From the NCBI RefSeq assembly GCF_003403315.2, contig NZ_CP048407.1:2046001-2110000 (forward strand): DNA of 64,000 nt, written 5' to 3'. The position numbers and the translations under genes were made by a program. Numbering within the stretch: position 1 is the stretch's first letter; the number at the start of each line of letters is the position of its first letter. This document shows, piece after piece, positions 1-64,000 of this stretch. The notes beneath the pieces are model-generated. The model had not been told where the DNA came from. It made no database searches and worked only from the letters and a program-made list of their open reading frames with translations. The DNA is from Thermaerobacter sp. PB12/4term. Lineage in GTDB: Bacteria; Bacillota; Sulfobacillia; Thermaerobacterales; Thermaerobacteraceae.

Positions 1-662
1 GTTGTCACCGGTCCACCCGCTCCGGCTGCGCCTGCCGACGTCGCGGAGGTCTTGCGGGTGTCCGCGGCGCCCGCCACCGCGGCGCCTTCCAGACGCATGC
101 GCACCTCCGTGAGCTCCGGCAACGCCGTCACGGCCTCCACCGTGAGGCGACCGGCCCCCCAGCCGGGGACCGCCACCGCCACCGTGACAGGATCCTTCAG
201 AGCCCGAACCCTTTCCCCGGTTCCGTCACGCAGGACGAACCCGGCCCCCGGCAGCCACAGGGCAATGCGCTCCAGGGCGGCTTGCACCACGGCCGGGTGC
301 ATCCAGGCGAGAAGACCGGCCGCAACCAGCGCGGCGGCCGCCACCTTCCACGACCGGGGCCGGAAGAGCGGCGTCGAGCGGTACGATGGGAAGACGCGCG
401 GCGCGGAACGCGACCGGGAGCGCAGCCGGGATCGGGCACCTGCCCCAGGCTCCGTGGATTCGGCCGTCACGGCGCCCGCCACCCGCTGCCGGAGCCGCTC
501 GACGGCGAGCGGGTCGGGAGCGGGTGCCGCCGCCGCCAGGCGCTCCAGCAGGACGTCGCCCACCCGGCCCCGATCCGCGGCCTGCACGCCGAGTTCCTCA
601 AGAAAGGTCGCCTCGTCCGTGGTCCACCGCGGGTGACCGGTTCTGGTGCGTCCTTGTCCCAT
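1..662 (-). CDS. anti-sigma-factor-like membrane protein (partial, runs off left edge)
   Basis: I translated an open minus-strand frame from ATG at 662 to the window edge, 220 codons without a stop. Its ATG shares a base with the TGA of the sigma factor gene upstream, so the two are translationally coupled. The first 100 residues are charged and Arg-rich and presumably cytoplasmic. One hydrophobic segment lies at about residues 107-125, followed by an extracytoplasmic region. The layout (regulatory N-terminus, single membrane span, outer domain, directly behind an ECF-type sigma gene) suggests a membrane anti-sigma factor. No zinc-binding HxxxCxxC motif of the ZAS type is visible, so the family assignment rests on context and topology only. 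The C-terminus is outside the window. Confidence 0.6.
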   Translation of the reverse strand, partial: MGQGRTRTGHPRWTTDEATFLEELGVQAADRGRVGDVLLERLAAAAPAPDPLAVERLRQRVAGAVTAESTEPGAGARSRLRSRSRSAPRVFPSYRSTPLFRPRSWKVAAAALVAAGLLAWMHPAVVQAALERIALWLPGAGFVLRDGTGERVRALKDPVTVAVAVPGWGAGRLTVEAVTALPELTEVRMRLEGAAVAGAADTRKTSATSAGAAGAGGPVT

Positions 663-1471
663 CACGTCCGGTCTCCTTTCCTGTCCGCCGGTTCGGGTGG
701 CTCCATCGCCCGGCGCAGCGCCTGGCGCGCCCGCCAGAGCCGGCTGTCCATGGCGTTCCGCGAGATCCCTGCCTCCCGCGCCATCCGTTCGATGGGTTCT
801 TCCAACCAGTACCGGCGGATCAGCAGGTCCCGTTCCGCCGGGGGGAGGGACTCGAGGGCCATCCGCAGCCGCACCGCCTCGTCCCGCGCCGCCACCAGCT
901 CGGCGGGGTCCGCGGGTGCGACCGGGGCGTGGCCGCCCGAGGGCAAGCCGTAGCCAAGGCCGGACCAAGCCGGGCCGCCAGGCTGGGGCGCGGGATCTGG
1001 GCCCCTTCCCGGACCGGCCCCGACCCGGCGCAGCCACCCGCTGCGACGGCGCAGCTCGCGTTCCAGCTGCCGGCGCCGGTCCAGGGCCGCGTACTTGAGC
1101 AGCATGAAAACCCAGGTCCGGAACCGGCCGCGCGCCGGGTCAAACTCGGCCGCCCGCTGCCATGCGGCCACCAGGGCGTCCGCCGCGACTTCTTCGGCGT
1201 CGGCGTCGGTGCCCGCGGGCCCGAGGATGAGCCGTGCCAGGTACAGCACGGCCCCGCCCAGACGCCGCACCATCTCCGCCACGGCGCCCGGGTCGCCCCG
1301 GCGAATCCGGTCGACCAGGTCCGGTGGAAGGTCGCCGGTCCGGTCCGCCGGAACGGTGGCCGCAGGGGTCAGGGCCACGGGGGCTCGGCCGGCACCGTCC
1401 GGATACGCAGTGGGTTCCTGCGCGTCCGTGACGCCTTCCGGTGACTCCGTGACGCCTTCAGGTGACGCCAT
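662..1471 (-). CDS. ECF-like RNA polymerase sigma factor
   Basis: Sigma-70 family protein of about 269 aa that would direct RNA polymerase to an alternative promoter set. A region 2 domain spans about residues 47-135, with the acidic stretch followed by FRTWVFMLLKYAALDRRRQ, typical of regions 2.2-2.4. Region 4 with its helix-turn-helix lies at about 200-255 (LPPAERDLLIRRYWLEEP, then GISRNAMDSRLWRARQALR). A Pro/Gly-rich linker of about 45 residues separates them, longer than usual. I chose the ATG at 1471; the frame is open to 1579 and an ATG at 1498 is also possible. Just after the start, a 7-residue motif SPEGVTE/D occurs twice. The stop overlaps the start of the anti-sigma-like gene, indicating a two-gene regulatory operon. 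Confidence 0.85.
   Translation of the reverse strand: MASPEGVTESPEGVTDAQEPTAYPDGAGRAPVALTPAATVPADRTGDLPPDLVDRIRRGDPGAVAEMVRRLGGAVLYLARLILGPAGTDADAEEVAADALVAAWQRAAEFDPARGRFRTWVFMLLKYAALDRRRQLERELRRRSGWLRRVGAGPGRGPDPAPQPGGPAWSGLGYGLPSGGHAPVAPADPAELVAARDEAVRLRMALESLPPAERDLLIRRYWLEEPIERMAREAGISRNAMDSRLWRARQALRRAMEPPEPADRKGDRT
1427..1468 (-). repeat. 21-bp direct tandem repeat (2 copies) at sigma factor start
   Basis: Two adjacent 21-bp units (1427-1447 and 1448-1468) differ at only a few bases and encode SPEGVTE and SPEGVTD right after the chosen start codon. This looks like a slippage or duplication product in a tolerant N-terminal tail. Confidence 0.8.
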
Positions 1472-1680
1472 GACGCTTTGCGGTGCCTTGGATCGCATGC
1501 GGAATGGTGGTGGGGTCGCGCCCCCCGCCGGCCCATGAGAGATGGCCCGTCGCCTCCTCGCAGGGCACCCTTCACCCATTTACTACGGCGGTCACCGGAG
1601 TGATCTTGCGAGGGAAGGATCCGGTCGGTGGCATGGGACGGGGCGGGGCGGGGCGGGACTGGCCGCGCGCCTGCGACCCG

Positions 1681-2211
1681 TCAGGCCGCCCGCGTATGGC
1701 GTCCCGAAAATCCCACGATCAGCAGGCAGGTGGCAAAAGCGACGGCGGTCACCAGCACCGCCGCGATGAGGCCCACGGCAGCCATGACAAGGTCGTCTCC
1801 CGGGTACGCCGGCTGGAGACCCGCGAGCCGGTAGGAAAAGGCGGCCGCCAGAAGCAAATACGGGCTGCTGCCCAGGAGTGCCACCCGGACGCTGTGGCGG
1901 CCCCTCACCCGGCAGGCGGCAGCGGTGCATAGCCAAAGGTACACACTGGCAACGACCGCACCGGCCATGACGAGCCAGTGCAAATACGGAACCTGCAGCC
2001 GAACCACGCCCGCCAGCAACGCCAGCGCCGCGCCGAACAGCAGCAGGTTCGATGCCAGCAAGAACCCGCCAGCGCCCGTATCCCGGTGGAACCACGGCAA
2101 CCGTAGCAGGTGACGGGTCAGGCCATGACCCTGCACCCGGTCCACCAGCGATCGCCGGATCCCAACCACCCACAACACCCCGGCAAGACCGGCGAGCAGC
2201 AGGAGAACCAC
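1681..2211 (-). CDS. hypothetical integral membrane protein
   Basis: A protein of about 176 aa that I do not recognise. It has about five hydrophobic segments, beginning at once with VVLLLLAGLAGVLWVVGI, then segments near LLASNLLLFGAALALLAGVV, LVMAGAVVASVYLWLC, VALLGSSPYLLLAAAF and VMAAVGLIAAVLVTAVAFA. The frame extends to an ATG at 2280, but GTG at 2211 is preceded by GGGGAGG at 8 nt spacing and starts the protein at the first membrane segment, so I prefer it. The gene stands alone on the minus strand between the sigma factor and the DinB-like gene. No catalytic motif is seen. Confidence 0.6.
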   Translation of the reverse strand: MVLLLLAGLAGVLWVVGIRRSLVDRVQGHGLTRHLLRLPWFHRDTGAGGFLLASNLLLFGAALALLAGVVRLQVPYLHWLVMAGAVVASVYLWLCTAAACRVRGRHSVRVALLGSSPYLLLAAAFSYRLAGLQPAYPGDDLVMAAVGLIAAVLVTAVAFATCLLIVGFSGRHTRAA

Positions 2212-2407
2212 ACCCTCTCCCTCCCCGATGGGCCGCCCGAGACACGGCACACGTACGGTCACGGCGCGGCAGGAATCCATTCCCCGTAGCCTGGTCCTGT
2301 TGCCGAGTCTGCAGACATCTCCCTCCGCTTGCCAGGGCAGCCGTGCGGGGTGTACCGGTCAGGCTAGGGCCCTGGCCGAAACGACGGGCAGGGGCCGTCG
2401 CAGCCGA

Positions 2408-2923
2408 TCATCGCCTTCGAGGGATGGTGAGACTCCGCCATCGCTCGCCGGCCCTCGCCTTGGCCAAGTAGACGATCTGGCCCACGTGATAGGAGTAGTG
2501 GAACATCTGGCGCTCGATGGCGTCGATGACGGTATGCGGCTCGCCGCGGATGGACACGGTCCGCAGGAGGTCGTCCGGCCCGAGGGCGTCCAGCGCCGCG
2601 AAGACCGCCTGCCATCCCCTCTCCCACCGCTCCAACAGTTCCTGCCGGGGGAGCCGTTCTTCCACGAATTCGGCATCGCGGTCGCGGCCCGGCTTCTCGC
2701 CGTCGGAGGTCAGGAAGTCGGTCCACCGGGAGAGCATGTTGCCGCTCAAGTGCTTGATGATCACCGTGATGCTGTTGGACTCCCCGCCGGAGGACCAGGC
2801 GAGGGCGTCATCGTCGACCTGCGCCAGCGCCCGCTCGGCGAGGTCCTTGATGTAGCGGAAGCGGCTCTTGACGGCCTCGAGGTAGACCTCCGCCACCCGC
2901 CGGCCGTCCACCAGGTCATCCAC
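2408..2923 (-). CDS. DinB-like / DUF1572 family protein
   Basis: A 171-aa protein of the DinB/YfiT-like four-helix superfamily, many of whose members bind a divalent metal with three histidines and act as thiol-dependent transferases or have no known function. Visible features are an N-terminal helix (EVYLEAVKSRFRYIKDLAERAL), the segment ITVIIKHLSGNMLSRWTDFL with one His, and HTVIDAIERQMFHYSYHVGQI with further His residues, matching the usual metal-ligand spacing. DUF1572 proteins typically show the 'KHLSGNMLSRWTDFLT' segment. GTG at 2923 follows GGAGGGAAGGCCC, a good ribosome binding site. The open frame continues upstream through the insertion sequence, but that part is spurious. Confidence 0.85.
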   Translation of the reverse strand: MDDLVDGRRVAEVYLEAVKSRFRYIKDLAERALAQVDDDALAWSSGGESNSITVIIKHLSGNMLSRWTDFLTSDGEKPGRDRDAEFVEERLPRQELLERWERGWQAVFAALDALGPDDLLRTVSIRGEPHTVIDAIERQMFHYSYHVGQIVYLAKARAGERWRSLTIPRRR

Positions 2924-3188
2924 GGGCCTTCCCTCCCCGGTCTGGGAAACATGCACCGCACCTTCCGGCCGCCGGTGCGGCGGCCGGCCGCAAGGGCAGC
3001 GGGGGGTTAGTTGCACATTCCGCTGGGCAGTTCCTGCGCCTCCCGGCCCACCGGGCAGCTGCTGCGCATGGTCGCGATGGAGTGGGCGGTCAAGCTGGCG
3101 GGCTGCCGCGGTTACTTCGTGCTGGACTTGCCCCGGTTTAGTGGACACCCCGATACTTGGGGCGTAAGCCCCGGAAAGGGTGATCCCC

Positions 3189-3485
3189 ATGCCGGCTACC
3201 AAGCCGCCGTATCCTCCCGAGTTCCGGGCCGAAGCCGTCCGCCTCGTCCGGGAGAGTGGGAAGAAGCTCCAGCAGATTGCCGCCGACCTCGGCGTCTCGG
3301 AGGCCAGCCTGCGGAAGTGGGTTCGGCAAGCCGGGATCGACGCGGGGCAGCGCCCCGGGTTGACGACCGCCGAACGGGAGGAACTCAACCGGCTGCGGCG
3401 GGAGAACCGGATCCTGCGGGAGGAGCGTGAAATCCTAAAAAAAGCCGCAGCCTTTTTTGCCCAGGAGAGCCGACGGAACCGGTGA
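3189..3485 (+). CDS. IS3-family transposase OrfA
   Basis: A protein of about 98 aa with the IS3 OrfA layout: an N-terminal helix-turn-helix (KLQQIAADLGVSEASLRKWV) that binds the terminal repeats, and a leucine-zipper-like helix (ELNRLRRENRILREEREILK) for oligomerisation. ATG at 3189 lies 8 nt after GGAAAGG; an in-frame GTG at 3180 is an alternative. Near the 3' end there is an A7 run at 3437-3443 in the context CTA AAA AAA GCC, a classical slippery site for programmed -1 frameshifting. The -1 frame is open from there into orfB, so an OrfAB fusion transposase is expected. OrfA's TGA overlaps the GTG of orfB. Confidence 0.92.
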   Translation: MPATKPPYPPEFRAEAVRLVRESGKKLQQIAADLGVSEASLRKWVRQAGIDAGQRPGLTTAEREELNRLRRENRILREEREILKKAAAFFAQESRRNR

Positions 3486-4383
3486 CCGTGTTTCGGTTCA
3501 TCGAGCAGGAGAAGGCCCACCATCCGGTGGCCACGCTGTGCCGTGTCCTGGGCGTCTCGACGAGTGGCTATTACGCATGGCGGCAACGGGGTGCCTCCAG
3601 ACGGTCCCAGGAGGACGCGGATTTGAGCCAGCGGATCCGGCTCATCCATGCTGGCAGCCGGGGCACGTATGGCGCGCCCCGCATCCATGCAGAGCTGCGG
3701 TTGACGCATGGGGTCCGCTGTGGTCGGAAGCGGGTCGCCCGGCTGATGCGGGCTATGGGGCTGGCCGGCGTGCACCGGCGCCGGACCCGGGGGATCACAC
3801 TCCGGGATCCCCGCCGCCCCGTCTACCCTGATCGGCTGGGTCGGCAGTTTGTGCCCGATGCCCCCAACCGGGTGTGGGTGGCGGACCTCACGCAGCATCG
3901 CACGGAGGAAGGCTGGCTGTACCTGGCCACGGTGGTGGATGCCTTCTCCCGCGCCGTGGTGGGCTGGGCCATGGGGACCGGCCCGTGGCGGAGTTGGTGG
4001 TCGACGCCGTCACCATGGCGGTACGGCGTCGCCGGCCGGGGCCCGGTCTGATCCACCACTCGGACCATGGCGTGCAATACACCTCGCTGGCATTCACCCG
4101 CCGCTTGGAGGTCCTGGGCATCGCCGGATCAATGGGTTCCGTGGGCGATGCGCTGGACAACGCGATGGCGGAGAGTTTCTACGCGACCCTGCAACGGGAG
4201 CTCCTCGACCGCCAAGCCTGGGCCACACGGGATCAACTGCGCATGGCGATCTTCGAGTACGTCGAAGGGTTCTACAACCGGCGGCGGCGTCACTCGGCAC
4301 TTGGTTACCTCTCGCCCTACGAGTACGAGGAGCGTTGGATCCAGGAGCGAAAGGCTCAGCCACAGGAAGGGGTTGTCGCGTAA
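3482..4383 (+). pseudogene. IS3-family transposase OrfB, frameshifted
   Basis: The catalytic half of the transposase. The first frame (3482 to about 3980) has the HTH_21 region (GTYGAPRIHAELR) and the first catalytic Asp in WVADLT. The rest of the rve/DDE domain (GLIHHSDHGVQYTS with the second Asp, and DNAMAESFYATLQREL with the Glu) continues in another frame to 4383. The break is at a G run: four Gs are present near 3971-3974 where five would give the family sequence GWAMGDRPVAEL. This is a 1-nt deletion or a sequencing error, not a recognised programmed site. With it, no intact transposase can be made. Confidence 0.85.
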
Positions 4384-4667
4384 GCCTCAACCTGTCCACG
4401 AAACCGGGTCAACTTCAGTGCCGCCATCGCCTCGCCGCGGATCCTAATCCCGCTCCCGGGAATAGACCAGCGGGAGGACGACAGCGTCCGCGCCCCCGAG
4501 GCGCTCCGGCCGTACATGGGTGGCCTAAATACGCTGGTCCCGTCACGTTGCGCGGACAACCGTGCGGGCAGGCATTCGCACCTTGACCGGGAATCTCTGT
4601 AACGAAAACCTGCGTCGAAGCGGTGCACGACCGCCAGTGCGGATTGCAACAGGGGGAGGCGAACAAG

Positions 4668-5492
4668 GTGCTACCGCCAGGTACGCTGCAGGACCGCGTC
4701 GCCATCGTCACCGGGGGAGGAACCGGCCTCGGCAAGGCCATGGCCCTGGAGTTCACCCGCCTGGGAGCCCGGGTCGTCCTGGCCAGCCGCAAGCCGGAGA
4801 ACCTGGAGAAGGCCGCCGCCGAGATCGCCGAACGGGGCGGCGAGGCCTTGACCGTCCCCACCGACGTCCGCGACCCCGAGCAGGTCGACCGGATGGTCCA
4901 GGCCGCCCTGGATCGCTTTGGCCGGATCGACATCCTGGTCAACAACGCCGCCGGTAACTTCGTCTGCCCCGCCGAGGAGCTCTCGATCAACGGGTGGAAC
5001 GCTGTCGTCAACATCGTGCTGCACGGGACCTTCTACTGCACGCGGGCCGTCGCCCGGCACTGGATCGCCCAGGGCCGGGGCGGCAACATCCTGAACATCA
5101 TCGCCACTTACGCCTGGACAGGCGGGCCCGGCACGGTCCACTCGGCAGCGGCCAAGGCGGGCGTCCTGGCCATGACCCGCACCCTGGCCGTGGAGTGGGC
5201 ACCCAAGGGGATCCGGGTCAACTGCATCGCCCCTGGGCCCGTCGACGGCACGGGCGCCGCGCCCCAGCTCTGGCCCACGGAAGAGGTCCGGCAGGCGGTG
5301 CTGCGCTCCATCCCCCTGGGCCGCATGGGCCGGCCGGAGGAGATCGCCCACGCCGCGGCCTACCTGGTGTCCGACTACGCCGGGTTCATCACCGGCGAGG
5401 TGCTGACCATCGACGGCGGGCAGTGGCTGGGGCGGGGCGTGTTCAAGGGAACTCCGCGGGCCGGGTCCACCGCGTCGGAGTCCGGGACATGA
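4668..5492 (+). CDS. short-chain dehydrogenase, 2,4-dienoyl-CoA-reductase-like
   Basis: A 274-aa SDR oxidoreductase with a Rossmann fold. The nucleotide-binding motif TGGGTGLG is at residues 15-22 and NNAAG at 92-96. The usual YxxxK is replaced by SAAAK (Ser159, Lys163), but Tyr148 lies exactly 15 residues before the Lys. That matches the Tyr199/Ser210/Lys214 arrangement of 2,4-dienoyl-CoA reductase, as does the neighbouring segment AWTGGPGTVHSAAAKAGV. It would act in beta-oxidation of unsaturated fatty acyl-CoAs. GTG at 4668 is preceded by GGGGGAGG; the frame stays open to 4623 but without a good site. It lies directly downstream of the IS scar and upstream of a NUDIX gene. Confidence 0.85.
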   Translation: MLPPGTLQDRVAIVTGGGTGLGKAMALEFTRLGARVVLASRKPENLEKAAAEIAERGGEALTVPTDVRDPEQVDRMVQAALDRFGRIDILVNNAAGNFVCPAEELSINGWNAVVNIVLHGTFYCTRAVARHWIAQGRGGNILNIIATYAWTGGPGTVHSAAAKAGVLAMTRTLAVEWAPKGIRVNCIAPGPVDGTGAAPQLWPTEEVRQAVLRSIPLGRMGRPEEIAHAAAYLVSDYAGFITGEVLTIDGGQWLGRGVFKGTPRAGSTASESGT

Positions 5493-5627
5493 AGCCGGCA
5501 CCGGGTGGAACCGGCGGCGCCTGAGGCGCGGGCCTGAGGCGTGGCGGCGGGTTCGTCCGCCGGTCCCGCGCCGGGCCGTTCCGTCGGAACCCAGGGACGT
5601 CGCCGCAGGGGAGGACCGGAGGAGCCC

Positions 5628-6878
5628 ATGGAGCACGCCGCCGGTTGGGAAACCATCGTCGCCGAGGTCACGGAGGACGCCATCGCCATCGAGGTGCGTT
5701 GGGGGAGGGAGGTCTTCTACGTCGAGGTCTCGGGCGGTGACGTGCGCTACCGGGAGACCACCCGCTGGGACCGCAACGCCTCGTATATCGAGAATCTGTT
5801 CGACCTCGGCAAACTTGTGCAGCATCTTCGGACCGCGCACGCATCCCTGCGGGGTCGTTCCGTTCTGGCCGAGCTGCGGTTCGACAACCACCAGATGGCC
5901 GTCGTCCGCTGGAGGCAACGGCCCGCAGCGAGCCGGATCCCCTGGACGGTTGAACAGCGATGGTCGCAACGGGCAGCCGACTATGAGAAATGTAGCGAGA
6001 CCCGTTTCGTGTGGGGCGCGTTCGACTGCGAGGGCGTGGTGTGGAACAGCGACGAATGGAACCCGGAGGAACCGGCCGGCGACGGTCGCAAGGGCCCGTT
6101 GGTGCTTCTGACCGGACAGCATCCCGTCTGGGCGGATGGGAGACTGGCTTCCCTTCTCCGGCAGGGCCGGCAAGTCGTGCTGCTGGATTCCGAAGACGGG
6201 TTTCGCCTGGCCGAGCGGAGGGATCGGCTTCCTCCCCCGGGTGTCCCGAAGCACCACTTTGGATACATGTCCGTCGCCTGGCTGCCCCCCCAAACGCTCC
6301 TGGGCAGGGTCGTCCGGGTGATCTCCGACGGGCACCAGGGCGTCCTCCTGCTGCCTCGTGCGGAAGCAGGCGACGGTAGGGCGCCTCATGCCACCCATGA
6401 CCGCCGCCGCACCGACCTGTTGCCGGCCGCCCGGCGCCGGGTGACGTTGACCCCCGTGGCGAGGGACGTCGTACCCTCGTTCGAGCAGGTCACCAGCGTG
6501 GGGGTCGTCGCCTTCACCGCGGAGGGGAAGGTCGTCGTCACCCTGCAATCCCGGGGTTTCGACATACCGGGGGGCCATGTCCAGCTGGGCGACCGGACGC
6601 TGGAGGAAACGGCGCGAAGAGAGGCCCTTGAGGAAGCCAGGGTGACTCTGGGGAAGGTCGAGTACCTGGGCGCACTGCGCTCGAACTACTACACGGTGCC
6701 TACCTACATCGTGCTGATGGCGGCGATGGTGGACCAGGTCCTTCCCTTCGAACCGACGCCATGCCATAGGCTGCGGCTGTTCTTGACCCCGGAGCAATTC
6801 GGCTCCGTGTACTCGGCGGGTGACCGGGAGCGGATGCAGAAGGCGGTCAACCAGGCCCGGGCCTTGCTGTTCCCGTGA
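5628..6878 (+). CDS. NUDIX hydrolase-domain protein with long unknown N-terminal region
   Basis: A 416-aa protein. The last 130 residues form a NUDIX fold with a box at about 315-340 (GGHVQLGDRTLEETARREAL, then EEA). Against GX5EX7REUXEEXGU it has Asp in place of the first Glu, one extra residue, and Arg instead of the last Gly. The REALEE metal-binding core is kept, so activity is plausible but not assured. The first 285 residues do not match a family I know; they hold several Trp-rich patches (RWDRNASYIENLFDLGKL, AFDCEGVVWNSDEWNPEEP). ATG at 5628 follows GGAGGAGCCC; the frame extends to 5541 without support. Substrate unknown. Confidence 0.7.
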   Translation: MEHAAGWETIVAEVTEDAIAIEVRWGREVFYVEVSGGDVRYRETTRWDRNASYIENLFDLGKLVQHLRTAHASLRGRSVLAELRFDNHQMAVVRWRQRPAASRIPWTVEQRWSQRAADYEKCSETRFVWGAFDCEGVVWNSDEWNPEEPAGDGRKGPLVLLTGQHPVWADGRLASLLRQGRQVVLLDSEDGFRLAERRDRLPPPGVPKHHFGYMSVAWLPPQTLLGRVVRVISDGHQGVLLLPRAEAGDGRAPHATHDRRRTDLLPAARRRVTLTPVARDVVPSFEQVTSVGVVAFTAEGKVVVTLQSRGFDIPGGHVQLGDRTLEETARREALEEARVTLGKVEYLGALRSNYYTVPTYIVLMAAMVDQVLPFEPTPCHRLRLFLTPEQFGSVYSAGDRERMQKAVNQARALLFP

Positions 6879-6920
6879 TGCCGCGCGGTCCCCAAACTGC
6901 CGCTGGAGGAGCGATCAGCC

Positions 6921-7673
6921 GTGCGCGTCGCCCTGTTCATCACCTGTCTCTGTGACCTGTTCTTCCCCGAGGTCGGCGAGAGCACCGTCCGGCTGCTGCG
7001 CCGGCTGGGCATCGAGGTCACATTCCCCGCCGGGCAGACCTGCTGCGGCCAGCCGGCCTACAACACGGGCTACACCGCCGAGGCCCGGGACGTGGCCCGC
7101 AACCTGATCGAGGCCTTCGAGCGGGAGGCACCGGACCTGCCGGTGGTGACCCCGTCGGGCTCCTGCGCCGCCATGATCCGCCACCACTACCCGCGGCTCT
7201 TCGCCGGCGATCCGGCCTGGGCCGCCCGGGCCGCGGCCTTCGCCGAGCGGGTGTACGAGCTGTCGGAGTTCATCGTCCACGTGCTGGGCCGGAAGGACCT
7301 GGGCGCTCGTTACCCCGCCGTCGCCACCTTCCACCGCTCCTGCCACATGGCGCGGGGACTGGGCCGCGTGGAGGAACCCCTGGCCCTCCTGCAGGCGGTG
7401 GAGGGGTTGGAGCTGGTGGACCTCCCCCACCCCGGCGAGTGCTGCGGCTTCGGCGGCACCTTCGCCGTGAAGATGGCGGAACTCTCGACGGCCATGGTCG
7501 ACGCCAAGGTCCAGGCCGTCGAGGACACCGGCGCCCAGCTGCTGGTCGGCTGCGACGTGGGCTGCCTCATGCACATCGGTGGGCGGCTGCGGCGCCTGGG
7601 CCGGCCGGTGCGGGTTCTTCACCTGGCGCAGCTTCTCGATGAGGCCACCCGGCCCGCCCGGCAGACGGCATAG
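6921..7673 (+). CDS. lutA: LutA-type (Fe-S)-binding lactate utilisation protein
   Basis: A 250-aa protein with two cysteine-rich CCG domains, each shown by CCG motifs (CCGQPAYN near residue 34 and CCGFGGTF near 173) plus single Cys residues (SGSCAAM, RSCHM, GCDVGCLMHI). This is the LutA/YkgE family, the Fe-S subunit that works with LutB and LutC in oxidation of L-lactate to pyruvate in Bacillus. The length is normal. GTG at 6921 follows GGAGGAGCGATCAGCC. It is the first gene of the lut set; the LutB-LutC fusion starts 200 bp downstream. No LldR-type regulator or lactate permease is present in the window. Confidence 0.92.
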   Translation: MRVALFITCLCDLFFPEVGESTVRLLRRLGIEVTFPAGQTCCGQPAYNTGYTAEARDVARNLIEAFEREAPDLPVVTPSGSCAAMIRHHYPRLFAGDPAWAARAAAFAERVYELSEFIVHVLGRKDLGARYPAVATFHRSCHMARGLGRVEEPLALLQAVEGLELVDLPHPGECCGFGGTFAVKMAELSTAMVDAKVQAVEDTGAQLLVGCDVGCLMHIGGRLRRLGRPVRVLHLAQLLDEATRPARQTA

Positions 7674-7873
7674 GCTCCTGAGGAGGCGCCGCCCTGGTCC
7701 GGCCGGAACGGCCGGCGGCACCGCCCCGGCCGACAGCCCCGGCGCCTGGAATGCAGGAGACGGCCTGCAGCCCCCGTCCGGAGGCTCGCAGAGCCGGCTA
7801 ACAATCGGCCGCCGTCCGCCGGGTTCGTCCGGCGGGTGACCCCTTGACCGACGTACCGGGGGAGGAACCGGCC

Positions 7874-10762
7874 ATGCGGAACGCAACCCCAGATCACGCC
7901 GAAGCCCGCACCGCGGCGGCCACCGCGGGGGCCGCCGCGCCTGCCACCGCGCCCGGCAGCACCGGTGCGATGGCGAGCACGACCACGAACCGCATCGTGA
8001 GCAGCACCCCCCGCCCCGCTAATCCCTCCCACCGCCCCCCCGCCGAGCCCTTCCAGCAGCGGGCCGCCGCGGCCCTGCGGGACGACTTCCTCCGCGTCGC
8101 CGTCCCCCGCGCCACCTACCGCCAGCACTACGGCCGCCAGGAGGCCCTGGCCCAGCTGGGCGACCCCCTCAAGTGGCGGGAGCGGGCCCGCGCCATCCGC
8201 GCCCGCACCATCGCCCAGCTCGACCGGTACCTGGACCAGGCCATCGCCGCGGTCAAGGCCCGGGGTGGTCACGTCCACCGGGCGGCGACGGCGGGCGAGG
8301 CGGTGGAGGCCATCCTGGGCATCATCCAGCGGGCCGGCGCCCGCCGGGTCGTCAAGTCGAAGTCGATGGTGACGGAAGAGATCCAGTTGAACCCCCACCT
8401 GGAGGCGGCGGACATCGAGGTGGTGGAGACGGACCTGGGGGAGTACATCATCCAGCTGGCCGGTCACCGGCCGTCCCACATCGTGGCGCCGGCCGTGCAC
8501 CTGTCCCAGCAGCAGATCCGGGAGATCTTCAGCCGCGAGGCGGGCCGCCCCCTCCCCGACGACGCCGTCGCCCTGGCCGCCTTCGCCCGCCAGCAGCTGC
8601 GCCGGAAGTTTCTCCGCGCCGGCGTGGGCATCTCCGGGGTCAACTTCCTGGTGGCCGAGTCGGGCACCGTGGTGCTGGTGACCAACGAGGGCAACGGGCG
8701 CATGGTCACCTCCCTGCCCCGGATCCACATCGCCGTCATGGGCATGGAGCGGGTCGTGCCGACCTGGGCCGACCTGGCCGTGCTCCTGGAAGTCCTGGCC
8801 CGCAGCGCCACGGGCCAGAAGATCACCGTGTACACCACCTTCGTGGGCGGCCCGCGGCGCCCGGGCGAGGCCGACGGGCCCGAGGAGTTCCACCTGGTGA
8901 TCGTGGACAACGGGCGGTCGAACCTGCTGGGGACGCGGTTCCAGGAGGCCCTGCACTGCATCCGCTGCGGGGCGTGCCTGAACGCCTGCCCGGTGTACCG
9001 GCAGATCGGGGGCCATCCCTACGGGGGCGTGTACAGCGGGCCCATCGGCGCCGTGATCACGCCGCTGCTGGGCGGCCTGGACGGCTGGGACGACCTGCCC
9101 TACGCCTCCAGCCTCTGCGGCGCCTGCCACGAGGCCTGCCCGGTGATGATCCCCCTGCACGATCTTCTGGTCGACCTGCGGGAAGAGGTGGTGAACCGGC
9201 GGCGGCCGGCCGGGGAAGCCGCCCATGAGGACGCCGGCCCCCGAGCCCGGCCCTCTGGCACGTCCGGGTGGAAAGGGGCGACCGCCGCGGGAGGCGAGGC
9301 AGGCGCGTCCGGCCCCGAGGCCGGTGGCCGGGAGACCGGCGTGTGGGCAGATTCAAGGCGGGAAGCTTCAAGCAGTGACGGCTTGCATGGCCTCCGCCAC
9401 CGCGCCGAAGGCTGGGCGTTCCGTCTGTGGCGCTGGGCCTTTACGGACCCGCGGCGCTATCGCCTGGCGGCCCGGCTCGCAGCCTGGCTGCAGGCGCCCT
9501 GGCTGGTTCAGGACGAACCCGCTCCTTCCGCGGCGCCGCCCGGCGCCACCGGCCACCGGCCGCGGGACGGCCAGCGAGAGGCCGCCGGTCCAGTTCCCCA
9601 TGGCCGAGCAGTTCCCCATGACCGAGCGGGCAAGCCGCCGGCCATGCCCGCCACCCAGGAGGATCCGGAGGAGCATGCCGGGGCACCCGGCGCCGGTGCC
9701 AAGAGCGACCGCCGGTCGCCGGCGGGGTTCCCGGCCGGGCTTCCGGCGGGGCTTCCGCCCGGGCCTTCGGCCGGCCTGATGGACGGTGCCGTCCTGCGCG
9801 GAGGTCCGGGCCCCCTGGGTGCCTGGACTGCCTCCCGCGACTTTCCGGCCGTGGCCTCCCGGCCCTTCCACGCCCGCTGGGCTGACCTCGCCCGGGAGGA
9901 GGAACCCGGCCCCGCGGCCGCGGCGAGCCCGGGTCCACTACAGCCGGGCGTTCCACCGGAGTCCCGACCTGGGCCTTTGCCGGGGTCTCCCCCTGGGTCT
10001 GTCCCGGGGTCGCCGCCTGCGTCGCCGCGCGGGTCCCCGCCACGGCCTTTGCCAGGATTCGCGGTGATGGAGAGCGGCCCCACCGCCGGCTTGCCCCGGG
10101 TAGACCACCCGGGCCCCGACCCTGCCGGCTGGCCGGAGCGCTTTGGCCGGGAGCTGGAGGCCGTCCACGGCACCTGGACCCGCGTCCAGGGGGGAACGCC
10201 CGAAGCCGTGGCGGCGGCCTGCGCCGCCGCCTGTGCCGCGTTCGTCCGGTCCCGCGGCTTACGCCGGGTGGTGGCCTGGGACCCCGCCGCCCCGGACCTG
10301 CCGGAGGGAGCCGGGCCGGTCCTGGAAGCCGTGCTTCACGCCCTGGAGGAGGCGGGCTGCCAGATCACCCGCTGGCGGGACCACGAGCCGGGCCCTTCCC
10401 CGCTAAGGCTGCGTGAGGCAGCGGCCACCGCGGACCTGGGCATCGTCGTGGCCCACTTCGCCATCGCCGCCAGCGGTACCGTGGCCGTGGTGCACGGGCC
10501 GGGCCGCGGGCGGGCCGTCAGCCTGCTGCCGGAGCACCTGGTGATCCTGGTCCCCGGCGCTGTGCTGGTCCCCACCCTGGCCGAGGCCGTCACGGGCCTC
10601 ACCGGCCGGTACGGGGTCGCCGACCCCATCAGGGCCCCTCAGAACGTGACCTTTATCACGGGTCCCAGCAAGTCGTCGGACATCGAGCTGCACCCGGTGG
10701 TGGGAGTCCACGGGCCGCGGTACGTGCACGCGGTGATCTACGAGCCCTCCCGCAGCCGATAG
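7874..10762 (+). CDS. lutB: LutB-LutC fusion protein with long repetitive linker
   Basis: A 962-aa protein. Residues about 40-450 are LutB: the LUD domain with VKSKSMVTEEIQLN and VAESGTVVLVTNEGN, then two [4Fe-4S] motifs (CIRCGACLNACPVY near 361, CGACHEACPV near 413). Residues about 755-962 are LutC, ending in SSDIELHPVVGVHGPRYVHA. Between them lie about 300 residues of low complexity, rich in Pro, Gly, Ala and Ser (PGSPPGSVPGSPPASPRG; FPAGLPAGLPPGPSAGL). LutB and LutC are separate genes in Bacillus. ATG at 7874 follows GGGGGAGGAACCGGCC; a TTG at 7844 is less likely. The 3' end overlaps the convergent kdpE gene by 25 bp. A relic of its last 25 codons lies at 19159-19240. Confidence 0.88.
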   Translation: MRNATPDHAEARTAAATAGAAAPATAPGSTGAMASTTTNRIVSSTPRPANPSHRPPAEPFQQRAAAALRDDFLRVAVPRATYRQHYGRQEALAQLGDPLKWRERARAIRARTIAQLDRYLDQAIAAVKARGGHVHRAATAGEAVEAILGIIQRAGARRVVKSKSMVTEEIQLNPHLEAADIEVVETDLGEYIIQLAGHRPSHIVAPAVHLSQQQIREIFSREAGRPLPDDAVALAAFARQQLRRKFLRAGVGISGVNFLVAESGTVVLVTNEGNGRMVTSLPRIHIAVMGMERVVPTWADLAVLLEVLARSATGQKITVYTTFVGGPRRPGEADGPEEFHLVIVDNGRSNLLGTRFQEALHCIRCGACLNACPVYRQIGGHPYGGVYSGPIGAVITPLLGGLDGWDDLPYASSLCGACHEACPVMIPLHDLLVDLREEVVNRRRPAGEAAHEDAGPRARPSGTSGWKGATAAGGEAGASGPEAGGRETGVWADSRREASSSDGLHGLRHRAEGWAFRLWRWAFTDPRRYRLAARLAAWLQAPWLVQDEPAPSAAPPGATGHRPRDGQREAAGPVPHGRAVPHDRAGKPPAMPATQEDPEEHAGAPGAGAKSDRRSPAGFPAGLPAGLPPGPSAGLMDGAVLRGGPGPLGAWTASRDFPAVASRPFHARWADLAREEEPGPAAAASPGPLQPGVPPESRPGPLPGSPPGSVPGSPPASPRGSPPRPLPGFAVMESGPTAGLPRVDHPGPDPAGWPERFGRELEAVHGTWTRVQGGTPEAVAAACAAACAAFVRSRGLRRVVAWDPAAPDLPEGAGPVLEAVLHALEEAGCQITRWRDHEPGPSPLRLREAAATADLGIVVAHFAIAASGTVAVVHGPGRGRAVSLLPEHLVILVPGAVLVPTLAEAVTGLTGRYGVADPIRAPQNVTFITGPSKSSDIELHPVVGVHGPRYVHAVIYEPSRSR

Positions 10763-11457
10763 CCAACGCCCGGTTCCGTGATGAGGTACTGGGGCTTGAG
10801 CGGGTTCGGCTCCACCTTGCGCCGCAAGTTGCTCATGTTGACCCGGAGGAGGTGGCTCTCCCCCTCGTAACCCGGGCCCCAAACGGCTTGCAGCAGCTGC
10901 TTGTGGGTCAGCACCTTCCCCGCGTGCAGCGCCAGGGTTCGCAGCAGCGCGTACTCCGTGGCCGTCAGGTGCACCTCGCGCCCGCCTACGGTCACCCGGC
11001 GCCTTGCCAGATCGATCACGAGGTCCTTCACATGGATGACCGGCTCGTCGGGCGCCCGCGCCATGCGCCGGAGGGCAACCCGGAGCCTTGCCAGAAGCTC
11101 GCCGGTTCCGAAGGGTTTGGTGAGGTAGTCGTCGGCCCCGGCGTCCAGGGCCTGGATCTTGTCACTTTCCTGGCCTCGCACCGAGAGGACGATGATGGGG
11201 ATCTCCGTCCACTCCCGCAGGCGGCGGATGACGTCGACGCCATCCCCGTCAGGCAGGCCCAGGTCCAGGATGACCAGGTCCGGCTGCGTCGTCACGGCCT
11301 GCTGCAGTGCCGATTGCACGCTGTCGGCCTCGACCACGCCGTACCCCGCGCTACCGAGGGCAACCCGCAGGAACCGGCGAATCGGCCGTTCGTCATCCAC
11401 CACGAGGACCCGGGCAAGCGCAGCGGATGCGGATGCATCACCGGGCCTCTTGCCCAA
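10738..11457 (-). CDS. kdpE: KdpE response regulator
   Basis: A 239-aa OmpR/PhoB-type response regulator. The receiver domain has the acidic pair in VVDDE, the phosphorylated Asp in VILDLGLPDGDG, and the conserved Lys in YLTKPF. The winged-helix DNA-binding domain ends with HLLRVNMSNLRRKVE and GVGYRL. With KdpD it activates the kdp operon when potassium is scarce. It is the last gene of the operon. Its start overlaps the end of kdpD by 20 bp, and its 3' end overlaps the 3' end of the convergent LutB-LutC gene by 25 bp, so no room is left for a terminator between them. Confidence 0.95.
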   Translation of the reverse strand: MGKRPGDASASAALARVLVVDDERPIRRFLRVALGSAGYGVVEADSVQSALQQAVTTQPDLVILDLGLPDGDGVDVIRRLREWTEIPIIVLSVRGQESDKIQALDAGADDYLTKPFGTGELLARLRVALRRMARAPDEPVIHVKDLVIDLARRRVTVGGREVHLTATEYALLRTLALHAGKVLTHKQLLQAVWGPGYEGESHLLRVNMSNLRRKVEPNPLKPQYLITEPGVGYRLREGS

Positions 11458-14143
11458 GGCCGTTCCCCCCTGACTGTGCAGCGGCGGTGACGGGCAAGGT
11501 GAAGGTCACGACCGTACCGCCACCCGGGCGGGGTTCACTCCAGATACGACCGCCGTGGGCCTCGACGATCCCCTTGCAGATGGCCAGGCCCAGACCGGTA
11601 CCCACAGGATGACCGGGCTGTTCCACACGGTAGAACTTATCAAAAATCCGGTGGCGGTGTTCCTCCGGGATCCCATATCCCCGGTCCGCCACCCGGACGT
11701 GCACCTCGTCGTCCTTTCGGTAGACGGACACCTCCACCGGGCTACGCGGCGGCGAATACTTGACGGCGTTGTCCAGGAGGTTCGCCAGGACCTGCGCGAT
11801 CAGGGCGTGGTCCACCTGCAGCAGGGGCAGGTCCGGGGCCACGTCGACCTCCACGGCCCGGTCCCTGAGCTGGGGCGCCACCTGATCGAGGGCGGTGGTC
11901 ACCACGTCCTCCAGGTCGCACCAGTCGGTAGCGAGCTTGAGGCGCCCCGACTCCAGCCGCGTCATGTCCAGCAGGTTCGACACCAGGCGGTTGAGCCGTT
12001 CTGCCTCCTCCCGCGCCGTCTCGAGCAGCTCGTTCCGTGTCGTCTCGTCCAGTTGATTACCCTGGCCCGCCAGCGTGGTGAGAGACCCGATGATGGACGC
12101 GAGGGGAGTGCGCAGATCGTGGGAGATGGAGTTGAGCAGCGTCGCGTGCAGGCGCTCGGCTTCTGCCGCCAATTGAGCCCGCCGCGCCTCGTCGGCCAGC
12201 CTGGCCCTTTCGATGGCGACCGCGGCCTGGGCGGCGATGGCCTCCAGCACACGGCGCTGATCGGGTGTCAGGGGCGGCTCTTTCTCCCCCGCCGGTGCCA
12301 CCGCCAGCACCCCCACCACTCCCTGGCCCGTCTTCAGGGGCAGAAAGCGGGCCCGAACGCCGGGGAGGGTGTTTTCTCCGCGGCCGGACGGCTCCCCGTG
12401 GCTGAAGGTCCAGCTGGCGGCAGCCATCTCCTTGGCGTCTAACCGAAACCCTACACCGCCAGCTTGGACGCGGAGGCGGCCGTTCTCCGGGAGCAACACG
12501 GCCACCTGGCGACGGAACCGTTCCCGCATGTGCCGGACAAGGGCGAGAGCAGTTTCCTCGACGCTGCGGGTGGCAACCAGCCTGCGGGTCAAATCGTAGA
12601 GTGCGGCCTGCTCCAACTCCCGCCGCCGGGACAACTCGGCCTGCTCCCGTAACCGGCCGGTCAGGGTGCCCACCGTCCCCGCCACCACCAGAAAGGCCAC
12701 AAAGGTGATCACATATTCCGCATCGCTTACCGCGAAACTTAGACTCGGCGGCACGAAGAAAAAGTCGAAGGTCAGCACCCCCAGGACGGAGGCGAGGATG
12801 GCCGGCGTCCGGCCCCACCACACCCCCACCAGGACCACCGCCAGCAGGTAGAGCATCACAAGGTTGACGGGTTGGATGTAGGGAGCGATGGCCGCACCCG
12901 CTCCCGTGACCACGACGACCGCGGCCGGCGCGGCCGCGAGACGTCGCCACCGGACCGCCGGACGACTCGCCCGGCCCCACCGCCCCCGGCCCCGGGCGGC
13001 CGCCGGGGAACTGATTACATGCACGTCGACCCCGCCGCTCCGGCGGATCACCTGCTCGACGAGAGAACCGCTGGCGAAGTCCTTCCACCGGGGCCCGACG
13101 GACTTGCCGATGACGATCTTGGTGACATTGTGGGCGCGGGCGTAGTGGACGACCTCGTCGGCGACATCGAGACCCGGGACCGTGACCGCCCGGCCGCCGA
13201 GTTCCTCGGCCAGGCGTAGGGCTCGGTGGACCTGGTCACGCTCCGCCGGCGGCCGCGCCCGGTCCCTGGGCGTCTCCACGTACAGGGCGATCCACTCGGC
13301 ATCCAGGTGCGCGGCCAGCCGGCGCCCGGTCCGGACCAGGCGCTCTGCCATGGGACTCGGCCCGACACAGACCAGCACCCGCTCGCCCGCAGGCCACGGT
13401 CCCGGGATGCCGTGGGTCACCATGTAGGCGCGCATCTCCCGGTCAACCCGCTGGGCAGTGCGGCGCAAGGCCAGCTCCCGGAGGGCGATCAGGTTCCCCG
13501 GACGGAAGAACTGGCGCATCGCCCGTTCGGCCTGCTCCGGGATATAGACCTTGCCTTCCTTCAGGCGCTGGAGCAGCTCCTCGGGCGGCAGGTCGATGAG
13601 CTCCACCTCGTCCGCCTGGTCGAACACGCGGTCCGGAACCGTCTCCTGGACCCTGACGCCCGTGATCTGGGCCACGATGTCGTTGAGGCTCTCCAGGTGC
13701 TGGACGTTCAGGGTGGTGTAGACGTGAATACCTGCAGCCAGGATCTCCTCGACGTCCTGATACCGCTTCACGTGACGGGAGCCGGGCGCGTTGGTGTGGG
13801 GCAGTTCGTCCACCAGCACCAGCTGCGGGCGGCGGGCCAGGATGGCGTCCAGGTCCATTTCCTCCAGCACCACGTTGCGGTAGCGGACCTGGCGGCGAGG
13901 GATGACCTCAAGGCCGCGCAGGAGGGCCTCCGTCTCCTTGCGGCCGTGGGTCTCTACGTATCCCACCACCACGTCCACACCCTCGGCCTTGCGCTGGTGC
14001 GCGGCCTCCAGCATGGCGTAGGTCTTGCCCACACCCGCGGCGAAGCCGAAGAAGATCTTCAACTTGCCGCGGTTCCGGCTCTGCTCTTCCTGCTGGACCG
14101 CCGCCAGCAGTTCTTCCGGATCGGGTCGTTCTTCCCGTTCCAT
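11438..14143 (-). CDS. kdpD: KdpD potassium-sensing histidine kinase
   Basis: A 901-aa membrane sensor kinase of normal length. The N-terminal KdpD domain contains a Walker A motif (FGFAAGVGKTYAMLEA) and is followed by a universal-stress-protein-like domain (VLVCVGPSPMAERLV). Four membrane segments lie around residues 400-490 (VVVVTGAGAAIAPYI, LVMLYLLAVVLVGVWWG and following). Then come a GAF-like region, the HisKA box with the phosphorylated His in SISHDLRTPLASI, and the ATPase domain with LLDNAVKYSPP and GTGLGLAICKGIVEAHGG. ATG at 14143 is preceded by GGAGG. It is separated from kdpB by 84 bp. Confidence 0.96.
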   Translation of the reverse strand: MEREERPDPEELLAAVQQEEQSRNRGKLKIFFGFAAGVGKTYAMLEAAHQRKAEGVDVVVGYVETHGRKETEALLRGLEVIPRRQVRYRNVVLEEMDLDAILARRPQLVLVDELPHTNAPGSRHVKRYQDVEEILAAGIHVYTTLNVQHLESLNDIVAQITGVRVQETVPDRVFDQADEVELIDLPPEELLQRLKEGKVYIPEQAERAMRQFFRPGNLIALRELALRRTAQRVDREMRAYMVTHGIPGPWPAGERVLVCVGPSPMAERLVRTGRRLAAHLDAEWIALYVETPRDRARPPAERDQVHRALRLAEELGGRAVTVPGLDVADEVVHYARAHNVTKIVIGKSVGPRWKDFASGSLVEQVIRRSGGVDVHVISSPAAARGRGRWGRASRPAVRWRRLAAAPAAVVVVTGAGAAIAPYIQPVNLVMLYLLAVVLVGVWWGRTPAILASVLGVLTFDFFFVPPSLSFAVSDAEYVITFVAFLVVAGTVGTLTGRLREQAELSRRRELEQAALYDLTRRLVATRSVEETALALVRHMRERFRRQVAVLLPENGRLRVQAGGVGFRLDAKEMAAASWTFSHGEPSGRGENTLPGVRARFLPLKTGQGVVGVLAVAPAGEKEPPLTPDQRRVLEAIAAQAAVAIERARLADEARRAQLAAEAERLHATLLNSISHDLRTPLASIIGSLTTLAGQGNQLDETTRNELLETAREEAERLNRLVSNLLDMTRLESGRLKLATDWCDLEDVVTTALDQVAPQLRDRAVEVDVAPDLPLLQVDHALIAQVLANLLDNAVKYSPPRSPVEVSVYRKDDEVHVRVADRGYGIPEEHRHRIFDKFYRVEQPGHPVGTGLGLAICKGIVEAHGGRIWSEPRPGGGTVVTFTLPVTAAAQSGGNGLGQEAR

Positions 14144-14227
14144 GGCCAGGGCCGCCTCCGTCCACCGCCTGCGCCCGCACCTGATGGCCCACGCCGCCCC
14201 CCCCCGCCGCCGGCAGTAGCCTTACCT

Positions 14228-16399
14228 TCAGGCGAGGCCCAGGGCCACGACGAGCCAGTCGATGAGCTTGATGCCCACGAAGGGCGCCACAACCCCGCCC
14301 AGGCCGTACACCAGCAGGTTGTCGCGAAGCAGGACGCTGGCGCCCACCGCCCGGTAGCGAACACCCCGCAGCGCCAGGGGGATCAGGGCGGGGATGATCA
14401 CCGCGTTGAAGATGACCGCCGACAGGATAGCACTCTGCGGCGTGTGCAGGTCCATGATGTTCAGCGCGCCCAGTTCCGGGTAGATGCCCGCGAAGGCCGC
14501 CGGGATGATGGCGAAGTACTTGGCCACGTCATTGGCGATGCTGAAGGTGGTGATGGCTCCCCGGGTGATCAGGAGCTGCTTGCCGATCTCCACGATGTCA
14601 ATGAGCTTGGTAGGGTTGCTGTCCAGGTCGATCATGTTGGCCGCTTCCTTGGCCGCCTGCGTGCCGCTGTTCATGGCCACGGCCACATCCGCCTGGGCTA
14701 AGGCGGGCGCGTCGTTGGTGCCGTCGCCCGTCATGGCCACGAGATGGCCCTCGGCCTGGTACTTGCGGATGAGTTGCAACTTGTCCTCTGGCTTGGCCTC
14801 GGCCAGGAAGTCGTCCACCCCGGCCTCCGCGGCGATGGCGGCCGCGGTGAGCGGGTTGTCGCCGGTGATCATCACCGTCTTGATCCCCATCCGGCGCAGT
14901 TGCTCGAAGCGCTCGCGGATGCCCCCTTTGAGGACATCCTTGAGGTGGATCACACCGAGGGCCCGCTTGCCGTCGGGGCCGGCCTCGGCCACCACCAGGG
15001 GCGTACCCCCCGCCTTGGCGATCTCCCGCACGGCTTCCTCGACTTCGCGGGGCAGGTCCCGGCCCAGCCACACCCGGATGGCGTCGGCCGCCCCCTTGCG
15101 GATCTGCCGCCCCGGCAGGTCCACCCCGCTCATGCGGGTCTGGGCCGTGAAAGGCACGAAGCTGGCGCTGTCCGCCCGAAGATCGCGGGCGCGGAGGCCG
15201 TAGCGCTCCTTGGCCAGCACCACGATGCTGCGTCCTTCCGGCGTCTCATCGGCCAAGGATGCCAGTTGCGCCGCCGCGGCCAGTTCGGCCTCGTCCACGC
15301 CGGCGGCAGGTGCAAAGGCCACCGCCTGCCGGTTGCCCAGGGTGATGGTGCCGGTCTTGTCCAGCAGCAGCACGTCCACGTCGCCGGCCGCCTCGATGGC
15401 TCGGCCGGAGAGGGCGATCACGTTCCGGCGGATCAGGCGGTCCATGCCGGCGATACCGATGGCGCTGAGCAGGCCACCGATGGTCGTCGGGATCAGACAG
15501 ACCAGCAGGGCGACCAGGATGGTGAGGGGAACCGGTGCACCCCGCCCGGTCGCTTCGACGCTGTAGAGGGAGAAGGGCAGCAGGGTCGCGCAAACCAGGA
15601 GGAAGATGATGGTGAACCCCGACAGCAGGATATGCAGGGCGATCTCGTTGGGCGTCTTCTTCCGCCGGGCTCCTTCCACCAGGGAGATCATCCGGTCCAG
15701 GAACGTCTCGCCCGGATTGGCGGTAATGCGTACGATCAGCCAGTCGCTCAGAACCCGCGTACCACCCGTCACCGCGCTCCGGTCCCCGCCCGATTCCCGG
15801 ATGACAGGCGCGCTTTCGCCGGTGACGGCACTCTCGTCCACCGCCGCCACGCCCTCGACGACTTCCCCGTCGCCGGGGATGATGTCGCCCGCCTCCACCA
15901 GGACCACGTCACCCTTGCGCAGCCGGTCTGCCGGCACTTGCTGGTAGGGGGCGCCCCGTTCCGGCCGCTCCAGCCGCTTGGCCACGACGTTCCGGCGCAT
16001 GCGGCGAAGGGACTCGGCTTGAGCCTTGCCCCGCCCCTCCGCCAGCGCCTCGGCGAAATTGGCGAAGAGGACGGTCAGCCAGAGCCAGAGGGCCACCTGG
16101 CCGGTGAAACCGGGCGATGCCTCGCCACGCCCCCAAAGAGCCTGGAACCAGAGAAGGGTGGCGAACACGCCGCCGACCTCGACGACGAACATCACGGGGT
16201 TGCGGACCTGCCAGCGCGGGTCCAGCTTGACGAAGGCGTCGCGAAAGGCTTGCCGCAGCAGCGGTGCGTAATCGGGTCGCCCGGTACGCTTGCCGCGCCG
16301 GCGCGTATCGTCCTTCATCCCATCCCCACTCCCCGGGAACTGGGTGCGGGCCCTCCGCCCGCTGGCCCCAGGGGCTGTCGCACGGGTCATTGACATCAC
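14228..16399 (-). CDS. kdpB: KdpB, ATPase subunit of K+-transporting KdpFABC
   Basis: A 723-aa P-type ATPase that hydrolyses ATP for potassium uptake through KdpA. Visible are [12 protein letters not shown] (actuator), the phosphorylated Asp in [27 protein letters not shown] and [22 protein letters not shown]. The N-terminal segment [20 protein letters not shown] is typical of KdpB. GTG at 16399 overlaps the TGA of kdpC and has GGGGAGGAG upstream; ATG at 16396 would use the same site. Residues 1-27 are an unusual tail, and an internal ATG at 16318 also has a G-rich leader. In most bacteria kdpB precedes kdpC; here it follows. Confidence 0.96.
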
Positions 16400-16989
16400 C
16401 GGCCATCTCCTCCCCGCGTCGCCAGCTGGTCGAGGGCCAAGTTCAGTTCCAGCACGTTCACGACCGGCTCACCCAGGAACCCCGGTGCGGGCCGCTGCAC
16501 GTGGCGGCTGACCAGCGCGCGCACCTCGGTCTCGGGCAGGTCGCGGGCCCGGGCCACCCGCGGGACCTGGAGGAACGCGGCCGCAGGGGAGATGTGGGGA
16601 TCCAGCCCGCTGGCCGAGGCCGTAACCAGGTCGGCCGGCACGCCGGCGCCTTGCGGCAGGCCGTTTTCCTTGCGCACCCGCTCGACCTGCCGGCTCACGG
16701 TGTCGATCAACCGGCGGTTGGTGGGACCCAAGTTGCTGCCTCCAGACGATGTGGCGTCGTAACCCTCCCCGGCCGCCGAGGGGCGCCCGTGGAAGTAGCC
16801 CGGGCCGGTGAAGGGCTGCCCGATGAACCGCGAGCCCACCGCCCGCCCGTCGACCTCGATGAGGCTGCCGTTGGCCTGGTGGGGGAAGAGCACCTGGGCG
16901 ATCCCCGTCATCGCCAGGGGATAGGCAATGCCCGTCAGGATCGTCAGGACCAGGACCATGCCCAGGGCCTGGATGGCGGTGCGGCCCAT
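16396..16989 (-). CDS. kdpC: KdpC subunit of K+-transporting KdpFABC
   Basis: A 197-aa subunit with one N-terminal membrane segment ([20 protein letters not shown]), as in the family, and the typical segments [20 protein letters not shown] and [13 protein letters not shown]-like (here [11 protein letters not shown]). The C-terminal part [16 protein letters not shown] is highly characteristic. KdpC stabilises the complex and helps nucleotide binding by KdpB. I chose ATG at 16989, preceded by AGGAGG; the frame extends to 17019. It lies between kdpA and kdpB and is coupled to kdpB by an overlapping stop and start. Confidence 0.95.
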
Positions 16990-17023
16990 GCCGTCGCGAC
17001 CTCCTCTCGCCGACTCCATGCCT

Positions 17024-18724
17024 TCAAAAGAGGCGCCCGGCCCGCAGCAGCAGGTGTTCCACGACGGGCCCCAGGGCCAGGGCCGGGAAGAAGTTCAAGG
17101 CGCCCACCAGCAGGATGACCCCCACGAGGAACCCGCTGAACAACGCCCCGTCGGTGGGCAGGGTGCCGGGCCCCGGCGGCACCGGCCGTTTCGCCGCCAG
17201 GCTGCCCGCCATGGCCAGCACCGGAGGGATCACGGCGAAACGCCCGATGAGCATCGCCAGGCCCAGGGCCACGTTGTAGAAGACCGTATTGGCCGCTAGA
17301 CCGCCGAAGGCGCTGCCGTTGTTCCCCGCCGCCGACGCGAAGGCGTAGAGGATCTCGCTGAGCCCGTGGGGACCGGGGTTGAAGACCGAGGCTCGTCCCG
17401 CCGGCAGGGCCGCCGCCGCGGCGCCGCCGATGAGGATGGTGACGGCGGGCATCAGTACGGCCAGCGTGGCCATCTTCATCTCCCAGGGACCGATCTTCTT
17501 CCCCAGGAACTCCGGCGTGCGGCCCACCATGAGACCGGCGATGAAGACGGCGACGACGACGAAGGCCAGGATGCCGTAGAGACCCGCACCCGCACCCCCG
17601 AAGACGACCTCCCCCAGCATGATGTTGAACATCGGCACCAGCCCGCCCAAGGGCGTCAGGCTGTCATGCATTGCATTGACCGCCCCGCAGGCCACGGCCG
17701 TGGTCACGGCGGCAAAGAGGGACGAACCGCCGATCCCGAACCGTACCTCCTTGCCCTCCATGGCCGTGGGACCGATCACCCCCTGGGCGGCCACGACGGG
17801 GTTGCCCGCGTGCTCAACGGCGTAGAGGGTTCCCAGCCCCACCACGAAGAGCAGGGTCATCGCGCCGTAGATCACCCAGGCCTGCCGCCTGGCCCTGGTC
17901 ATGGCGCCGAAGGTGAAGACCAAGGCAGCTGGGATCAGGATGATGGACAGCATCTCGACGAAGTTGGTGTAGGCATTGGGGTTCTCGAAGGGGTGGGACG
18001 CGTTGGCCCCGAAGAAGCCGCCGCCGTTGGTGCCCAGGAGCTTGATCGCCTCCTGGGAAGCTACCGGCCCCATGGCGATGGTCTGGTGCGCCCCCTCCAG
18101 TGTGGTGACCGTGACATAGGGGTTGAGATTCTGGATCACGCCCTGGGACACCAGGAAGAGGGCCACCAGGCAGGAGAGGGGCAGCAGGACCCAGAGGACG
18201 GAACGGGTCAGGTCCACCCAGAAGTTACCCAGGGCCTGCGTGTCCCTTCGAACCAGGCCGCGGATGAGAGCGACCGCCACCGCCATGCCCGTGGCAGCCG
18301 AGACGAAGTTCTGCACGGTCAGTCCGGCCATCTGCGTAAGGTAGCTCATGGTGCTCTCGCCCGCATAGGCCTGCCAGTTGGTGTTGGTCACGAAGCTGGC
18401 GGCGGTGTTGAAGGCCAGGTCCGGCGGCACCGCTCCGAAGCCCTGCGGGTTCAGGGGAAGCCAGCCCTGCAGGCGCTGGATGACGTACAGCACGCCCATG
18501 CCGAAGGCGTTGAACATGAGCAGGGCGACTGCATACCGTTTCCAATCCATCTCTTCCGCTTCATTCACACCGGATACGCGATAGATGAGGCGCTCGAGGG
18601 GACGCAGCAACGGATCCAGCCGTGTTGGCTGGCGCTCGAACACCCGGGCCATGTACGAACCCAGGGGTACGGCCAAGGCGGTCAGGACCGCCAGGAAGGC
18701 GGCGAAGAGGGCGACGTCCTTCAA
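17024..18724 (-). CDS. kdpA: KdpA, channel-like subunit of K+-transporting KdpFABC
   Basis: A 566-aa polytopic membrane protein with about ten hydrophobic helices. Selectivity-filter-type segments are visible: [40 protein letters not shown], and [11 protein letters not shown]. The segment [20 protein letters not shown] is typical of the N-terminal region. It forms the potassium path of the ATP-driven pump. The start is TTG at 18724, preceded by AGGAGGT at 9 nt. kdpF ends 57 bp upstream and kdpC begins 34 bp downstream. Confidence 0.96.
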
Positions 18725-18781
18725 CCACGACCTACCTCCTCCACGACCGTTCCCGGACCCCGGCGGGCACCGGCCGGGACG

Positions 18782-18865
18782 TCATTCGAAGACCTCCGGC
18801 GCCAGCAGGGCGATGAACAGGTAGATCAGCAGGAAGAGGGCGATCAGGCCTGCCAGCAGGTACAC
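18782..18865 (-). CDS. kdpF: KdpF small membrane peptide
   Basis: I found a 27-aa frame: GTG at 18865, then YLLAGLIALFLLIYLFIALL, ending APEVFE and TGA. A single hydrophobic helix followed by a short Pro-Glu tail is the KdpF pattern, and the position directly before kdpA is the expected one. KdpF stabilises the KdpABC complex in E. coli. A G-rich stretch (GGGGGGTAGG), which is also the end of the preceding small ORF, provides the ribosome binding site. Confidence 0.88.
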   Translation of the reverse strand: MYLLAGLIALFLLIYLFIALLAPEVFE

Positions 18866-18870
18866 CGCGC

Positions 18871-18963
18871 CTACCCCCCGTTCAATCGGTCCAGCATGTG
18901 AACCAACGCCATACAACTGAGGAAGAAACCAGCGGTCAGGACCATGAAGAGAAGATCCGTCAC
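18871..18963 (-). CDS. 30-aa single-span peptide, first ORF of the kdp operon
   Basis: A 30-codon frame runs from GTG at 18963 to TAG at 18871. It is almost entirely one hydrophobic helix (LLFMVLTAGFFLSCMALVHM) followed by a short charged end (LDRLN). GGGGGGAAGG lies just before the start, a strong ribosome binding site, and the stop is 5 bp before kdpF. Small peptides of this kind are sometimes found before kdpF in other bacteria; I cannot verify the family. It may assist the Kdp complex or serve as a translated leader. Confidence 0.6.
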   Translation of the reverse strand: MTDLLFMVLTAGFFLSCMALVHMLDRLNGG

Positions 18964-19021
18964 GGAGCGCCTTCCCCCCTGAAGGAACGCGCGCAAGGCA
19001 TCGGGTGAGAACTCGACCCGT

Positions 19022-19059
19022 ATTATGGCAACGCGCTGACTCAAGGATGCGTCAAGGAT
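19022..19059 (-). promoter_or_regulatory. candidate kdp operon promoter and repeated element
   Basis: On the minus strand a CATAAT -10-like hexamer (complement of 19022-19027) lies about 60 bp before the first small ORF, without a good -35 at 17 bp. Upstream, the octamer ATCCTTGA occurs twice at an 11-bp period (complements of 19041-19048 and 19052-19059), one helical turn. A weak -35 with a helically phased repeat is what a KdpE-activated promoter would look like. This is inference. Confidence 0.4.
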
Positions 19060-19158
19060 CTCTGCAGGGTCGTAAAGAAACCATCAAGGCGACCGGCAGG
19101 ACCGTTCAGGCCTGGCTCCTCCGAAGCGGAAGAGCGGTCCTGGAAGCGCGGCCCCCCA

Positions 19159-19240
19159 GTAAGCCGTCGTCGTCGGACATCGAGCGGCACCCGGTGGTGG
19201 GGGTCACGGGCCGAGGCACGTCCACGGCGTGATCTACGGG
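19159..19240 (+). pseudogene. relic of the lutC 3' end
   Basis: About 80 bp here match the end of the LutB-LutC gene (10668-10743) closely, including the codons for SSDIE and HPVVGV, then after a 1-nt loss GTGATCTACG. The intact gene reads SSDIELHPVVGVHGPRY; the relic reads SSDIERHPVVGVTGRG. Both copies are in the same orientation and lie at opposite ends of the kdp operon. Confidence 0.82.
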
Positions 19241-19461
19241 CTACCGTGATCTCTCCCACGAGTGACCTGCAGCGCGCCTCGCGGAACGAGGCGTCCGCGG
19301 GCCGTGTCTGCGGATCGCGAGCCGGGGAGGGTGAGGGGTCAAGTGCTTTTCTTGCGTCAACGGCTGCCAAAGCGGATTGGAACGTGCGGTGAAAGGTGTA
19401 ATCCTCACGCGCCATGCCGTGTGGCACTACGTAATTTGCATGACGGCAGGGATGATGAAGG

Positions 19462-20718
19462 TTGTACCGGAAGTTGTTGACGAACAAGGCCTTCTTGCTA
19501 CTTTTTGGGGGTCGCTTGATCACCAATGCCGGCGACAGCGTCTACCTGGTGGCGACGCTGTGGTACGTGAGCCAGTCTGATACTTCCGGTGTGGTGGCCG
19601 GACTGGCGGGATTTCTGATCACGGTTCCACAAGTGTTTCAATTTGTCTTCGGGCCCTTTGTGGATCGTCTCCGGGTGAAGCCCGTTGTCGTCGGAGCCCA
19701 GATCGTGCAAGGTGTGTTCGTCATGCTCTTGTTGATCCTTGTCACGAAGAACGCGTCCACCTTGCTTGTGTTGCCGGTGGTATTCGGCATTCATCTTGTC
19801 GCGACGGCCGCCAAGCCGGCCTATGGCAAGTGGATGCGCATCATCGTCCCCGACCGGCTGATGGTCCATGCCACCTCCCTCATGGGATTTGCCAACGAAA
19901 CGGCCGACGTGGTGTTCAACTCCATGTCGGGCGTCATCATCGCCACCGCCGGCGTGGCCGGTTCCCTGTGGTTCGACGTATCGACTTTTGTCGTTGCCAT
20001 GGTATTGTTCGGACTGATTGGCGTCTCTCGAGTGGCCAGGGAGTATGCCTTGGGGAAACTCTCTGTCAAATCCTTTTGGGGAGACCTGGTCCAAGGCGTT
20101 CGCTTTGTATACGGCACGTTAGTCGGCAAGATTGCCCTCACGGCCGTCCTGGCTAACGGGCTCAATGGAATGCTCTTGCCGATATTGCCTCGCATCGGAG
20201 AGGCGTTGGGAGGACCGGAGTACTACGGATTCCTGGTCGCCGCCCAAAGCGCTGGCATCCTGGCCGGCACGCTTGTTGCACCCCTGCTTACGGAGGTCAA
20301 TGTGGGGATCCTCGTCATTGGCTGCATGGTTGTCAGCACAATTTCGTGGGTTGGATCGCTGGTTGCAGCCTTCATCTTCGGATATCCCGAAGTATCGGTG
20401 GCCATGTTCGGAATTGCATGGTTACCTGTCGGAATTATGAATGTGGTCGTCTCATCGGCGGTGATGGTTCTCACCCCTCCAAATTTCATAGGAAGGGTAG
20501 GTTCCACAGTACAAAGCATCAGTACGATGGTGATGCCTGTCGGAGCGTTGCTGGGTGGTGTGGTGGCCGGGTTTACAAGCGTCGGCACCGTGTTTGGCTT
20601 AACATGTTTGACGCCGTTGAGCGTTGCGTTGCTGTGGATGGCGATTCGCGATTTGCGTGGCATGCCTGCAGCAAGTAAATTGACCCCGTTGCCGTTGGCG
20701 GAAGGAGTCGATGGTTGA
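19462..20718 (+). CDS. MFS transporter, MFS_3-like, low-GC
   Basis: A 418-aa major facilitator with about 12 hydrophobic segments, starting KAFLLLFGGRLITNAGDSVYL, the typical opening of MFS_3-type exporters (macrolide or siderophore export relatives). The charged loop after segment 2 (FGPFVDRLRVKP) and WMRIIVPDRLMVHATSL match this group. The substrate cannot be told. TTG at 19462 has AGGG about 10 nt upstream, a modest site. Codon use is clearly different from the neighbours: many A- or T-ending codons and a GC content well below the flanking genes, suggesting recent acquisition. It ends just as a truncated hydrolase frame begins. Confidence 0.85.
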   Translation: MYRKLLTNKAFLLLFGGRLITNAGDSVYLVATLWYVSQSDTSGVVAGLAGFLITVPQVFQFVFGPFVDRLRVKPVVVGAQIVQGVFVMLLLILVTKNASTLLVLPVVFGIHLVATAAKPAYGKWMRIIVPDRLMVHATSLMGFANETADVVFNSMSGVIIATAGVAGSLWFDVSTFVVAMVLFGLIGVSRVAREYALGKLSVKSFWGDLVQGVRFVYGTLVGKIALTAVLANGLNGMLLPILPRIGEALGGPEYYGFLVAAQSAGILAGTLVAPLLTEVNVGILVIGCMVVSTISWVGSLVAAFIFGYPEVSVAMFGIAWLPVGIMNVVVSSAVMVLTPPNFIGRVGSTVQSISTMVMPVGALLGGVVAGFTSVGTVFGLTCLTPLSVALLWMAIRDLRGMPAASKLTPLPLAEGVDG

Positions 20719-21137
20719 AGGTGCCCGGGCTGGCGCCGGCCCTGTTCGCCTTGACCGTGTCGCCCCCGCTCTTTGGGTGGCAAATGCGCACTCTCTTCGG
20801 ATTGTCCGACGAGGCCCGGATCGCCGAGTACCGGGCCGCATACGTCTCCCGCCAGTGCCGGCGGGCGGTGGCCCGTGCGGTCGCCGCCTGGGCGCCGGTT
20901 TTACCGCCCGTGGCGGGGCGGCTGCGCCTGCTGCGTTGTCCCGTGCTTCTGCTGTGGGGCATGCGCGACCGCTGGATCTTCCCGTGGAAGCCCTTCGGCG
21001 AATGCTTCCTGCGGGACCTGCCTCGGGCCCGCGTGGTCAAGCTTCACCGGGCGGGTCACTTTCTGCAGCTGGAGGCACCGGCCGAGGTGGCGCACCACGT
21101 GGCGGACTTCGTCACGGCTTGTGCCGCCCGCATGTGA
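20715..21137 (+). pseudogene. alpha/beta hydrolase, N-terminal half missing
   Basis: The 140-codon frame encodes only the C-terminal half of an alpha/beta hydrolase: a cap-like region, then RCPVLLLWGMRDRWIFPW with the catalytic-acid Asp, and VVKLHRAGHFLQLEAPAEVA with the catalytic His. The nucleophile elbow (GxSxG) is absent. Its GC content is high, like the chromosome, while the adjoining MFS gene is low-GC, so the 5' part was probably lost when the MFS segment arrived. TTG at 20715 is only the first possible start. Confidence 0.72.
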
Positions 21138-21261
21138 GCGGCGGTCCGTTTGGCCACGTAACATTGCGATCAGGTTTTGAGTCGCCTTGCACCGCACGCC
21201 GCATTCCCCGATCGGGTGCGAACCGGCCCATGGCCCACCCCCCACCACCGCCATGCTCCCC

Positions 21262-21300
21262 TTGACACCTATCTTTCTAGTGCACTAGTGTAGTAGTGCA
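21262..21300 (+). promoter_or_regulatory. promoter and palindromic operator of the GntR-ABC operon
   Basis: TTGACA at 21262-21267 is a perfect -35. A weak -10 (TAGTGT, 21286-21291) follows at 18 bp. The spacer contains the perfect palindrome CTAGTGCACTAG (21277-21288), and TAGTGCA recurs at 21294-21300. A palindrome with AGTG half-sites over the promoter of a GntR/YtrA regulator gene is the expected autorepression operator. Confidence 0.7.
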
Positions 21301-21323
21301 ATCGAGTGACGGGAGGAGCGGCG

Positions 21324-21881
21324 GTGCCCGAACTCTTCGGCAGCGAGTTCCGTCTGGACCCAACCCGGCCGATCTACCTGCAGATCATCGAGCGGTTCCA
21401 GGAGGCCGTCGCCCGGGGCGTGCTCCAGCCGGGGGATCAGATTCCCGCCCAGCGGGAACTGGCCCAGCGCATCGGCGTCAACCCCAACACGGTGCAGCGG
21501 GCCTACCGGGAGATGGAGGTCATGGGCCTGGTGGAGACAGCCCGGGGCACCGGAACCTTCATCACTCTGGACGCCGGCCGCGTCCGGGCCCTTCGGGAAG
21601 ACCTGGCCCGCCAGGCGGTGGCCGAGTTCGTCCGGCGGTTGCAGGACCTGGGCTTCGGCCAGGACGAGATCGTTCGCCGGGTGGCTGCGGCTCTCGGCAC
21701 GCCGGTACCGGGCGCGGGCGACCTCGAAAGGGGGTCCCACCCAGACGACCCCGGAAGAGCGTTCCACGCGGGAAGCCCCGGAAGCCGGTCCCCCGCAGAT
21801 CGCCCCGCCACCGGGTCGCAGGCAGCAAGCCCGGGCAACGGGTCCCGCGTTGAAAACCAAGAAGGAGGGACACCATCGTGA
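21324..21881 (+). CDS. GntR-family (YtrA-like) transcriptional regulator
   Basis: A 185-aa regulator. The winged helix at residues 10-80 contains the YtrA-type sequence PIYLQIIERFQEAVARGVLQ, PAQRELAQRIGVNPNTVQRA and GLVETARGTGTFI. A short helical part follows to about residue 120, as in YtrA proteins, which lack a large ligand domain. The last 50 residues are a low-complexity Ser/Pro/Gly tail absent from typical members. GTG at 21324 lies after GGGAGGAGCGGCG; the frame extends to 21306. The stop overlaps the GTG of the ABC ATPase gene by 4 bp. It probably represses its own operon through the palindrome at 21277. Confidence 0.9.
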   Translation: MPELFGSEFRLDPTRPIYLQIIERFQEAVARGVLQPGDQIPAQRELAQRIGVNPNTVQRAYREMEVMGLVETARGTGTFITLDAGRVRALREDLARQAVAEFVRRLQDLGFGQDEIVRRVAAALGTPVPGAGDLERGSHPDDPGRAFHAGSPGSRSPADRPATGSQAASPGNGSRVENQEGGTPS

Positions 21882-22708
21882 CGCCCTGGCATCCTCTGGC
21901 TGCATCCGCTGCCGCACCGGCTGCGGCGGCCGAACCCACCGTCCAGGCTACCGCGCCGCCAGCCGCCGGCTCTGCAGGCGGTACAGACCCGTCGACGGCG
22001 ACGGGGGCGCCCCCGCCTGCCGTGTCCTTCCGCCACGTCTGGAAACGCTACGGCTCCGTGGAGGCCTTGCGGGATGTGACTTTCACCCTGCCTGCCGGCA
22101 CCGTCACGGGCCTGGTCGGGGCCAACGGCAGCGGCAAGTCGACCCTCCTCAAGGTGGCGGCCGGGTTTGTGCGGCCCGCCCGGGGCGAGGTCCAGGTCCT
22201 GGGCGAGACCCCCGGCGTGGAACTGCGCCGCCGGATCGCCTTCGTCGCCGAGGTCGACCCGCTGGACCCGTGGATGACGGTGGACCAGACGGTCAGGTTC
22301 GTCCGTTCCTTCTTCACCGGCTGGGACGAGGAACACGAGGGCGAGCTGCGGGAGATCCTGGAGCTGCCGGGCCGGAGGCGCGTGGGAGAGCTGTCCAAGG
22401 GAATGCGGACCCGGGTGCGCCTGCTGTTGGGCCTGGCCCGCTCAGCGCCGCTGGTTCTTCTGGACGAACCCTTCTCGGGCATCGACCCGGTGTCCCGCCG
22501 CCGCATCGCCGACGCCATCCTGGCGGCCTGCCGGCGGGGCGGCCGGACGATCCTGCTCTCGACCCACGACTTGAAGGACGCGGAGCCGCTGTTCGACCGG
22601 CTGATGGTGCTGGCGGGCGGGCGCCTGGTGCTCGCGGGCGATGCCGACGAGCTCCGGGCCCGGCACGGGAAGTCCCTGGAGGGGATCGTCGAGGAGGTGC
22701 TGGCATGA
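21878..22708 (+). CDS. ABC transporter ATP-binding protein (YtrB-like)
   Basis: A 276-aa ATPase with Walker A GANGSGKST, Walker B VLLDEPFSGIDP and the switch His in LLSTHDLKD. The signature LSGGQ is replaced by ELSKGMRTRVRL, a common variant in YtrB/CcmA-type exporters. Residues 1-48 are an Ala/Pro-rich extension without a match. The gene is coupled to gntR upstream (GTGA) and to the permease downstream (ATGA), so the three form one operon. The cargo is unknown; related operons respond to cell-wall-active compounds in Bacillus. Confidence 0.9.
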   Translation: MTPWHPLAASAAAPAAAAEPTVQATAPPAAGSAGGTDPSTATGAPPPAVSFRHVWKRYGSVEALRDVTFTLPAGTVTGLVGANGSGKSTLLKVAAGFVRPARGEVQVLGETPGVELRRRIAFVAEVDPLDPWMTVDQTVRFVRSFFTGWDEEHEGELREILELPGRRRVGELSKGMRTRVRLLLGLARSAPLVLLDEPFSGIDPVSRRRIADAILAACRRGGRTILLSTHDLKDAEPLFDRLMVLAGGRLVLAGDADELRARHGKSLEGIVEEVLA

Positions 22709-23625
22709 CGCCGTTCTTCCGGCTCCTCTGGCGGGAGGTGCGCCAGGGGCTGCCCACCACGGCGGCCTCGGTGGTCGCCGTCCTGGCGTGGTACACCTTT
22801 CTGGCCAGCCGCATCGGCCGCTGGAACGAGGGGCTGGTCCTGGCGATGAGTCAGATGCCGCTGTGGTGGCTGCCCCTGGGAGCCTTGTGGCACACGTACC
22901 AGAGCTTCAAGAACGACCTGGACACCTCCCGCGCCTACCTGCTCCTCTCCCTGCCGGTCTACGGATGGCAGCTGGCCGGGGCCAAGCTGCTGGCGGTGTG
23001 GCTGGGGACGGCGCTGTACGTAGGGGCGACGTTCGGCGGTATCGCGGCCATGGTACAGGGCGTGGGCGTTCCCGGCCTGCCGCCCGACATGTCCGCCGCG
23101 GTGGGCGCCCAGTTTGCGCGCACGCTGGTGGGGGCGGTGGGCATCCTCCTGGCGATCCTGCTGGCCTTCGCGCTGCCGGCGTGGCTCGTGCTGGTGCAGG
23201 CGGCATGGGGTGCCGGCCGGACCGTGCCGCGGGGGCGCCACGTCCTGATGGGCCTTGCCTTCCTCGCGGGTGGTTGGCTGTTGCTACGCGTCGCTGTCGT
23301 TGGGGCGGCCGTGCTGGACTTCCTTCCCACCGTGCCCGCCTTCCCCTACCCCGACCTCTACCGGGCGCCGGGCGGGATCTGGACCGTCGCAACCCGGTGG
23401 CTGGCCATGCACCCGGGTCCGTGGCTGGCGGTGGTCCTGGCCACGGCGGTGGGGTTCGTCGGTACCGCTCGGGCGGTGGAACGGGCCCTCGACGCCGAGG
23501 GAGCTCGGTGGCCGGCGGTGGCAGGGGTGGCCATCGTGGCGGCCGCAGCGGCGGCCGACCTCTACCTGAACGGGGCGGGGCTCTTCGATGCCCTTCTCCA
23601 GGCGCTGATCGGGGCCGGGACGTAG
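22705..23625 (+). CDS. ABC transporter permease
   Basis: A 306-aa membrane protein with about six to seven hydrophobic segments (TAASVVAVLAWYTFL, AKLLAVWLGTALYVGATF, GAVGILLAILLAFALPAWLV, LMGLAFLAGGWLLLRVAVV and others). It begins in the ATGA overlap of the ATPase gene and is the last gene of the operon. An N-terminal cytoplasmic piece (FFRLLWREVRQGLP) and the segment SFKNDLDTSRAYLLLSLP resemble ABC-2 type permeases that pair with YtrB-like ATPases. Confidence 0.85.
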   Translation: MTPFFRLLWREVRQGLPTTAASVVAVLAWYTFLASRIGRWNEGLVLAMSQMPLWWLPLGALWHTYQSFKNDLDTSRAYLLLSLPVYGWQLAGAKLLAVWLGTALYVGATFGGIAAMVQGVGVPGLPPDMSAAVGAQFARTLVGAVGILLAILLAFALPAWLVLVQAAWGAGRTVPRGRHVLMGLAFLAGGWLLLRVAVVGAAVLDFLPTVPAFPYPDLYRAPGGIWTVATRWLAMHPGPWLAVVLATAVGFVGTARAVERALDAEGARWPAVAGVAIVAAAAAADLYLNGAGLFDALLQALIGAGT

Positions 23626-23635
23626 GTCGAACGCA

Positions 23636-23666
23636 GCCGGCCGGCAGCCGGCGATGGCCGGCCGGC
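23636..23666. terminator. GC-rich hairpin between convergent genes
   Basis: GCCGGCCGGC occurs twice (23636-23645 and 23657-23666) and is self-complementary, so the two copies can pair with an 11-nt loop. It lies between the ends of the permease gene and the convergent ArsR gene. No T-run is present, so its action as terminator is uncertain. Confidence 0.35.
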
Positions 23667-23723
23667 GAGGCACGGCCTCCATTCCGCCCGCGGGGAGCCA
23701 CGCGGCCCGAAGGGTGGGCCGGC

Positions 23724-24824
23724 CTAGCCAAGGAAGGATCGGAGGTGCCGGCTCACGCTTTCCACCGCATCCTTCCGGCTGGCGTACAGGACATAGTAGC
23801 CGTCGCGCCTCGCCTTCACCAGACCCGCATCGTGAAGGATCTTGACGTGGCGGGAGATCGCCGCTTCCGACAGGCTGAGGGCCCGGGCCAGTTCCTGGGT
23901 GCTCTTGGGCCCCTCCTGGCAGAGCTTCAGGATCTGCAGGCGCGCCTCGTGGGCCAGGGCGAACAGCATGCGCTGCAGGGCAACCGGAGGTTGGGCAGGG
24001 GGTCGCAGCAGGGGCCCCTCGAACGCATAGACCAGGCAGGGCTGCCAGGGCGGGTCGCACTCCACGCGGGTCTTAACCCGGGTGAAGAGGCTGGGGACCA
24101 GCAGCAAGGGCCGGCTTGGGGTGACGTCGACCACGACGTCTTCGGGGAGCCGGTGGAAGATGAGAAGGTGACGGTCGCGGACCACCCGGGCGTCGGGTGC
24201 CACCTCGTGCAGCACCGTCCACACGTCGCTCTCGCCCAGGCGCCGGGAGCGCCGCTCGGCATCGGCCAGCAAGGCGGGGCGGATGTGCGCCCACTCCCCT
24301 TTGAAGGCACATTCCCAGAACTGGTCGAGCAAGGCCACAAGGCGCCTCCGCAGCCGGTCGGGGCTCCGGATCAGCTCCTCGCAGGCCTGCACATACCGCG
24401 GGTCGAGACGTCGGGCATGCTCAAGGAGCATCGCCTGGGTCGCGCCGTCCCGCATCACCTCGTCCCAGGTGGGATCCCGCTCCGCCTCCCATGGCGTGAA
24501 CGCCCTCGCACATTCCTCCACGAAGGTCTCCATGGGCAACCGTTCGATGTCCGCCAGTTCCTCATGAAACTCGGGAACGCCCTCCCGCGGCCGCGGGGTG
24601 AAGAAGCCCAGTTGCCAGTCCCGATAGGCGAAGCCCAGCTTGCGAATCTCCGCGAGCAGGGAAGGGGGCAGCCGCTTGCGCGTCTCCAGAACCCAGTGAA
24701 GTTGCAGGGGGTGGGCCCGCGGGTTGACGACCGCCTCGAGGGCGCACACCGCCTCGAGAAGAGGCGACAGGTTGAAGGTCACAGCCTTTTCGGCATTCGC
24801 ACGCAGCTGGATCTCGATGGTCAC
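23724..24824 (-). CDS. ArsR-family regulator with large N-terminal ligand-type domain
   Basis: A 366-aa protein. The C-terminal 90 residues are an ArsR winged helix (LFALAHEARLQILKLCQEG, then LARALSLSEAAISRHVKIL, HDAGLVKARRDGYYVLY). The first 270 residues match the DUF5937-like region found on such regulators (opening EIQLRANAEKAVTFNLSPL), thought to be a sensing domain. No metal-binding Cys cluster is seen in the DNA-binding part. It is divergent from the gene at 24979 with a 154-bp gap that likely holds its operator. Confidence 0.85.
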   Translation of the reverse strand: MTIEIQLRANAEKAVTFNLSPLLEAVCALEAVVNPRAHPLQLHWVLETRKRLPPSLLAEIRKLGFAYRDWQLGFFTPRPREGVPEFHEELADIERLPMETFVEECARAFTPWEAERDPTWDEVMRDGATQAMLLEHARRLDPRYVQACEELIRSPDRLRRRLVALLDQFWECAFKGEWAHIRPALLADAERRSRRLGESDVWTVLHEVAPDARVVRDRHLLIFHRLPEDVVVDVTPSRPLLLVPSLFTRVKTRVECDPPWQPCLVYAFEGPLLRPPAQPPVALQRMLFALAHEARLQILKLCQEGPKSTQELARALSLSEAAISRHVKILHDAGLVKARRDGYYVLYASRKDAVESVSRHLRSFLG

Positions 24825-24978
24825 CGCCCGTCACCATCCCTCTCGCCGTCGCGGTCCGCCACCCTGCCATGGCGAGCTCGCCCAATGCCATCCGATTGCG
24901 AATTCTTCGAATGTGTTGAACCGCCGGGCGAGCACCCCATAGGCTTTTGAGCAGCGACAACACCGAGGAGGTGCCCCG

Positions 24979-25395
24979 ATGCCCGCTTCCGCCCATCCCG
25001 TACCCAAGTGCTACCTGGTGGTGGCCTACGCACCGCCGCGGGTGTCCGCCCGGGCCGCCAACGACGCGTTCAACCGGTACATCGCCGATACCAGCCGCGG
25101 GTTGGTCCTGACCCATGACCACTTCATCCACCCGCGCGGCGGCTACGCCATCTTCGCCTGCGAGCGGGAAGAACAGGTACGGCGCGTGACGGACGCCCAA
25201 GACGAACTGTCCGGTTGGCAGGTCTCCGTCCACCCGCTCACCTTCGCCCACGATGCCGTGACCTGGCTCTACCAGAGCGACTTCACCCTGGCCTGGTACC
25301 GCGGCGGCGAACGCCTCCGGACGTGGATGAACCGGTACGAGGCGTCGGAGCATTGCCACCGCCTGGAGAGCCGGCTTCCGTCCCAGGCAGGTTGA
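24979..25395 (+). CDS. hypothetical protein
   Basis: A 138-aa protein I do not recognise. It contains HPVPKCYLVVAYAPPRVSAR, then GLVLTHDHFIHPRGGYAIF and DAVTWLYQSDFTLAWYRGG. The length, a beta-alpha pattern and the mid-protein Asp/His pair suggest a small soluble ferredoxin-like alpha/beta domain, which is guesswork. ATG at 24979 follows GAGGAGGTGCCCCG, a very strong site. It is divergently transcribed from the ArsR-type regulator, so it may be that regulator's target. Confidence 0.65.
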   Translation: MPASAHPVPKCYLVVAYAPPRVSARAANDAFNRYIADTSRGLVLTHDHFIHPRGGYAIFACEREEQVRRVTDAQDELSGWQVSVHPLTFAHDAVTWLYQSDFTLAWYRGGERLRTWMNRYEASEHCHRLESRLPSQAG

Positions 25396-25467
25396 CCGTT
25401 CCGGCCGCGGCGGTCCACCGGTCGACGGCACCAGACTGCAACCCTGCACCGGCAGCCGGTGGGACGT

Positions 25468-25869
25468 TCAACCTTGCGCCCGGCGGTCGCGCAAAGGCCC
25501 CAGCAGGAAGATCACGTTGCCGTCGGGGTCGTGGAGGCTGCACGCCCGCGCGCCCCAGTCCTGATCGGCCGGCTCGGTGGCGAAGGTAAGCCCCTGTTCG
25601 ACGAGCCGCCGGTAGGCCGCGTCGACGTCGCCCACCCAGAAGCTGATGTGGTCGATGCCCGGCGGGTTGCCCGCCAGGTCCGGGCTGCGCCGCACGCCGC
25701 CCTCGGGCCGGTTCGTCTGAAAGAGGTAGAGGCGGGCGTCGCCGGCAACCAGCAAGGCTCCCGGCGTCTGGTCCCGGCTCTCGACCCGGAATCCGAGGCG
25801 GGTGTAGAAGGCCTCGGCAGCCTGAAGATCCCGCACCGCCACGCCGACGTTGTCGATCCGCTCGACCAT
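25468..25869 (-). CDS. VOC-superfamily (glyoxalase/bleomycin-resistance-like) protein
   Basis: A 133-aa protein with the paired beta-alpha-beta-beta-beta modules of the vicinal oxygen chelate fold. It opens ERIDNVGVAVRDLQAAEAFY and shows GIDHISFWVGDVDAAYRRLV and ACSLHDPDGNVIFLLGP; His74 in DHISF and late acidic residues are possible metal ligands, while the first-module position holds Asn (DNVGV). ATG at 25869 is preceded by AGGGGGATGCATC. Substrate unknown. Confidence 0.88.
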   Translation of the reverse strand: MVERIDNVGVAVRDLQAAEAFYTRLGFRVESRDQTPGALLVAGDARLYLFQTNRPEGGVRRSPDLAGNPPGIDHISFWVGDVDAAYRRLVEQGLTFATEPADQDWGARACSLHDPDGNVIFLLGPLRDRRAQG

Positions 25870-26092
25870 GATGCATCCCCCTGTCCCATCTCGTCTGCGT
25901 CGCCCGCCGAGCCCCGACCCCTTGACGAACCGGCTCCCGGACGGAACTCCGCACCGCCACCGCGCTCCCCACCGCGCTGCGCAGTTCGTCTGCTCCACTT
26001 TGCCCGGCGGCCCGCCCGGGTCCCTGCGGCAGGCAGCCCGTGGGGGTGCCGATTCCGCTCCTGCTTCCGGTTCCGCGACCTCCGGCTCCGAG

Positions 26093-26560
26093 TTGCTGTC
26101 CCTCGCCGACGTTCGCTCGGATCCGCGCATTGTCCTGCTGGCGGTACCGGGGACAGGTATCGGCGTGCTGGCGGCCGTGGCGGCCGCGTTCCTCAACCGC
26201 ATGATCCATTTCTTCACGAACCTGTTCTTTTGCCAGATCATGGCACGGGATGGGGTGTGCCCGGCGGGGCACCGCCTGGGTGCGGCCATCGTCCTCGTCC
26301 CCGTCATGGGCGGCCTCATCGTGAGACTCATGGCCCGCTTTGGCTCGGAGCAGATCCGCGGGCACCTCATCTCCGGGGCGGCCACCTTCGGCACGCCCGT
26401 CGCCGCGGTGCTGTTCGCCATCGAGCCCTGGCCCTTCGCGCGGCCGGAGAGCACAGCCGGGAGCTTGGGTTCGCTCTCTCCCGCACCGGGGCTGGCAAGG
26501 CCGCTGGCGTCCGCCCACACCGCGACCGGCGGCTCGACGGGAAGCCGTCCTTCGGCGTAG
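26093..26560 (+). pseudogene. ClC-type chloride channel, internally deleted
   Basis: The frame encodes two separated parts of a ClC channel. The first part (SDPRIVLLAVPGTGIGVLAA through FFTNLFFCQ to VLVPVMGGLIVRLMARFGSE, QIRGH) matches the N-terminal helices. It jumps directly to GAATFGTPVAAVLFAIE near 26364. In intact proteins about 80 residues, including the GSGIP-like and GPEGP-like selectivity segments, lie between. After AIE the frame soon degenerates and ends at 26560, so the C-terminal half is lost too. The upstream start overlaps the divergent VOC gene and has no clear ribosome binding site. The gene is dead. Confidence 0.78.
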
Positions 26561-26636
26561 GGTCAAGATGAGGGCCCACCAAGATGAAGGTCCGTCAAAC
26601 TGCACCTTGTGTGTTGTGTGAAGGCAGGCGGTCGCG

Positions 26637-27617
26637 TTGTCAACACCGGCCCTGATTGGCCTTGGTTTCCTCGTCGGTGCCATCGGCACCCTGATTGGCG
26701 CGGGGGGCGGGTTCCTCCTGGTTCCCGTCCTGGCCCTGCTCTACCCGGCCGACGATCCCGGTACCCTGACGGGCATCTCGCTGCTGGTGGTGGCCGTCAA
26801 TGCCCTCTCGGGGTCCGTCGCCTATGCCCGGATGGGCCGGATCGACTTCCGGGCGGGCACCTGGTTTGCGGCGGCGGCCATCCCGGGGGCCGTGCTCGGG
26901 GCGTGGCTTTCGACCCTGATGTCGCGGCGGGTGTTCGAAGCCCTGCTGGGGACGTTGATGGTGGTGGCGGCGGTCTGGCTGCTGGCCCGGGCCCACCGGG
27001 CGGCGGTGGCGGGGGCGGCGGGAGCCGCGACCTCGGGAGCAGCGGCGGCCAGGGTGGCGCGAGCCACGACCGCCGCAGGCCCGCCGGGTGTAGCCCCTTC
27101 GCTGGGTGCGCCGGGTGCGCCGGGGGTGCCGGGCACAACGGCTGCGACAGGGCGACCCGGCCCGGCGGCTGCGCCGGTCAAAGCCCGCCCGGGTGATGGG
27201 CCCATTGGGGACCCGGCCGCCCTGGCGCAAGACGACTCCCGCCGGCGCAACCTGGGCCGCGGCATGGCCCTCAGCTTTCTGGTCGGCGTTGTGTCGAGCC
27301 TGCTGGGCATCGGCGGCGGGATCATTCACGTCCCGTTGCTGGTCACCCTGCTGGACTACCCGGTCCACGTGGCAACGGCCACATCCCACTTCGTCCTGGC
27401 CCTGACGGGGTGGGCGGGGGTGGCCGTGCACGCCTGGGCGGGAACGTACCACCACGGGCTCCACCGGGCGGCCTTGCTGGCGGCCGGTGTGATCCCCGGC
27501 GCCCAGGTGGGCGCCCTGCTGTCCCGCCGGGTCGACGACCGCTGGATTCTCCGGGGTCTCGCCCTGGCCCTGTTGCTGGCGGGGGTGCGGGTGCTGGCCG
27601 AAGCGGCGGGGGCGTGA
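26637..27617 (+). CDS. TauE/SafE family membrane permease
   Basis: A 326-aa protein with two homologous halves, each with about four hydrophobic helices and a glycine-rich motif: LGFLVGAIGTLIGAGGGFLL near the start and FLVGVVSSLLGIGGGIIHVP at about residue 230. This is typical of TauE/SafE sulfite/sulfonate exporters and related anion permeases. The central loop (residues 125-215) is unusually long and rich in Ala, Gly and Pro. TTG at 26637 is the likely start; the ribosome binding site is modest. No sulfur gene lies nearby, so the substrate is open. Confidence 0.88.
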   Translation: MSTPALIGLGFLVGAIGTLIGAGGGFLLVPVLALLYPADDPGTLTGISLLVVAVNALSGSVAYARMGRIDFRAGTWFAAAAIPGAVLGAWLSTLMSRRVFEALLGTLMVVAAVWLLARAHRAAVAGAAGAATSGAAAARVARATTAAGPPGVAPSLGAPGAPGVPGTTAATGRPGPAAAPVKARPGDGPIGDPAALAQDDSRRRNLGRGMALSFLVGVVSSLLGIGGGIIHVPLLVTLLDYPVHVATATSHFVLALTGWAGVAVHAWAGTYHHGLHRAALLAAGVIPGAQVGALLSRRVDDRWILRGLALALLLAGVRVLAEAAGA

Positions 27618-27686
27618 GGGGCGGGAGCACCGGCGCACGGACCGCGCCGGCGCACGGAGTGCAGCCGGACGAGGCGCAACCTGCAA

Positions 27687-27714
27687 GGCGCCGTGATGGC
27701 GGCATCACGGCGCC
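27687..27714. terminator. perfect 12-bp hairpin between convergent genes
   Basis: GGCGCCGTGATG (27687-27698), loop GCGG, then CATCACGGCGCC (27703-27714). It lies between the ends of the TauE gene and the convergent DUF488 gene and can work on both strands. No T-run follows on either side, so it may be a hairpin-only or Rho-assisted terminator. Confidence 0.6.
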
Positions 27715-27791
27715 GCGTGCCGCTTCGCGGGGGTGGTTGCCTCCTCAGCGTTCCCCTCCGGCCTCGTCCTGACCCTCCGCGGAGCCTCTCC

Positions 27792-28187
27792 TCAGAGAGC
27801 CCCTCGCCGGAGCCCCTCCCCGCCCCCCAGCCGCTCAAGCAGCCACTGGCGCAGCACCCGGACGTGGCTCCGCTCCGGGTTGCGGGCTGCCGTCAGCAGC
27901 ACCACCGTCTCGTGTTCCCGGCATGCCTCGAGGACCGGGGCCGTCACCTCGGTGTCCAGGGCGTCCAGTTCCTCCCGGTAACGGCGCTGAAACCCTTCCC
28001 AGCGGCCCTCCGGGTCCTGGTGGAACCAGCGGCGCAGGGCGTCACTGGGGGTCAGATCCTTCCACCAAGCATCCCAGGGTGCACCCTCCTTGCGGACGCC
28101 GCGGGGCCACAGCCGGTCGACCAGCACGCAGTAGGCGCCCGGAGGCACCGGTTCGTCCCCGTAAATGCGGCCGATCTGCAAATCCAA
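27792..28187 (-). CDS. DUF488 (YeaO-like) family protein
   Basis: A 131-aa protein of the DUF488 family, shown by IGRIYGDEP, VDRLWPRGVRKEGAP, WWKDLTPSDALRRWF and HETVVLLTAARNPERSH. The family function is not established. ATG at 28187 is preceded by GGTGAAGGGGCTTGG. It stands alone, convergent with the TauE gene. Confidence 0.9.
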   Translation of the reverse strand: MDLQIGRIYGDEPVPPGAYCVLVDRLWPRGVRKEGAPWDAWWKDLTPSDALRRWFHQDPEGRWEGFQRRYREELDALDTEVTAPVLEACREHETVVLLTAARNPERSHVRVLRQWLLERLGGGEGLRRGAL

Positions 28188-28485
28188 GCCCCTTCACCTC
28201 GCCCCTCTTCCCCGCGCCCCTCGTTGCGAGCGACGCCCGCCAGGGCGCCCCAGCGCTGCGTAGCGATGCCCGGGATCCGAAACGGGAGCGCCGAACCCGT
28301 TGCTCGCGGCCGCCGATTGCCCTCCACCCTCATTGTCCCACAGGGCGCCCTGGGGGTCCTCCCATGGCCCGCCGCACGGCGTGGGGAACCCACGGTTCGG
28401 CCGCTCCCGGCCGGGGGGCGCTGCCCGGCCGCGCGTCGCCGCCGAACGTTCGGCCGTGCCGCCGTGCCCCGCCCGACCCCGTTCG

Positions 28486-29922
28486 TCAGCCGACCAGGGC
28501 CACCGCCAGGCCGCCGGCCGTGCCGGCATCCAGCTTGACGAGCCACCCCCGCAGTCCCGGGTAGAACTGGTCGTCCCAGGTGCTGTAGAGGGAGTTGGTG
28601 ACGTACACCCGGCGCCCGTCGCGGCTGACCTCGACCATCTGGGGACCGCCCGTCAGGGGCCCCGCCGCCGGGTGGGCCGCCCGCCGCACCACGCCGCCCA
28701 GCCGGACGGAGCCCGTCAGCTTCGGGTGGAAGGGGTCCGACACGTCGTACTGGCGCAGCTCACCGGTCCCCCAGCAGGAGACGTAGAGGAAGCGGTCGTC
28801 CAGGGACAGGTTGATGTCGGTGATGAGGGGCGGCACGGCGCCCAGGGGCTTCAGGATGTCCGGCAAGGCGTCCTTATCCTCAGCGGGTTCGGCCGGGATC
28901 TCGATCACCTTGCGCACCGCCCAGCGGTCCCCGTCCCGGTACCAGACCCAGACGGAGCCCGAGAGGTCCTCGACGTTCACTACCACGCCGACGAACCCGT
29001 ACGCCTTGCTGGGATCGTGGGCGGGCCGCAGCTCGAGGACCATCTGGTGCTGGTCGCCCAGGTCGATGGCCTGCACGTGCCGGCGCCGGCGCAGGTCCCA
29101 GAAATGGAGCCGGTGGCCGTAGCGGCGGTGGACCACGTCGTCCAGGTTGAGGCCGTCCTCGAACAGGGAGGGGGCGCCCCACTCGCTGGTGACCACCGTG
29201 TCGTAGCCCAGGTGCCACCAGAAATCGTAGGCGTAGACTTGCGGGCCGCGGTCCACCTCCCAGCGGCCGAGGACGTCGAAGCTGTCGTGGTCGAGGATCA
29301 GGATGCCACCGGGGCCGCCGGCGGAACGGCCGTTGCCGCCGGCGCCAGCCGCATCACCGGCGCCGACATCACCGGCGCCACCCCCAGCGCCGCGGGCACC
29401 CTGTCGCGATGTGTCAGGCGCGCCGTCCCCGGATCGGCCACCGCCCTGGCTGCCGTCGCCCCGGCCGCCCAGGGCGCTGACGTAGATGCCGTCGGGCCCG
29501 CAGTGGACGGTGTGCAGGCGGGAGTACCCGGCCCGGCGCAGGACCTCTTCCGGTTCGACCACCTTGACCAGCCGCGGCGCCGCCGGGTCGGGCTTGGTGT
29601 CCAGGATATAGATCCGGGACGAACGCAGCCCCGGCACCAGCAGGTAGCGCCGCTCCACGTGGGGGTGGGGGGCGAAGGGGCAGAGAGCCGAGCTGCACGC
29701 GTTCCAACCGAAGTGGTGCACCTCGTCGCCGGTGTAGGGGAAGTCCAGGGTGTGGACGACCCGGCCGTAGGTGGCGGAGCGGGGATCCACGTCGACCACG
29801 GCGAAGCCGTCGGGCCGGCCTCCGGTGCGGAGCAGGGCCACGTAGGCCAGGCCCTCCCGTGGCGCCTCCATGGCGAGGCGTGGGGACGGGTAGAAGGTGG
29901 GATCCGGGCGCCAGCTGGGCAT
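28486..29922 (-). CDS. SBP56 selenium-binding protein / methanethiol oxidase family
   Basis: A 478-aa protein of the SBP56 family, whose characterised members are copper-dependent methanethiol oxidases or selenium-binding proteins. Visible are FPYTGDEVHHFGWNACSSAL with the conserved Cys, GYSRLHTVHCGPDGIYVSAL, YDFWWHLGYDTVVTSEWGAP, and ITDINLSLDDRFLYVSCWGT; the conserved His residues fit the metal site. An insert of about 50 Gly-rich residues lies near residue 165, absent from typical members. I chose ATG at 29922, after GGAAGGGGGACGAAC. A promoter and palindrome lie upstream at 29946-29990. No signal peptide is seen. Confidence 0.92.
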   Translation of the reverse strand: MPSWRPDPTFYPSPRLAMEAPREGLAYVALLRTGGRPDGFAVVDVDPRSATYGRVVHTLDFPYTGDEVHHFGWNACSSALCPFAPHPHVERRYLLVPGLRSSRIYILDTKPDPAAPRLVKVVEPEEVLRRAGYSRLHTVHCGPDGIYVSALGGRGDGSQGGGRSGDGAPDTSRQGARGAGGGAGDVGAGDAAGAGGNGRSAGGPGGILILDHDSFDVLGRWEVDRGPQVYAYDFWWHLGYDTVVTSEWGAPSLFEDGLNLDDVVHRRYGHRLHFWDLRRRRHVQAIDLGDQHQMVLELRPAHDPSKAYGFVGVVVNVEDLSGSVWVWYRDGDRWAVRKVIEIPAEPAEDKDALPDILKPLGAVPPLITDINLSLDDRFLYVSCWGTGELRQYDVSDPFHPKLTGSVRLGGVVRRAAHPAAGPLTGGPQMVEVSRDGRRVYVTNSLYSTWDDQFYPGLRGWLVKLDAGTAGGLAVALVG

Positions 29923-29945
29923 GTTCGTCCCCCTTCCGGTAAGGC

Positions 29946-29990
29946 AAGTAACCATTACTTAGAATACAGATAGTGTTAGTTGTATATCAA
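29946..29990 (-). promoter_or_regulatory. promoter and palindromic operator of the SBP56 gene
   Basis: On the minus strand TTGATA (complement of 29985-29990), an 18-bp spacer and TATTCT (complement of 29961-29966) form a sigma-A-like promoter. Directly downstream is the palindrome AAGTAA-CCA-TTACTT (29946-29960), in the transcription start region, where a repressor would block initiation. Confidence 0.65.
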
Positions 29991-30237
29991 GTGGGTAGAT
30001 CCCCCTCGTGGCAGGCCGGTGGCCGGCACCGCTTATACTTACATCCTTGCAGCAGAGGGGGCATGCCCGGCTTGATGACCTTCGCAGGTTGGGCGAAAAA
30101 AGCTCCGGAGCAGAGCATTCGGGGCAGAAGGTTCCGGGCAGGGATGACAGCCCCCGCCGCGAATCGTCGCCAAGGTGGTCCTCCAGCCGCGTTCCCCAAA
30201 GGGGAGCCTGCCGCCGCGGACAGACCGCCGGGATGGG
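29991..30237. other. intergenic stretch between SBP56 promoter and 30238 gene
   Basis: No gene, RNA or clear repeat was recognised. It may carry the promoter of the plus-strand gene at 30238, but no convincing -35/-10 pair was found. Confidence 0.4.
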
Positions 30238-30753
30238 ATGAACCCCACACCACAGGTCGTCACCGTCCGCACCCCCACCGCCAAGGCGGTGGCCACCCTG
30301 GTATGCGGCCTGTTGATGACGGCGGTGACCGGGTTCGTCCTTCTACAGCCCGTCCCGCTGGTTGTGAAAGTCGTGGGGTGGGTGGGGATCGTCTTCTTCG
30401 GGACCTGTACGATCCTGGCCCTTCGTGCCGTCCTATGGCCCAACCCGGTGCTGCTGCTAGACGGCGAGGGTGTGGAGATCCGGCATTCCGCCTTCGGCCG
30501 GGTCCGGATCCCCTGGGACGACGTCGACCACCTGGTCATCGGGAAGGTCTTCGGCCAGCGGATGCTGGGCATCGTCCCGAAGGACATAGAGGCGTGGCTT
30601 GCCACCCACGCCCCGGCGGCGCGGGTGCTCCTCGAGGCCAATCTCGCGTATGGGGCACCTTACTGGGTCGCGGAGTCGACCCTGCCGGGCACGTGCGAGG
30701 ACGTGGCCCGCATGATGCAGCGGTACCGGCCGGTGGCGGTGATCCAGCGTTAG
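30238..30753 (+). CDS. small membrane protein, STM3941-like
   Basis: A 171-aa protein. Two hydrophobic helices at about 14-60 (ATLVCGLLMTAVTGFVLL and VVKVVGWVGIVFFGTCTI) are followed by a soluble domain: NPVLLLDGEGVEIRHSAFG, RVRIPWDDVDHLVIGKVFG and KDIEAWLAT. This two-helix plus PH-like arrangement matches the uncharacterised STM3941 family. ATG at 30238 is in the context GGGATGGG. The frame extends to 30175 without support. Confidence 0.75.
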   Translation: MNPTPQVVTVRTPTAKAVATLVCGLLMTAVTGFVLLQPVPLVVKVVGWVGIVFFGTCTILALRAVLWPNPVLLLDGEGVEIRHSAFGRVRIPWDDVDHLVIGKVFGQRMLGIVPKDIEAWLATHAPAARVLLEANLAYGAPYWVAESTLPGTCEDVARMMQRYRPVAVIQR

Positions 30754-30975
30754 CAATCGTTGGCACGCCCTCTCAAGATGCACCTGACAACGGATTTGAC
30801 CGGCTTTGGTGCTGGCGGCGGCGGTGACAATGGACTACAAATGCGGATGGCGCGCCCGGGCGACCGCGAAACGGGCGCTCCAACGATAATCGATAAAGCC
30901 TTCGCACTCTATCGTTCTCCGCCCCTTGACCTCACTCCAATCCGTGCCCGATGGCAGATAGGAGGGTCACGGTAG

Positions 30976-31218
30976 ATGAAAGATATCGATGGCTACTTCC
31001 CGTCAGACAAGGATTTCTGGTTGGGTCTCTTAGTATGGAGCCCCCTGTTGCTCGTCCCATATGAGGCTATCACAGGGGGGCCGTGGCAGACTGCATCCAT
31101 TGCGCTAGGTATTTACGCGTTGCTAGTTGGTTGGATCTGGCTTGACACCGGTTATCGTAGGACGGGAACACGCGGGTGGAGAGGGAAGCCGGGGTGGAGA
31201 GGAAAGCCGGCGGGCTAG
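30976..31218 (+). CDS. short membrane protein, possible truncated PH-domain (DUF1200/YyaB-like) protein
   Basis: An 80-aa frame with two hydrophobic segments. The opening DGYFPSDKDFWLGLLVWSPL and the segment GWIWLDTGYRR resemble the membrane-proximal start of small bacterial PH-domain proteins of the YyaB type. The soluble PH part that should follow is absent: the frame runs into an 18-bp tandem repeat (GWRGKP twice) and stops. Probably a 3'-truncated gene. ATG at 30976 lies after AGGAGGG, a good site. Base composition is lower in GC than the neighbours. Confidence 0.5.
   Translation: MKDIDGYFPSDKDFWLGLLVWSPLLLVPYEAITGGPWQTASIALGIYALLVGWIWLDTGYRRTGTRGWRGKPGWRGKPAG
31174..31209 (+). repeat. 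18-bp tandem repeat, 2 copies
   Basis: Units at 31174-31191 and 31192-31209 differ at one base and encode GWRGKP twice at the end of the truncated PH-type protein. Confidence 0.8.
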
Positions 31219-31585
31219 CCCCGGCCATCGACGGGTGGGCAGCCGGCTCGGCGGCACCGGGAACGGCCGCGGCACCCCCGGATGACGCCGACGCTGCCGC
31301 CTCCCCGAGCTGATCGACGAGATGCTCGCCGTGGGCCGCCCTGCGTACGAGGAGGACCTGATCGATCGGCTGCTGGCCGATCTCCTGGCGGCGGTCCACG
31401 CCGGGATGGCCATCCCCCACCCAAACCCCTGACCACGTGGGCCACGACGCGGAACATCAACGACGCGGGACACACAGTGGAACGCGTTTCGAATGGAACC
31501 TCTATATACTGCAGACAAGGACGAGACTGAAAGAAGACCTTTAAGAAGACCTTCAGGTTGGCCGGTGCAGAGATGGGGGAGCCAG
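31219..31585. other. 367-bp stretch without a convincing gene
   Basis: A 36-codon frame starting at ATG 31321 (MLAVGRPAYEEDLIDRLLAD and on to TGA 31429) looks like a coding scrap of a helical protein, with no ribosome binding site. TATACT near 31504 could be a -10 for the next gene. The region looks like remnants between two small membrane genes. Confidence 0.35.
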
Positions 31586-31942
31586 ATGCGGCGTGTTGTT
31601 CGGTGGTTTGGCGTAGTCGCCGTGTTGCTGGCCATCATCGTGGCCAACCTGGCGGCGCTACCAGCCGTCGCGGTGATGGTGACCCTCGGCCTCGCCGTTG
31701 GCATCGTCACCGCCCGCGCCCGCAGGGCAGCCCTGGCAGCGCTGGCCCTCGTGGGGATGGCCAGCACGATCCTGGCCGCGTGGCTCTGGCGCGTCGGCTT
31801 TCAACGGGCGGACGCCAACATGCCGGAGTTGCGCTGGACCGGTCTGTGGTGGCCCCTGGCGGCGATCGCGGTGGGTTCTCTGGTGTCCTTCGCCGGTATA
31901 TACCTGAAGCAGCTGCGGGAGCTCGACGATCGCCAGCACTAA
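31586..31942 (+). CDS. small membrane protein, function unknown
   Basis: A 118-aa protein with about four hydrophobic segments (FGVVAVLLAIIVANLAALPA, VAVMVTLGLAVGIV, AALAALALVGMASTILAAWL, WWPLAAIAVGSLVSFAGIYL) and a short charged C-terminus. ATG at 31586 follows GGGGGAGCCAG. The frame is open to 31493, but that part is not supported. I do not recognise a family. Confidence 0.6.
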   Translation: MRRVVRWFGVVAVLLAIIVANLAALPAVAVMVTLGLAVGIVTARARRAALAALALVGMASTILAAWLWRVGFQRADANMPELRWTGLWWPLAAIAVGSLVSFAGIYLKQLRELDDRQH

Positions 31943-31958
31943 GAGCCATTCTTGGCGG

Positions 31959-32627
31959 TCATCGCGCATTCGTGGCCTCCCAATCCCGCCGCAGGATGGC
32001 GTACAGACGCAGGTCGACGAACCGCCCCTTGCTGTACATCACCTCCCGCAGCAGCCCCTCGTACCGCATGCCGGCCTTCTCCATCACCCGCGCCGACGCC
32101 CGGTTCTCCGGGATGCAGCGCGCCTCGATGCGGTTGAGCCCCATCCTTCTGAACCCGTAGTCAATGAGGGTGCAGACGGCCTCCGTCATCAGGCCGCGGC
32201 CCCAGTAGGCTCGGCCCATGGCGTAGCCGAGCTCGGCCCGGGCGTGCTGGGGCGCCCAGGCGACGAAATCCACGGTCCCGATCACCCGCCCCGTCTCCCG
32301 CAGGACCATGGCCCAGGGGGCATTCCGGTCGTCCCGGTAGGCCTGGACCATGGCTTCCACGAAGGTCCGGCTGTCTTCGAGACTCCGGTGGGCCTCCCAG
32401 GTGGTATACCGGGCCACCTCCGGGTCCGACGCATAGGCGTAGACGTCGTCGACATCGTCCAAGGTCAACGGGCGGAGGATCAGGCGGGGCGTCTCCAACA
32501 CCGGCAGGTTGCGGAAGAATCCTTCACGAACGGAGGGATCCGGCGCCGGGCCGGAGGACTGCGTCGTCAACCGCTCGCCTTGATCGGGTCCACCGGCCTC
32601 CCGGTTCGTTTCGTCCAAACCATCCAT
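31959..32627 (-). CDS. GNAT-family acetyltransferase (RimJ/RimL type)
   Basis: A 222-aa protein. After a 40-residue tail the GNAT domain starts with LETPRLILRPLTLDDVDDVY and contains ELGYAMGRAYWGRGLMTEAV (the acetyl-CoA-binding region) and RIEARCIPENRASARVMEKA, diagnostic for the RimJ/RimL N-acetyltransferase group, which modifies protein N-termini or small amines. ATG at 32627 is preceded by AGGAGGTCATACAGA, a strong site, so the longer open frame to 33602 is spurious. Confidence 0.92.
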   Translation of the reverse strand: MDGLDETNREAGGPDQGERLTTQSSGPAPDPSVREGFFRNLPVLETPRLILRPLTLDDVDDVYAYASDPEVARYTTWEAHRSLEDSRTFVEAMVQAYRDDRNAPWAMVLRETGRVIGTVDFVAWAPQHARAELGYAMGRAYWGRGLMTEAVCTLIDYGFRRMGLNRIEARCIPENRASARVMEKAGMRYEGLLREVMYSKGRFVDLRLYAILRRDWEATNAR

Positions 32628-32711
32628 TCTGTATGACCTCCTCTCCCAGGGTGGCGTGGGTGCGCTGCCGCTGGGTTGCCCCCATCGTACCCTTCGAGAA
32701 CCGAAACACGC

Positions 32712-32745
32712 CACGGGGCGAGCCCTTGGCGTGGCTCGCCCCGTG
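32712..32745 (-). terminator. intrinsic-terminator-like hairpin after the M14 gene
   Basis: A perfect 13-bp stem: CACGGGGCGAGCC (32712-32724) and GGCTCGCCCCGTG (32733-32745) with an 8-nt loop. On the minus strand it lies 50 bp after the stop of the carboxypeptidase frame and is followed by GCGTGTTTC, a short T-rich tail. Confidence 0.7.
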
Positions 32746-32794
32746 CTCCGCCGCTTGCCCTGTCTGGCTTTCGGCACCGCCGGGCCTTCCGTGC

Positions 32795-34072
32795 TCAGCG
32801 GCCCGCCCCAACCGCCTCCGTCGAAGGCGATGCCGGCTGCCCCGTGCCCGCTCCGTCCCCCTGGTTCTCGATGACGATCCGCAGGCGGTTGTAGTTTCGA
32901 CCCCGGCCGTCGGGCTTGTGGGTGCGGTAGTTGTAGAGCAGCCGGGCCGCCGTCTCCAGCGCCACCAGGGGCGTCACCCACTCCCGGGCGTGCTCCTGCG
33001 CATAGATGAACACGCCCGTGCGCGAGCCATCCCGCCGCTTGCCCATGCGCAGGACCTTGACGGTGAAGGGATCCCGCAAGACGTGGGCTGGTGCTCGCAG
33101 GTAGTCGCTGAGCACCACCGGCCCCTCCGGCGCGACGATGCCGGTGGGCTGGGCGTTCCGGTACGGAAAGGCCTGGACCGGCAGGTCGGGGTTGCCGTTG
33201 ACCGCCTCGATCACCTGGCCGGCGGTGGTGGTCACCGCCCCGTCGGGGCCGGTGGCCAGCGATACGCGGACGGTCCAGGTCGCCTCGTCGTAGCCGACGG
33301 ACAGGGGCTGGTTCGGCGCTCCGGGATCTTCGAGGAGGATCTGGATGCCGTTGCCCCCCTCGTGCCCCCACGCCTTGGAGTACCAGACGATCGCCCGCGA
33401 GGCCGTGCTCCCCGTGACCCCCATGGCCTGGCGTCGGTACCCGTGGGTGCGGTACGGCAGTTCGATGATCTCCGTCAGGTCGGGGAACTCCCGGGCCAGC
33501 GCCTCGAGCCGCGCGTAGACCTCGGTGGGATCCATGTAGTGGTCGACGAACCCCGTGGGGTAGTTCCCCTCGAAGGAGAACCGGGCGTCCTGGGACGGCC
33601 ACGGCTCGACGGCGGCTTGCGCCTCCGCCCCGTCGGCACCCGTCACCCGGACCGCCTCTGGCAGCGACGCCACGGGCACCAGCAGGGAGTGATACATGTA
33701 CACCCCCGCGTCGACGAAGGGCGTCATGGTGCCCAGGTGCTGCCCGCTCTCCGCGTCATAGACGTCGAGCAACGCTTGGGCGCCCATCGCCGCCCGGGCT
33801 TCCACCGACACGAAGGGCCCGGCGTAGTTCTCGAAGCCGTCGGCCCGCAGGATGCGGATGGGCTCCTCGTGGGTCGCCATTCCGGACGAACGGGCCTCCG
33901 GGCTTGCCGCTGCGGTAACCGCCGGGGCGGCGGAGTCCGATGCCGTCATCGGTTGCAGGCCCAGGGCAGCCAGCCGGCGGGCCTGTTCGTCCGACACCAC
34001 CAGGTCGATGGTCAACCGGCCCTGGGCGTCTTGGAACACGGGAGCTTCCACAGCGATACCCAGCTGCTGCAC
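32795..34072 (-). pseudogene. M14 zinc carboxypeptidase, truncated at both ends
   Basis: The frame (425 codons from a GTG at 34072) holds an N-terminal beta-rich region and then the start of an M14 catalytic domain: YMDPTEVYARLEALAREFPD, ELPYRTHGYRRQAMGVTG and the zinc motif in GVFIYAQEHAREWVTPLVAL (His361, Glu364). The part with the third zinc ligand His and the catalytic Glu is missing; the frame ends about 60 residues after HAREW in low-complexity sequence. The coding frame also continues upstream of 34072 to a TGA near 34170 without a start codon or signal peptide, and the GTG has no ribosome binding site. I regard it as a decayed gene; a truncated but expressed protein is not excluded. 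Confidence 0.68.
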
Positions 34073-34188
34073 GCGGGCCAGGACGGGTCCCCGACCGGGG
34101 AACCTGGGACTTGCCCTGATCGGGAACTCCGCGCTCCCGATTGGCGTCTCACGATCGACGGGAGATCACCGGGGATTTGCGGCCCAAG

Positions 34189-34230
34189 GAGCGAGAGGAG
34201 GGGTTTCTTTACCCCGGCGAGCGAGAGGAG
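34189..34230 (+). repeat. 12-bp direct repeat in the leader of the secreted-protein gene
   Basis: GAGCGAGAGGAG occurs at 34189-34200 and 34219-34230, each followed by a G-and-T-rich run. The second copy serves as the ribosome binding site of the TTG at 34236; the first may be a duplicate. Confidence 0.6.
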
Positions 34231-34235
34231 GGCTT

Positions 34236-35069
34236 TTGGTCCCTCAGCGGCGCGTGCCCCACCGGTCGGGGCTCTGCCGCATCCTGATCGCGTCGGCGTT
34301 GGCGGCCGTGCTCGGCCTTCCGATCGCCTGGCGGGCCGCGGCGGCGGGAGACCCGCAGACGGGGGTTCCGTCCGAGGTGGAACAGGCGGTTCGCAGCGAC
34401 CTGGCCCGTTGGGTGGGTGTGCTCGCCAGCGATCCCCACTCCCGCGCCCACGGCGTGGAGGACCCCGCCCGCTACTCCCTCGGCGATGGCTACCGGCTCT
34501 ACCGCCTCAGCCGGTTCGTCCGGCAGGGTGGCGTGGCCACGACCCTGGACCAGTTCACCGAAGCCCAGGACGTGTACCGGTTCGTCGTCAATCTGGACGG
34601 GCGGCCGGTGGGGATCGCCGAGGTGCAGCGGCAGGGCGGCCGATGGGCCGTCGTGGGCGTCGGCTACGACGGTCCCGCCGAGACCGCCGGCAACGGCGGC
34701 ACCGCCACGGGTGGCTTCGCGGACCGCTTGGCCAGGGCACGGGCCTTGTTGGCCGAACGGGGGCTTGCCGCCGACGTGCGGTGGGTCGACCATCCGCCGT
34801 ATCTCACCGGCCTGGCCGGAAGCGACGGTGCGGACACCTCGTTCATCAGCCTGGGGAACCACCTCGGACTCGCCGAGGGGCACGTCACGAGCCTGGCCGA
34901 CGTGAGCGCCCGGATCCACCAGGCGGCGGGCACGGATGCGAACGGCACGGATGCGAAGTCGCCGCCCACGACCCCGGACCCCCTGGCGACGGCCCTCGCC
35001 GGCGTGGGGGTGCTGGGCGCCGCCGTGGGGGTCGGCGGCTACCTCTGGCTCCGGCGGGCGTCGGGCTAG
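34236..35069 (+). CDS. secreted, membrane-anchored protein of unknown family (copy 1)
   Basis: A 277-aa protein. The N-terminus has a signal-peptide pattern: Arg-rich start, hydrophobic core ILIASALAAVLGLPIA, then AAAAGD. The mature part contains VPSEVEQAVRSDLARWVGVL, VATTLDQFTEAQDVYRFVV and GIAEVQRQGGRWAVVGVGYD. After a Thr/Pro linker comes a C-terminal membrane anchor (ALAGVGVLGAAVGVGGYLWL) and RRASG, so the protein should sit on the outside of the membrane. I do not recognise a family. A second, frameshifted copy lies at 52411-53222. TTG at 34236 follows GAGAGGAGGGCTT; GTG at 34254 is an alternative. It borders the hydrogenase island. Confidence 0.75.
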   Translation: MVPQRRVPHRSGLCRILIASALAAVLGLPIAWRAAAAGDPQTGVPSEVEQAVRSDLARWVGVLASDPHSRAHGVEDPARYSLGDGYRLYRLSRFVRQGGVATTLDQFTEAQDVYRFVVNLDGRPVGIAEVQRQGGRWAVVGVGYDGPAETAGNGGTATGGFADRLARARALLAERGLAADVRWVDHPPYLTGLAGSDGADTSFISLGNHLGLAEGHVTSLADVSARIHQAAGTDANGTDAKSPPTTPDPLATALAGVGVLGAAVGVGGYLWLRRASG

Positions 35070-35515
35070 GACCGTCCCACCCGAAGGACCGGCACAGGTG
35101 AACACGGCCGCCCTCCCGAACCGGCCTCCCGCAGCCACGGGCCGCACCGGTCACGAGATTCGGAGCCCGTCCACGGTCATCGCCTCGAGGTGGGGTGACG
35201 TCGGGATGGGCGGTCGCCACCATGCGCTGACAATGCCCACCGCCCCATGCGCGCAGGACCTCACCACGCGTTGGCGTAGAGGGTGTACTGCCGTCGCTCG
35301 TGTCACTACCCTATCGGCCCCTATCGCTGCCCTCGCGGTCGCCGCTGCGGGGACTTAAGTCCACCCCCGCCGCCACCGCCGCCCACAGGTCGGCCTCCAG
35401 GTTGCCGGACCGCGGGCGGGCAGTCAGGCCGTCGATAGAAGATACGAGGAGCTGTCCATCGGGCTTCCTCCCACGAGAACCGGCTCCGTGCCCACCCACC
35501 AGACGCTTTCCCCCC
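35070..35515. other. 446-bp gene-free stretch at the left border of the hydrogenase island
   Basis: It contains the glutamate-synthase-like relic at 35355-35411. Otherwise no gene or RNA was recognised. No clear terminator for the hyp genes was found. Confidence 0.5.
35355..35411 (-). pseudogene. fragment of a glutamate-synthase-like gene
   Basis: About 50 bp match the gene at 55226-56812 (around 55930-55980) with few mismatches, same strand. The relic encodes GNLEADLWAAVAAGVD where the intact gene has GDLEADLRAAVAAGVD. Part of the match is simple GCC repeat, but the 20 bp covering GNLEADL are not. Confidence 0.6.
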
Positions 35516-37774
35516 TCATTGAGCGGTCCCCACCGCCACCAAGGCTGCCTGTCCCAGGCTGATGCCGCCGTCATTAACCGGTACCTGGTGCCCCGTCCAG
35601 ACTTCCAGGGTGGAAGCCGCGAACAAGTCCTTCAGATCGGATAGGAGCAACTGGTTCTGGAACACGCCCCCTGACAGGACCACGACGTCGATCCCGTGGA
35701 CCTCCGCCAGGGCCACCGCCGCCCGGTAGATGCCCTTGGCCAGGCCGCGGTGGAATGCCCGCGCGATGACGGCCGGGTCCCGCCCGCGCAGGCGGTCTTC
35801 GACCACCGCCTGCAACAGGGGGCGGAAGTCCAGCTCCCGCCCGTCCCAGGGCATCGGATAGGCGCCGGCCGGCGCCGCGCCCCGGGCCAGGTGTTCGAGC
35901 CAGATGGCCGCCTGCCCCTCGAAGGTGATGCCGCCGGCGAAGCCCACCAGGGCGGCCACGGCGTCGAACAGGCGCCCGGCCGACGTGGTGGGGAAGACCC
36001 GCACCCCCTTCTCCACCAGCTTCCACGCCATGGCGAAGCGCTCGGGAAGGGCCAGGCGCTTCCGAGCCTCCGCGGCCAGGCCGGGCAGATCCACGAAGAA
36101 CCCCGCGGCGGCCTGGGCGGGAAAGCGAGCCGCAGCGTCGCCACCGGGCAGGACGGCGTACCGCAGGTGACCGGCCCGGCGGAGCCCTTCTTCCAGGCTG
36201 CCCACGAAGAACTCGCCGCCCCAGATGGCCCCGTCGTCCCCGTAGCCGGTGCCGTCGAAGGCCACGCCCACCACCCGCCGCCGCATCGCACCCCGCTCCG
36301 CCAGCACGGCGGCGACGTGGGCCCGGTGGTGCTGCACCCCTTGATGGGCGCGGGCCGGCAGGGAGCGGGCGAAGGCAGAGGAACGGTAGTCGGGGTGCAG
36401 GTCGAAGGCGACCACCGCCTCTTCCACCGCCACCTCGTACATGCGGAGGAGGTCGTCCACCGCCCGCTCGAAGGCCCGGTACGCCTCATAGTGCTCCAGG
36501 TCCCCGATGTGCTGGCTCATGATGGCCTGGCCCGCCACGACCAGGGTGACCGTGTTCTTGAGATCGGCCCCCAGGGCCAGGACGGGCGCTCCGGCCGGAA
36601 GGGAGGCGACGGGCAGCGGCGCGTAGCCGCGCCCGCGGCGGATCACCATGGGGCCGAAGGGCCCGGCGCGGGTGACGGAATCGTCCACGTACCGGGCGAT
36701 GGGACGCTCGCCGATCAGGAAGGCGTCGGCGATGTCGCGCAGGCGTTGGCGGGCGTCGTCGTCCTCGTACACGGTGGGCTCGCTGGAACGGTTGGCGCTG
36801 GTCATCACCAGCACCGGCGGTGCGCCGAAGTGGAAGAGCAGGTGGTGGAGAGGCGCGTAGGGGAGCATGACGCCCAGATCCCGGTTGCCGGGTGCCACGC
36901 CGGGCAGTTCCCGCCGGGCCGGGGCCAGCACGATGGGGCGTGCCGGCGACGCCAGCAGTTCTTCCGCCTCAGGTGACAGTTCCACCACCGCCCGGGCGGT
37001 TTCCAGGTCCCGCACCATCAGGGCGAAGGGCTTGTCCTCCCGCCGCTTCCGCTCCCGCAGCGCCCTCACGGCCCGGTCGTTCTCCGCGTCGCAGGCCAGG
37101 TGATACCCGCCCAGCCCCTTGACGGCCAGGATCCACCCCTCCCGGAGAAGGCTGGCGGCGCGGGCGATGGCCTCCCGGTCGCCGTGGACCGGCTCACCCG
37201 CACCCAGGAGGAAGTAGTGGGGCCCGCAACGGGGGCAGGCGATGGGCTGTGCATGGAAGCGCCGATGCCGGGGGTCGGAATACTCCGCGGCACACATCGG
37301 GCACATCTCCCAGGCGCGCATGGTGGTGCGGCAGCGGTCGTAGGGCAGCCCCTCGATGACCGTGTACCGCGGCCCGCAGTCGGTACAGTTAATGTAGGGA
37401 TACAGGTAGCGGGGGTCGCGGGGGTCGAACAGTTCCTCCAGGCACGCCGGGCAGGTGGCCATGTCCGGGGGGATGCGGGCCGTGGGGCGGTCGCCGGTGG
37501 CGCTGGCCCGGATGACGAAGGCCTCATGGCCTTCCGGCGGCACGTCCCGGACCTCCACCGCGGTCACCCGCGCCGCCGCCGGCGGCCGTTCCTTGAGGTC
37601 GGCGACGAAGCCTTCCAGCGCGCCCGGCTCCCCCTCGGCGTGGATGACCACACCTTCCATGCCGTTGAGGACCCAGCCGGAGATCCCCCACCGCTCCGCC
37701 AGTCGATAGACGAAGGGGCGAAAGCCGACCCCCTGGACCACTCCCCTCACGCGGATGCGCCACGCCGCCCTCAT
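35516..37774 (-). CDS. hypF: HypF carbamoyltransferase
   Basis: A 752-aa maturation protein that uses carbamoyl phosphate and ATP to carbamoylate the C-terminal Cys of HypE, the source of the CN ligands of the [NiFe] site. All domains are present: acylphosphatase (RGVVQGVGFRPFVYRLAERW), two zinc-finger-like pairs (CPACLEEL, CTDCGPRYT, CPMCAAEYSDPRHRRFHAQP, CPRCGP), a YrdC-like domain (LAVKGLGGYHLACDA) and the Kae1-like C-terminal domain (QGVQHHRAHVAAVLAE, GVAFDGTGYGDDG, VVLSGGVFQNQLL). The length is normal. It is the last gene of the hydrogenase cluster, 93 bp after the glutaredoxin-like gene. Confidence 0.96.
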   Translation of the reverse strand: MRAAWRIRVRGVVQGVGFRPFVYRLAERWGISGWVLNGMEGVVIHAEGEPGALEGFVADLKERPPAAARVTAVEVRDVPPEGHEAFVIRASATGDRPTARIPPDMATCPACLEELFDPRDPRYLYPYINCTDCGPRYTVIEGLPYDRCRTTMRAWEMCPMCAAEYSDPRHRRFHAQPIACPRCGPHYFLLGAGEPVHGDREAIARAASLLREGWILAVKGLGGYHLACDAENDRAVRALRERKRREDKPFALMVRDLETARAVVELSPEAEELLASPARPIVLAPARRELPGVAPGNRDLGVMLPYAPLHHLLFHFGAPPVLVMTSANRSSEPTVYEDDDARQRLRDIADAFLIGERPIARYVDDSVTRAGPFGPMVIRRGRGYAPLPVASLPAGAPVLALGADLKNTVTLVVAGQAIMSQHIGDLEHYEAYRAFERAVDDLLRMYEVAVEEAVVAFDLHPDYRSSAFARSLPARAHQGVQHHRAHVAAVLAERGAMRRRVVGVAFDGTGYGDDGAIWGGEFFVGSLEEGLRRAGHLRYAVLPGGDAAARFPAQAAAGFFVDLPGLAAEARKRLALPERFAMAWKLVEKGVRVFPTTSAGRLFDAVAALVGFAGGITFEGQAAIWLEHLARGAAPAGAYPMPWDGRELDFRPLLQAVVEDRLRGRDPAVIARAFHRGLAKGIYRAAVALAEVHGIDVVVLSGGVFQNQLLLSDLKDLFAASTLEVWTGHQVPVNDGGISLGQAALVAVGTAQ

Positions 37775-37867
37775 CGCCTGTCCCCGCCCTTCCTCCCGTG
37801 CCGTGAAGGACCGGTTCCGGTGCCGGCGCCGGTGCCGGGATACCCTCCGGTGCGGGCCCGGGCCGGG

Positions 37868-38134
37868 TCAACCGGGCAACCCGTCGCCGGTTCCGCCCGC
37901 CGGCGGGGCCGGCGGGGTGGCAAGGCAGGTTCGTCCCTGGTACCCCACCTGCACGACCCGCCCGTCCTCGGCCAGGACGGGAACCGCCCGGCCCCCCGTC
38001 AGGGCCACCAGGCGCCGGAAGGCGTCGGGATCTGCCTCCACGTCGTACTCGCGGAACTCCTGGCCGCGAAACCACAACTCCTCCCGGAGCTCCCGGGTGT
38101 AGGGACACGTGCGGGTTCCGTAGAGTTCAAGCAT
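37868..38134 (-). CDS. glutaredoxin-like small protein
   Basis: An 88-aa thioredoxin-fold protein: LELYGTRTCPYTRELREELW with a monothiol CPYT site, then EYDVEADPDAFRRLVALTGG, RAVPVLAEDGRVVQVGYQGR and a second Cys in RTCLA. This pattern resembles the UXX-star group of glutaredoxin-like selenoproteins and their Cys homologues (from memory; not verifiable here). Its start overlaps the end of the double-SIS gene by 8 bp, so it is part of the cluster. It might handle a thiol or Cys step in hydrogenase assembly, which is conjecture. Confidence 0.75.
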   Translation of the reverse strand: MLELYGTRTCPYTRELREELWFRGQEFREYDVEADPDAFRRLVALTGGRAVPVLAEDGRVVQVGYQGRTCLATPPAPPAGGTGDGLPG

Positions 38135-39332
38135 CGCCGGTCACCACCGCCAGTCCCTCGCGGATCACGTGGTAGATGGATGCATGGACTTCCTGGATGC
38201 GAGGAACGTAGTCCGACGGCACCACGATGGCGATGTCCGCCAGCCCGCGCCGCACCACCTCGCCCCCGTCGTATCCCAAGAGCGCCAGCGTGAACAGCCC
38301 GCGCTTCCGCGCCTCCTCCAGGGCGAGGACGATGTTCCGTGAGTTGCCACTGGTCGAGATGGCCGCCACCACATCCCCGGGGCGGGCGTGGGCAATGACC
38401 TGGCGCAGGAAGATGACCTCCGCCCCCACGTCGTTGGCCAGGGCCGAGAGGATGGCGGGATCCATGGCCAGGGAGACGGCGGGCAGCGGGCGCCACCCCC
38501 GGGGCGGGAGGGTCATGTCCAGGGCCCAGTCGTTGGCGTCGGTGGCCGAGCCGCCGTTGCCCAGCAGGATCAGCTGGCCCCCAAGCTCCAGGCGCTCCGC
38601 CAGGGTCCGGACGGCCCGGGCGATGGCGTCGGCCTCGGCCTCCGCCACCTCGGCCCGCAGGCGGGCGGTATCCTCCGCCTTGGCCGTGATGGAGGCCGCC
38701 ACCTCTCCCACCACGGCCGATGTGTCCTGCCCCCGCGCCGACAGGAAGGGGTAGAGGAACCCCGCCGCGCCGGCATCGCCCCCCGTGGAGGCGTCCCGGT
38801 GCTCGAAGAACACATGCACCGTTTCCCACAGGGTGTGATAGAGGATCTCCAGCATTTCCTGGTGGACGAAGGGGTCGGGATCGGGCGGCGCCACCCCGTA
38901 GCCGCTTGCATCCTGGCCGCGGTGCTCCGGCCCCGGCAGGGCGGGCAGGGCGAAGCAGAAGGCCCCCTGCTGGCGCGCCCGCGCCAGCACGCCCGCCACC
39001 TCCGGGTCGCCCTCCGGAGGCCCGAATGCCATCACCATGTCCTCCGGGCGCAGGAGGGCCCCGAAGCCCGCCGGCAACACCGTCGACACGTCCACGGCCG
39101 GCAGCGCCCGCTTGCCTACGATCACCGGGTGGACGAACTCCACCGCCACATGCTGGGCGTCGGTGGCGTAGACGCCCCGCCCTGCAGCCAGCAGGCGCCC
39201 GCCGGCGAGGAAGCGGCCCGCCATCTCGCGGCAGGCGAGGGCCAGCTGTTCGGCCTCGCACGGGAAGAACCGTGCCGACACCTCCTTGCGGTACAGCAGG
39301 CGTTCCCTTACCCACCGTTCCGAGGGTGTCAT
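38127..39332 (-). CDS. protein with two SIS (sugar isomerase) domains, GmhA-like
   Basis: A 401-aa protein. The C-terminal half is a clear GmhA-like SIS domain (LILLGNGGSATDANDWALDM, HARPGDVVAAISTSGNSRNI, IAIVVPSDYVPRIQEVHASI). The N-terminal half shows a weaker SIS pattern (LAGGRLLAAGRGVYATDAQH, VAVEFVHPVIVGKRALPAVD), lacking the STSGNS motif. Phosphoheptose isomerases are normally about 190 aa with one domain. It lies between hypE and the glutaredoxin-like gene in the hydrogenase operon, with no LPS heptose genes nearby, so a role in lipopolysaccharide is unlikely. ATG at 39332 follows GGAGGGGTGGTC. Confidence 0.85.
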   Translation of the reverse strand: MTPSERWVRERLLYRKEVSARFFPCEAEQLALACREMAGRFLAGGRLLAAGRGVYATDAQHVAVEFVHPVIVGKRALPAVDVSTVLPAGFGALLRPEDMVMAFGPPEGDPEVAGVLARARQQGAFCFALPALPGPEHRGQDASGYGVAPPDPDPFVHQEMLEILYHTLWETVHVFFEHRDASTGGDAGAAGFLYPFLSARGQDTSAVVGEVAASITAKAEDTARLRAEVAEAEADAIARAVRTLAERLELGGQLILLGNGGSATDANDWALDMTLPPRGWRPLPAVSLAMDPAILSALANDVGAEVIFLRQVIAHARPGDVVAAISTSGNSRNIVLALEEARKRGLFTLALLGYDGGEVVRRGLADIAIVVPSDYVPRIQEVHASIYHVIREGLAVVTGDA

Positions 39333-39353
39333 GACCACCCCTCCGGCCCGCCA

Positions 39354-40397
39354 CTAGCAAATACGTGGCAAGGGGTCGCCCACCAGCATGTCCACCACGC
39401 GCGTTCCCCCGAACGACGAGCGGGCCAGGACCACGCCGGCGGGGTCCGAGCCGATCTCGCCGATGCGGGCCGCGTCCTCCCCGCCCGGCATGCCCTGCAG
39501 GGCTTCCAGGGCAGCCTCCGCGTGCTCGGGTGCCACCACGGCCACGAACTGCCCCTCATTGGCGATGTGCAGCGGGTCGAGCCCCAGGATCTCGCAGGCG
39601 CCCCGCACCGCGGGCCGCACGGGGATCGCCTCCTCGTCCAACATCACCGCCACCCGGGCCTGCCGTGCCAGCTCGTTCAGTGCCGTGGCCACGCCGCCCC
39701 GGGTGGGGTCCCGCATCCAGCGGATGCCGGGGCCCGCCGTCTCGATCATGGCGGCCACCAGCGGCCACAGCGGCCGGGTGTCGGAGACCAGGTCCGCCTC
39801 CAGGTCCAGCTCGCCGCGCGCCAGCAACACCGTGATGCCGTGGTCGCCGATGGGCCCGGAGAGCAGGATCTGATCCCCCGGCCGGACGGACGCGGCGGAA
39901 AGGGTGACGCGGGGGTCCACCACACCGATTCCGGCGGTGGTGATGTAGAGCCCGTCGGCCTTCCCGTGCTCCACCACCTTGGTGTCCCCGCCCACCACGT
40001 CCACGCCGGCGTTCCGGGCCGCTTCCGCCATGGCCTCGACTTCCTGCTCGAGAACGTCCGTGGGTAGCCCCGCTTCCACGATCCACGTGGCCACCAGTGC
40101 CAGCGGCCGGGCGCCGGCCACGGCCAGGTCGTTCACGGTGCCGTGGACCGACAGAGCGCCGATGGAGCCCCCCGGAAACCGCAGGGGTTTTACGACGAAG
40201 CTGTCCCCCGTCAGGGCCAGGCGCAAGCCCTGAGTGCCGGGGATTTCCACGTACGCCGCGTCCCCCAGTTCGGCCAGGGCTTCGTTAGCCAGGTAGGGGA
40301 CCAGTAGGCCCTCGATCAGCCGCCGGCTGGCCTTGCCCCCGGCCCCGTGGGCCAGCTCGATCCGAGGGTCCTGAAAGCGCACCCTGGTGGTCTCCAT
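39354..40397 (-). CDS. hypE: HypE carbamoyl dehydratase
   Basis: A 347-aa protein that converts the thiocarboxamide on its C-terminal Cys to thiocyanate and passes CN to the HypC-HypD complex. It begins with the typical ELAHGAGGKASRRLIEGLLV and has ALTGDSFVVKPLRFPGGSIG, SVHGTVNDLAVAGARPLAL, VVGGDTKVVEHGKADGLYI and MRDPTRGGVATALNELA. It ends in the required PRIC. ATG at 40397 is preceded by GGCGAGGAACCGCC; ATG at 40424 and the open frame to 40451 are alternatives. Confidence 0.96.
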   Translation of the reverse strand: METTRVRFQDPRIELAHGAGGKASRRLIEGLLVPYLANEALAELGDAAYVEIPGTQGLRLALTGDSFVVKPLRFPGGSIGALSVHGTVNDLAVAGARPLALVATWIVEAGLPTDVLEQEVEAMAEAARNAGVDVVGGDTKVVEHGKADGLYITTAGIGVVDPRVTLSAASVRPGDQILLSGPIGDHGITVLLARGELDLEADLVSDTRPLWPLVAAMIETAGPGIRWMRDPTRGGVATALNELARQARVAVMLDEEAIPVRPAVRGACEILGLDPLHIANEGQFVAVVAPEHAEAALEALQGMPGGEDAARIGEIGSDPAGVVLARSSFGGTRVVDMLVGDPLPRIC

Positions 40398-40447
40398 GGC
40401 GGTTCCTCGCCTCTCTTCTTCCATGACTGTTGACGTCCGGAGTTCCC

Positions 40448-41140
40448 TCACGCCAGCAGGTCCGGCAGCAAGGACCAGAGTATGAACCCACCCCAGGCGA
40501 GGCTGGCCAGGGCGGCGGCGGCGCGTACGGCGGCGTGCAGGAACAACCGGCGAGAAGTAACCGCCACCGCCGGCGCGGCCACGCAGAGGGTCATAAGGAA
40601 CATGCCGAGCAGCGTGCCAGCACCGAACAGGAGCAGCCAGAGCACGGCACCGCCCGGGTCCGGTGACGCCTGCAGGGCCATCACGGCCGCCGCCCCGCTG
40701 CCCCCGAGCCCGTGCGCCACCCCGAAGGCGAAGGTGACGCGCTGGCGGTTCTGCCCCATCCGGAACGGGTGCCGGTGGCCGGGCCGGTGGAAGTGGCCAT
40801 GGGTGATCTCCTCGTGCCGGTGGGTGGCGAAGTGCACGCCGCTGCGGGCCAGGCGCCGCAAGGTAACCAGCCCCAGGACGATCAGGAGCACACCCACGCC
40901 CGCCTCCGTGAGATGTTCGAAGCGCGCCGGGAGTTGCAGGCGGAAGACCACCAGCGGCAGCCCCACGGTCGCCACGGGAAGGAGGTGCCCCATCCCCCAG
41001 ACGAATCCGAGCCAGGCCGCCGGTCGCAGGCGCCGTTCTTCGGCGGCCAGGGTTGATACGGCCACCACATGGTCTGGCTCCAGGGCATGGCGCACCCCGA
41101 GGAATAGCGCCAGGCCCAGCAACGCCCAGCCGTCCATCAC
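40448..41140 (-). CDS. NicO/RcnA-type nickel or cobalt transporter
   Basis: A 230-aa membrane protein with about six helices. LGVRHALEPDHVVAVSTLAA carries the HX4DH metal motif of the NiCoT/NicO superfamily, with further motifs FVWGMGHLLPVATVGLP and FAFGVAHGLGGSGAAAVM. A His-rich cytoplasmic loop (HRHEEITHGHFHRPGHRHPF) lies in the middle. Position between hypD and hypE strongly suggests nickel supply for the hydrogenase. The start is at 41140 or at the Met one codon on. Confidence 0.88.
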   Translation of the reverse strand: MMDGWALLGLALFLGVRHALEPDHVVAVSTLAAEERRLRPAAWLGFVWGMGHLLPVATVGLPLVVFRLQLPARFEHLTEAGVGVLLIVLGLVTLRRLARSGVHFATHRHEEITHGHFHRPGHRHPFRMGQNRQRVTFAFGVAHGLGGSGAAAVMALQASPDPGGAVLWLLLFGAGTLLGMFLMTLCVAAPAVAVTSRRLFLHAAVRAAAALASLAWGGFILWSLLPDLLA

Positions 41141-41245
41141 GATACCTCCTTATGGGCCCGCACCTGCGCGCACTTCGCGATGCGCCTCAGCGGGCCGGGA
41201 CGGCCCGGCCGCCGGCGGCAGGACTCGCGTCCGCGGTCGCTCATT

Positions 41246-42358
41246 TCAGCCACCCACCGCCTGGCGGAGGTAGACATGATGGTAGTAGGCGGCGCACGCC
41301 CCTTCCGACGACACCATCAACGCGCCGACCGGGTGCTCCGGCGTGCACTCCTTGCCGAAGAGCTTGCACTGATGGGGTTTAAGGACGCCCTTTAGCACCT
41401 CGCCGCACTGGGCCGCCTTGGGATCGGTGACGCGCACGCCCTGTACACCGAAGCGGACTTCGGCGTCCCATTCGGCGAACTCCGGCCGCAGCTTGAGGGC
41501 CGACTGGGAGATGAACCCCAGGCCGCGCCACTCGAAGAAGGGGCGCACCTCAAACACCTCGGCCATGGCCTGCAGCGCCGCCCGGTTGCCCTCCCAGGGC
41601 ACGGCGCGGGCGTACTGGTTCTCCACCTCGGCCCGGCCCTCACGCAGTTGCCGGAGCAGCATGAGGATGGATTGTAGCAAGTCAAGGGGCTCGAAGCCCG
41701 AGATGACCACGGGCTTGCCGTACTGCTTGGGAATGAACTCGTAGGGCCGGGCACCGATGACAGTGGATACGTGGCCCGGCCCGATGAAACCATCCAGGCG
41801 CATGTCGGGAGACTCCAGGATGGCGCGGATGGCCGGCAGGATAAGGACGTGGTTCGAAAAGACGGTAAGGTTGCGCACGCCCAGTGACCGGGCCCGGAGC
41901 AGGGTCAGGGCCGTCGACGGGGCCGTAGTCTCGAAGCCGATGGCGAAAAAGACTACCTGGCGATCGGGGTTGTCCAGCGCCAGCTTGAGCGCGTCAAGGG
42001 GCGAGTACACCATGCGGATGTCGGCTCCGCGGGCTTTCAACTCCAGGGGCGTCCCCCGCCGGCCGGGCACCCGCATAACGTCCCCGAAAGCGGTGAAGAT
42101 GACCTCCGGCCGCTCGGCGATGGCGAGCCCGTCGTCCATCCGCCCCATGGGCAGCACGCAAACGGGGCAGCCCGGCCCGTGGACCAGCTCGATGTTGTCG
42201 GGCAGCAGGTTCTGCAACCCGAAACGGTAGATGGAGAAGGTGTGCCCGCCGCAGACCTCCATGATGCGATAGTGGCGATTGGGGTCCACAATGCGGCGAA
42301 TCTCATCCGCCGTCTTCCGGATCAGCTCCGGGTCACGAAACTCGTCGACGTACTTCAC
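41246..42358 (-). CDS. hypD: HypD maturation protein
   Basis: A 370-aa [4Fe-4S] protein on which the Fe(CN)2CO group is built together with HypC. Conserved segments: RIMEVCGGHTFSIYRFGLQ, ELVHGPGCPVCVLPMGRMDD, FFAIGFETTAPSTALTLLRA, GPGHVSTVIGARPYE, VVISGFEPLDLLQ and the C-terminal Cys-rich region (KLFGKECTPEHPVGALMVSS, EGACAAYYHH). Length normal. ATG at 42358 overlaps the stop of the second HypC-like gene. Confidence 0.97.
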   Translation of the reverse strand: MKYVDEFRDPELIRKTADEIRRIVDPNRHYRIMEVCGGHTFSIYRFGLQNLLPDNIELVHGPGCPVCVLPMGRMDDGLAIAERPEVIFTAFGDVMRVPGRRGTPLELKARGADIRMVYSPLDALKLALDNPDRQVVFFAIGFETTAPSTALTLLRARSLGVRNLTVFSNHVLILPAIRAILESPDMRLDGFIGPGHVSTVIGARPYEFIPKQYGKPVVISGFEPLDLLQSILMLLRQLREGRAEVENQYARAVPWEGNRAALQAMAEVFEVRPFFEWRGLGFISQSALKLRPEFAEWDAEVRFGVQGVRVTDPKAAQCGEVLKGVLKPHQCKLFGKECTPEHPVGALMVSSEGACAAYYHHVYLRQAVGG

Positions 42359-42624
42359 CGGTCCCCCTCCACCTTCCCCTCCGGCTTGCTGGCGCGCCCG
42401 ATGGCGATCCCGGCGTGGACCAGGAGGATGTCACCCGCGCGGGAGTCCGGGACGAAGTCGACGGCCACGGTCTCCCGACGGCCCGCTTCATCCTCGACAA
42501 GGGCCTCGGCGCCGCACACCTCCACCACCCGTACCGGCACCGCCACGTCGCCGCAGGTGATGCAGGTGCCCGCCTCCCCCGGGGTGCACACGTCCGGCGG
42601 CCTCCCGTTGGTCTCCACCGTCAT
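42355..42624 (-). CDS. second HypC/HupF-like small protein
   Basis: An 89-aa protein with the HypC beta-barrel pattern (TCITCGDVAVPVRVVEVCGA, then RAGDILLVHAGIAIGRA) but without the N-terminal MCxxxP of true HypC. Instead it has Cys residues in DVCTPG and TCITCGD. It overlaps hypC upstream (ATGA at 42621-42624) and hypD downstream by 4 bp. It may be a variant chaperone for one subunit or assembly step, or a partner of HypD. Confidence 0.82.
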   Translation of the reverse strand: MTVETNGRPPDVCTPGEAGTCITCGDVAVPVRVVEVCGAEALVEDEAGRRETVAVDFVPDSRAGDILLVHAGIAIGRASKPEGKVEGDR

Positions 42625-42941
42625 GAGGCCCCCGCTCCTTGCCCGGCCGCACCGGGCGCAGGGCCGCCCGTGCCGCCGAAGGCGTAGCCCCGGACCTCCT
42701 GCAGGGCTTCCTCGGCCTCGCCCAGCATGGCCAGGAGGCGCAACTGGTCCCGGGCCTGTTCCTCGCTGATCTTGCTCATGGCAAAGCCCACGTGGATCAG
42801 TACCCAGTCATCAGGTTGCAGCCCCTCCTGCCGCAGCAGGTCCACGTTGATCTTGCGCCGTACCCCCGACACGTCCACCACGGCGTAGTGGGGCTCGTCC
42901 TCCAGCAGCTGGACGATCCGCCCCGGAATCGCCAGGCACAT
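42621..42941 (-). CDS. hypC: HypC hydrogenase maturation chaperone
   Basis: A 106-aa protein starting MCLAIPGRIVQLLEDEP, with the essential Cys2, then VDVSGVRRKINVDLLRQEGL and DDWVLIHVGFAMSKISEEQA. HypC binds HypD and the precursor of the large subunit. A 25-residue Gly/Ala-rich tail is extra. ATG at 42941 lies after AAGGAGAGGGAGAGCGGCC. Confidence 0.95.
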   Translation of the reverse strand: MCLAIPGRIVQLLEDEPHYAVVDVSGVRRKINVDLLRQEGLQPDDWVLIHVGFAMSKISEEQARDQLRLLAMLGEAEEALQEVRGYAFGGTGGPAPGAAGQGAGAS

Positions 42942-43059
42942 GGCCGCTCTCCCTCTCCTTTCCCCGTGTTTCCTCGTCTTTCCCCGTTGTCGCCGCCCCC
43001 GTCCTCGCCCGTTTCCGCCGTCACCCGGCTCCCCCTCCCCCGGGGACGGGGTAATCCCG

Positions 43060-44178
43060 TCAACAGGTGGCGCCCTCCTCACACGCAGCCAGCCGCCAGA
43101 GCACGACCCGGTTGTTGCCGGAGTCGGCGATGGCCAGCAGGTCACCGTGGCCCCAGAGGCCGTAAGGCCAGCAGAGCGTGTCCCGGCCCACCACCTGCCA
43201 GCGGTTCTCGCCCGAGCCTTCGAAATCGGCCTGCCCGATGACGTGGGTCGCGGCAAGGTACGCGCCCCGCCGCGGGGGGCCGGGGAAGAGGAGCACCCGG
43301 TTGTTGGCGGTGTCGGCCACCGCTAGGTACCCGGCGCACAGGGCCACGCCGTAAGGAAACCGGAGGCGGCGCGGCCCCTGGGGGATGTCCGGGAGTTCGA
43401 AGGCCCGGTCGAAATCTTCCTGGCCCAGGACCAGGTTCGCCGCGCGATCCGCCACCGGCGGCGGTGTGAACCCCAGCACCCGGTGATTGCCGGCGTCGGC
43501 CACATAGAGAGTGATACCGTCGCCGGCCAGGGCATGGGGCCACCGGAAGCTATCCGGGCCCACGCCCCGGCCCCGGTTCTCCTCGCCGCTAGCCGCATCA
43601 GGCTGGCCGAGCACGAGGTCCGGGGGCCGCAGGCCCTCGGGAATTGCCCGCCATCCCAACACGCGGCGATTTCCAGTGTCGGCCACGTAGAACCACCCAT
43701 CGACGAAGGCGAACCCGTAGGGCCAACGCAATCCCGAGGCCGGCGTCGCGCCACCGCCGTTGGGAGCGGTACCGTCCAAGTCGGATTGGCCGATCACCGC
43801 GTCCGGCGGGCACCCGCTGTCTTCGGGCAGGCCGTCCCATACCAGGAGGCGGTGATGCCATGCGTCGGCCACCACCAGGCAGCCTTCCACCACCGCCACG
43901 GCCGTGGGAAGGTGGAGCAGGCCGGGCCCCTCCGTTTCGAAATCCCCGTGCCCCAGCACCACGTCCGCGGGCTGGTGGTCGACCTCCGGCAGGTCGTGCC
44001 AGATGAGGACCCGGTGATTGCCGGTGTCCGCCACGACCAGCACCCGGTCGTCCAGGTACACGCCCCGGGGAGCGTAGAGGGCCACCCTGCTGGGGCGGGC
44101 CGGCGGCAGGGCAAGGCCGCCCGGCGCCGGCGCTCCCAACCAGCACACGGGCTCCGCCGTCAGTGCGGGCGCACCCAT
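43060..44178 (-). CDS. six-bladed NHL-repeat protein
   Basis: A 372-aa protein of about six NHL repeats, each ending in a variant of one motif: VVADTGNHRVLIW, VVADAWHHRLLVW, YVADTGNRRVLGW, YVADAGNHRVLGF, AVADTANNRVLLF and AIADSGNNRVVLW. Between blades a GQxDF-like motif recurs (VIGQSDLD, VLGQPD, VLGQEDF, VIGQADF). A six-bladed beta-propeller is expected, probably a protein-binding scaffold. No signal peptide, so cytosolic like the hydrogenase. ATG at 44178 has GGAGGGG upstream and overlaps the end of the NifU-Rieske gene by 19 bp. As far as I know, NHL genes occur near actinobacterial group 2a hydrogenases. Confidence 0.88.
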   Translation of the reverse strand: MGAPALTAEPVCWLGAPAPGGLALPPARPSRVALYAPRGVYLDDRVLVVADTGNHRVLIWHDLPEVDHQPADVVLGHGDFETEGPGLLHLPTAVAVVEGCLVVADAWHHRLLVWDGLPEDSGCPPDAVIGQSDLDGTAPNGGGATPASGLRWPYGFAFVDGWFYVADTGNRRVLGWRAIPEGLRPPDLVLGQPDAASGEENRGRGVGPDSFRWPHALAGDGITLYVADAGNHRVLGFTPPPVADRAANLVLGQEDFDRAFELPDIPQGPRRLRFPYGVALCAGYLAVADTANNRVLLFPGPPRRGAYLAATHVIGQADFEGSGENRWQVVGRDTLCWPYGLWGHGDLLAIADSGNNRVVLWRLAACEEGATC

Positions 44179-45062
44179 ACCCGCTGCCCCTCCACCCGCA
44201 CCGGGAACGGTTCCAACTGCACGTGGGGAGCGGTCAGGCACTCTCCCGTCGTCAGGTCGAAGCGGAAACCGTGCCACGGGCACGTGATCACGGTCCCGTC
44301 CACGGTGCCCTCCTCCAGGGGCATGCCCATGTGGGGACACTGGTTGCGGAAGGCCATGACCCGGGACCCCAGGCGCACCAGCAGCACGTCGTGCTCGCCC
44401 GCCCGGAACCGGACGGGCTTGCCCTCCGCCAGGTTCGTCACCGGCGGCCCTTCCACCCATCCCTTCTCTTCGAGCACCCCGGACTGCGGCCCCACGAAGC
44501 CCGCCACCGGCTCGGCTCCCACCACCACGATCTCCCGGACCTCGGGTACCCGGGCCTTGACAACTTCCTCCACCCCGTCTCGCAGGGTCCGGGCAGAGAG
44601 GGAGCAGCCGGCACACGCACCGTGTAGCCGGACGTAAACGACATCGCCCTCCACCTTGACCAGGTCCACATCGCCGCCGTGAGAGCGCATGTACGGGCGC
44701 ACCTCTTCCAGGGCGGCGGCCACCCGCGCCGTCAGGTCGGGCCGCACGATGCCGTGCAAGTGGAACAGGGCGTAGATCGCCGGATCTTCCACAACCCGGA
44801 AGAGCAGCTCCTTGCCGGCCTCCGTGGCCCGCAACACCCGAACGAGCCGGCGGAGGGCGTGCCGGTGAAAGGCCTCGATGGCTTCCTTGAGCTCCATCGC
44901 CTTCTGGCGGGCCTCGTCCGGCAACTCCCGGATGGCCGCCAGGGCACGGTCGACGGCAGCGGCCAGGGACTCGAAGTCGCCTTCGGCAGAGCCGTGTCCG
45001 GCCGCGCCTTGCCCAATGCTGTCTTCCCTGCGCGTCTGCTGCTGGGGGAGCGCGATGGTCAA
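44160..45062 (-). CDS. NifU-domain and Rieske-domain fusion protein
   Basis: A 300-aa protein. Residues about 95-185 form a NifU C-terminal domain (VRPYMRSHGGDVDLVKVEGD and CAGCSLSARTLRDGVEE, with the CxxC that holds an Fe-S cluster). Residues about 200-300 form a Rieske [2Fe-2S] domain with ligands in NQCPHMGMPLEEG and TCPWHGFRFDLTTG. It could serve as electron acceptor for the hydrogenase or as cluster carrier. Its start overlaps the 125-aa gene by 4 bp. Rieske proteins of this type accompany Huc-type hydrogenases (from memory). Confidence 0.92.
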   Translation of the reverse strand: MTIALPQQQTRREDSIGQGAAGHGSAEGDFESLAAAVDRALAAIRELPDEARQKAMELKEAIEAFHRHALRRLVRVLRATEAGKELLFRVVEDPAIYALFHLHGIVRPDLTARVAAALEEVRPYMRSHGGDVDLVKVEGDVVYVRLHGACAGCSLSARTLRDGVEEVVKARVPEVREIVVVGAEPVAGFVGPQSGVLEEKGWVEGPPVTNLAEGKPVRFRAGEHDVLLVRLGSRVMAFRNQCPHMGMPLEEGTVDGTVITCPWHGFRFDLTTGECLTAPHVQLEPFPVRVEGQRVWVRPH

Positions 45063-45436
45063 TCACCCCCGAAAGCCAGCCCTCGTTCGAGGACTTCTTC
45101 GGTCTTTGTCTGGAGGAGGTTCTCGAAGACCCTCCTGGCCATGTACTGGAGAATCTCGCCGACGCTTGCCCCGATGGGAAGGTCTTCCTCGCCGTCCCAA
45201 CGCCGGTCAGCCAGCGCTTGGAGCACCAGACACGCCCCGCCCGGCGTGTCCAGCAGGCAGTCCCGGAAGAAGGCTTCGACGAACCGTCCCAGCCAGATCC
45301 CCTCCCCATGGGGATCGGCGCGCAACCGTTGCAGGGCGGGAGCCACGCCCCCGTTGCGCTGGATGATGCGCTCGCTGAAACGGTCGACGGCCATGGCCAG
45401 AAGCATGTCCACGTACTGGCGTTCATGGGGTTCCAC
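45059..45436 (-). CDS. hypothetical 125-aa hydrogenase-cluster protein
   Basis: A helical protein I do not recognise: ERQYVDMLLAMAVDRFSERI, GIWLGRFVEAFFRDCLLDTP, EILQYMARRVFENLLQTKTE. It has one Cys pair (DCLLDTPGGACLV) and no membrane segment. The start lies within the end of the TPR gene and the stop overlaps the NifU-Rieske gene, so it is tightly coupled and likely acts with them. Confidence 0.75.
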   Translation of the reverse strand: MEPHERQYVDMLLAMAVDRFSERIIQRNGGVAPALQRLRADPHGEGIWLGRFVEAFFRDCLLDTPGGACLVLQALADRRWDGEEDLPIGASVGEILQYMARRVFENLLQTKTEEVLERGLAFGGD

Positions 45437-46673
45437 GGGTCATCCCACCCCCTTCTTCCGCGGGTGCCGGCGTGGCCTGCCGCCTCCGCAACCGCCCGAT
45501 GTCCTCCAGGACCGCCTCCACGGCCGCGGCCGCCCCGGTGTCCCCGTGCTCCTGGAACAGGCGGCGTGCCTCCTGCAGGCGCGGCTCCGCCTGGGCCAGG
45601 TGGCCCAGATGAGCCAGCGCGTTCCCCTGGTTGGCCAGCACCCGGGCATAACCCAGGGGGTCTTCCCCGGGCCGCCGCACGGCCAGGACCTGGTCGTAGA
45701 GCGCCACCGCCTCCCGCAGGTTGTTTGCCGGATGGGCGCTCGGCACGTGCTGCAGGGCGTTGGCCAGGTTCAGGGTCGCGCTTGCCCAGAGCTCGGGATG
45801 GGTGTCCCGCTGAAACACCCGCAGTGCCTCCCGCAGGGCCTGCACGGCTACTGCCGCGCGCAAGCGTGCCGCGCGGTCCTCCGGCGGCATCGCCAGGTAG
45901 GCCAGGGCGAGGTTCATCTGGGCCATGGCGTAGGCCTCCGGGTGGGTGTCCCGCCGGAAGACCTTGAGCGCCTCCTGGTAGCATCGGGCCGCTTCCAGCA
46001 ACGGTCCCTTCCTGCCGCCGGCCAGCCCCTGGTAGGCGGAACCCAATTGGAACCAGAGTTCCGCCCTGACCTCGGGGAAGTCGGAATCCTCCAAGAGCCG
46101 GATCGCCCTGCGATAGCCCTCAATGGCCTCGTCCTCCCGGCCCGCCTCCACGTGGCACAATGCCGCCCACTCGGCATAGAGGCGTGCCGCCAGCACGGGC
46201 GAGACCTCCTCCGCGGCGCCCGCCGCCGTCCGGAGCCGCTCCAGCCCGGCGGCCCGGTCGCCCCGCTGCAGGGCGGCGTAGGCCTGGGTGGCCAGGAGGA
46301 AGGCCGCCAGCTCGCCGTCGGCGCCCTCGGGATCGGGCGGCGCGGGGCACAGCCCCACCCGCCAGGCCACGGCGTCCAGTAGAGGCAGCCACTCCGGACC
46401 CAGACGCTCCCCGGCCCAGGCGTAGACCTCCGGTTCCGGCCGGAGGACGAACCGGTTGAAGATGCCTTCCGGGCCTTCCGGCAGCCGCCGGATTAGGGCG
46501 TCGCCGTCCTCACCCGCCAGGGCCCGGGCGAAGAACTCCCACCCGGCGGGCCACGGCTGGGGCAGCCACCCCCGCAGCATCCCGGCCACCAGTTCCTCGC
46601 CCCGCGGAACGGGAGGCAGGACCAGCAGCCCCGCCACCCCCGGGAAAACGCCGATGGGCTGCGGTCGCAACAC
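45423..46673 (-). CDS. TPR-repeat protein of the hydrogenase cluster
   Basis: A 416-aa protein. About five to six tetratricopeptide-like repeats from residue 125 on (AFLLATQAYAALQRGDRAAG, LYAEWAALCHVEAGREDEAI, LWFQLGSAYQGLAGGRKGPL, AMAQMNLALAYLAMPPEDRA, SATLNLANALQHVPSAHPA, VLANQGNALAHLGHLAQAEP). The N-terminal 120 residues are Trp/Pro-rich and of unknown family. TPR proteins build complexes; here probably an assembly or scaffold factor. GTG at 46673 is preceded by GGAAGGTGGGACGGGTCC. Confidence 0.85.
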   Translation of the reverse strand: MLRPQPIGVFPGVAGLLVLPPVPRGEELVAGMLRGWLPQPWPAGWEFFARALAGEDGDALIRRLPEGPEGIFNRFVLRPEPEVYAWAGERLGPEWLPLLDAVAWRVGLCPAPPDPEGADGELAAFLLATQAYAALQRGDRAAGLERLRTAAGAAEEVSPVLAARLYAEWAALCHVEAGREDEAIEGYRRAIRLLEDSDFPEVRAELWFQLGSAYQGLAGGRKGPLLEAARCYQEALKVFRRDTHPEAYAMAQMNLALAYLAMPPEDRAARLRAAVAVQALREALRVFQRDTHPELWASATLNLANALQHVPSAHPANNLREAVALYDQVLAVRRPGEDPLGYARVLANQGNALAHLGHLAQAEPRLQEARRLFQEHGDTGAAAAVEAVLEDIGRLRRRQATPAPAEEGGGMTRGTP

Positions 46674-46701
46674 GGACCCGTCCCACCTTCCTCACGGCAG
46701 G

Positions 46702-47061
46702 CTAGCGGCGGGGAGGCTGGGCGCCGGCAACGCGGCCCGCGGCCGGTTTCACCGGCGTCCCGCTCCCCGGCTCGCGTCCGGCGAGGGGAATGCGCAGGGC
46801 CCCCGCCTCGTCGTCCCAGAAAGCCTGCCGCGGCCCGGGCGGCGTCCCTTCCGGCAGGAACTCCCGGACCAGGACGCTGCGGTCACCGCGGGCATTGCGC
46901 CACTTCAAGAGCAGCCCGCCGGCTCCCGGATGGCTGACCGGCAGGAGCCACAACTCCCCCCGCCTCACCAGGACAATGGCCGTGCCCGCCGGAAACCTGC
47001 CGGCCGCCTCCGCCGGCAGGTGGAGATACCCGCCGTCCGTGATCTCAACCCACACGCTCAT
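46702..47061 (-). CDS. hypothetical 119-aa hydrogenase-cluster protein
   Basis: A small beta-rich protein: VWVEITDGGYLHLPAEAAGR, GTAIVLVRRGELWLLPVSHP, LLLKWRNARGDRSVLVREFL. The first 50 residues look vaguely like an AbrB-type beta domain, but I see no firm match. A Pro/Gly-rich tail follows residue 95. Its start lies within the end of the protease gene (overlap 17 bp), so it is part of the operon. Confidence 0.7.
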   Translation of the reverse strand: MSVWVEITDGGYLHLPAEAAGRFPAGTAIVLVRRGELWLLPVSHPGAGGLLLKWRNARGDRSVLVREFLPEGTPPGPRQAFWDDEAGALRIPLAGREPGSGTPVKPAAGRVAGAQPPRR

Positions 47062-47512
47062 CTCTCCCGAGGCGCCGCACGAGATCGGCCGCCAGGCGTT
47101 CCATGGCCTCCTGGACCGCCGGGGAGAGCCCCATCCCGGGCTCGAGGCTCGCCGCTTCGATGAGGAACACCGTCACCTTCCGCGGGAAGCGGTCTTTCAG
47201 CAGCCACCGCCCGAAGGCGATGGCGTGGTCCCACCGGAAGTCGTGCAAGTTGATGGCCGTGAGCGGCGGTGTTTCCACTTCCTCGCCCGGCACCTCGAAG
47301 ATGGTGCCCGGCGGGGCGCCGGTGCGGCAGGCGTCGACGATGATCAGCTCCGTCGCCCCGTCGATCTGAAAAGCGACGTCCATCCCCGCGGTGCCGCCGT
47401 CCGCCAGGCGCACGCCGGGGGGCGGTCCCAGTTCCCACAGGCGGCGGATCAGCAGCGGGCCGACCCCGTCGTCGCTCCGGAGCAAGTTGCCGCAACCGAT
47501 GATCACCGTCAC
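47045..47512 (-). CDS. hydrogenase maturation endopeptidase (HycI/HupD family)
   Basis: A 155-aa protease that removes the C-terminal tail of the large subunit after nickel insertion. Conserved: GCGNLLRSDDGVGPLLIRRL with the first acidic nickel-binding residue, GGTAGMDVAFQIDGATELII, and DACRTGAPPGTIFEV. The C-terminal His (LHDFRW) fits the third ligand. GTG at 47512 follows GGGGGTGTCCGGGC. The gene lies directly after the large subunit, its substrate. Confidence 0.93.
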   Translation of the reverse strand: MTVIIGCGNLLRSDDGVGPLLIRRLWELGPPPGVRLADGGTAGMDVAFQIDGATELIIVDACRTGAPPGTIFEVPGEEVETPPLTAINLHDFRWDHAIAFGRWLLKDRFPRKVTVFLIEAASLEPGMGLSPAVQEAMERLAADLVRRLGRDERVG

Positions 47513-47566
47513 GCCCGGACACCCCCTGCCTCACCGGCGCCAGCGCCCCTGCCCCCCCGGGCGGGC

Positions 47567-49204
47567 TCAGGGCGCACCGGGTCCCACCGTGAAGCGGGCC
47601 AGTTCCTTGTGCGTCCGGGCATCGTACGCATGAACGGTGCACACCAGGCAGGAGTCGTAGCTCTGGGCGATGTGAGCCAGTTCCACGGGATCCTCCGGAT
47701 TGAGTACCGTGGCGCCGATCATCGCCGTCTCGATGGGACCGCGGTTGCCGTGGCGGTCGCGGGGCCCGATGTTCCAGGCCGTCGGGGTGATCACCTGATA
47801 GTTCTCGATCTTGCCGTCCTTGATCTGAATCCAGTCGGCCAGGGCTCCTCGCGCCGCCTCCGTGGCGCCGAAACCGCGCCCCTCTGGCAGCTCCTGCGGC
47901 TTGATGTAGAACTTCTCGTTCAAGTCCACCTGGGACAGCCACTGGCGCACCAGCCGGTAGTACTTGGCCGCCTCGTGCATACGGGCCAGCACGCGGACCA
48001 TGACGCTGGGGCCGAGTTCCCGCACGATGTTGAGGAACAGGGGATCGTAATCCTGCCACGGCTCGGCGCCCGGCCGGCCCGCGATCACCTGGCGAGCCAG
48101 GGGGCCCGCTTCCAGCGAAACCTCCTCGCCCCCGGGTAGCATGTACCGCGGTGCCTTCGCCCACGTGTACTTGTCCTGCTTCTTGCCCTCCGCCGGATCG
48201 ACGGGCTCCGTCACCCCTTCGAAGGGGTGCAACGAGGCGCTGCCCCGGAAGAAGGAGTGGGTGTGGTCCTCCCGCACCCGCGCCTGTTCGAAGTCGTGGA
48301 AGTCCTCGCCGTCGTATACGCCCGCCCGGGAGATCAGCGCCGCGTTGCGCCCCTCGATGTTCGGGTACCGGTACTTCTCAGGATGGAAGTAGGTGCCCAT
48401 GGCCAGGTACCGCCCCGGGCCGGCGCCGTACTTGTCCAGGCCGATCTCCAGGCAGTAGCGGATGAAGAGGCCCAGGTCCGAGTCCCGGTGCTGGGGCTTC
48501 TCATCCAGCCAGCGCAACACGTCGTCCCAGGTCTCGTTCTCCAGCCAGCGGTCCACGGAGCAGCCCAGCCAGACCCCTTCCAGCCACGTCTCCCGGTAAT
48601 ACTCCAGGATCGAGATGGAACGCGTGATGTCCGACAGCGTGGGGCCGCACATCACACCCCCCGGGACCATAAAGCTGGAGTGGGGCCACTGGCCGCCGAA
48701 AATGGCGTAGATCTCCACGGGCTTGGCGGACGTAACCACGCCGACCTCGTAGCTGGTCCCGGTGAAGGGAGCCCACCGGCGGGCCACTTCTTCATACAAC
48801 TTGGCGCGGGAATAGTTTCGGTGCGTCAGGCCGATGGCGAACAGGGCGTAGAACCAGCGCGGGATGCTTTGCAGCGTCTCGCAGGCCTGGGCGATGTTGC
48901 GGATCAAGGTCGCGTTGGGCGGCACCTCGGTCTGCCAGGCGGTGTCCAGGGCGTAGACGGCCTTGTACAGGTGGCTGCCACCGCAAATCCCGCAAATGCG
49001 CGGGGTCACGATCAGGCCGGCCTGCGGGTCCTTTCCTTTTAATATGATCTCGAACCCGCGGAACATGGTGGCTTCCGTCCAGGCGTCCACCACCACGCCG
49101 TCCTCGATGGCCACGCGGACGTCCAGGTCCCCTTCGACACGCCCCAGGGCGTGCACGTGCACATCCATCTTGGCACCCTGCGTACCCACGGAGTTTGCGC
49201 TCAT
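47567..49204 (-). CDS. hupL: [NiFe]-hydrogenase large subunit, group 2a (Huc-like)
   Basis: A 545-aa catalytic subunit. The N-terminal nickel motif is RICGICGGSH (L1) and the C-terminal one is DSCLVCTVH (L2), giving the four Cys ligands of the Ni-Fe centre. After the His there are 20 more residues (from AYDARTHKEL), the tail cut off by the endopeptidase encoded next. HALGRVEGDLDVRV at the start and SYDSCLVCTVHAYD at the end resemble group 2a enzymes, to my memory, which oxidise H2 at low levels in the cytosol. ATG at 49204 is preceded by GGCGGGGGAAAGAC. Confidence 0.95.
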   Translation of the reverse strand: MSANSVGTQGAKMDVHVHALGRVEGDLDVRVAIEDGVVVDAWTEATMFRGFEIILKGKDPQAGLIVTPRICGICGGSHLYKAVYALDTAWQTEVPPNATLIRNIAQACETLQSIPRWFYALFAIGLTHRNYSRAKLYEEVARRWAPFTGTSYEVGVVTSAKPVEIYAIFGGQWPHSSFMVPGGVMCGPTLSDITRSISILEYYRETWLEGVWLGCSVDRWLENETWDDVLRWLDEKPQHRDSDLGLFIRYCLEIGLDKYGAGPGRYLAMGTYFHPEKYRYPNIEGRNAALISRAGVYDGEDFHDFEQARVREDHTHSFFRGSASLHPFEGVTEPVDPAEGKKQDKYTWAKAPRYMLPGGEEVSLEAGPLARQVIAGRPGAEPWQDYDPLFLNIVRELGPSVMVRVLARMHEAAKYYRLVRQWLSQVDLNEKFYIKPQELPEGRGFGATEAARGALADWIQIKDGKIENYQVITPTAWNIGPRDRHGNRGPIETAMIGATVLNPEDPVELAHIAQSYDSCLVCTVHAYDARTHKELARFTVGPGAP

Positions 49205-49322
49205 GTCTTTCCCCCGCCTTCGTGTCAGATCCAGTCAGTCACCGGCCTCCATCCCGGTTCCCGGTGGTGGGCGGAGGGTTTCGCCCACCCGGATCACGCA
49301 CCGCAGATCGCGCCCGGCAAGA

Positions 49323-50294
49323 TCAAGGCACGAACATCTCCTCCCGGGCCCACTTCGGCGCCGCCGCCCGGGCAACGGCCGCATGCAGCGAGTAGCTGAG
49401 AGGATCGCTGCCCTGAGGAACCTCCCGGGGAATGGCGCCGAAGACCTTCTGGGTCTTGAACACGGTGCCCGGGGCCAGGTCGAAGAAGGGGAACTGGGGC
49501 TCGGTGCAGCCGATGCACGGCATGCCCGCCCGCGTCTTGGACGACTGCCGGTTCCAGAGGATGCGGTTGCAGGGCGAGTGGGTCAGCGGGCCGCGGCAAC
49601 CATATTCGTAGAACAGGCACCCTTTGCGCGTGCCCTGGCCGAATTCCTCGACCGGCTCCTTCCATTCGAAGTACTGGACGCGGGTGCAGCCGGTCTGGGT
49701 GAAGGTCTTGAAGAAGGTCTGCGGGCGCTGCAGGTCGTCCAGCAGCACGTCCTGGGCCCGCCCGGTGGCGATGGCGACGAGGATCTGCGTCACCCAGTCG
49801 GGATGGGCGGGACAGCCCGGGATGTTGATCACCGGCAGGCCCGCCCGGGAGCGGAAGTCAGGGCCCAGGAACCCGCCCCGCTTCTCTTTGTGGAACTGCA
49901 ATCCCGTGGACTCGCTGGGGTTGGGCGGCGTCGCGGGGATGCCTCCCCAGCAGGCGCAGTCCCCGACGGCCACCACGTACTGGGCGACCCCGGCCATCTC
50001 CCGCAGCCAGTCCTTCATGGGACGGCCCATGAACGTGTTGTAACGGCCTGTACCGTTGGGCCCCTGGATGACCGTTCCCTCGAAGACCAGGATGTCCAGC
50101 GGGATCTCTTCCCGCAGGACCGCTTCCAGGACCCGGCGCGCTTCCTCGCCGAACTCCATGGAGATGGAGTGGTGATAGAGGATGCGGATGCCGAAGTCCG
50201 TGACCAGGTCGACGACCGTCGGCTCCTCGGCGTTGAGGAACGACTGGGTGTTGCCGTTGCACGCCCCGCCGTGCAGCCAGACGAGGTTGGCCAC
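49323..50294 (-). CDS. hupS: [NiFe]-hydrogenase small subunit, group 2a (Huc-like)
   Basis: A 323-aa Fe-S subunit. It begins directly with VANLVWLHGGACNGNTQSFL, with no twin-arginine signal, so the enzyme is cytosolic. Proximal-cluster ligands: Cys in ACNGN (the usual second Cys is Asn), GDCACWGG and IPGCPAHP, consistent with a 3-Cys proximal cluster as in Huc. Medial and distal ligands lie in TGCTRVQYFEW, GCLFYEYGCRGP, CNRILWN and GMPCIGCTEP. The open frame extends to 50372, but GTG at 50294 has GGAGGTGG at 6-8 nt and starts at the first beta strand. Confidence 0.94.
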   Translation of the reverse strand: MANLVWLHGGACNGNTQSFLNAEEPTVVDLVTDFGIRILYHHSISMEFGEEARRVLEAVLREEIPLDILVFEGTVIQGPNGTGRYNTFMGRPMKDWLREMAGVAQYVVAVGDCACWGGIPATPPNPSESTGLQFHKEKRGGFLGPDFRSRAGLPVINIPGCPAHPDWVTQILVAIATGRAQDVLLDDLQRPQTFFKTFTQTGCTRVQYFEWKEPVEEFGQGTRKGCLFYEYGCRGPLTHSPCNRILWNRQSSKTRAGMPCIGCTEPQFPFFDLAPGTVFKTQKVFGAIPREVPQGSDPLSYSLHAAVARAAAPKWAREEMFVP

Positions 50295-50400
50295 TCCCAA
50301 CCACCTCCGTACCTGCCTCGTGCCGCCCGGCGAGGAGGCTCGCCGGGTCCAGTCTCCTCCCATCAGCGACATTCCCCAGGGGCATGTGCCAGGGGCCCCC

Positions 50401-51114
50401 TCAGGGGCGCCCGCCCTCTTCGCCCCCCGGCGCGCCCGGAACCGCCGCCGGCGTGCGGCCGGCAGGAGCGTGTTCTTCCAGCCGGGAGAGCCATTCCGCC
50501 ATGCCGGCGCCCGTCCGTGCGGAAACCTCCAGAACGGGAAGGTCGGGCCGCACCTGTTGCAGCGCCTCGTAGAAGGCGTGCCGGTCGAAGCCTACCGCCT
50601 CGGCCAGGTCGACCTTGGTCACGATGACCAGGTCGGCACCCAGGACGATGGTGGGGTATTTCAGAGGCTTGTCTTCGCCTTCCGCGACCGAGAAGAGGAC
50701 CACCCGCAGGCTCTCGCCCAGGTCGTAGCTGGCCGGGCAGACCAGGTTGCCTACGTTCTCGATGAAGAGGAAGTCCAGCTCGGCGAGATCCCAGCCCTCC
50801 AGTGCCCGGCCGACCATCTCGGCCTCCAGGTGGCACACCGTGCCGGTGGTGATCTGCCGGACGGGCGCCCCGCTCTCCTGCAGGCGCCGGCCGTCGTTGT
50901 CGGTGGCCAGGTCGCCGACCAGCGCCGCCACGCGATACCGGTCCCGCAGGCGGATCAGCGTCTCCCTCAGCAGGGTGGTCTTGCCCGCTCCGGGGCTGGA
51001 CACCAGGTTGACCGTGTAGACACCGGCCTGCCGGAACCGCTCCCGCAGTTCCCGGGCCAGGATATCGTTCTTCTTGAGCACGTTTTGCCGGAGCTCAACG
51101 ATCCGGGGCGCCAA
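50401..51114 (-). CDS. hypB: HypB GTPase, nickel insertion
   Basis: A 237-aa GTPase with P-loop SSPGAGKTTLLRETL, the metal-binding segment TTGTVCHLEAEMV, FIENVGNLVCPASYDLGE and VTKVDLAEAVGFD (NKxD variant). It works with HypA to insert nickel. There is no His-rich N-terminal nickel store. TTG at 51114, preceded by GGAGGGGGAAGGGC, is the likely start and lies within the end of hypA (20-bp overlap); the open frame to 51345 is the hypA shadow. It lies between hypA and the small subunit. Confidence 0.95.
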   Translation of the reverse strand: MAPRIVELRQNVLKKNDILARELRERFRQAGVYTVNLVSSPGAGKTTLLRETLIRLRDRYRVAALVGDLATDNDGRRLQESGAPVRQITTGTVCHLEAEMVGRALEGWDLAELDFLFIENVGNLVCPASYDLGESLRVVLFSVAEGEDKPLKYPTIVLGADLVIVTKVDLAEAVGFDRHAFYEALQQVRPDLPVLEVSARTGAGMAEWLSRLEEHAPAGRTPAAVPGAPGGEEGGRP

Positions 51115-51469
51115 GCCCTTCCCCCTCCTCTCCCTCCAAGGCGAACAGCTCCAGTTCCCGTCCGTGGACGATCTCCGCAGTTCGCGTCCCGCACTCAGGG
51201 CACGCCATGGGCAGGGGCTCGGGTAACCGGCGGGGCTGCCGGCAACGCGGGCAGAAGATTTCGACCGGGACCTCTTCGATGGCGAGCCGCGCACCTTCCA
51301 GGGGGGTACCGGCGGTAACGATGTCGAAACAGAACAAAAGGGCATCCTTGACCACGCCCGCCAGAACGCCCAGGCGCACGTGTACGGCGCGGACCCGCGT
51401 CAAGCCCCGGCGCCGGGCCTCTTCCGCCGCCAGCTCGACCAGGTTCTGGGCGATGGACAGCTCGTGCAT
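51095..51469 (-). CDS. hypA: HypA nickel metallochaperone
   Basis: A 124-aa protein starting MHELSIAQNLVELAAEEARR, with the nickel-ligand His2, and two zinc-binding pairs: CPRCRQP and CPECGT. The segment VRLGVLAGVVKDALLFCFDI is typical. It delivers nickel with HypB. It begins 4 bp after the end of the DUF1641 gene. Confidence 0.96.
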   Translation of the reverse strand: MHELSIAQNLVELAAEEARRRGLTRVRAVHVRLGVLAGVVKDALLFCFDIVTAGTPLEGARLAIEEVPVEIFCPRCRQPRRLPEPLPMACPECGTRTAEIVHGRELELFALEGEEGEGLGAPDR

Positions 51470-51472
51470 CGG

Positions 51473-52081
51473 TCAGAGTAGCCGCGCGCCATTCCTCTGG
51501 GCGCCATGTCTTTGCGCGCCGTTTCCCTGCAGGCCATTCCCCTGGGCGCCATTCCCCCGCTCGGCCAGTTCCCGCGAGAAGCTCTGGGCAAAGGCGAGGG
51601 CGAACTGGAGGGCCGGCTGCACGTCAGCGTCTCCCAGCGCGCGCAACAAACCGACCAGGCCGACGCGCTTGGTCTCCGCCCGGGAGACCTGTTCTGACGC
51701 CTCGACCATGGCCCGGGCCATATGGCCCACCACCGCCACCGAACGGGTGTCCAGGACGGCGGACCTGAACAGGGCCTGGACCTGCGGCGATTCGATGACC
51801 TCTTTGACCCCAGACAGGGCGCTGGAAAGGTCTTCCCACGGTGCCCGCGCCTGTCCGGCGCCGAGGTTCTTCCTTAACGTGATGATCGTTTCGTTGATGG
51901 AATCAGCGATCTCCGGCCCGCGGCGCAGGAATTGCTCGACCATTTCCAGGAGGAAAACCAGTTGGTCTAGCTTATCGAGCAGCCGCAGAAGTAGCTCCAT
52001 TGTGCGGGGATCCGCGAGCCGTTCCATGAGCTGCTGCTCCAGGGGGTGTTCCTCTCGCGTGCGCTCAGCGACCGCCGCCAT
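51473..52081 (-). CDS. DUF1641 family protein, first gene of the hydrogenase operon
   Basis: A 202-aa helical protein of the DUF1641 type, found next to hydrogenase and formate dehydrogenase genes; its function is not known. Conserved-looking parts are TMELLLRLLDKLDQLVFLLE, RRGPEIADSINETIITLRK and LLRALGDADVQPALQFALAF. The C-terminal 25 residues are a degenerate repeat of NGAQ/NGLQ-type units. ATG at 52081 follows AAGGAGGGGGATC; the open frame to 52183 reads into the promoter region. Confidence 0.85.
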   Translation of the reverse strand: MAAVAERTREEHPLEQQLMERLADPRTMELLLRLLDKLDQLVFLLEMVEQFLRRGPEIADSINETIITLRKNLGAGQARAPWEDLSSALSGVKEVIESPQVQALFRSAVLDTRSVAVVGHMARAMVEASEQVSRAETKRVGLVGLLRALGDADVQPALQFALAFAQSFSRELAERGNGAQGNGLQGNGAQRHGAQRNGARLL

Positions 52082-52410
52082 GATCCCCCTCCTTGGCGGG
52101 GTGAGCGTCCTGATGACGGCCCCAGGTCCGTCACCGTCCACGATCACCCAGCCGCTACCGATGTCGATACCATCTAGCCACACGCAACACGAAGAAGCGG
52201 TGTCGGGAGGAAAGTAATCCGCCGTATTCAGTTGTCAAAGGGCATTGTGTAAGAGATGGAACCGATCTACATAGGGTATGCATTTTAGGCCATAGTACTA
52301 TTGACGTAGGTCATTGTCAATGGCTTCCTGGCCCTAGACTCAAAAGCGTGGGGCTGAGAAGGGGAAGGCGGTTGGCGAGCCAAAGGATTGGTAGCCAGTG
52401 TCAGACCCCG
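52082..52410. other. 329-bp divergent region at the right border of the hydrogenase island
   Basis: It holds the two minus-strand promoters (52211-52320) and the 5' leader of DUF1641. On the plus strand TTGTCA near 52314 and TAGACT near 52335 are weak promoter-like hexamers for the paralogue pseudogene. No RNA gene was seen. Confidence 0.5.
52211..52320 (-). promoter_or_regulatory. tandem promoters of the hydrogenase operon with inverted repeat
   Basis: Distal promoter (minus): TTGACA (complement of 52315-52320), 17-bp spacer, TACTAT (complement of 52292-52297). Proximal promoter: TTGACA (complement of 52233-52238), 16-bp spacer, TACTTT (complement of 52211-52216). The distal -35 is part of an inverted repeat ATTGAC-N10-GTCAAT that could bind a regulator. 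The region is markedly AT-richer than the genes. Confidence 0.72.
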
Positions 52411-53222
52411 ATGGGTGGTGTTCGTATGCGAGCGCTGGGTGCGTCTCGCCTAAGAACTCGCGCCGTAGTATTGGCTGCAGTGCTCGCTGTCGTCGTCGCG
52501 TGCCCTGAGGCGGCCGCCGCCGAAACGGTGACCGGGGTTCCGCCCGAGGTGGAGCAGGCGGCACGGAACGATCTGCCCCGCTGGGTGGGTTCCCTGGCCG
52601 CCGATCCCCACTCCGACGCTCATGGAGTCGGCGATCCTACCCGCTATTTCCTCGACGACGGCGTTCGCCTCCACCGCATCAGCCGATTCGCCCGGCAAGG
52701 CGGTGTGGCCACCACCCTGGATGCGCTCACGGAAGCCCAGGACGTGTACCGGTTCGTCATTGACCTGGACGGCCGCTGGGGATCGCCGAGGTGCAGCGCC
52801 AGGGCGGCCAGTGGGTGATCGTGGGCGTCGGCTACGACGGTTCCGCCGAGACTGCCGGCAACGGCGGCACCGCCACGAATGCGGACTTCCTATGCCGCCT
52901 GGCCAAGGCAACGGCCGTCCTGGCCGAGAACGGGCTCACGGCCGACGTGCGCTACATCGACGATCCGCCCCTCGTCATCGGCCTGGCTGGCAGCGACGGC
53001 CAGAGGAGCCTGATCGTCAGTCTGGGGGACCACCTTGGCATGACCGACGGTCAGGCCGCCACGCTGGAGGACGTGAGCGCCAGGATCCACGAGGCGGCGG
53101 CCATGGACGCCCAGGCGCCGCGGGGGCCCGCATCCCCCCTGGTCGTGGGCCTGATCGGCGTTGCGGTGCTGGGCGCCGTCGTCGCCGGCGGCTACATCCG
53201 GCTGCACCGCGCCATAGGCTAG
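52411..53222 (+). pseudogene. secreted, membrane-anchored protein of unknown family (copy 2), frameshifted
   Basis: A paralogue of the 34236-35069 gene over its whole length: signal peptide (VVLAAVLAVVVACPEAAAAE), VPPEVEQAARNDLPRWVGSL, VATTLDALTEAQDVYRFVID, then after a frameshift QRQGGQWVIVGVGYDGSAET and the C-terminal anchor LIGVAVLGAVVAGGYIRLHR. Aligning the DNA shows a 4-bp loss near 52773: CTGGACGG is followed by 8 nt before TGGGGATC in copy 1 but only 4 nt in copy 2. The start is ATG 52411 or 52426; neither has a strong ribosome binding site. Confidence 0.85.
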
Positions 53223-53318
53223 CCTCACGCCGTACCACGGGCTGCGGGCGGCACCGCGCCAAGAGGAACGCGACCGGCGCCGGCTGCGCACGGCCATCCA
53301 TTCGGGCCGTACGCCCGT

Positions 53319-55229
53319 TCACACCCGTTCGGGCACCCGGTCGCGGTCCCGATCCCGATGCCGGCCCCGGCTCCACCATCGCCGGCTTGGTGGGCTCCCG
53401 GCCGGCGGTTGCGGTGCCCTCGACGTCCGCTCCCCCTGCCGTGGATCGCCATACCGGCCGATCTCGTCCGAAGCCGTCCCCGTGGCCGCCTCCCGGGTCT
53501 CCGTCTCGGTCCGCGCCGCCCAGGGATCCCGGTGCGCCACGGGTTCGGGCCGCGGGTAGGTGACCTGGGCCACCCGCACGTCCACCAGCACGGGGCCGTC
53601 GACCCGCAGGGCCCGTTCCAGGGCCGTTTCCAGGTCCCGCGCCCGTTCCACCCTGATCCCTACGGCCCCGGCGGCCTCGGCGAAGGCGGCGAAGTCCGGA
53701 TTGACGAACCGGGTGCCGAAGGGCTCGACCCCCGCCCGGTCCTGGAGCTCCTCCTCTTCCGCGAAGCGGCCGTCGTTGCAGCAGATCACCACGATGGGCA
53801 GCCGCTCCCGCACCGCCGTGGTGAACTCCATCAAGGTCATGCCCAGCCCGCCGTCCCCGGCTAGGGCCACCACCGGCCGGCGCGGGGCGGCCAGGGCCGC
53901 GCCGATGGCGGCCGGCAGGGCGAACCCCACCGTCCGCCAGTGGCCGGACACCAGCACCATCTGCCGGTCGGGGAAGAAGTAGCGGCCGAACCAGTAGGTG
54001 TGCTGGCCGGTGTCGACGCAGATCACCGCCTCGGGATCGACGACCCCGGAGAGGACGGTCATCAGCGCCGCCGGGTGCACACCCTCCCCCGCCCGGCCGC
54101 CACGGCCTGCGGCCCCACCGCGCCCGCCCGCCCGGGTTCCGGGACCCGCGCCCCGGCCCTGGGCCGCCGCATCGGCTTCCTGGAGCTCCGCGTGCCAGGT
54201 CGCCCGGGCCCGCTCCCAGAAGGCGTGCCAGCTCTCCCGCGCCCGGGGCTTGATCCCGTCCCGCAAGGCGGAGACCACCGTCTCCGCCGGGCCGGCCAGG
54301 GCCACCTCAACGGGTAAGGTCATGCCCAGGTGGGCGCGCCGGATGTCGACCTGGATCACCTTGAGCCCCCGGGGCACGAAGGCCGGCTGCCACCAGGTCG
54401 AACCCACCACCAGCGCCACGTCGGCCGCGCCCAGCACGTCCGCCGCGGCCTGGGTGCCCGCCTCCCCCAGCACACCGCAGTAGTGGCGGTGCTCGGCAGG
54501 CACGGCCCCAAGTCCCGGCAGGGTCGACACGATGGGAGCATCCAGGGCCTCAGCCAGGGCCAGCAGGGCTTCCCGGGCAGCCCGCGCGCCCCGGCCCGCC
54601 AGGATCACCGGCTTCATGGCCGTGCGCAAGAGGTGCAGGGCCGCGTCGATCTCCCGCTGGTCAGGAGCCGGTTCGGCCTTCAGGTAACCCGGCTTGCCGG
54701 TGGGCTTCGCATCGGCCAGCTCTTCCCGCTGCAGGTCCACGGGCAGCCCCACCCGGGCCGGGCCCGAGCGCTCCCAGGCCGCCCGCAGGGCCGCGGGCAG
54801 GATGCGGGTCGCCTGGCCGGCCGCCGCCAGGGTGTGGTTGAAGACCGTGGCGCCGGCGTAGACCAGGTCCAGGTTGGCGTCCTGGGGCCAGTGGGTGGCC
54901 GTCTTCGCCGTGGGCAGGCCGCCGGTGATGGCCAGCAGCGGCACCCGGTCCATGGCGGCATCGTACACGCCGTTCAGCATCTGCACGGCGCCGGGTCCGG
55001 CGTCGCTGCAGCAGGCGGCCATCTGTCCGCTCAGCTTGGCGTAGGCCGCTGCCATGATCGCCGCCGCCCCTTCGTGGCGGGCGGCCACAAAGCGGGGGCG
55101 GCGGTTCTGCCGGACCGCTTCGAGCAGCGGGATGATGGAGTCCCCCGGCACGCCGAACAGGCAGGGGATATCCCATTCCGCCAGCTCGGTAGCCACGTAG
55201 TCGGCCACGGTCATCCGCCGGGAAGTCAT
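53319..55229 (-). CDS. TPP-dependent enzyme (acetolactate synthase / pyruvate oxidase family)
   Basis: A 636-aa protein with the three domains of the family. The N-terminal pyrimidine-binding domain (LFGVPGDSIIPLLEAVRQ, ARHEGAAAIMAAAYAKLSG with the catalytic Glu), a middle domain (KPVILAGRGARAAREALLAL), and the C-terminal TPP-binding motif (ALAGDGGLGMTLMEFTTAV then CCNDGRF). It is closest in pattern to pyruvate-oxidase-like enzymes (VPGDSI), but the substrate is uncertain. A Gly-rich insert lies at about residue 375, and the last 60 residues are a charged low-complexity tail. ATG at 55229 follows GAGGAGGCAACAATTC and overlaps the stop of the upstream gene. Confidence 0.85.
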   Translation of the reverse strand: MTSRRMTVADYVATELAEWDIPCLFGVPGDSIIPLLEAVRQNRRPRFVAARHEGAAAIMAAAYAKLSGQMAACCSDAGPGAVQMLNGVYDAAMDRVPLLAITGGLPTAKTATHWPQDANLDLVYAGATVFNHTLAAAGQATRILPAALRAAWERSGPARVGLPVDLQREELADAKPTGKPGYLKAEPAPDQREIDAALHLLRTAMKPVILAGRGARAAREALLALAEALDAPIVSTLPGLGAVPAEHRHYCGVLGEAGTQAAADVLGAADVALVVGSTWWQPAFVPRGLKVIQVDIRRAHLGMTLPVEVALAGPAETVVSALRDGIKPRARESWHAFWERARATWHAELQEADAAAQGRGAGPGTRAGGRGGAAGRGGRAGEGVHPAALMTVLSGVVDPEAVICVDTGQHTYWFGRYFFPDRQMVLVSGHWRTVGFALPAAIGAALAAPRRPVVALAGDGGLGMTLMEFTTAVRERLPIVVICCNDGRFAEEEELQDRAGVEPFGTRFVNPDFAAFAEAAGAVGIRVERARDLETALERALRVDGPVLVDVRVAQVTYPRPEPVAHRDPWAARTETETREAATGTASDEIGRYGDPRQGERTSRAPQPPAGSPPSRRWWSRGRHRDRDRDRVPERV

Positions 55230-56812
55230 GAATTGTTGCCTCCTCGACCCTGGTGTGCAGGCTCTGGGTGGGCGCCGGCCGCTGGGCCCGGCGCCACGGG
55301 CGCCCGCGGGCCCCGCGCCGGCGCAGGCTCCCGGGCCGCCCCCGCTCCCAGGGGCCGGCCGTCCACGGCCGGTTCGACCAGCGCGGGCGTTCCCCGCAAC
55401 CGGCTGAGCCCCGCGGTCCGGGGGTGGTACGCCAGGGGCACCCCGGTGATCTCCGCCACCTCCCGGGTCAGGGCCCGCAGGTCGCCCTTGCCCACGCCGG
55501 CCAGGCGGACGTGGCCCAGGGCACGGGCCGCTTCCACCATCTCCTGCACGCACGCCTTGAGGTAGTTGGCCGCCTGGATCGCCGCCTGCTCCCCGTCGAA
55601 CAGGTGGGTGTAGCGGCCCTTGGCGATGAAGAGCTCGTAGGGCGGCGCGTAGGGCATGAGGCGCACCATCTGTGCCTGCACCATGGCCAGCAGGATCGCC
55701 GTGCCCACGTAGCAGGCGTCGGCGCCCAGGGCCATGGCCTTGAGGAAGTCCGCCCCGTCCCGGAGGCCCCCCGAGGCGATCAGCGTGATCCGGTCCCGCA
55801 CCCCCAGCTCCCGCAGGATGCGGTCCGCCTCGGGAATCGCGTAGACGACCGGCAGGCCGAAGTCGTTGATGGTGAAGAGGTACCCCTTGCCCGTGCTGCC
55901 CTTGGCCCCGTCGATGCTGATGAAGTCGACTCCCGCCGCCACCGCCGCCCGCAGGTCGGCCTCCAGGTCGCCAGCGCAGAGCTTGACGCCGATGGGCACG
56001 CCACCCGTCATCCGGCGCAGCTCCTCGACCAGCCGGGCCAGGTCGTCCGGCGAGGCCACCTGGGGAAAGCGGGTGTGGATCACCGCGTCCTCGCCGGGGC
56101 GCAGGCCCAGGTGCCGCCGGACCGGTTCGTCCAGCATGTCCCAGGGGGTCGACTCCTGGGCGCTGGCGTCGGCGCCCTGGCCGAACTGGATCTCGATGGC
56201 GTCCGCCTGGCGCAGCTGCTCGGGCCGGATGTTCCAGCCGCCGCGGTTGTACTGGACGATGTAGTGCTTCGCGTGGCGGCGCTCGTCGGCCAGGAAGCCG
56301 CTCTCCCCGGAGTTGGTGGCGGTGCCCACCATGGCCGACGCCCGGGCCAGCGCCACCTTGGCTTCCAGGGTCAGGGACAGGCCGTACGCCATACCGGTGA
56401 TCAGGATGGGGATCTTCAGGTGCAGGGGCCGGGCCGCCTGGGGGCCGATGGTGACCCGGGTGTCCACGTCGGGCTCGCCCCGCGGCAGCCGGCCGATCTG
56501 GGCGGGGACGAAGACCAGCTGCTCGAACTGCATCCACGGCCGGGTGGCGCCGTAGGGGCGGGTGAAGGGCTTGCCCGTCTCCGCGCGCCGCATGATGGCC
56601 AGCATCTGCTCGGGGTCGGTGTTGCGGGCTAGCACCATCCACTGCAGCATCTGGTTGCGGTCCTGGGGGCCGCTCAGCGCCGCCACCATCATGCGGTTGA
56701 ACAGGCGCCGCAGCAGGGAGGGGCCGAGCCAGGCGGCCAGGCCCGCCACGGCCCCCAGCAGCACCAGCATCGCCAGCAGCGCCCCTGCGAAGGCGGCCAG
56801 CATGCGCCCCAC
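55226..56812 (-). CDS. FMN-binding glutamate-synthase-family protein
   Basis: A 528-aa protein. An N-terminal membrane helix (FAGALLAMLVLLGAVAGLAA) is followed by a glutamate-synthase central-domain-like TIM barrel: IPILITGMAYGLSLTLEAKV, ATNSGESGFLADERRHAKHY, DAIEIQFGQGADASAQESTP, VGVDF-like FISIDGAKGSTGKGYLF and LIASGGLRDGADFLKAMALG (FMN phosphate site). The amidotransferase part and the usual [3Fe-4S] Cys cluster are absent, so it is a stand-alone oxidoreductase of unknown substrate. The C-terminal 60 residues are low-complexity. It is coupled to the TPP-enzyme gene by ATGA. Confidence 0.85.
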   Translation of the reverse strand: MGRMLAAFAGALLAMLVLLGAVAGLAAWLGPSLLRRLFNRMMVAALSGPQDRNQMLQWMVLARNTDPEQMLAIMRRAETGKPFTRPYGATRPWMQFEQLVFVPAQIGRLPRGEPDVDTRVTIGPQAARPLHLKIPILITGMAYGLSLTLEAKVALARASAMVGTATNSGESGFLADERRHAKHYIVQYNRGGWNIRPEQLRQADAIEIQFGQGADASAQESTPWDMLDEPVRRHLGLRPGEDAVIHTRFPQVASPDDLARLVEELRRMTGGVPIGVKLCAGDLEADLRAAVAAGVDFISIDGAKGSTGKGYLFTINDFGLPVVYAIPEADRILRELGVRDRITLIASGGLRDGADFLKAMALGADACYVGTAILLAMVQAQMVRLMPYAPPYELFIAKGRYTHLFDGEQAAIQAANYLKACVQEMVEAARALGHVRLAGVGKGDLRALTREVAEITGVPLAYHPRTAGLSRLRGTPALVEPAVDGRPLGAGAAREPAPARGPRAPVAPGPAAGAHPEPAHQGRGGNNS

Positions 56813-56916
56813 CCCCCTTTTCCCGACGAACCCGGCCCCCGGGGCCCCGGCTCCTGCCGGCTCCGGCCCCTGGGGGACACACCCCGCCCCTGCCGGCTCC
56901 GGCCCCCGTGGGCGTT

Positions 56917-57078
56917 CCGGCTCCTGTGCGGGTCCGGCCCGTGGGGACCAACCCGGCCCCTGGGGGAGCTCCGGCTCCCGCGCCGGTTGCGGCCCGTGGG
57001 GACGAACCCGGCCCCTGGGGGAGCTCCGGCTCCTGTGCGGGTCGCGGCCCCTGGCGACGCGCCCGGCACTGCTTGCTC
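56917..57078. repeat. 52-55 bp degenerate tandem repeat, 3 copies
   Basis: Units start at 56917, 56971 and 57026, each with CCGGCTCC at the head and a GGCCC(G/C)TGG(G/C)GAC core in the middle. Copies 1 and 2 share about 85% of positions by eye; copy 3 is more diverged. A partial related copy precedes them from about 56845. Confidence 0.75.
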
Positions 57079-57218
57079 CGGCCCCTGCGGGCGCCGCGGC
57101 GGCCCCCCGCCGGGTCCGGTGCGGACGGGCACGGACGGGCGGTCAGGCCCCTTGCCGGACTTCGCTCGATGGGTTCGGGCGTAGGGTTCCCACGGGGAAT
57201 CGCGAGGAATAAGGAAAA

Positions 57219-57233
57219 GGAGGGTTCCCCTCC
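57219..57233 (-). terminator. intrinsic terminator downstream of ppc
   Basis: On the minus strand GGAGGG-GAA-CCCTCC forms a 6-bp stem followed by TTTTCC. It lies about 300 bp after the ppc stop and before the glutamate-synthase-like gene. Confidence 0.5.
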
Positions 57234-57535
57234 CGGACATTATCCGGTAATGGTTGGTGCCGGCCCCAGCACCACCGGCCGCGCCGGGCCGCCCCAGGCG
57301 GCACCTGTCGCGGCGGCCTCCCGTGGGGGCGTCCCCCGGGCGGCTTCCCGTGGTGGCCTGCCACTGCGGCCTCCCCCGGCGGCCTGCCACGGGGCCTCCC
57401 CCGGCGACATCCCTTGGCCGGGCTACCACGGCGGCCTCCCACGCGACCGCCCGCGGCGGACCGCGCGCGGCGGGCGACCACGGGGCACGGGGCGGCGGCA
57501 TCCCCACCGGCGCAGATCGACGGCCAGCGGCCGTC

Positions 57536-60500
57536 CTAGCCGGCGTTCCGCAAGCCCGCCGCGATGCCCAGGATGGAGAGCAGCAGCGCTCGCTCCAGGG
57601 CCGGCCGCTCGGGGTCGCCTTCCGGCGAGGCCCGGTACCGGGCCAGCAGCTCCACCTGCAGGTAGCTGATGGGGTCGACGTACGGGTTGCGCAAGGCCGT
57701 CTGCCGCGCCAGCACGGGGTGGTGGGCCAGAAGCGGCCCGCCGAAGGTCTCCTCCAGCAGCGCCCGGGTCCGCACCATGGCCTCCTCGAGCCGGGGGAAG
57801 AACCGGTTCGCCAGGGGCCCGGGCACCAGCCGCAGGTACTCCCGGGCCACGGCCAGGTCGGCCTTGGCCAGGGCCAGGGCCGCGCCGTCCAGCACCGAGC
57901 GGAAGAAGGGCCAGCGGGCAAACATCGCCTGGCGAAGGTCCCGCGGCACCGCCGCAAGACCTTCGGCCAGCCCGTACCAGCCGGGCAGCAGAAGGCGCAC
58001 CTGGGTCCAGGCCATCACCCAGGGGATGGCCCGCAGATCCTGGACGCGCCGGGCCCGGCCCGTGCGGGCCACCGGGCGGGAAGCGATCTTCAGGGCGGCG
58101 ATCTCCCGGATGGGGGTGAAGTGCTCAAAGAACTCGAAGAACCCGGGTTCCACCAGCAGCCGGCGGTAGGCTTCCGCCGACCGGGCGGCGGCCCGGTCCA
58201 TGGCCTCCCGCCAGGCCGCCGGGACGGAGGGGCCGCCCGCGGTGAGCCCCTGGCGCCCGGGGCCCGGGACCTGCGCGGCCCCGGCCCCGCCGGGCAGGCC
58301 GGGTTCCTCCGGCGAGAGCATCGGGTCTTGGGCTACGGCCAGCGTGTCCCGGGCCGCCGCCAGAAGGAAGTGGTAGAGGAGCTGCTCCAGGTTGCGCAGG
58401 GCCAGCTCGGGGTGGGCGTAGCGGTCCGCCAGCGCCTCCCCCTGCTCGGTGAGCCGCAGGCGGCGGCCCACGGTGCCCGGCGGCAGGCTGGCGATGGCGC
58501 GGCCGGCAGTCCCCCCGCCGCCCCGGGCCGTGGAGGTGCCGCGGCCGTGGAAGAAGGACACCGGCACGCCCGCCGCCCGGGCCACCGCCGTGATGCCCTC
58601 CTGGGCCCGGTAGAGGGCCCAGTTGGCCGCCAGGTAACCCGCGTCCTTGCTGGAGTCGGAGTAGCCGATCATCACCTCGCAGCCGCCCCGGCCGCGGGCG
58701 TGGACGCCGAAGACGGGGTTCCGCAGCAGCCGCTCCATGGCGCGGGGCGCCGCCTCCAGGTCGGCCAGGGTCTCGAACAGGGGAACCACGTCAAAGGGCA
58801 AGGGGTGGCCGGCGCGGTACAGCCCCACCTCCCGCGCCAGGACGAACACCTCCAGCACGTCGGCCGGGCCGCGGCAGCCGCTGATGATATAAGCCCCCCG
58901 GTCCTGCCAGGCCCGCAGAGCATCCAGGGCCACGGACAGCTCGCGGCTGCGGGGCCGGAAGCCCACCGGCGCCAGCGGCCGGGCCGAGGCCAGCTCCCGG
59001 GTCAGCACCGCCTCCCGCCCGGCGGCATCCAGGGCCAGGTACTCGCCCGCCGCCATGACCCCACCGGCTTCCAGCAGCTCGGCCACCGCCCGCCCGTGGG
59101 CCTCGGCATGCTCCCGCAGGTCGAGGGGCGCCATGGCCTCCCCAAAGACCTGGGCCCGCCAGCGCAGGGGACGCACCAGGGTGGCCGCCGCCTCGCCCAG
59201 CCCTGCGTCCCGAAGCCCCTCTTCGATCTGGAACAGCAGGCGGTCCAGGGCGGTGGAACCGGCGGCGGCCGGCGCCTCGCCGGCCGGCGGCTCCCCGGCG
59301 GTCCCTGGTGGCGGCGCGGCCGCGGCGGTCCGGGAAGGCCTTTCGTCCCCTGGATCTACCGGAACGGCCGGCCGGCCAGGGACTGCCTCCCCTGACGCGG
59401 TCGGCCGAGGAGGCATAGTCGTTGCCTCCGCTGCAGCAGCCCCCCGGGCGGGCGTCTCGCTCCACACCTCTTCCGGCACCGTCCGGGCCGCCCAGTGCCG
59501 CTGCAGCCTGTAGGCGAACCGCCGGTAGGGCTCGCCGGGGAAGCGGCCGGCGGCCGCCGGCGGCAGCGGCGCCACCGCGTCTTCGGGCACCGAGGGCAGG
59601 GGCGGCAGGGTGGCCCGTTCTTCCGCCACGGACAGATCCCGCGTCAGGGCGGCCAGGCCCCCGGCGTACTTCCGGGCGATCTCCGCCCGCGCGTAGGCCT
59701 GGGCCCAGGCGGTGACCTCGGGGGTGACAAAGGGGTTGCCGTCCCGGTCGCCGCCAATCCAGCTCCGGAAGGCGAGGGGCGGGGGAAGAACCGGCCGCCG
59801 CCCGTAGCGGGCGGCCACCGCCCCCTCGAGAGCCTCCATGAGCCGGGGCACCGCCTCCCACAGGGTGGTGGGCAGGTAGTAGAGGCCGCCGCGGACCTCG
59901 TCCTCCACCCGGGGCGGGGCCGGGCGCAGCTCGCGGGTGGTCCAGAGCAGGGTGACCCGGGCCACCACCTCGTCCAGGTGCCCCTCGCCCCGCTCCAGCC
60001 GGTCCAGGGCATGGTTGAGCTGCAGCAGGTGGTGGCGCAGGGTGCGCCGCCGCGTCTCGGTCGGATGGGCCGTGAAGGTCAGCTCCAGCCGGGCCGAGGC
60101 GAGGAGGCGCACCACGTCGTCGAATCCCAGCCCCTGGGCCTGCAGCTGGGTGACGAGGGCCAGCAGCGACTCGGGCCGGGGCCGGTCGGGCGTGCTGGCC
60201 TGTTCGCGCCGGCGGTTCACCCGCACCCGGTGCCGCTCCTCCGCCAGGTTGACGAGATGGAAATACGTTGAAAAGGCCCGGATCAGCCCTTCGGCCGCCG
60301 CGACCGAAAGCCCGCCGATCTCGGCCCGCAGCGCCTGCCGGGCGGCGTCATCCCCCGGGTGCTGGCGGAGGTGCTTGGTGCGGGCGCGGATGTCCTCTTC
60401 CAGTTCGAACAGGCGATCCCCCGAGAGGCGGCGGATGGCCTCCCCCAGGGCCCGTCCCAGGAGGTCGACCTCCCGCTTGAGAAGGGGGTACAGTTCCTCC

Positions 60501-60673
60501 TCCGCCCGGGCGTCGGGCGGGGGAACGGGTTCCGCCGGGGCAGGGAACGCCTCACCGGACGAACCGGCCGCCGGAGGGCGGCTCCCCTGCTCACCGCCCC
60601 GGTCCTGGCGGTCCTGGCTCCCATTCCCCTGGCCCAAGCCGGCCCCCGATGACCGGTAACCCTCGCCGCTCAC
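57536..60673 (-). CDS. ppc: phosphoenolpyruvate carboxylase
   Basis: A 1045-aa enzyme forming oxaloacetate from PEP and bicarbonate, longer than the usual 880-960 aa. Conserved: [20 protein letters not shown] with the catalytic His near 201, [56 protein letters not shown]. The mobile loop near residue 707 reads [15 protein letters not shown] where the family has FHGRGG(T/S)(V/I)GRGGGP. The C-terminus is [11 protein letters not shown] instead of the usual QNTG end. A low-complexity insert lies at about 418-470, and the first 45 residues are an unstructured tail. ATG at 60673 is the listed start; a later one is possible. Confidence 0.93.
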
Positions 60674-60761
60674 AAGCCCTTCCTCCCTTGTCCCATGCCT
60701 TCCCGCCCCGTGGCCCCCATGCCCTTCCGGTGCCTTTCGCCCCTCGCCCTGGCCGGCGTCC

Positions 60762-62051
60762 CTAATCCCCCCGGGCGCTGCCGCCGCCGGCTGCAGCGGC
60801 AGGGGAGCGGAGAAGCCGGTGCCCGTGGCGGCTCACCAGGCCGGAACGGGCGCCCGGCCCGCCCGCCCGGCCCAGGCCCACCCGGCCTGCCAGCCCCAGG
60901 GCGGCCATGCGGGCCGCCAGCGCCTGGGCCACCGCCGGGGCCTGTTCGTCCGCCACCAGGGCCAGCACGCTGGGACCGGCCCCGCTGAGGCAGGCACCGA
61001 AGGCCCCCGCGGCGACGGCCGTGGCCACCAGATCCTCCAGCCAGGGGAACAGGGCTGCGCGGTAGGGCTGGTGCAGCCGATCCTGCATAGCTTCTGCCAG
61101 GAGGTCGCCGCGCCCGGCGGCCAGAGCATGGATCAGCAGGGCCGTGCGGGCGGCGTTGAAGGCCGCATCGCCATGGGCCACCGTCGCGGGTAGCGCCCCC
61201 CTGGCCTCGTGGGTATAGCTGGTCCGGGCCGGGATGGCCACCACCGCCGCCAGCGACCGGCCCAGGGGGACCGGCACCGCCCGCCAGCCGCCACCCGGGT
61301 CCCCGCCGTCGCCTGCGCCTGCGGAGGCCCCTTCCCGGCGCCCGGCGGCTTGCCCCGCCGCCGCCGGGGCCGGTCTCCAGGCCACCACCAGGCCGCCGTA
61401 AAGAGCCGCCGCCACATTGTCCGCGTGGCCTTCCAGATCAGCCGCCAGTTGCAGCAGGTCGACTGCCGCCAGAGGTCGCCCTGCCCGCCGCAACCACTGG
61501 TTGGCTGCGGCCAAGCCCGCCACGATGGCGGCGGCACTGGACCCCAGCCCCCGGGCGGGCGGAATAGTGCTGCGCACCACCAGCCGCCAGGCGGCAGGGT
61601 GAGCCTGCCCCGCCCGGTGGAAGGCGGTGACCACGGCCCGGACCACCAGGTTCTCCCCCGGCGCCCCGGGTGGTGCCGCCGGGGGGCCCCAGCCGTCCAG
61701 GTGCCAGTGCACGGCCCCGGCGGAATGGGTCCAGTGCCGGGGGTCGGCGGGCGACGGCTCGAGCCATGCCCTGAGTTCCCACCCCTGAAGGGCCAGACCG
61801 AGGCAGTCGAATCCCGGCCCCAGATTGGCGCTGGTGGCCGGCACCCGGCTCCAGGCCACCGCCCGCCCGCTGCCGCCGCCTGGCGCGGGCGCTCCGGCCT
61901 CGCGGCCCTTTACCACACCCAGGGCCACCTCAGGACCTGGGCGCCGGGCGCGGGCGGCGCCCCTTGAACCGCCCCCGCCACCGGCCCTCCGGCGGTGGCC
62001 ACCCATGGGCCCATCCGGCGCCTCCCGGGTCGATCGCCGTCCCTTCCCCAT
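60762..62051 (-). CDS. thrB: homoserine kinase
   Basis: A 429-aa GHMP kinase that phosphorylates homoserine, the substrate step before threonine synthase. The domain starts with [20 protein letters not shown] and has the ATP loop [20 protein letters not shown] and the C-terminal [20 protein letters not shown]. Typical members have about 300 aa. The excess is a 65-residue Arg/Gly-rich N-terminal tail, a Gly-rich insert near residue 245 and a C-terminal tail. ATG at 62051 lies 2 bp after the thrC stop and is preceded by GGAGGTCGGTAGAG, which supports the long form. It is expressed with thrC under the T-box. Confidence 0.92.
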
Positions 62052-62053
62052 CT

Positions 62054-63268
62054 CTACCGACCTCCCGCCGGTGCTGCAAGCAAGTGCTGCACTACGGCTT
62101 CGGGTTCCAGGGCCCGGGCTTCCAGGGCCGCCAGGTCGTCGATCTCGCCCCCGCCCGCCCGGGCGGCCCGCAGGGCGGTGTCCACGTCCTTCAGGCCGTG
62201 GCCCGTCAGCACGCACACCACGGGCCCCTGGGGAGGATCCCAGCCGGGTTCGTCCCCCCGGGCCAGCTTCAAAAGGCCCGCCACCGAGGCCGCCGAAGCC
62301 GGTTCGGCAAAGACCCCTTCCCGCCGGGCGAGAAGCCGCTGGGCCGCCAGGATCTCCTGGTCGCTGACCGCGAGGACCCGCCCGCCGGTGTCCCGCACCG
62401 CCGCCAGGGCCTGCTCCCCGTACACCGGCCGGCCGATGCGGATGGCCGACGCCACCGTCTGCGGCCGGTCGACGGGCCGGCCCCGGACCAGGGGCGCCGC
62501 CCCCTCCGCCTGCACCCCGTATAGCTGGGGCACCCGCCCCAGGAGGCCCGCCGCCGCGTAGGCGCGAAAGCCCATGTGGTAGGCGGTGATGTTGCCGCCG
62601 TTGCCCACGGGGAGGAACACGGCCGCCGGTTCGTCCAGGCCCAGGGCGGCCAGCTGGTCGACCACCTCGAAGGCCGCCGTCTTCTGCCCCTCCAGGCGAT
62701 CGGGATTCAGGGAGTTGACGAGCACCAGGTCCGGCCGCTCGGCCACCACCTGCCGCACGGCGGCCAGCGCGTCGTCGAAGCTTCCCCGCACCGGGAGGAT
62801 CCGCGCCCCGCAGGCCACGGCCTGGCCCACCTTGCCGCCCGCCACACCCCCGGCCGGCAGGACCAGCCAGCAGTCCATGCCCGCCCGGGCCGCGTAGGCG
62901 GCCGCAGCCGCCGCCGTGTTGCCCGTGGAGGCGCAGATCACCGCCCGGGCGCCCCGGGCCCGGGCGCAGGTCAGGGCCATGGTCATGCCCCGGTCCTTGA
63001 AGGATCCCGTCGGGTTGGCCCCTTCGAACTTGAGGAACACGGCCGGCGGCCGCCGGCCCGCCGGCAGCTCCGCCAGGAGCCCGTCGGCCCGGATCAGCGG
63101 CGTGTCGCCTTCTCCCAGGGTAAGCGGCTCGGCCTCCGGAGGTACCGGCAGCCAGTCGCGATAGCGGGCGATGATACCCTGGCGGGGCAGGACCGGCCCG
63201 GGCTCCACAGCCTGACGAGGAGGGCCGGGGCGGTTAGGGTGAGTGGGACCAGACACCGCTCGTTTCAC
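62054..63268 (-). CDS. thrC: threonine synthase
   Basis: A 404-aa PLP enzyme of fold type II forming threonine from phosphohomoserine. Motifs: EGDTPLIRADGLLAE, KFEGANPTGSFKDRGMTMAL with the PLP Lys, CASTGNTAAAAAAYAARAGM, VFLPVGNGGNITAYHMGFRA. Start is GTG 63268 or GTG 63256; both follow the purine-rich GGGAGAGG, and the second has more usual spacing. It is the first gene of a thrC-thrB operon behind a T-box leader, so expression should respond to uncharged tRNA-Thr. Confidence 0.95.
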   Translation of the reverse strand: MKRAVSGPTHPNRPGPPRQAVEPGPVLPRQGIIARYRDWLPVPPEAEPLTLGEGDTPLIRADGLLAELPAGRRPPAVFLKFEGANPTGSFKDRGMTMALTCARARGARAVICASTGNTAAAAAAYAARAGMDCWLVLPAGGVAGGKVGQAVACGARILPVRGSFDDALAAVRQVVAERPDLVLVNSLNPDRLEGQKTAAFEVVDQLAALGLDEPAAVFLPVGNGGNITAYHMGFRAYAAAGLLGRVPQLYGVQAEGAAPLVRGRPVDRPQTVASAIRIGRPVYGEQALAAVRDTGGRVLAVSDQEILAAQRLLARREGVFAEPASAASVAGLLKLARGDEPGWDPPQGPVVCVLTGHGLKDVDTALRAARAGGGEIDDLAALEARALEPEAVVQHLLAAPAGGR

Positions 63269-63307
63269 CCTCTCCCTGAAGCTCGGAATGGAAGGATGCC
63301 AGCATGG

Positions 63308-63694
63308 AAAATCGAACGGCCCCGCGTCCCGTTAGGGACGCGAGGCCGTGCTCGCGCGGTTCCACCCTAATTGATCCGCGGCAGCACCCTGGGGTGATGT
63401 GGCGGGTGCCCTGACTGCACCGGCGGGGGAAAGGGCGGATCCCGCCGGCCACCGCCACCGCGAATCCTCTCCGTGCCCGTAAGGGGGGCTGCCCCGCCCA
63501 GCTACTCCCGCCCCGCCTGCCTGGCCGGGCGGTTTCGCCGGCGGCTCCCGGAGGGTTTTCGGCCCGGCCCGGTGCGGGGGCTTTCAGCCACGGCCTCCCG
63601 TCTCTGGACACCGGCTTGGGGGCCTACTCGTTCCGGTCATCGCGCACGCCGGGATGACGCATTCCTCAAGCCGAACCGGCTCTGGGAACGCTTT
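63308..63694 (-). promoter_or_regulatory. T-box riboswitch leader of thrC-thrB, probable Thr specifier
   Basis: The T-box sequence AGGGTGGAACCGCG is at 63368-63355 on the minus strand. It is followed by a terminator hairpin and a T-run (63311-63308). Stem I features upstream include ACGAGTAGG (AGTA), CCAGAGACGGG and GTGGCTGAAAGCC. In the stem I 3' strand, ACC at 63573-63571 sits before GGGCC, which can pair with the GGCCC after AGTA, so ACC (Thr) is the probable specifier codon. That agrees with the downstream genes. In the antiterminated state the T-box would pair with the tRNA acceptor end and transcription would continue. Confidence 0.88.
63318..63347 (-). terminator. T-box-controlled intrinsic terminator before thrC
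   Basis: Minus strand: GGCC-T-CGCGTCCC, loop TAAC, GGGACGCG-G-GGCC, then GTTCGATTTTCC. A 12-bp stem with one mismatch and a T4 tail. It is mutually exclusive with the T-box antiterminator just upstream. Confidence 0.85.
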
Positions 63695-63700
63695 TTCGGG

Positions 63701-63729
63701 ATTATAGGGCCTGGCCGGGGCCGGGTCAA
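63701..63729 (-). promoter_or_regulatory. sigma-A promoter of the thrC-thrB operon
   Basis: TTGACC (complement of 63724-63729), exactly 17 bp, then a perfect TATAAT (complement of 63701-63706). Transcription would start near 63694, giving a leader of about 430 nt to thrC that contains the T-box. Confidence 0.88.
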
Positions 63730-63802
63730 GGGGTCGCAGCGCAAGGACCGCCGCGCCGGGATCAGGCAGAACCGGGCGAGACCCACCGAGGACGCGCCGA
63801 AC

Positions 63803-64000
63803 TTAGGCTTCAGCCCGGCTTGCGAACCGGTCCAGGATCGCACCCCAGCCCCCCGCAAAGGCCCGCTCGGTGGCTGCACCCGTCTCGCCGAGTTCGTCCC
63901 AGCCCCGGTGCTCCAATTCCACCCGGGTGCCGTCGCCCTCGGGGAAGAACCGGACCTCCACCTGGGTCGGACCCGCCCAGTTGGCCTGGTTCCACGTGAA
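63803..64000 (-). CDS. SRPBCC/AHSA1-family protein (partial, C-terminal part)
   Basis: The last 65 codons of a minus-strand gene whose 5' part is outside the window. The sequence has QVEVRFFPEGDGTRVELEHR, GWDELG and FAGGWGAILDRFA, the C-terminal strand-helix pattern of the AHSA1/START-like (SRPBCC) family, where a hydrophobic pocket binds ligands or partners. TAA at 63803-63805. It ends 73 bp before the thrC promoter. Confidence 0.82.
   Translation of the reverse strand, partial: FTWNQANWAGPTQVEVRFFPEGDGTRVELEHRGWDELGETGAATERAFAGGWGAILDRFASRAEA

Follow-up and report, generated by a model that had tools for sequence, protein, structure and literature searches.

The question raised by this locus is which class of [NiFe] hydrogenase it encodes in a thermophilic, Bacillota-like host, and what such an enzyme would do there. 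The window (the whole 64,000-nucleotide stretch of Thermaerobacter sp. PB12/4term analysed here) contains a 16.9-kb Huc/hyp cluster (35409-52320), with all genes on the minus strand from 52081 down to 35516. A reading of the sequence alone had proposed a Huc-like group 2a hydrogenase for 49323-52081; this stretch does cover HucS, HypB, HypA and HucM, but HucL lies outside it, at 47567-49204. Read along the minus strand, the gene order is hucM-hypA-hypB-hucS-hucL-protease-hyp-TPR-hyp-NifU/Rieske-NHL-hyp genes, and a promoter-like site sits directly on the right boundary of the cluster:

52292..52320, minus strand, promoter-like site TTGACA-17-TACTAT upstream of hucM (10/12 consensus matches, 0.2 expected)
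51473..52081, minus strand, hucM, DUF1641 membrane adaptor/scaffold subunit, 202 aa (PDB 7uus_Q; Pfam DUF1641)
51095..51469, minus strand, hypA, nickel metallochaperone (TIGR00100, above cut-off)
50401..51114, minus strand, hypB, nickel-insertion GTPase (TIGR00073, E 4.6e-79)
49323..50294, minus strand, hucS, small subunit (PDB 7utd_B, E 3e-169; ligand columns)
47567..49204, minus strand, hucL, large subunit (PDB 7uus_A, E 2.6e-252; L1/L2 motif columns)
47045..47512, minus strand, hucD, C-terminal maturation protease (TIGR00072, E 5.8e-41; PF01750)
46702..47061, minus strand, hypo1, conserved hypothetical of Huc loci (no Pfam family; order kept in most compared Huc loci)
45423..46673, minus strand, TPR protein (PF13424; syntenic)
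45059..45436, minus strand, hypo2, conserved hypothetical of Huc loci (no Pfam family; syntenic)
44160..45062, minus strand, NifU-Rieske fusion of the HucE type (PF01106, 3.9e-25; PF00355, 8.7e-20)
43060..44178, minus strand, NHL-repeat protein (PF01436, 8.5e-22)
42621..42941, minus strand, hypC (PF01455, 2.1e-24)
42355..42624, minus strand, second HypC/HupF-like protein (PF01455, 4.6e-11)
41246..42358, minus strand, hypD (PF01924, 1.2e-152)
40448..41140, minus strand, nickel-transporter-like membrane protein (hydrophobic, His-rich loop, judged from sequence; syntenic in L059)
39354..40451, minus strand, hypE (TIGR02124, 1.3e-120)
38127..39338, minus strand, SIS-domain protein (PF13580, 3.3e-21)
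37868..38134, minus strand, UXX-star-type glutaredoxin-like protein, Cys form (NF041212, E 5.1e-18, 0.9 bits below cut-off)
35516..37774, minus strand, hypF, carbamoyltransferase (TIGR00143, 7.7e-222)

The Rieske-NifU, NHL and TPR genes that had been read alongside the hydrogenase are all present by Pfam matches, and the maturation set described as complete is indeed a full Hyp set (NCBIfam and Pfam matches). Inspection of the start region of hypB points to the TTG at 51114 as its likely start, with the ORF proper extending from 51345. The nickel-transporter-like protein matched no NCBIfam family over threshold, and an Rfam search of the window returned no RNA gene and no riboswitch. Several other Huc loci (L004, L005, L148 and L016) also encode a member of the UXX-star glutaredoxin-like (seleno)protein family in its Cys form.

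On sequence grounds, the enzyme is a group 2a [NiFe] hydrogenase of the Huc type, in agreement with the original assignment, which is borne out by structure matches, ligand columns and trees. The best structure matches of both subunits are those of Mycobacterium smegmatis Huc (7utd/7uur/7uus), with 71% identity for HucS (E 3e-169) and 68% for HucL (E 2.6e-252), values far beyond chance; the next-best matches are group 1 enzymes (E 3e-39 for HucS and 1e-60 for HucL), and identities to group 1 and 3d references are 24-32%. All NCBIfam hits to HucS and HucL fall below cut-off, and NCBIfam holds no 2a-specific model. HucL carries the Ni-Fe-binding Cys motifs L1 (RICGICGG) and L2 (DSCLVCTVH) and extends C-terminally beyond the latter, with a matching protease gene present. 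In a quick large-subunit tree with long outgroup branches (references: E. coli Hya/Hyb, four C. necator hydrogenases and M. smegmatis HucL), the window's protein groups with M. smegmatis HucL within the 2a clade, to the exclusion of HoxC (2b) and of the group 1 and 3 references.

The longer small-subunit ORF (49323-50372, minus strand), which contains GACNGN, opens with an ATG at 50372 that is probably not the real start of HucS. Because HucS homologues from Bacillota start at residue 26-27 of this ORF and GGAGGTGG lies in a fitting position just upstream, the GTG at 50294 is the likely start, giving a HucS of 323 aa. This GTG stands directly before ANLVWLHGG, and the longer ORF is signal-free by eye, in line with the claim that the small subunit lacks a Tat signal.

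We aligned the Fe-S ligands of the window's HucS with those of 80 group 2a relatives and references (groups 1d, 2b, 3d and 1h among them). The proximal site has three Cys and Asn41, a column that is Asn in 79/80 relatives and Cys in the group 1d, 2b and 3d references; the Cys-x-x-Asn seen in GACNGN is thus real, and a normal four-Cys set is absent. The spelling itself is not a special feature, with ACSGNT in 65 relatives and ACNGNT in 14, the conserved point being the Asn. The peculiarity is not restricted to the proximal site: the distal site has three Cys and Gln226 (vs His in group 1 and 2b), and the medial site adds Ser278-Lys279 to its three Cys, at a position occupied by Pro in group 1 and by Cys in 1h or 2b. 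All three sites therefore combine three Cys with a fourth residue that is neither Cys nor His, in letters identical to those of M. smegmatis Huc, the clusters of which are three [3Fe-4S] (PMC10017518); by analogy with that enzyme, we infer three [3Fe-4S] clusters in the window's HucS. The residues with described roles in menaquinone contact (PMC10017518) are kept in the window and in 79-80/80 relatives, with M. smegmatis HucS Lys212, Tyr229 and Tyr301 corresponding to Lys238, Tyr255 and Tyr327, and D-His166 of HucL to His175. A single one of the 80 relatives, an Alicyclobacillaceae HucS (L003:10001-10969), has His in place of Gln in the distal-site column and might bind a [4Fe-4S] distal cluster.

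The third subunit, HucM, was overlooked in the sequence-only reading, even though its gene starts exactly at the end of the stretch described there (ATG at 52081, with AGGAGGGGG upstream as ribosome site). Pfam gives only DUF1641 for this ORF (PF07849, E 1.4e-8, 34.9 bits vs a cut-off of 21). In a single-sequence search it matches HucM 7uus_Q (E 1.1e-5), a match also obtained with a profile built from the DUF1641 proteins encoded at Huc loci (E 3.2e-23), and a fragment of M. smegmatis HucM narrowly exceeds the DUF1641 cut-off; by sequence, ORF 51473-52081 is HucM. It is the only DUF1641 protein in the genome. HucM-like genes are found near nearly all Huc genes outside a Proteobacteria-associated clade, within which none was detected with the query used. 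Identifying the DUF1641 gene as hucM provides a simple marker for complete Huc complexes. A Foldseek search with the HucM monomer model, a low-confidence model (pTM 0.33) of a protein that works as a tetramer, gave no match. The size of HucM homologues (L002-L081) differs between phyla, spanning about 156-400 aa, with about 180-205 in Bacilli and Thermaerobacter, and the length of the HucM stalk may vary accordingly.

The identification also ties HucM to other menaquinone-coupling proteins, since the HucM profile matches YjlC (2.5e-10), an NDH-2 membrane coupling protein (4.3e-10) and ForE1 (1.6e-6) (DUF1641; PDB 8rqz, 9snk and 9pxk). The partners of these proteins are formate dehydrogenase and NDH-2, whereas that of HucM is a hydrogenase. 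The formate dehydrogenase partnered by ForE1 depends on it to bind and reduce menaquinone (PMC8808070), and because of this dependence and the profile matches, a common adaptor role is likely; together they suggest one family of menaquinone adaptors. We tentatively extend this to the idea that DUF1641 proteins are general menaquinone adaptors for soluble dehydrogenases (hydrogenase, NDH-2 and formate dehydrogenase) and that the Huc found here is heat-stable. A literature search of limited journal coverage found no paper connecting HucM, YjlC, the NDH-2 coupling protein and ForE1; the depositors of recent DUF1641 structures may already have proposed such a shared role.

With respect to the host, a search of the genome (one contig of 2,820,915 bases) recovered one [NiFe] large subunit, i.e., a single hydrogenase, together with three haem-copper oxidases, one bd oxidase and the classical menaquinone gene menB; there was no match to PF02621 of the futalosine route. 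Subunits, ligands, quinone-site residues, operon, and menaquinone and oxidase genes are all observed, and we consider it very probable that the genes of 35409-52320 specify an uptake [NiFe] hydrogenase of the Huc type (group 2a) that feeds menaquinone, along with HucM and a full maturation kit. In such a system, cytosolic HucL would split H2, HucS would pass the electrons via three [3Fe-4S] clusters to menaquinone that HucM would fetch from the membrane, and the aerobic terminal oxidases would then oxidise the menaquinol. From the M. smegmatis enzyme we carry over a predicted insensitivity to O2, a high affinity and a role of HucM in moving quinone, and it is plausible that this Thermaerobacter strain scavenges trace H2. 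It is quite possible, instead, that the enzyme mainly recycles or consumes elevated H2 (from compost, hydrothermal sources or fermentation) during growth rather than atmospheric H2: one relative, 95% identical, comes from compost, and the authors of that genome mention expressed [NiFe] hydrogenases; Thermaerobacter are aerobic heterotrophs; and Kyrpidia uses its group 2a enzymes for growth on high H2, the whole-cell Ks for H2 of Kyrpidia spormannii being a modest 327 nM (PMC7248562). The ligand set and quinone site, on the other hand, match those of an enzyme active at sub-atmospheric H2. Sequence does not reveal affinity, and one use of H2 does not preclude the other.

The distribution of the cluster is uneven, with HucS being found in 1/4 Thermaerobacter genomes, that of the window, and absent from three congeners. 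The DNA flanking 35409-52320 on both sides is found in all three, with the cluster absent between. These absences could be read as a recent horizontal acquisition unique to the window's strain, as could the tree of HucS and HucL, in which the window falls in a Bacillota clade (bootstrap 100) with the compost genome ZC4RG37 nearest, then Bacilli and only then a same-class Sulfobacillia-like pair, to which the window and its sister genus are less close than to Bacilli, and the presence of one same-class copy on a plasmid-sized contig of 84,933 bp. We consider such an acquisition unlikely, and within the genus it is largely rejected by what remains in congener G138: the cluster site there holds transposase and other genes, along with a hypF scrap encoding VWTGHQVPVNDGGISLGQAAL (L139:9395-9458; 29 C-terminal codons near IS-type transposase genes) that matches HypF residues 718-746 at 79%, and HypF and HypD searches of this genome found no intact hypF and no hypD. 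Furthermore, a sister-genus genome has the cluster, with 95% identity in HucS and about 83-85% in DNA. Because the scrap remains at the same site, these sequences are most simply explained by a common ancestor that carried the cluster and a later loss in G138, which left a deletion scar; G136 and G137 show no trace of it. The Huc cluster is thus an optional trait, lost by at least one relative, and not a new system, while an older transfer into the family is possible. The same-class copy on the 84,933-bp contig (L147, G112:C2), which is plausibly a plasmid, has hucM-hypA-hypB inverted.

That the enzyme is instead a sensory (2b-like) or other group 2 hydrogenase, as its cytosolic nature without a Tat signal might suggest given that 2b enzymes share it, is highly improbable and is refuted by tree placement and ligands, since identity to regulatory HoxB/HoxC is 34-39%, these fall apart from it in the tree, the 2b proximal site has four Cys, and HucL has the C-terminal extension and matching protease gene. 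Another same-class genome (G041, L085) encodes a group 2 hydrogenase that shares ~51-54% identity with the enzyme of the window; its proximal residue is Asn and its distal one His, and it branches outside 2a, possibly as a 2e/2f-like or Kyrpidia-outlier type.

Compared with Huc of M. smegmatis (HucSLM; PMC10017518), the Thermaerobacter enzyme shares Fe-S ligand columns, menaquinone contacts, L1/L2 and HucM, with HucM diverged and its tail Gly/Asn/Gln-rich, unlike that of M. smegmatis. The sequence-only description of the group as best known from Actinobacteria and Cyanobacteria has to be qualified, since group 2a is already published for Bacillota and is not new there: it is listed in 19 Firmicutes genomes, Kyrpidia and Sulfobacillus included (PMC7784904), and in Hydrogenibacillus and Carbobacillus (PMC10215811), and high H2 affinity has been measured in Kyrpidia. 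Gene order likewise matches published Bacillota Huc loci. The Parageobacillus thermoglucosidasius 23.6 locus (operons 2-4; PMC12976888) has the order DUF1641-HypA-HypB-small-large-protease-hyp in common with the window, as well as TPR-hyp-NifU-NHL and HypC-HypD-HypE-glutaredoxin/GST-like; the window additionally has a nickel-transporter-like gene, a second hypC and a SIS gene, and its genome is without a second [NiFe] hydrogenase. The same study (PMC12976888) describes an induction of the Parageobacillus large subunit that exceeds 900-fold when growth is close to zero. TPR and NHL genes, as in the window, also accompany the group 2a enzymes of Kyrpidia spormannii and K. tusciae (PMC7248562), but Kyrpidia has two such enzymes and grows autotrophically. 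The same literature search found no paper on Huc in Thermaerobacter, a deep-branching thermophilic genus that joins the likely aerobic H2 oxidisers, with Huc as an optional trait. Since the growth range of T. marianensis is 50-80 deg C (PMC3035304), the Huc of its close relative could be sturdier for structural and applied work, and the thermophile complex, if indeed heat-stable, would be suited to structure determination and fuel-cell use.

Two stretches flanking the Huc/hyp cluster (34300-35051 and 52471-53203) are ~73% identical and in the same orientation; no Pfam family was found for their ORFs, and the congeners carry related copies at the cluster site. Elsewhere in the window, we observe kdp potassium-transport genes with a KdpD-like sensor kinase (11438-18724, judged from sequence) and a gene of the selenium-binding protein SBP56 family (28486-29955; Pfam E 1e-174), which includes methanethiol oxidases.
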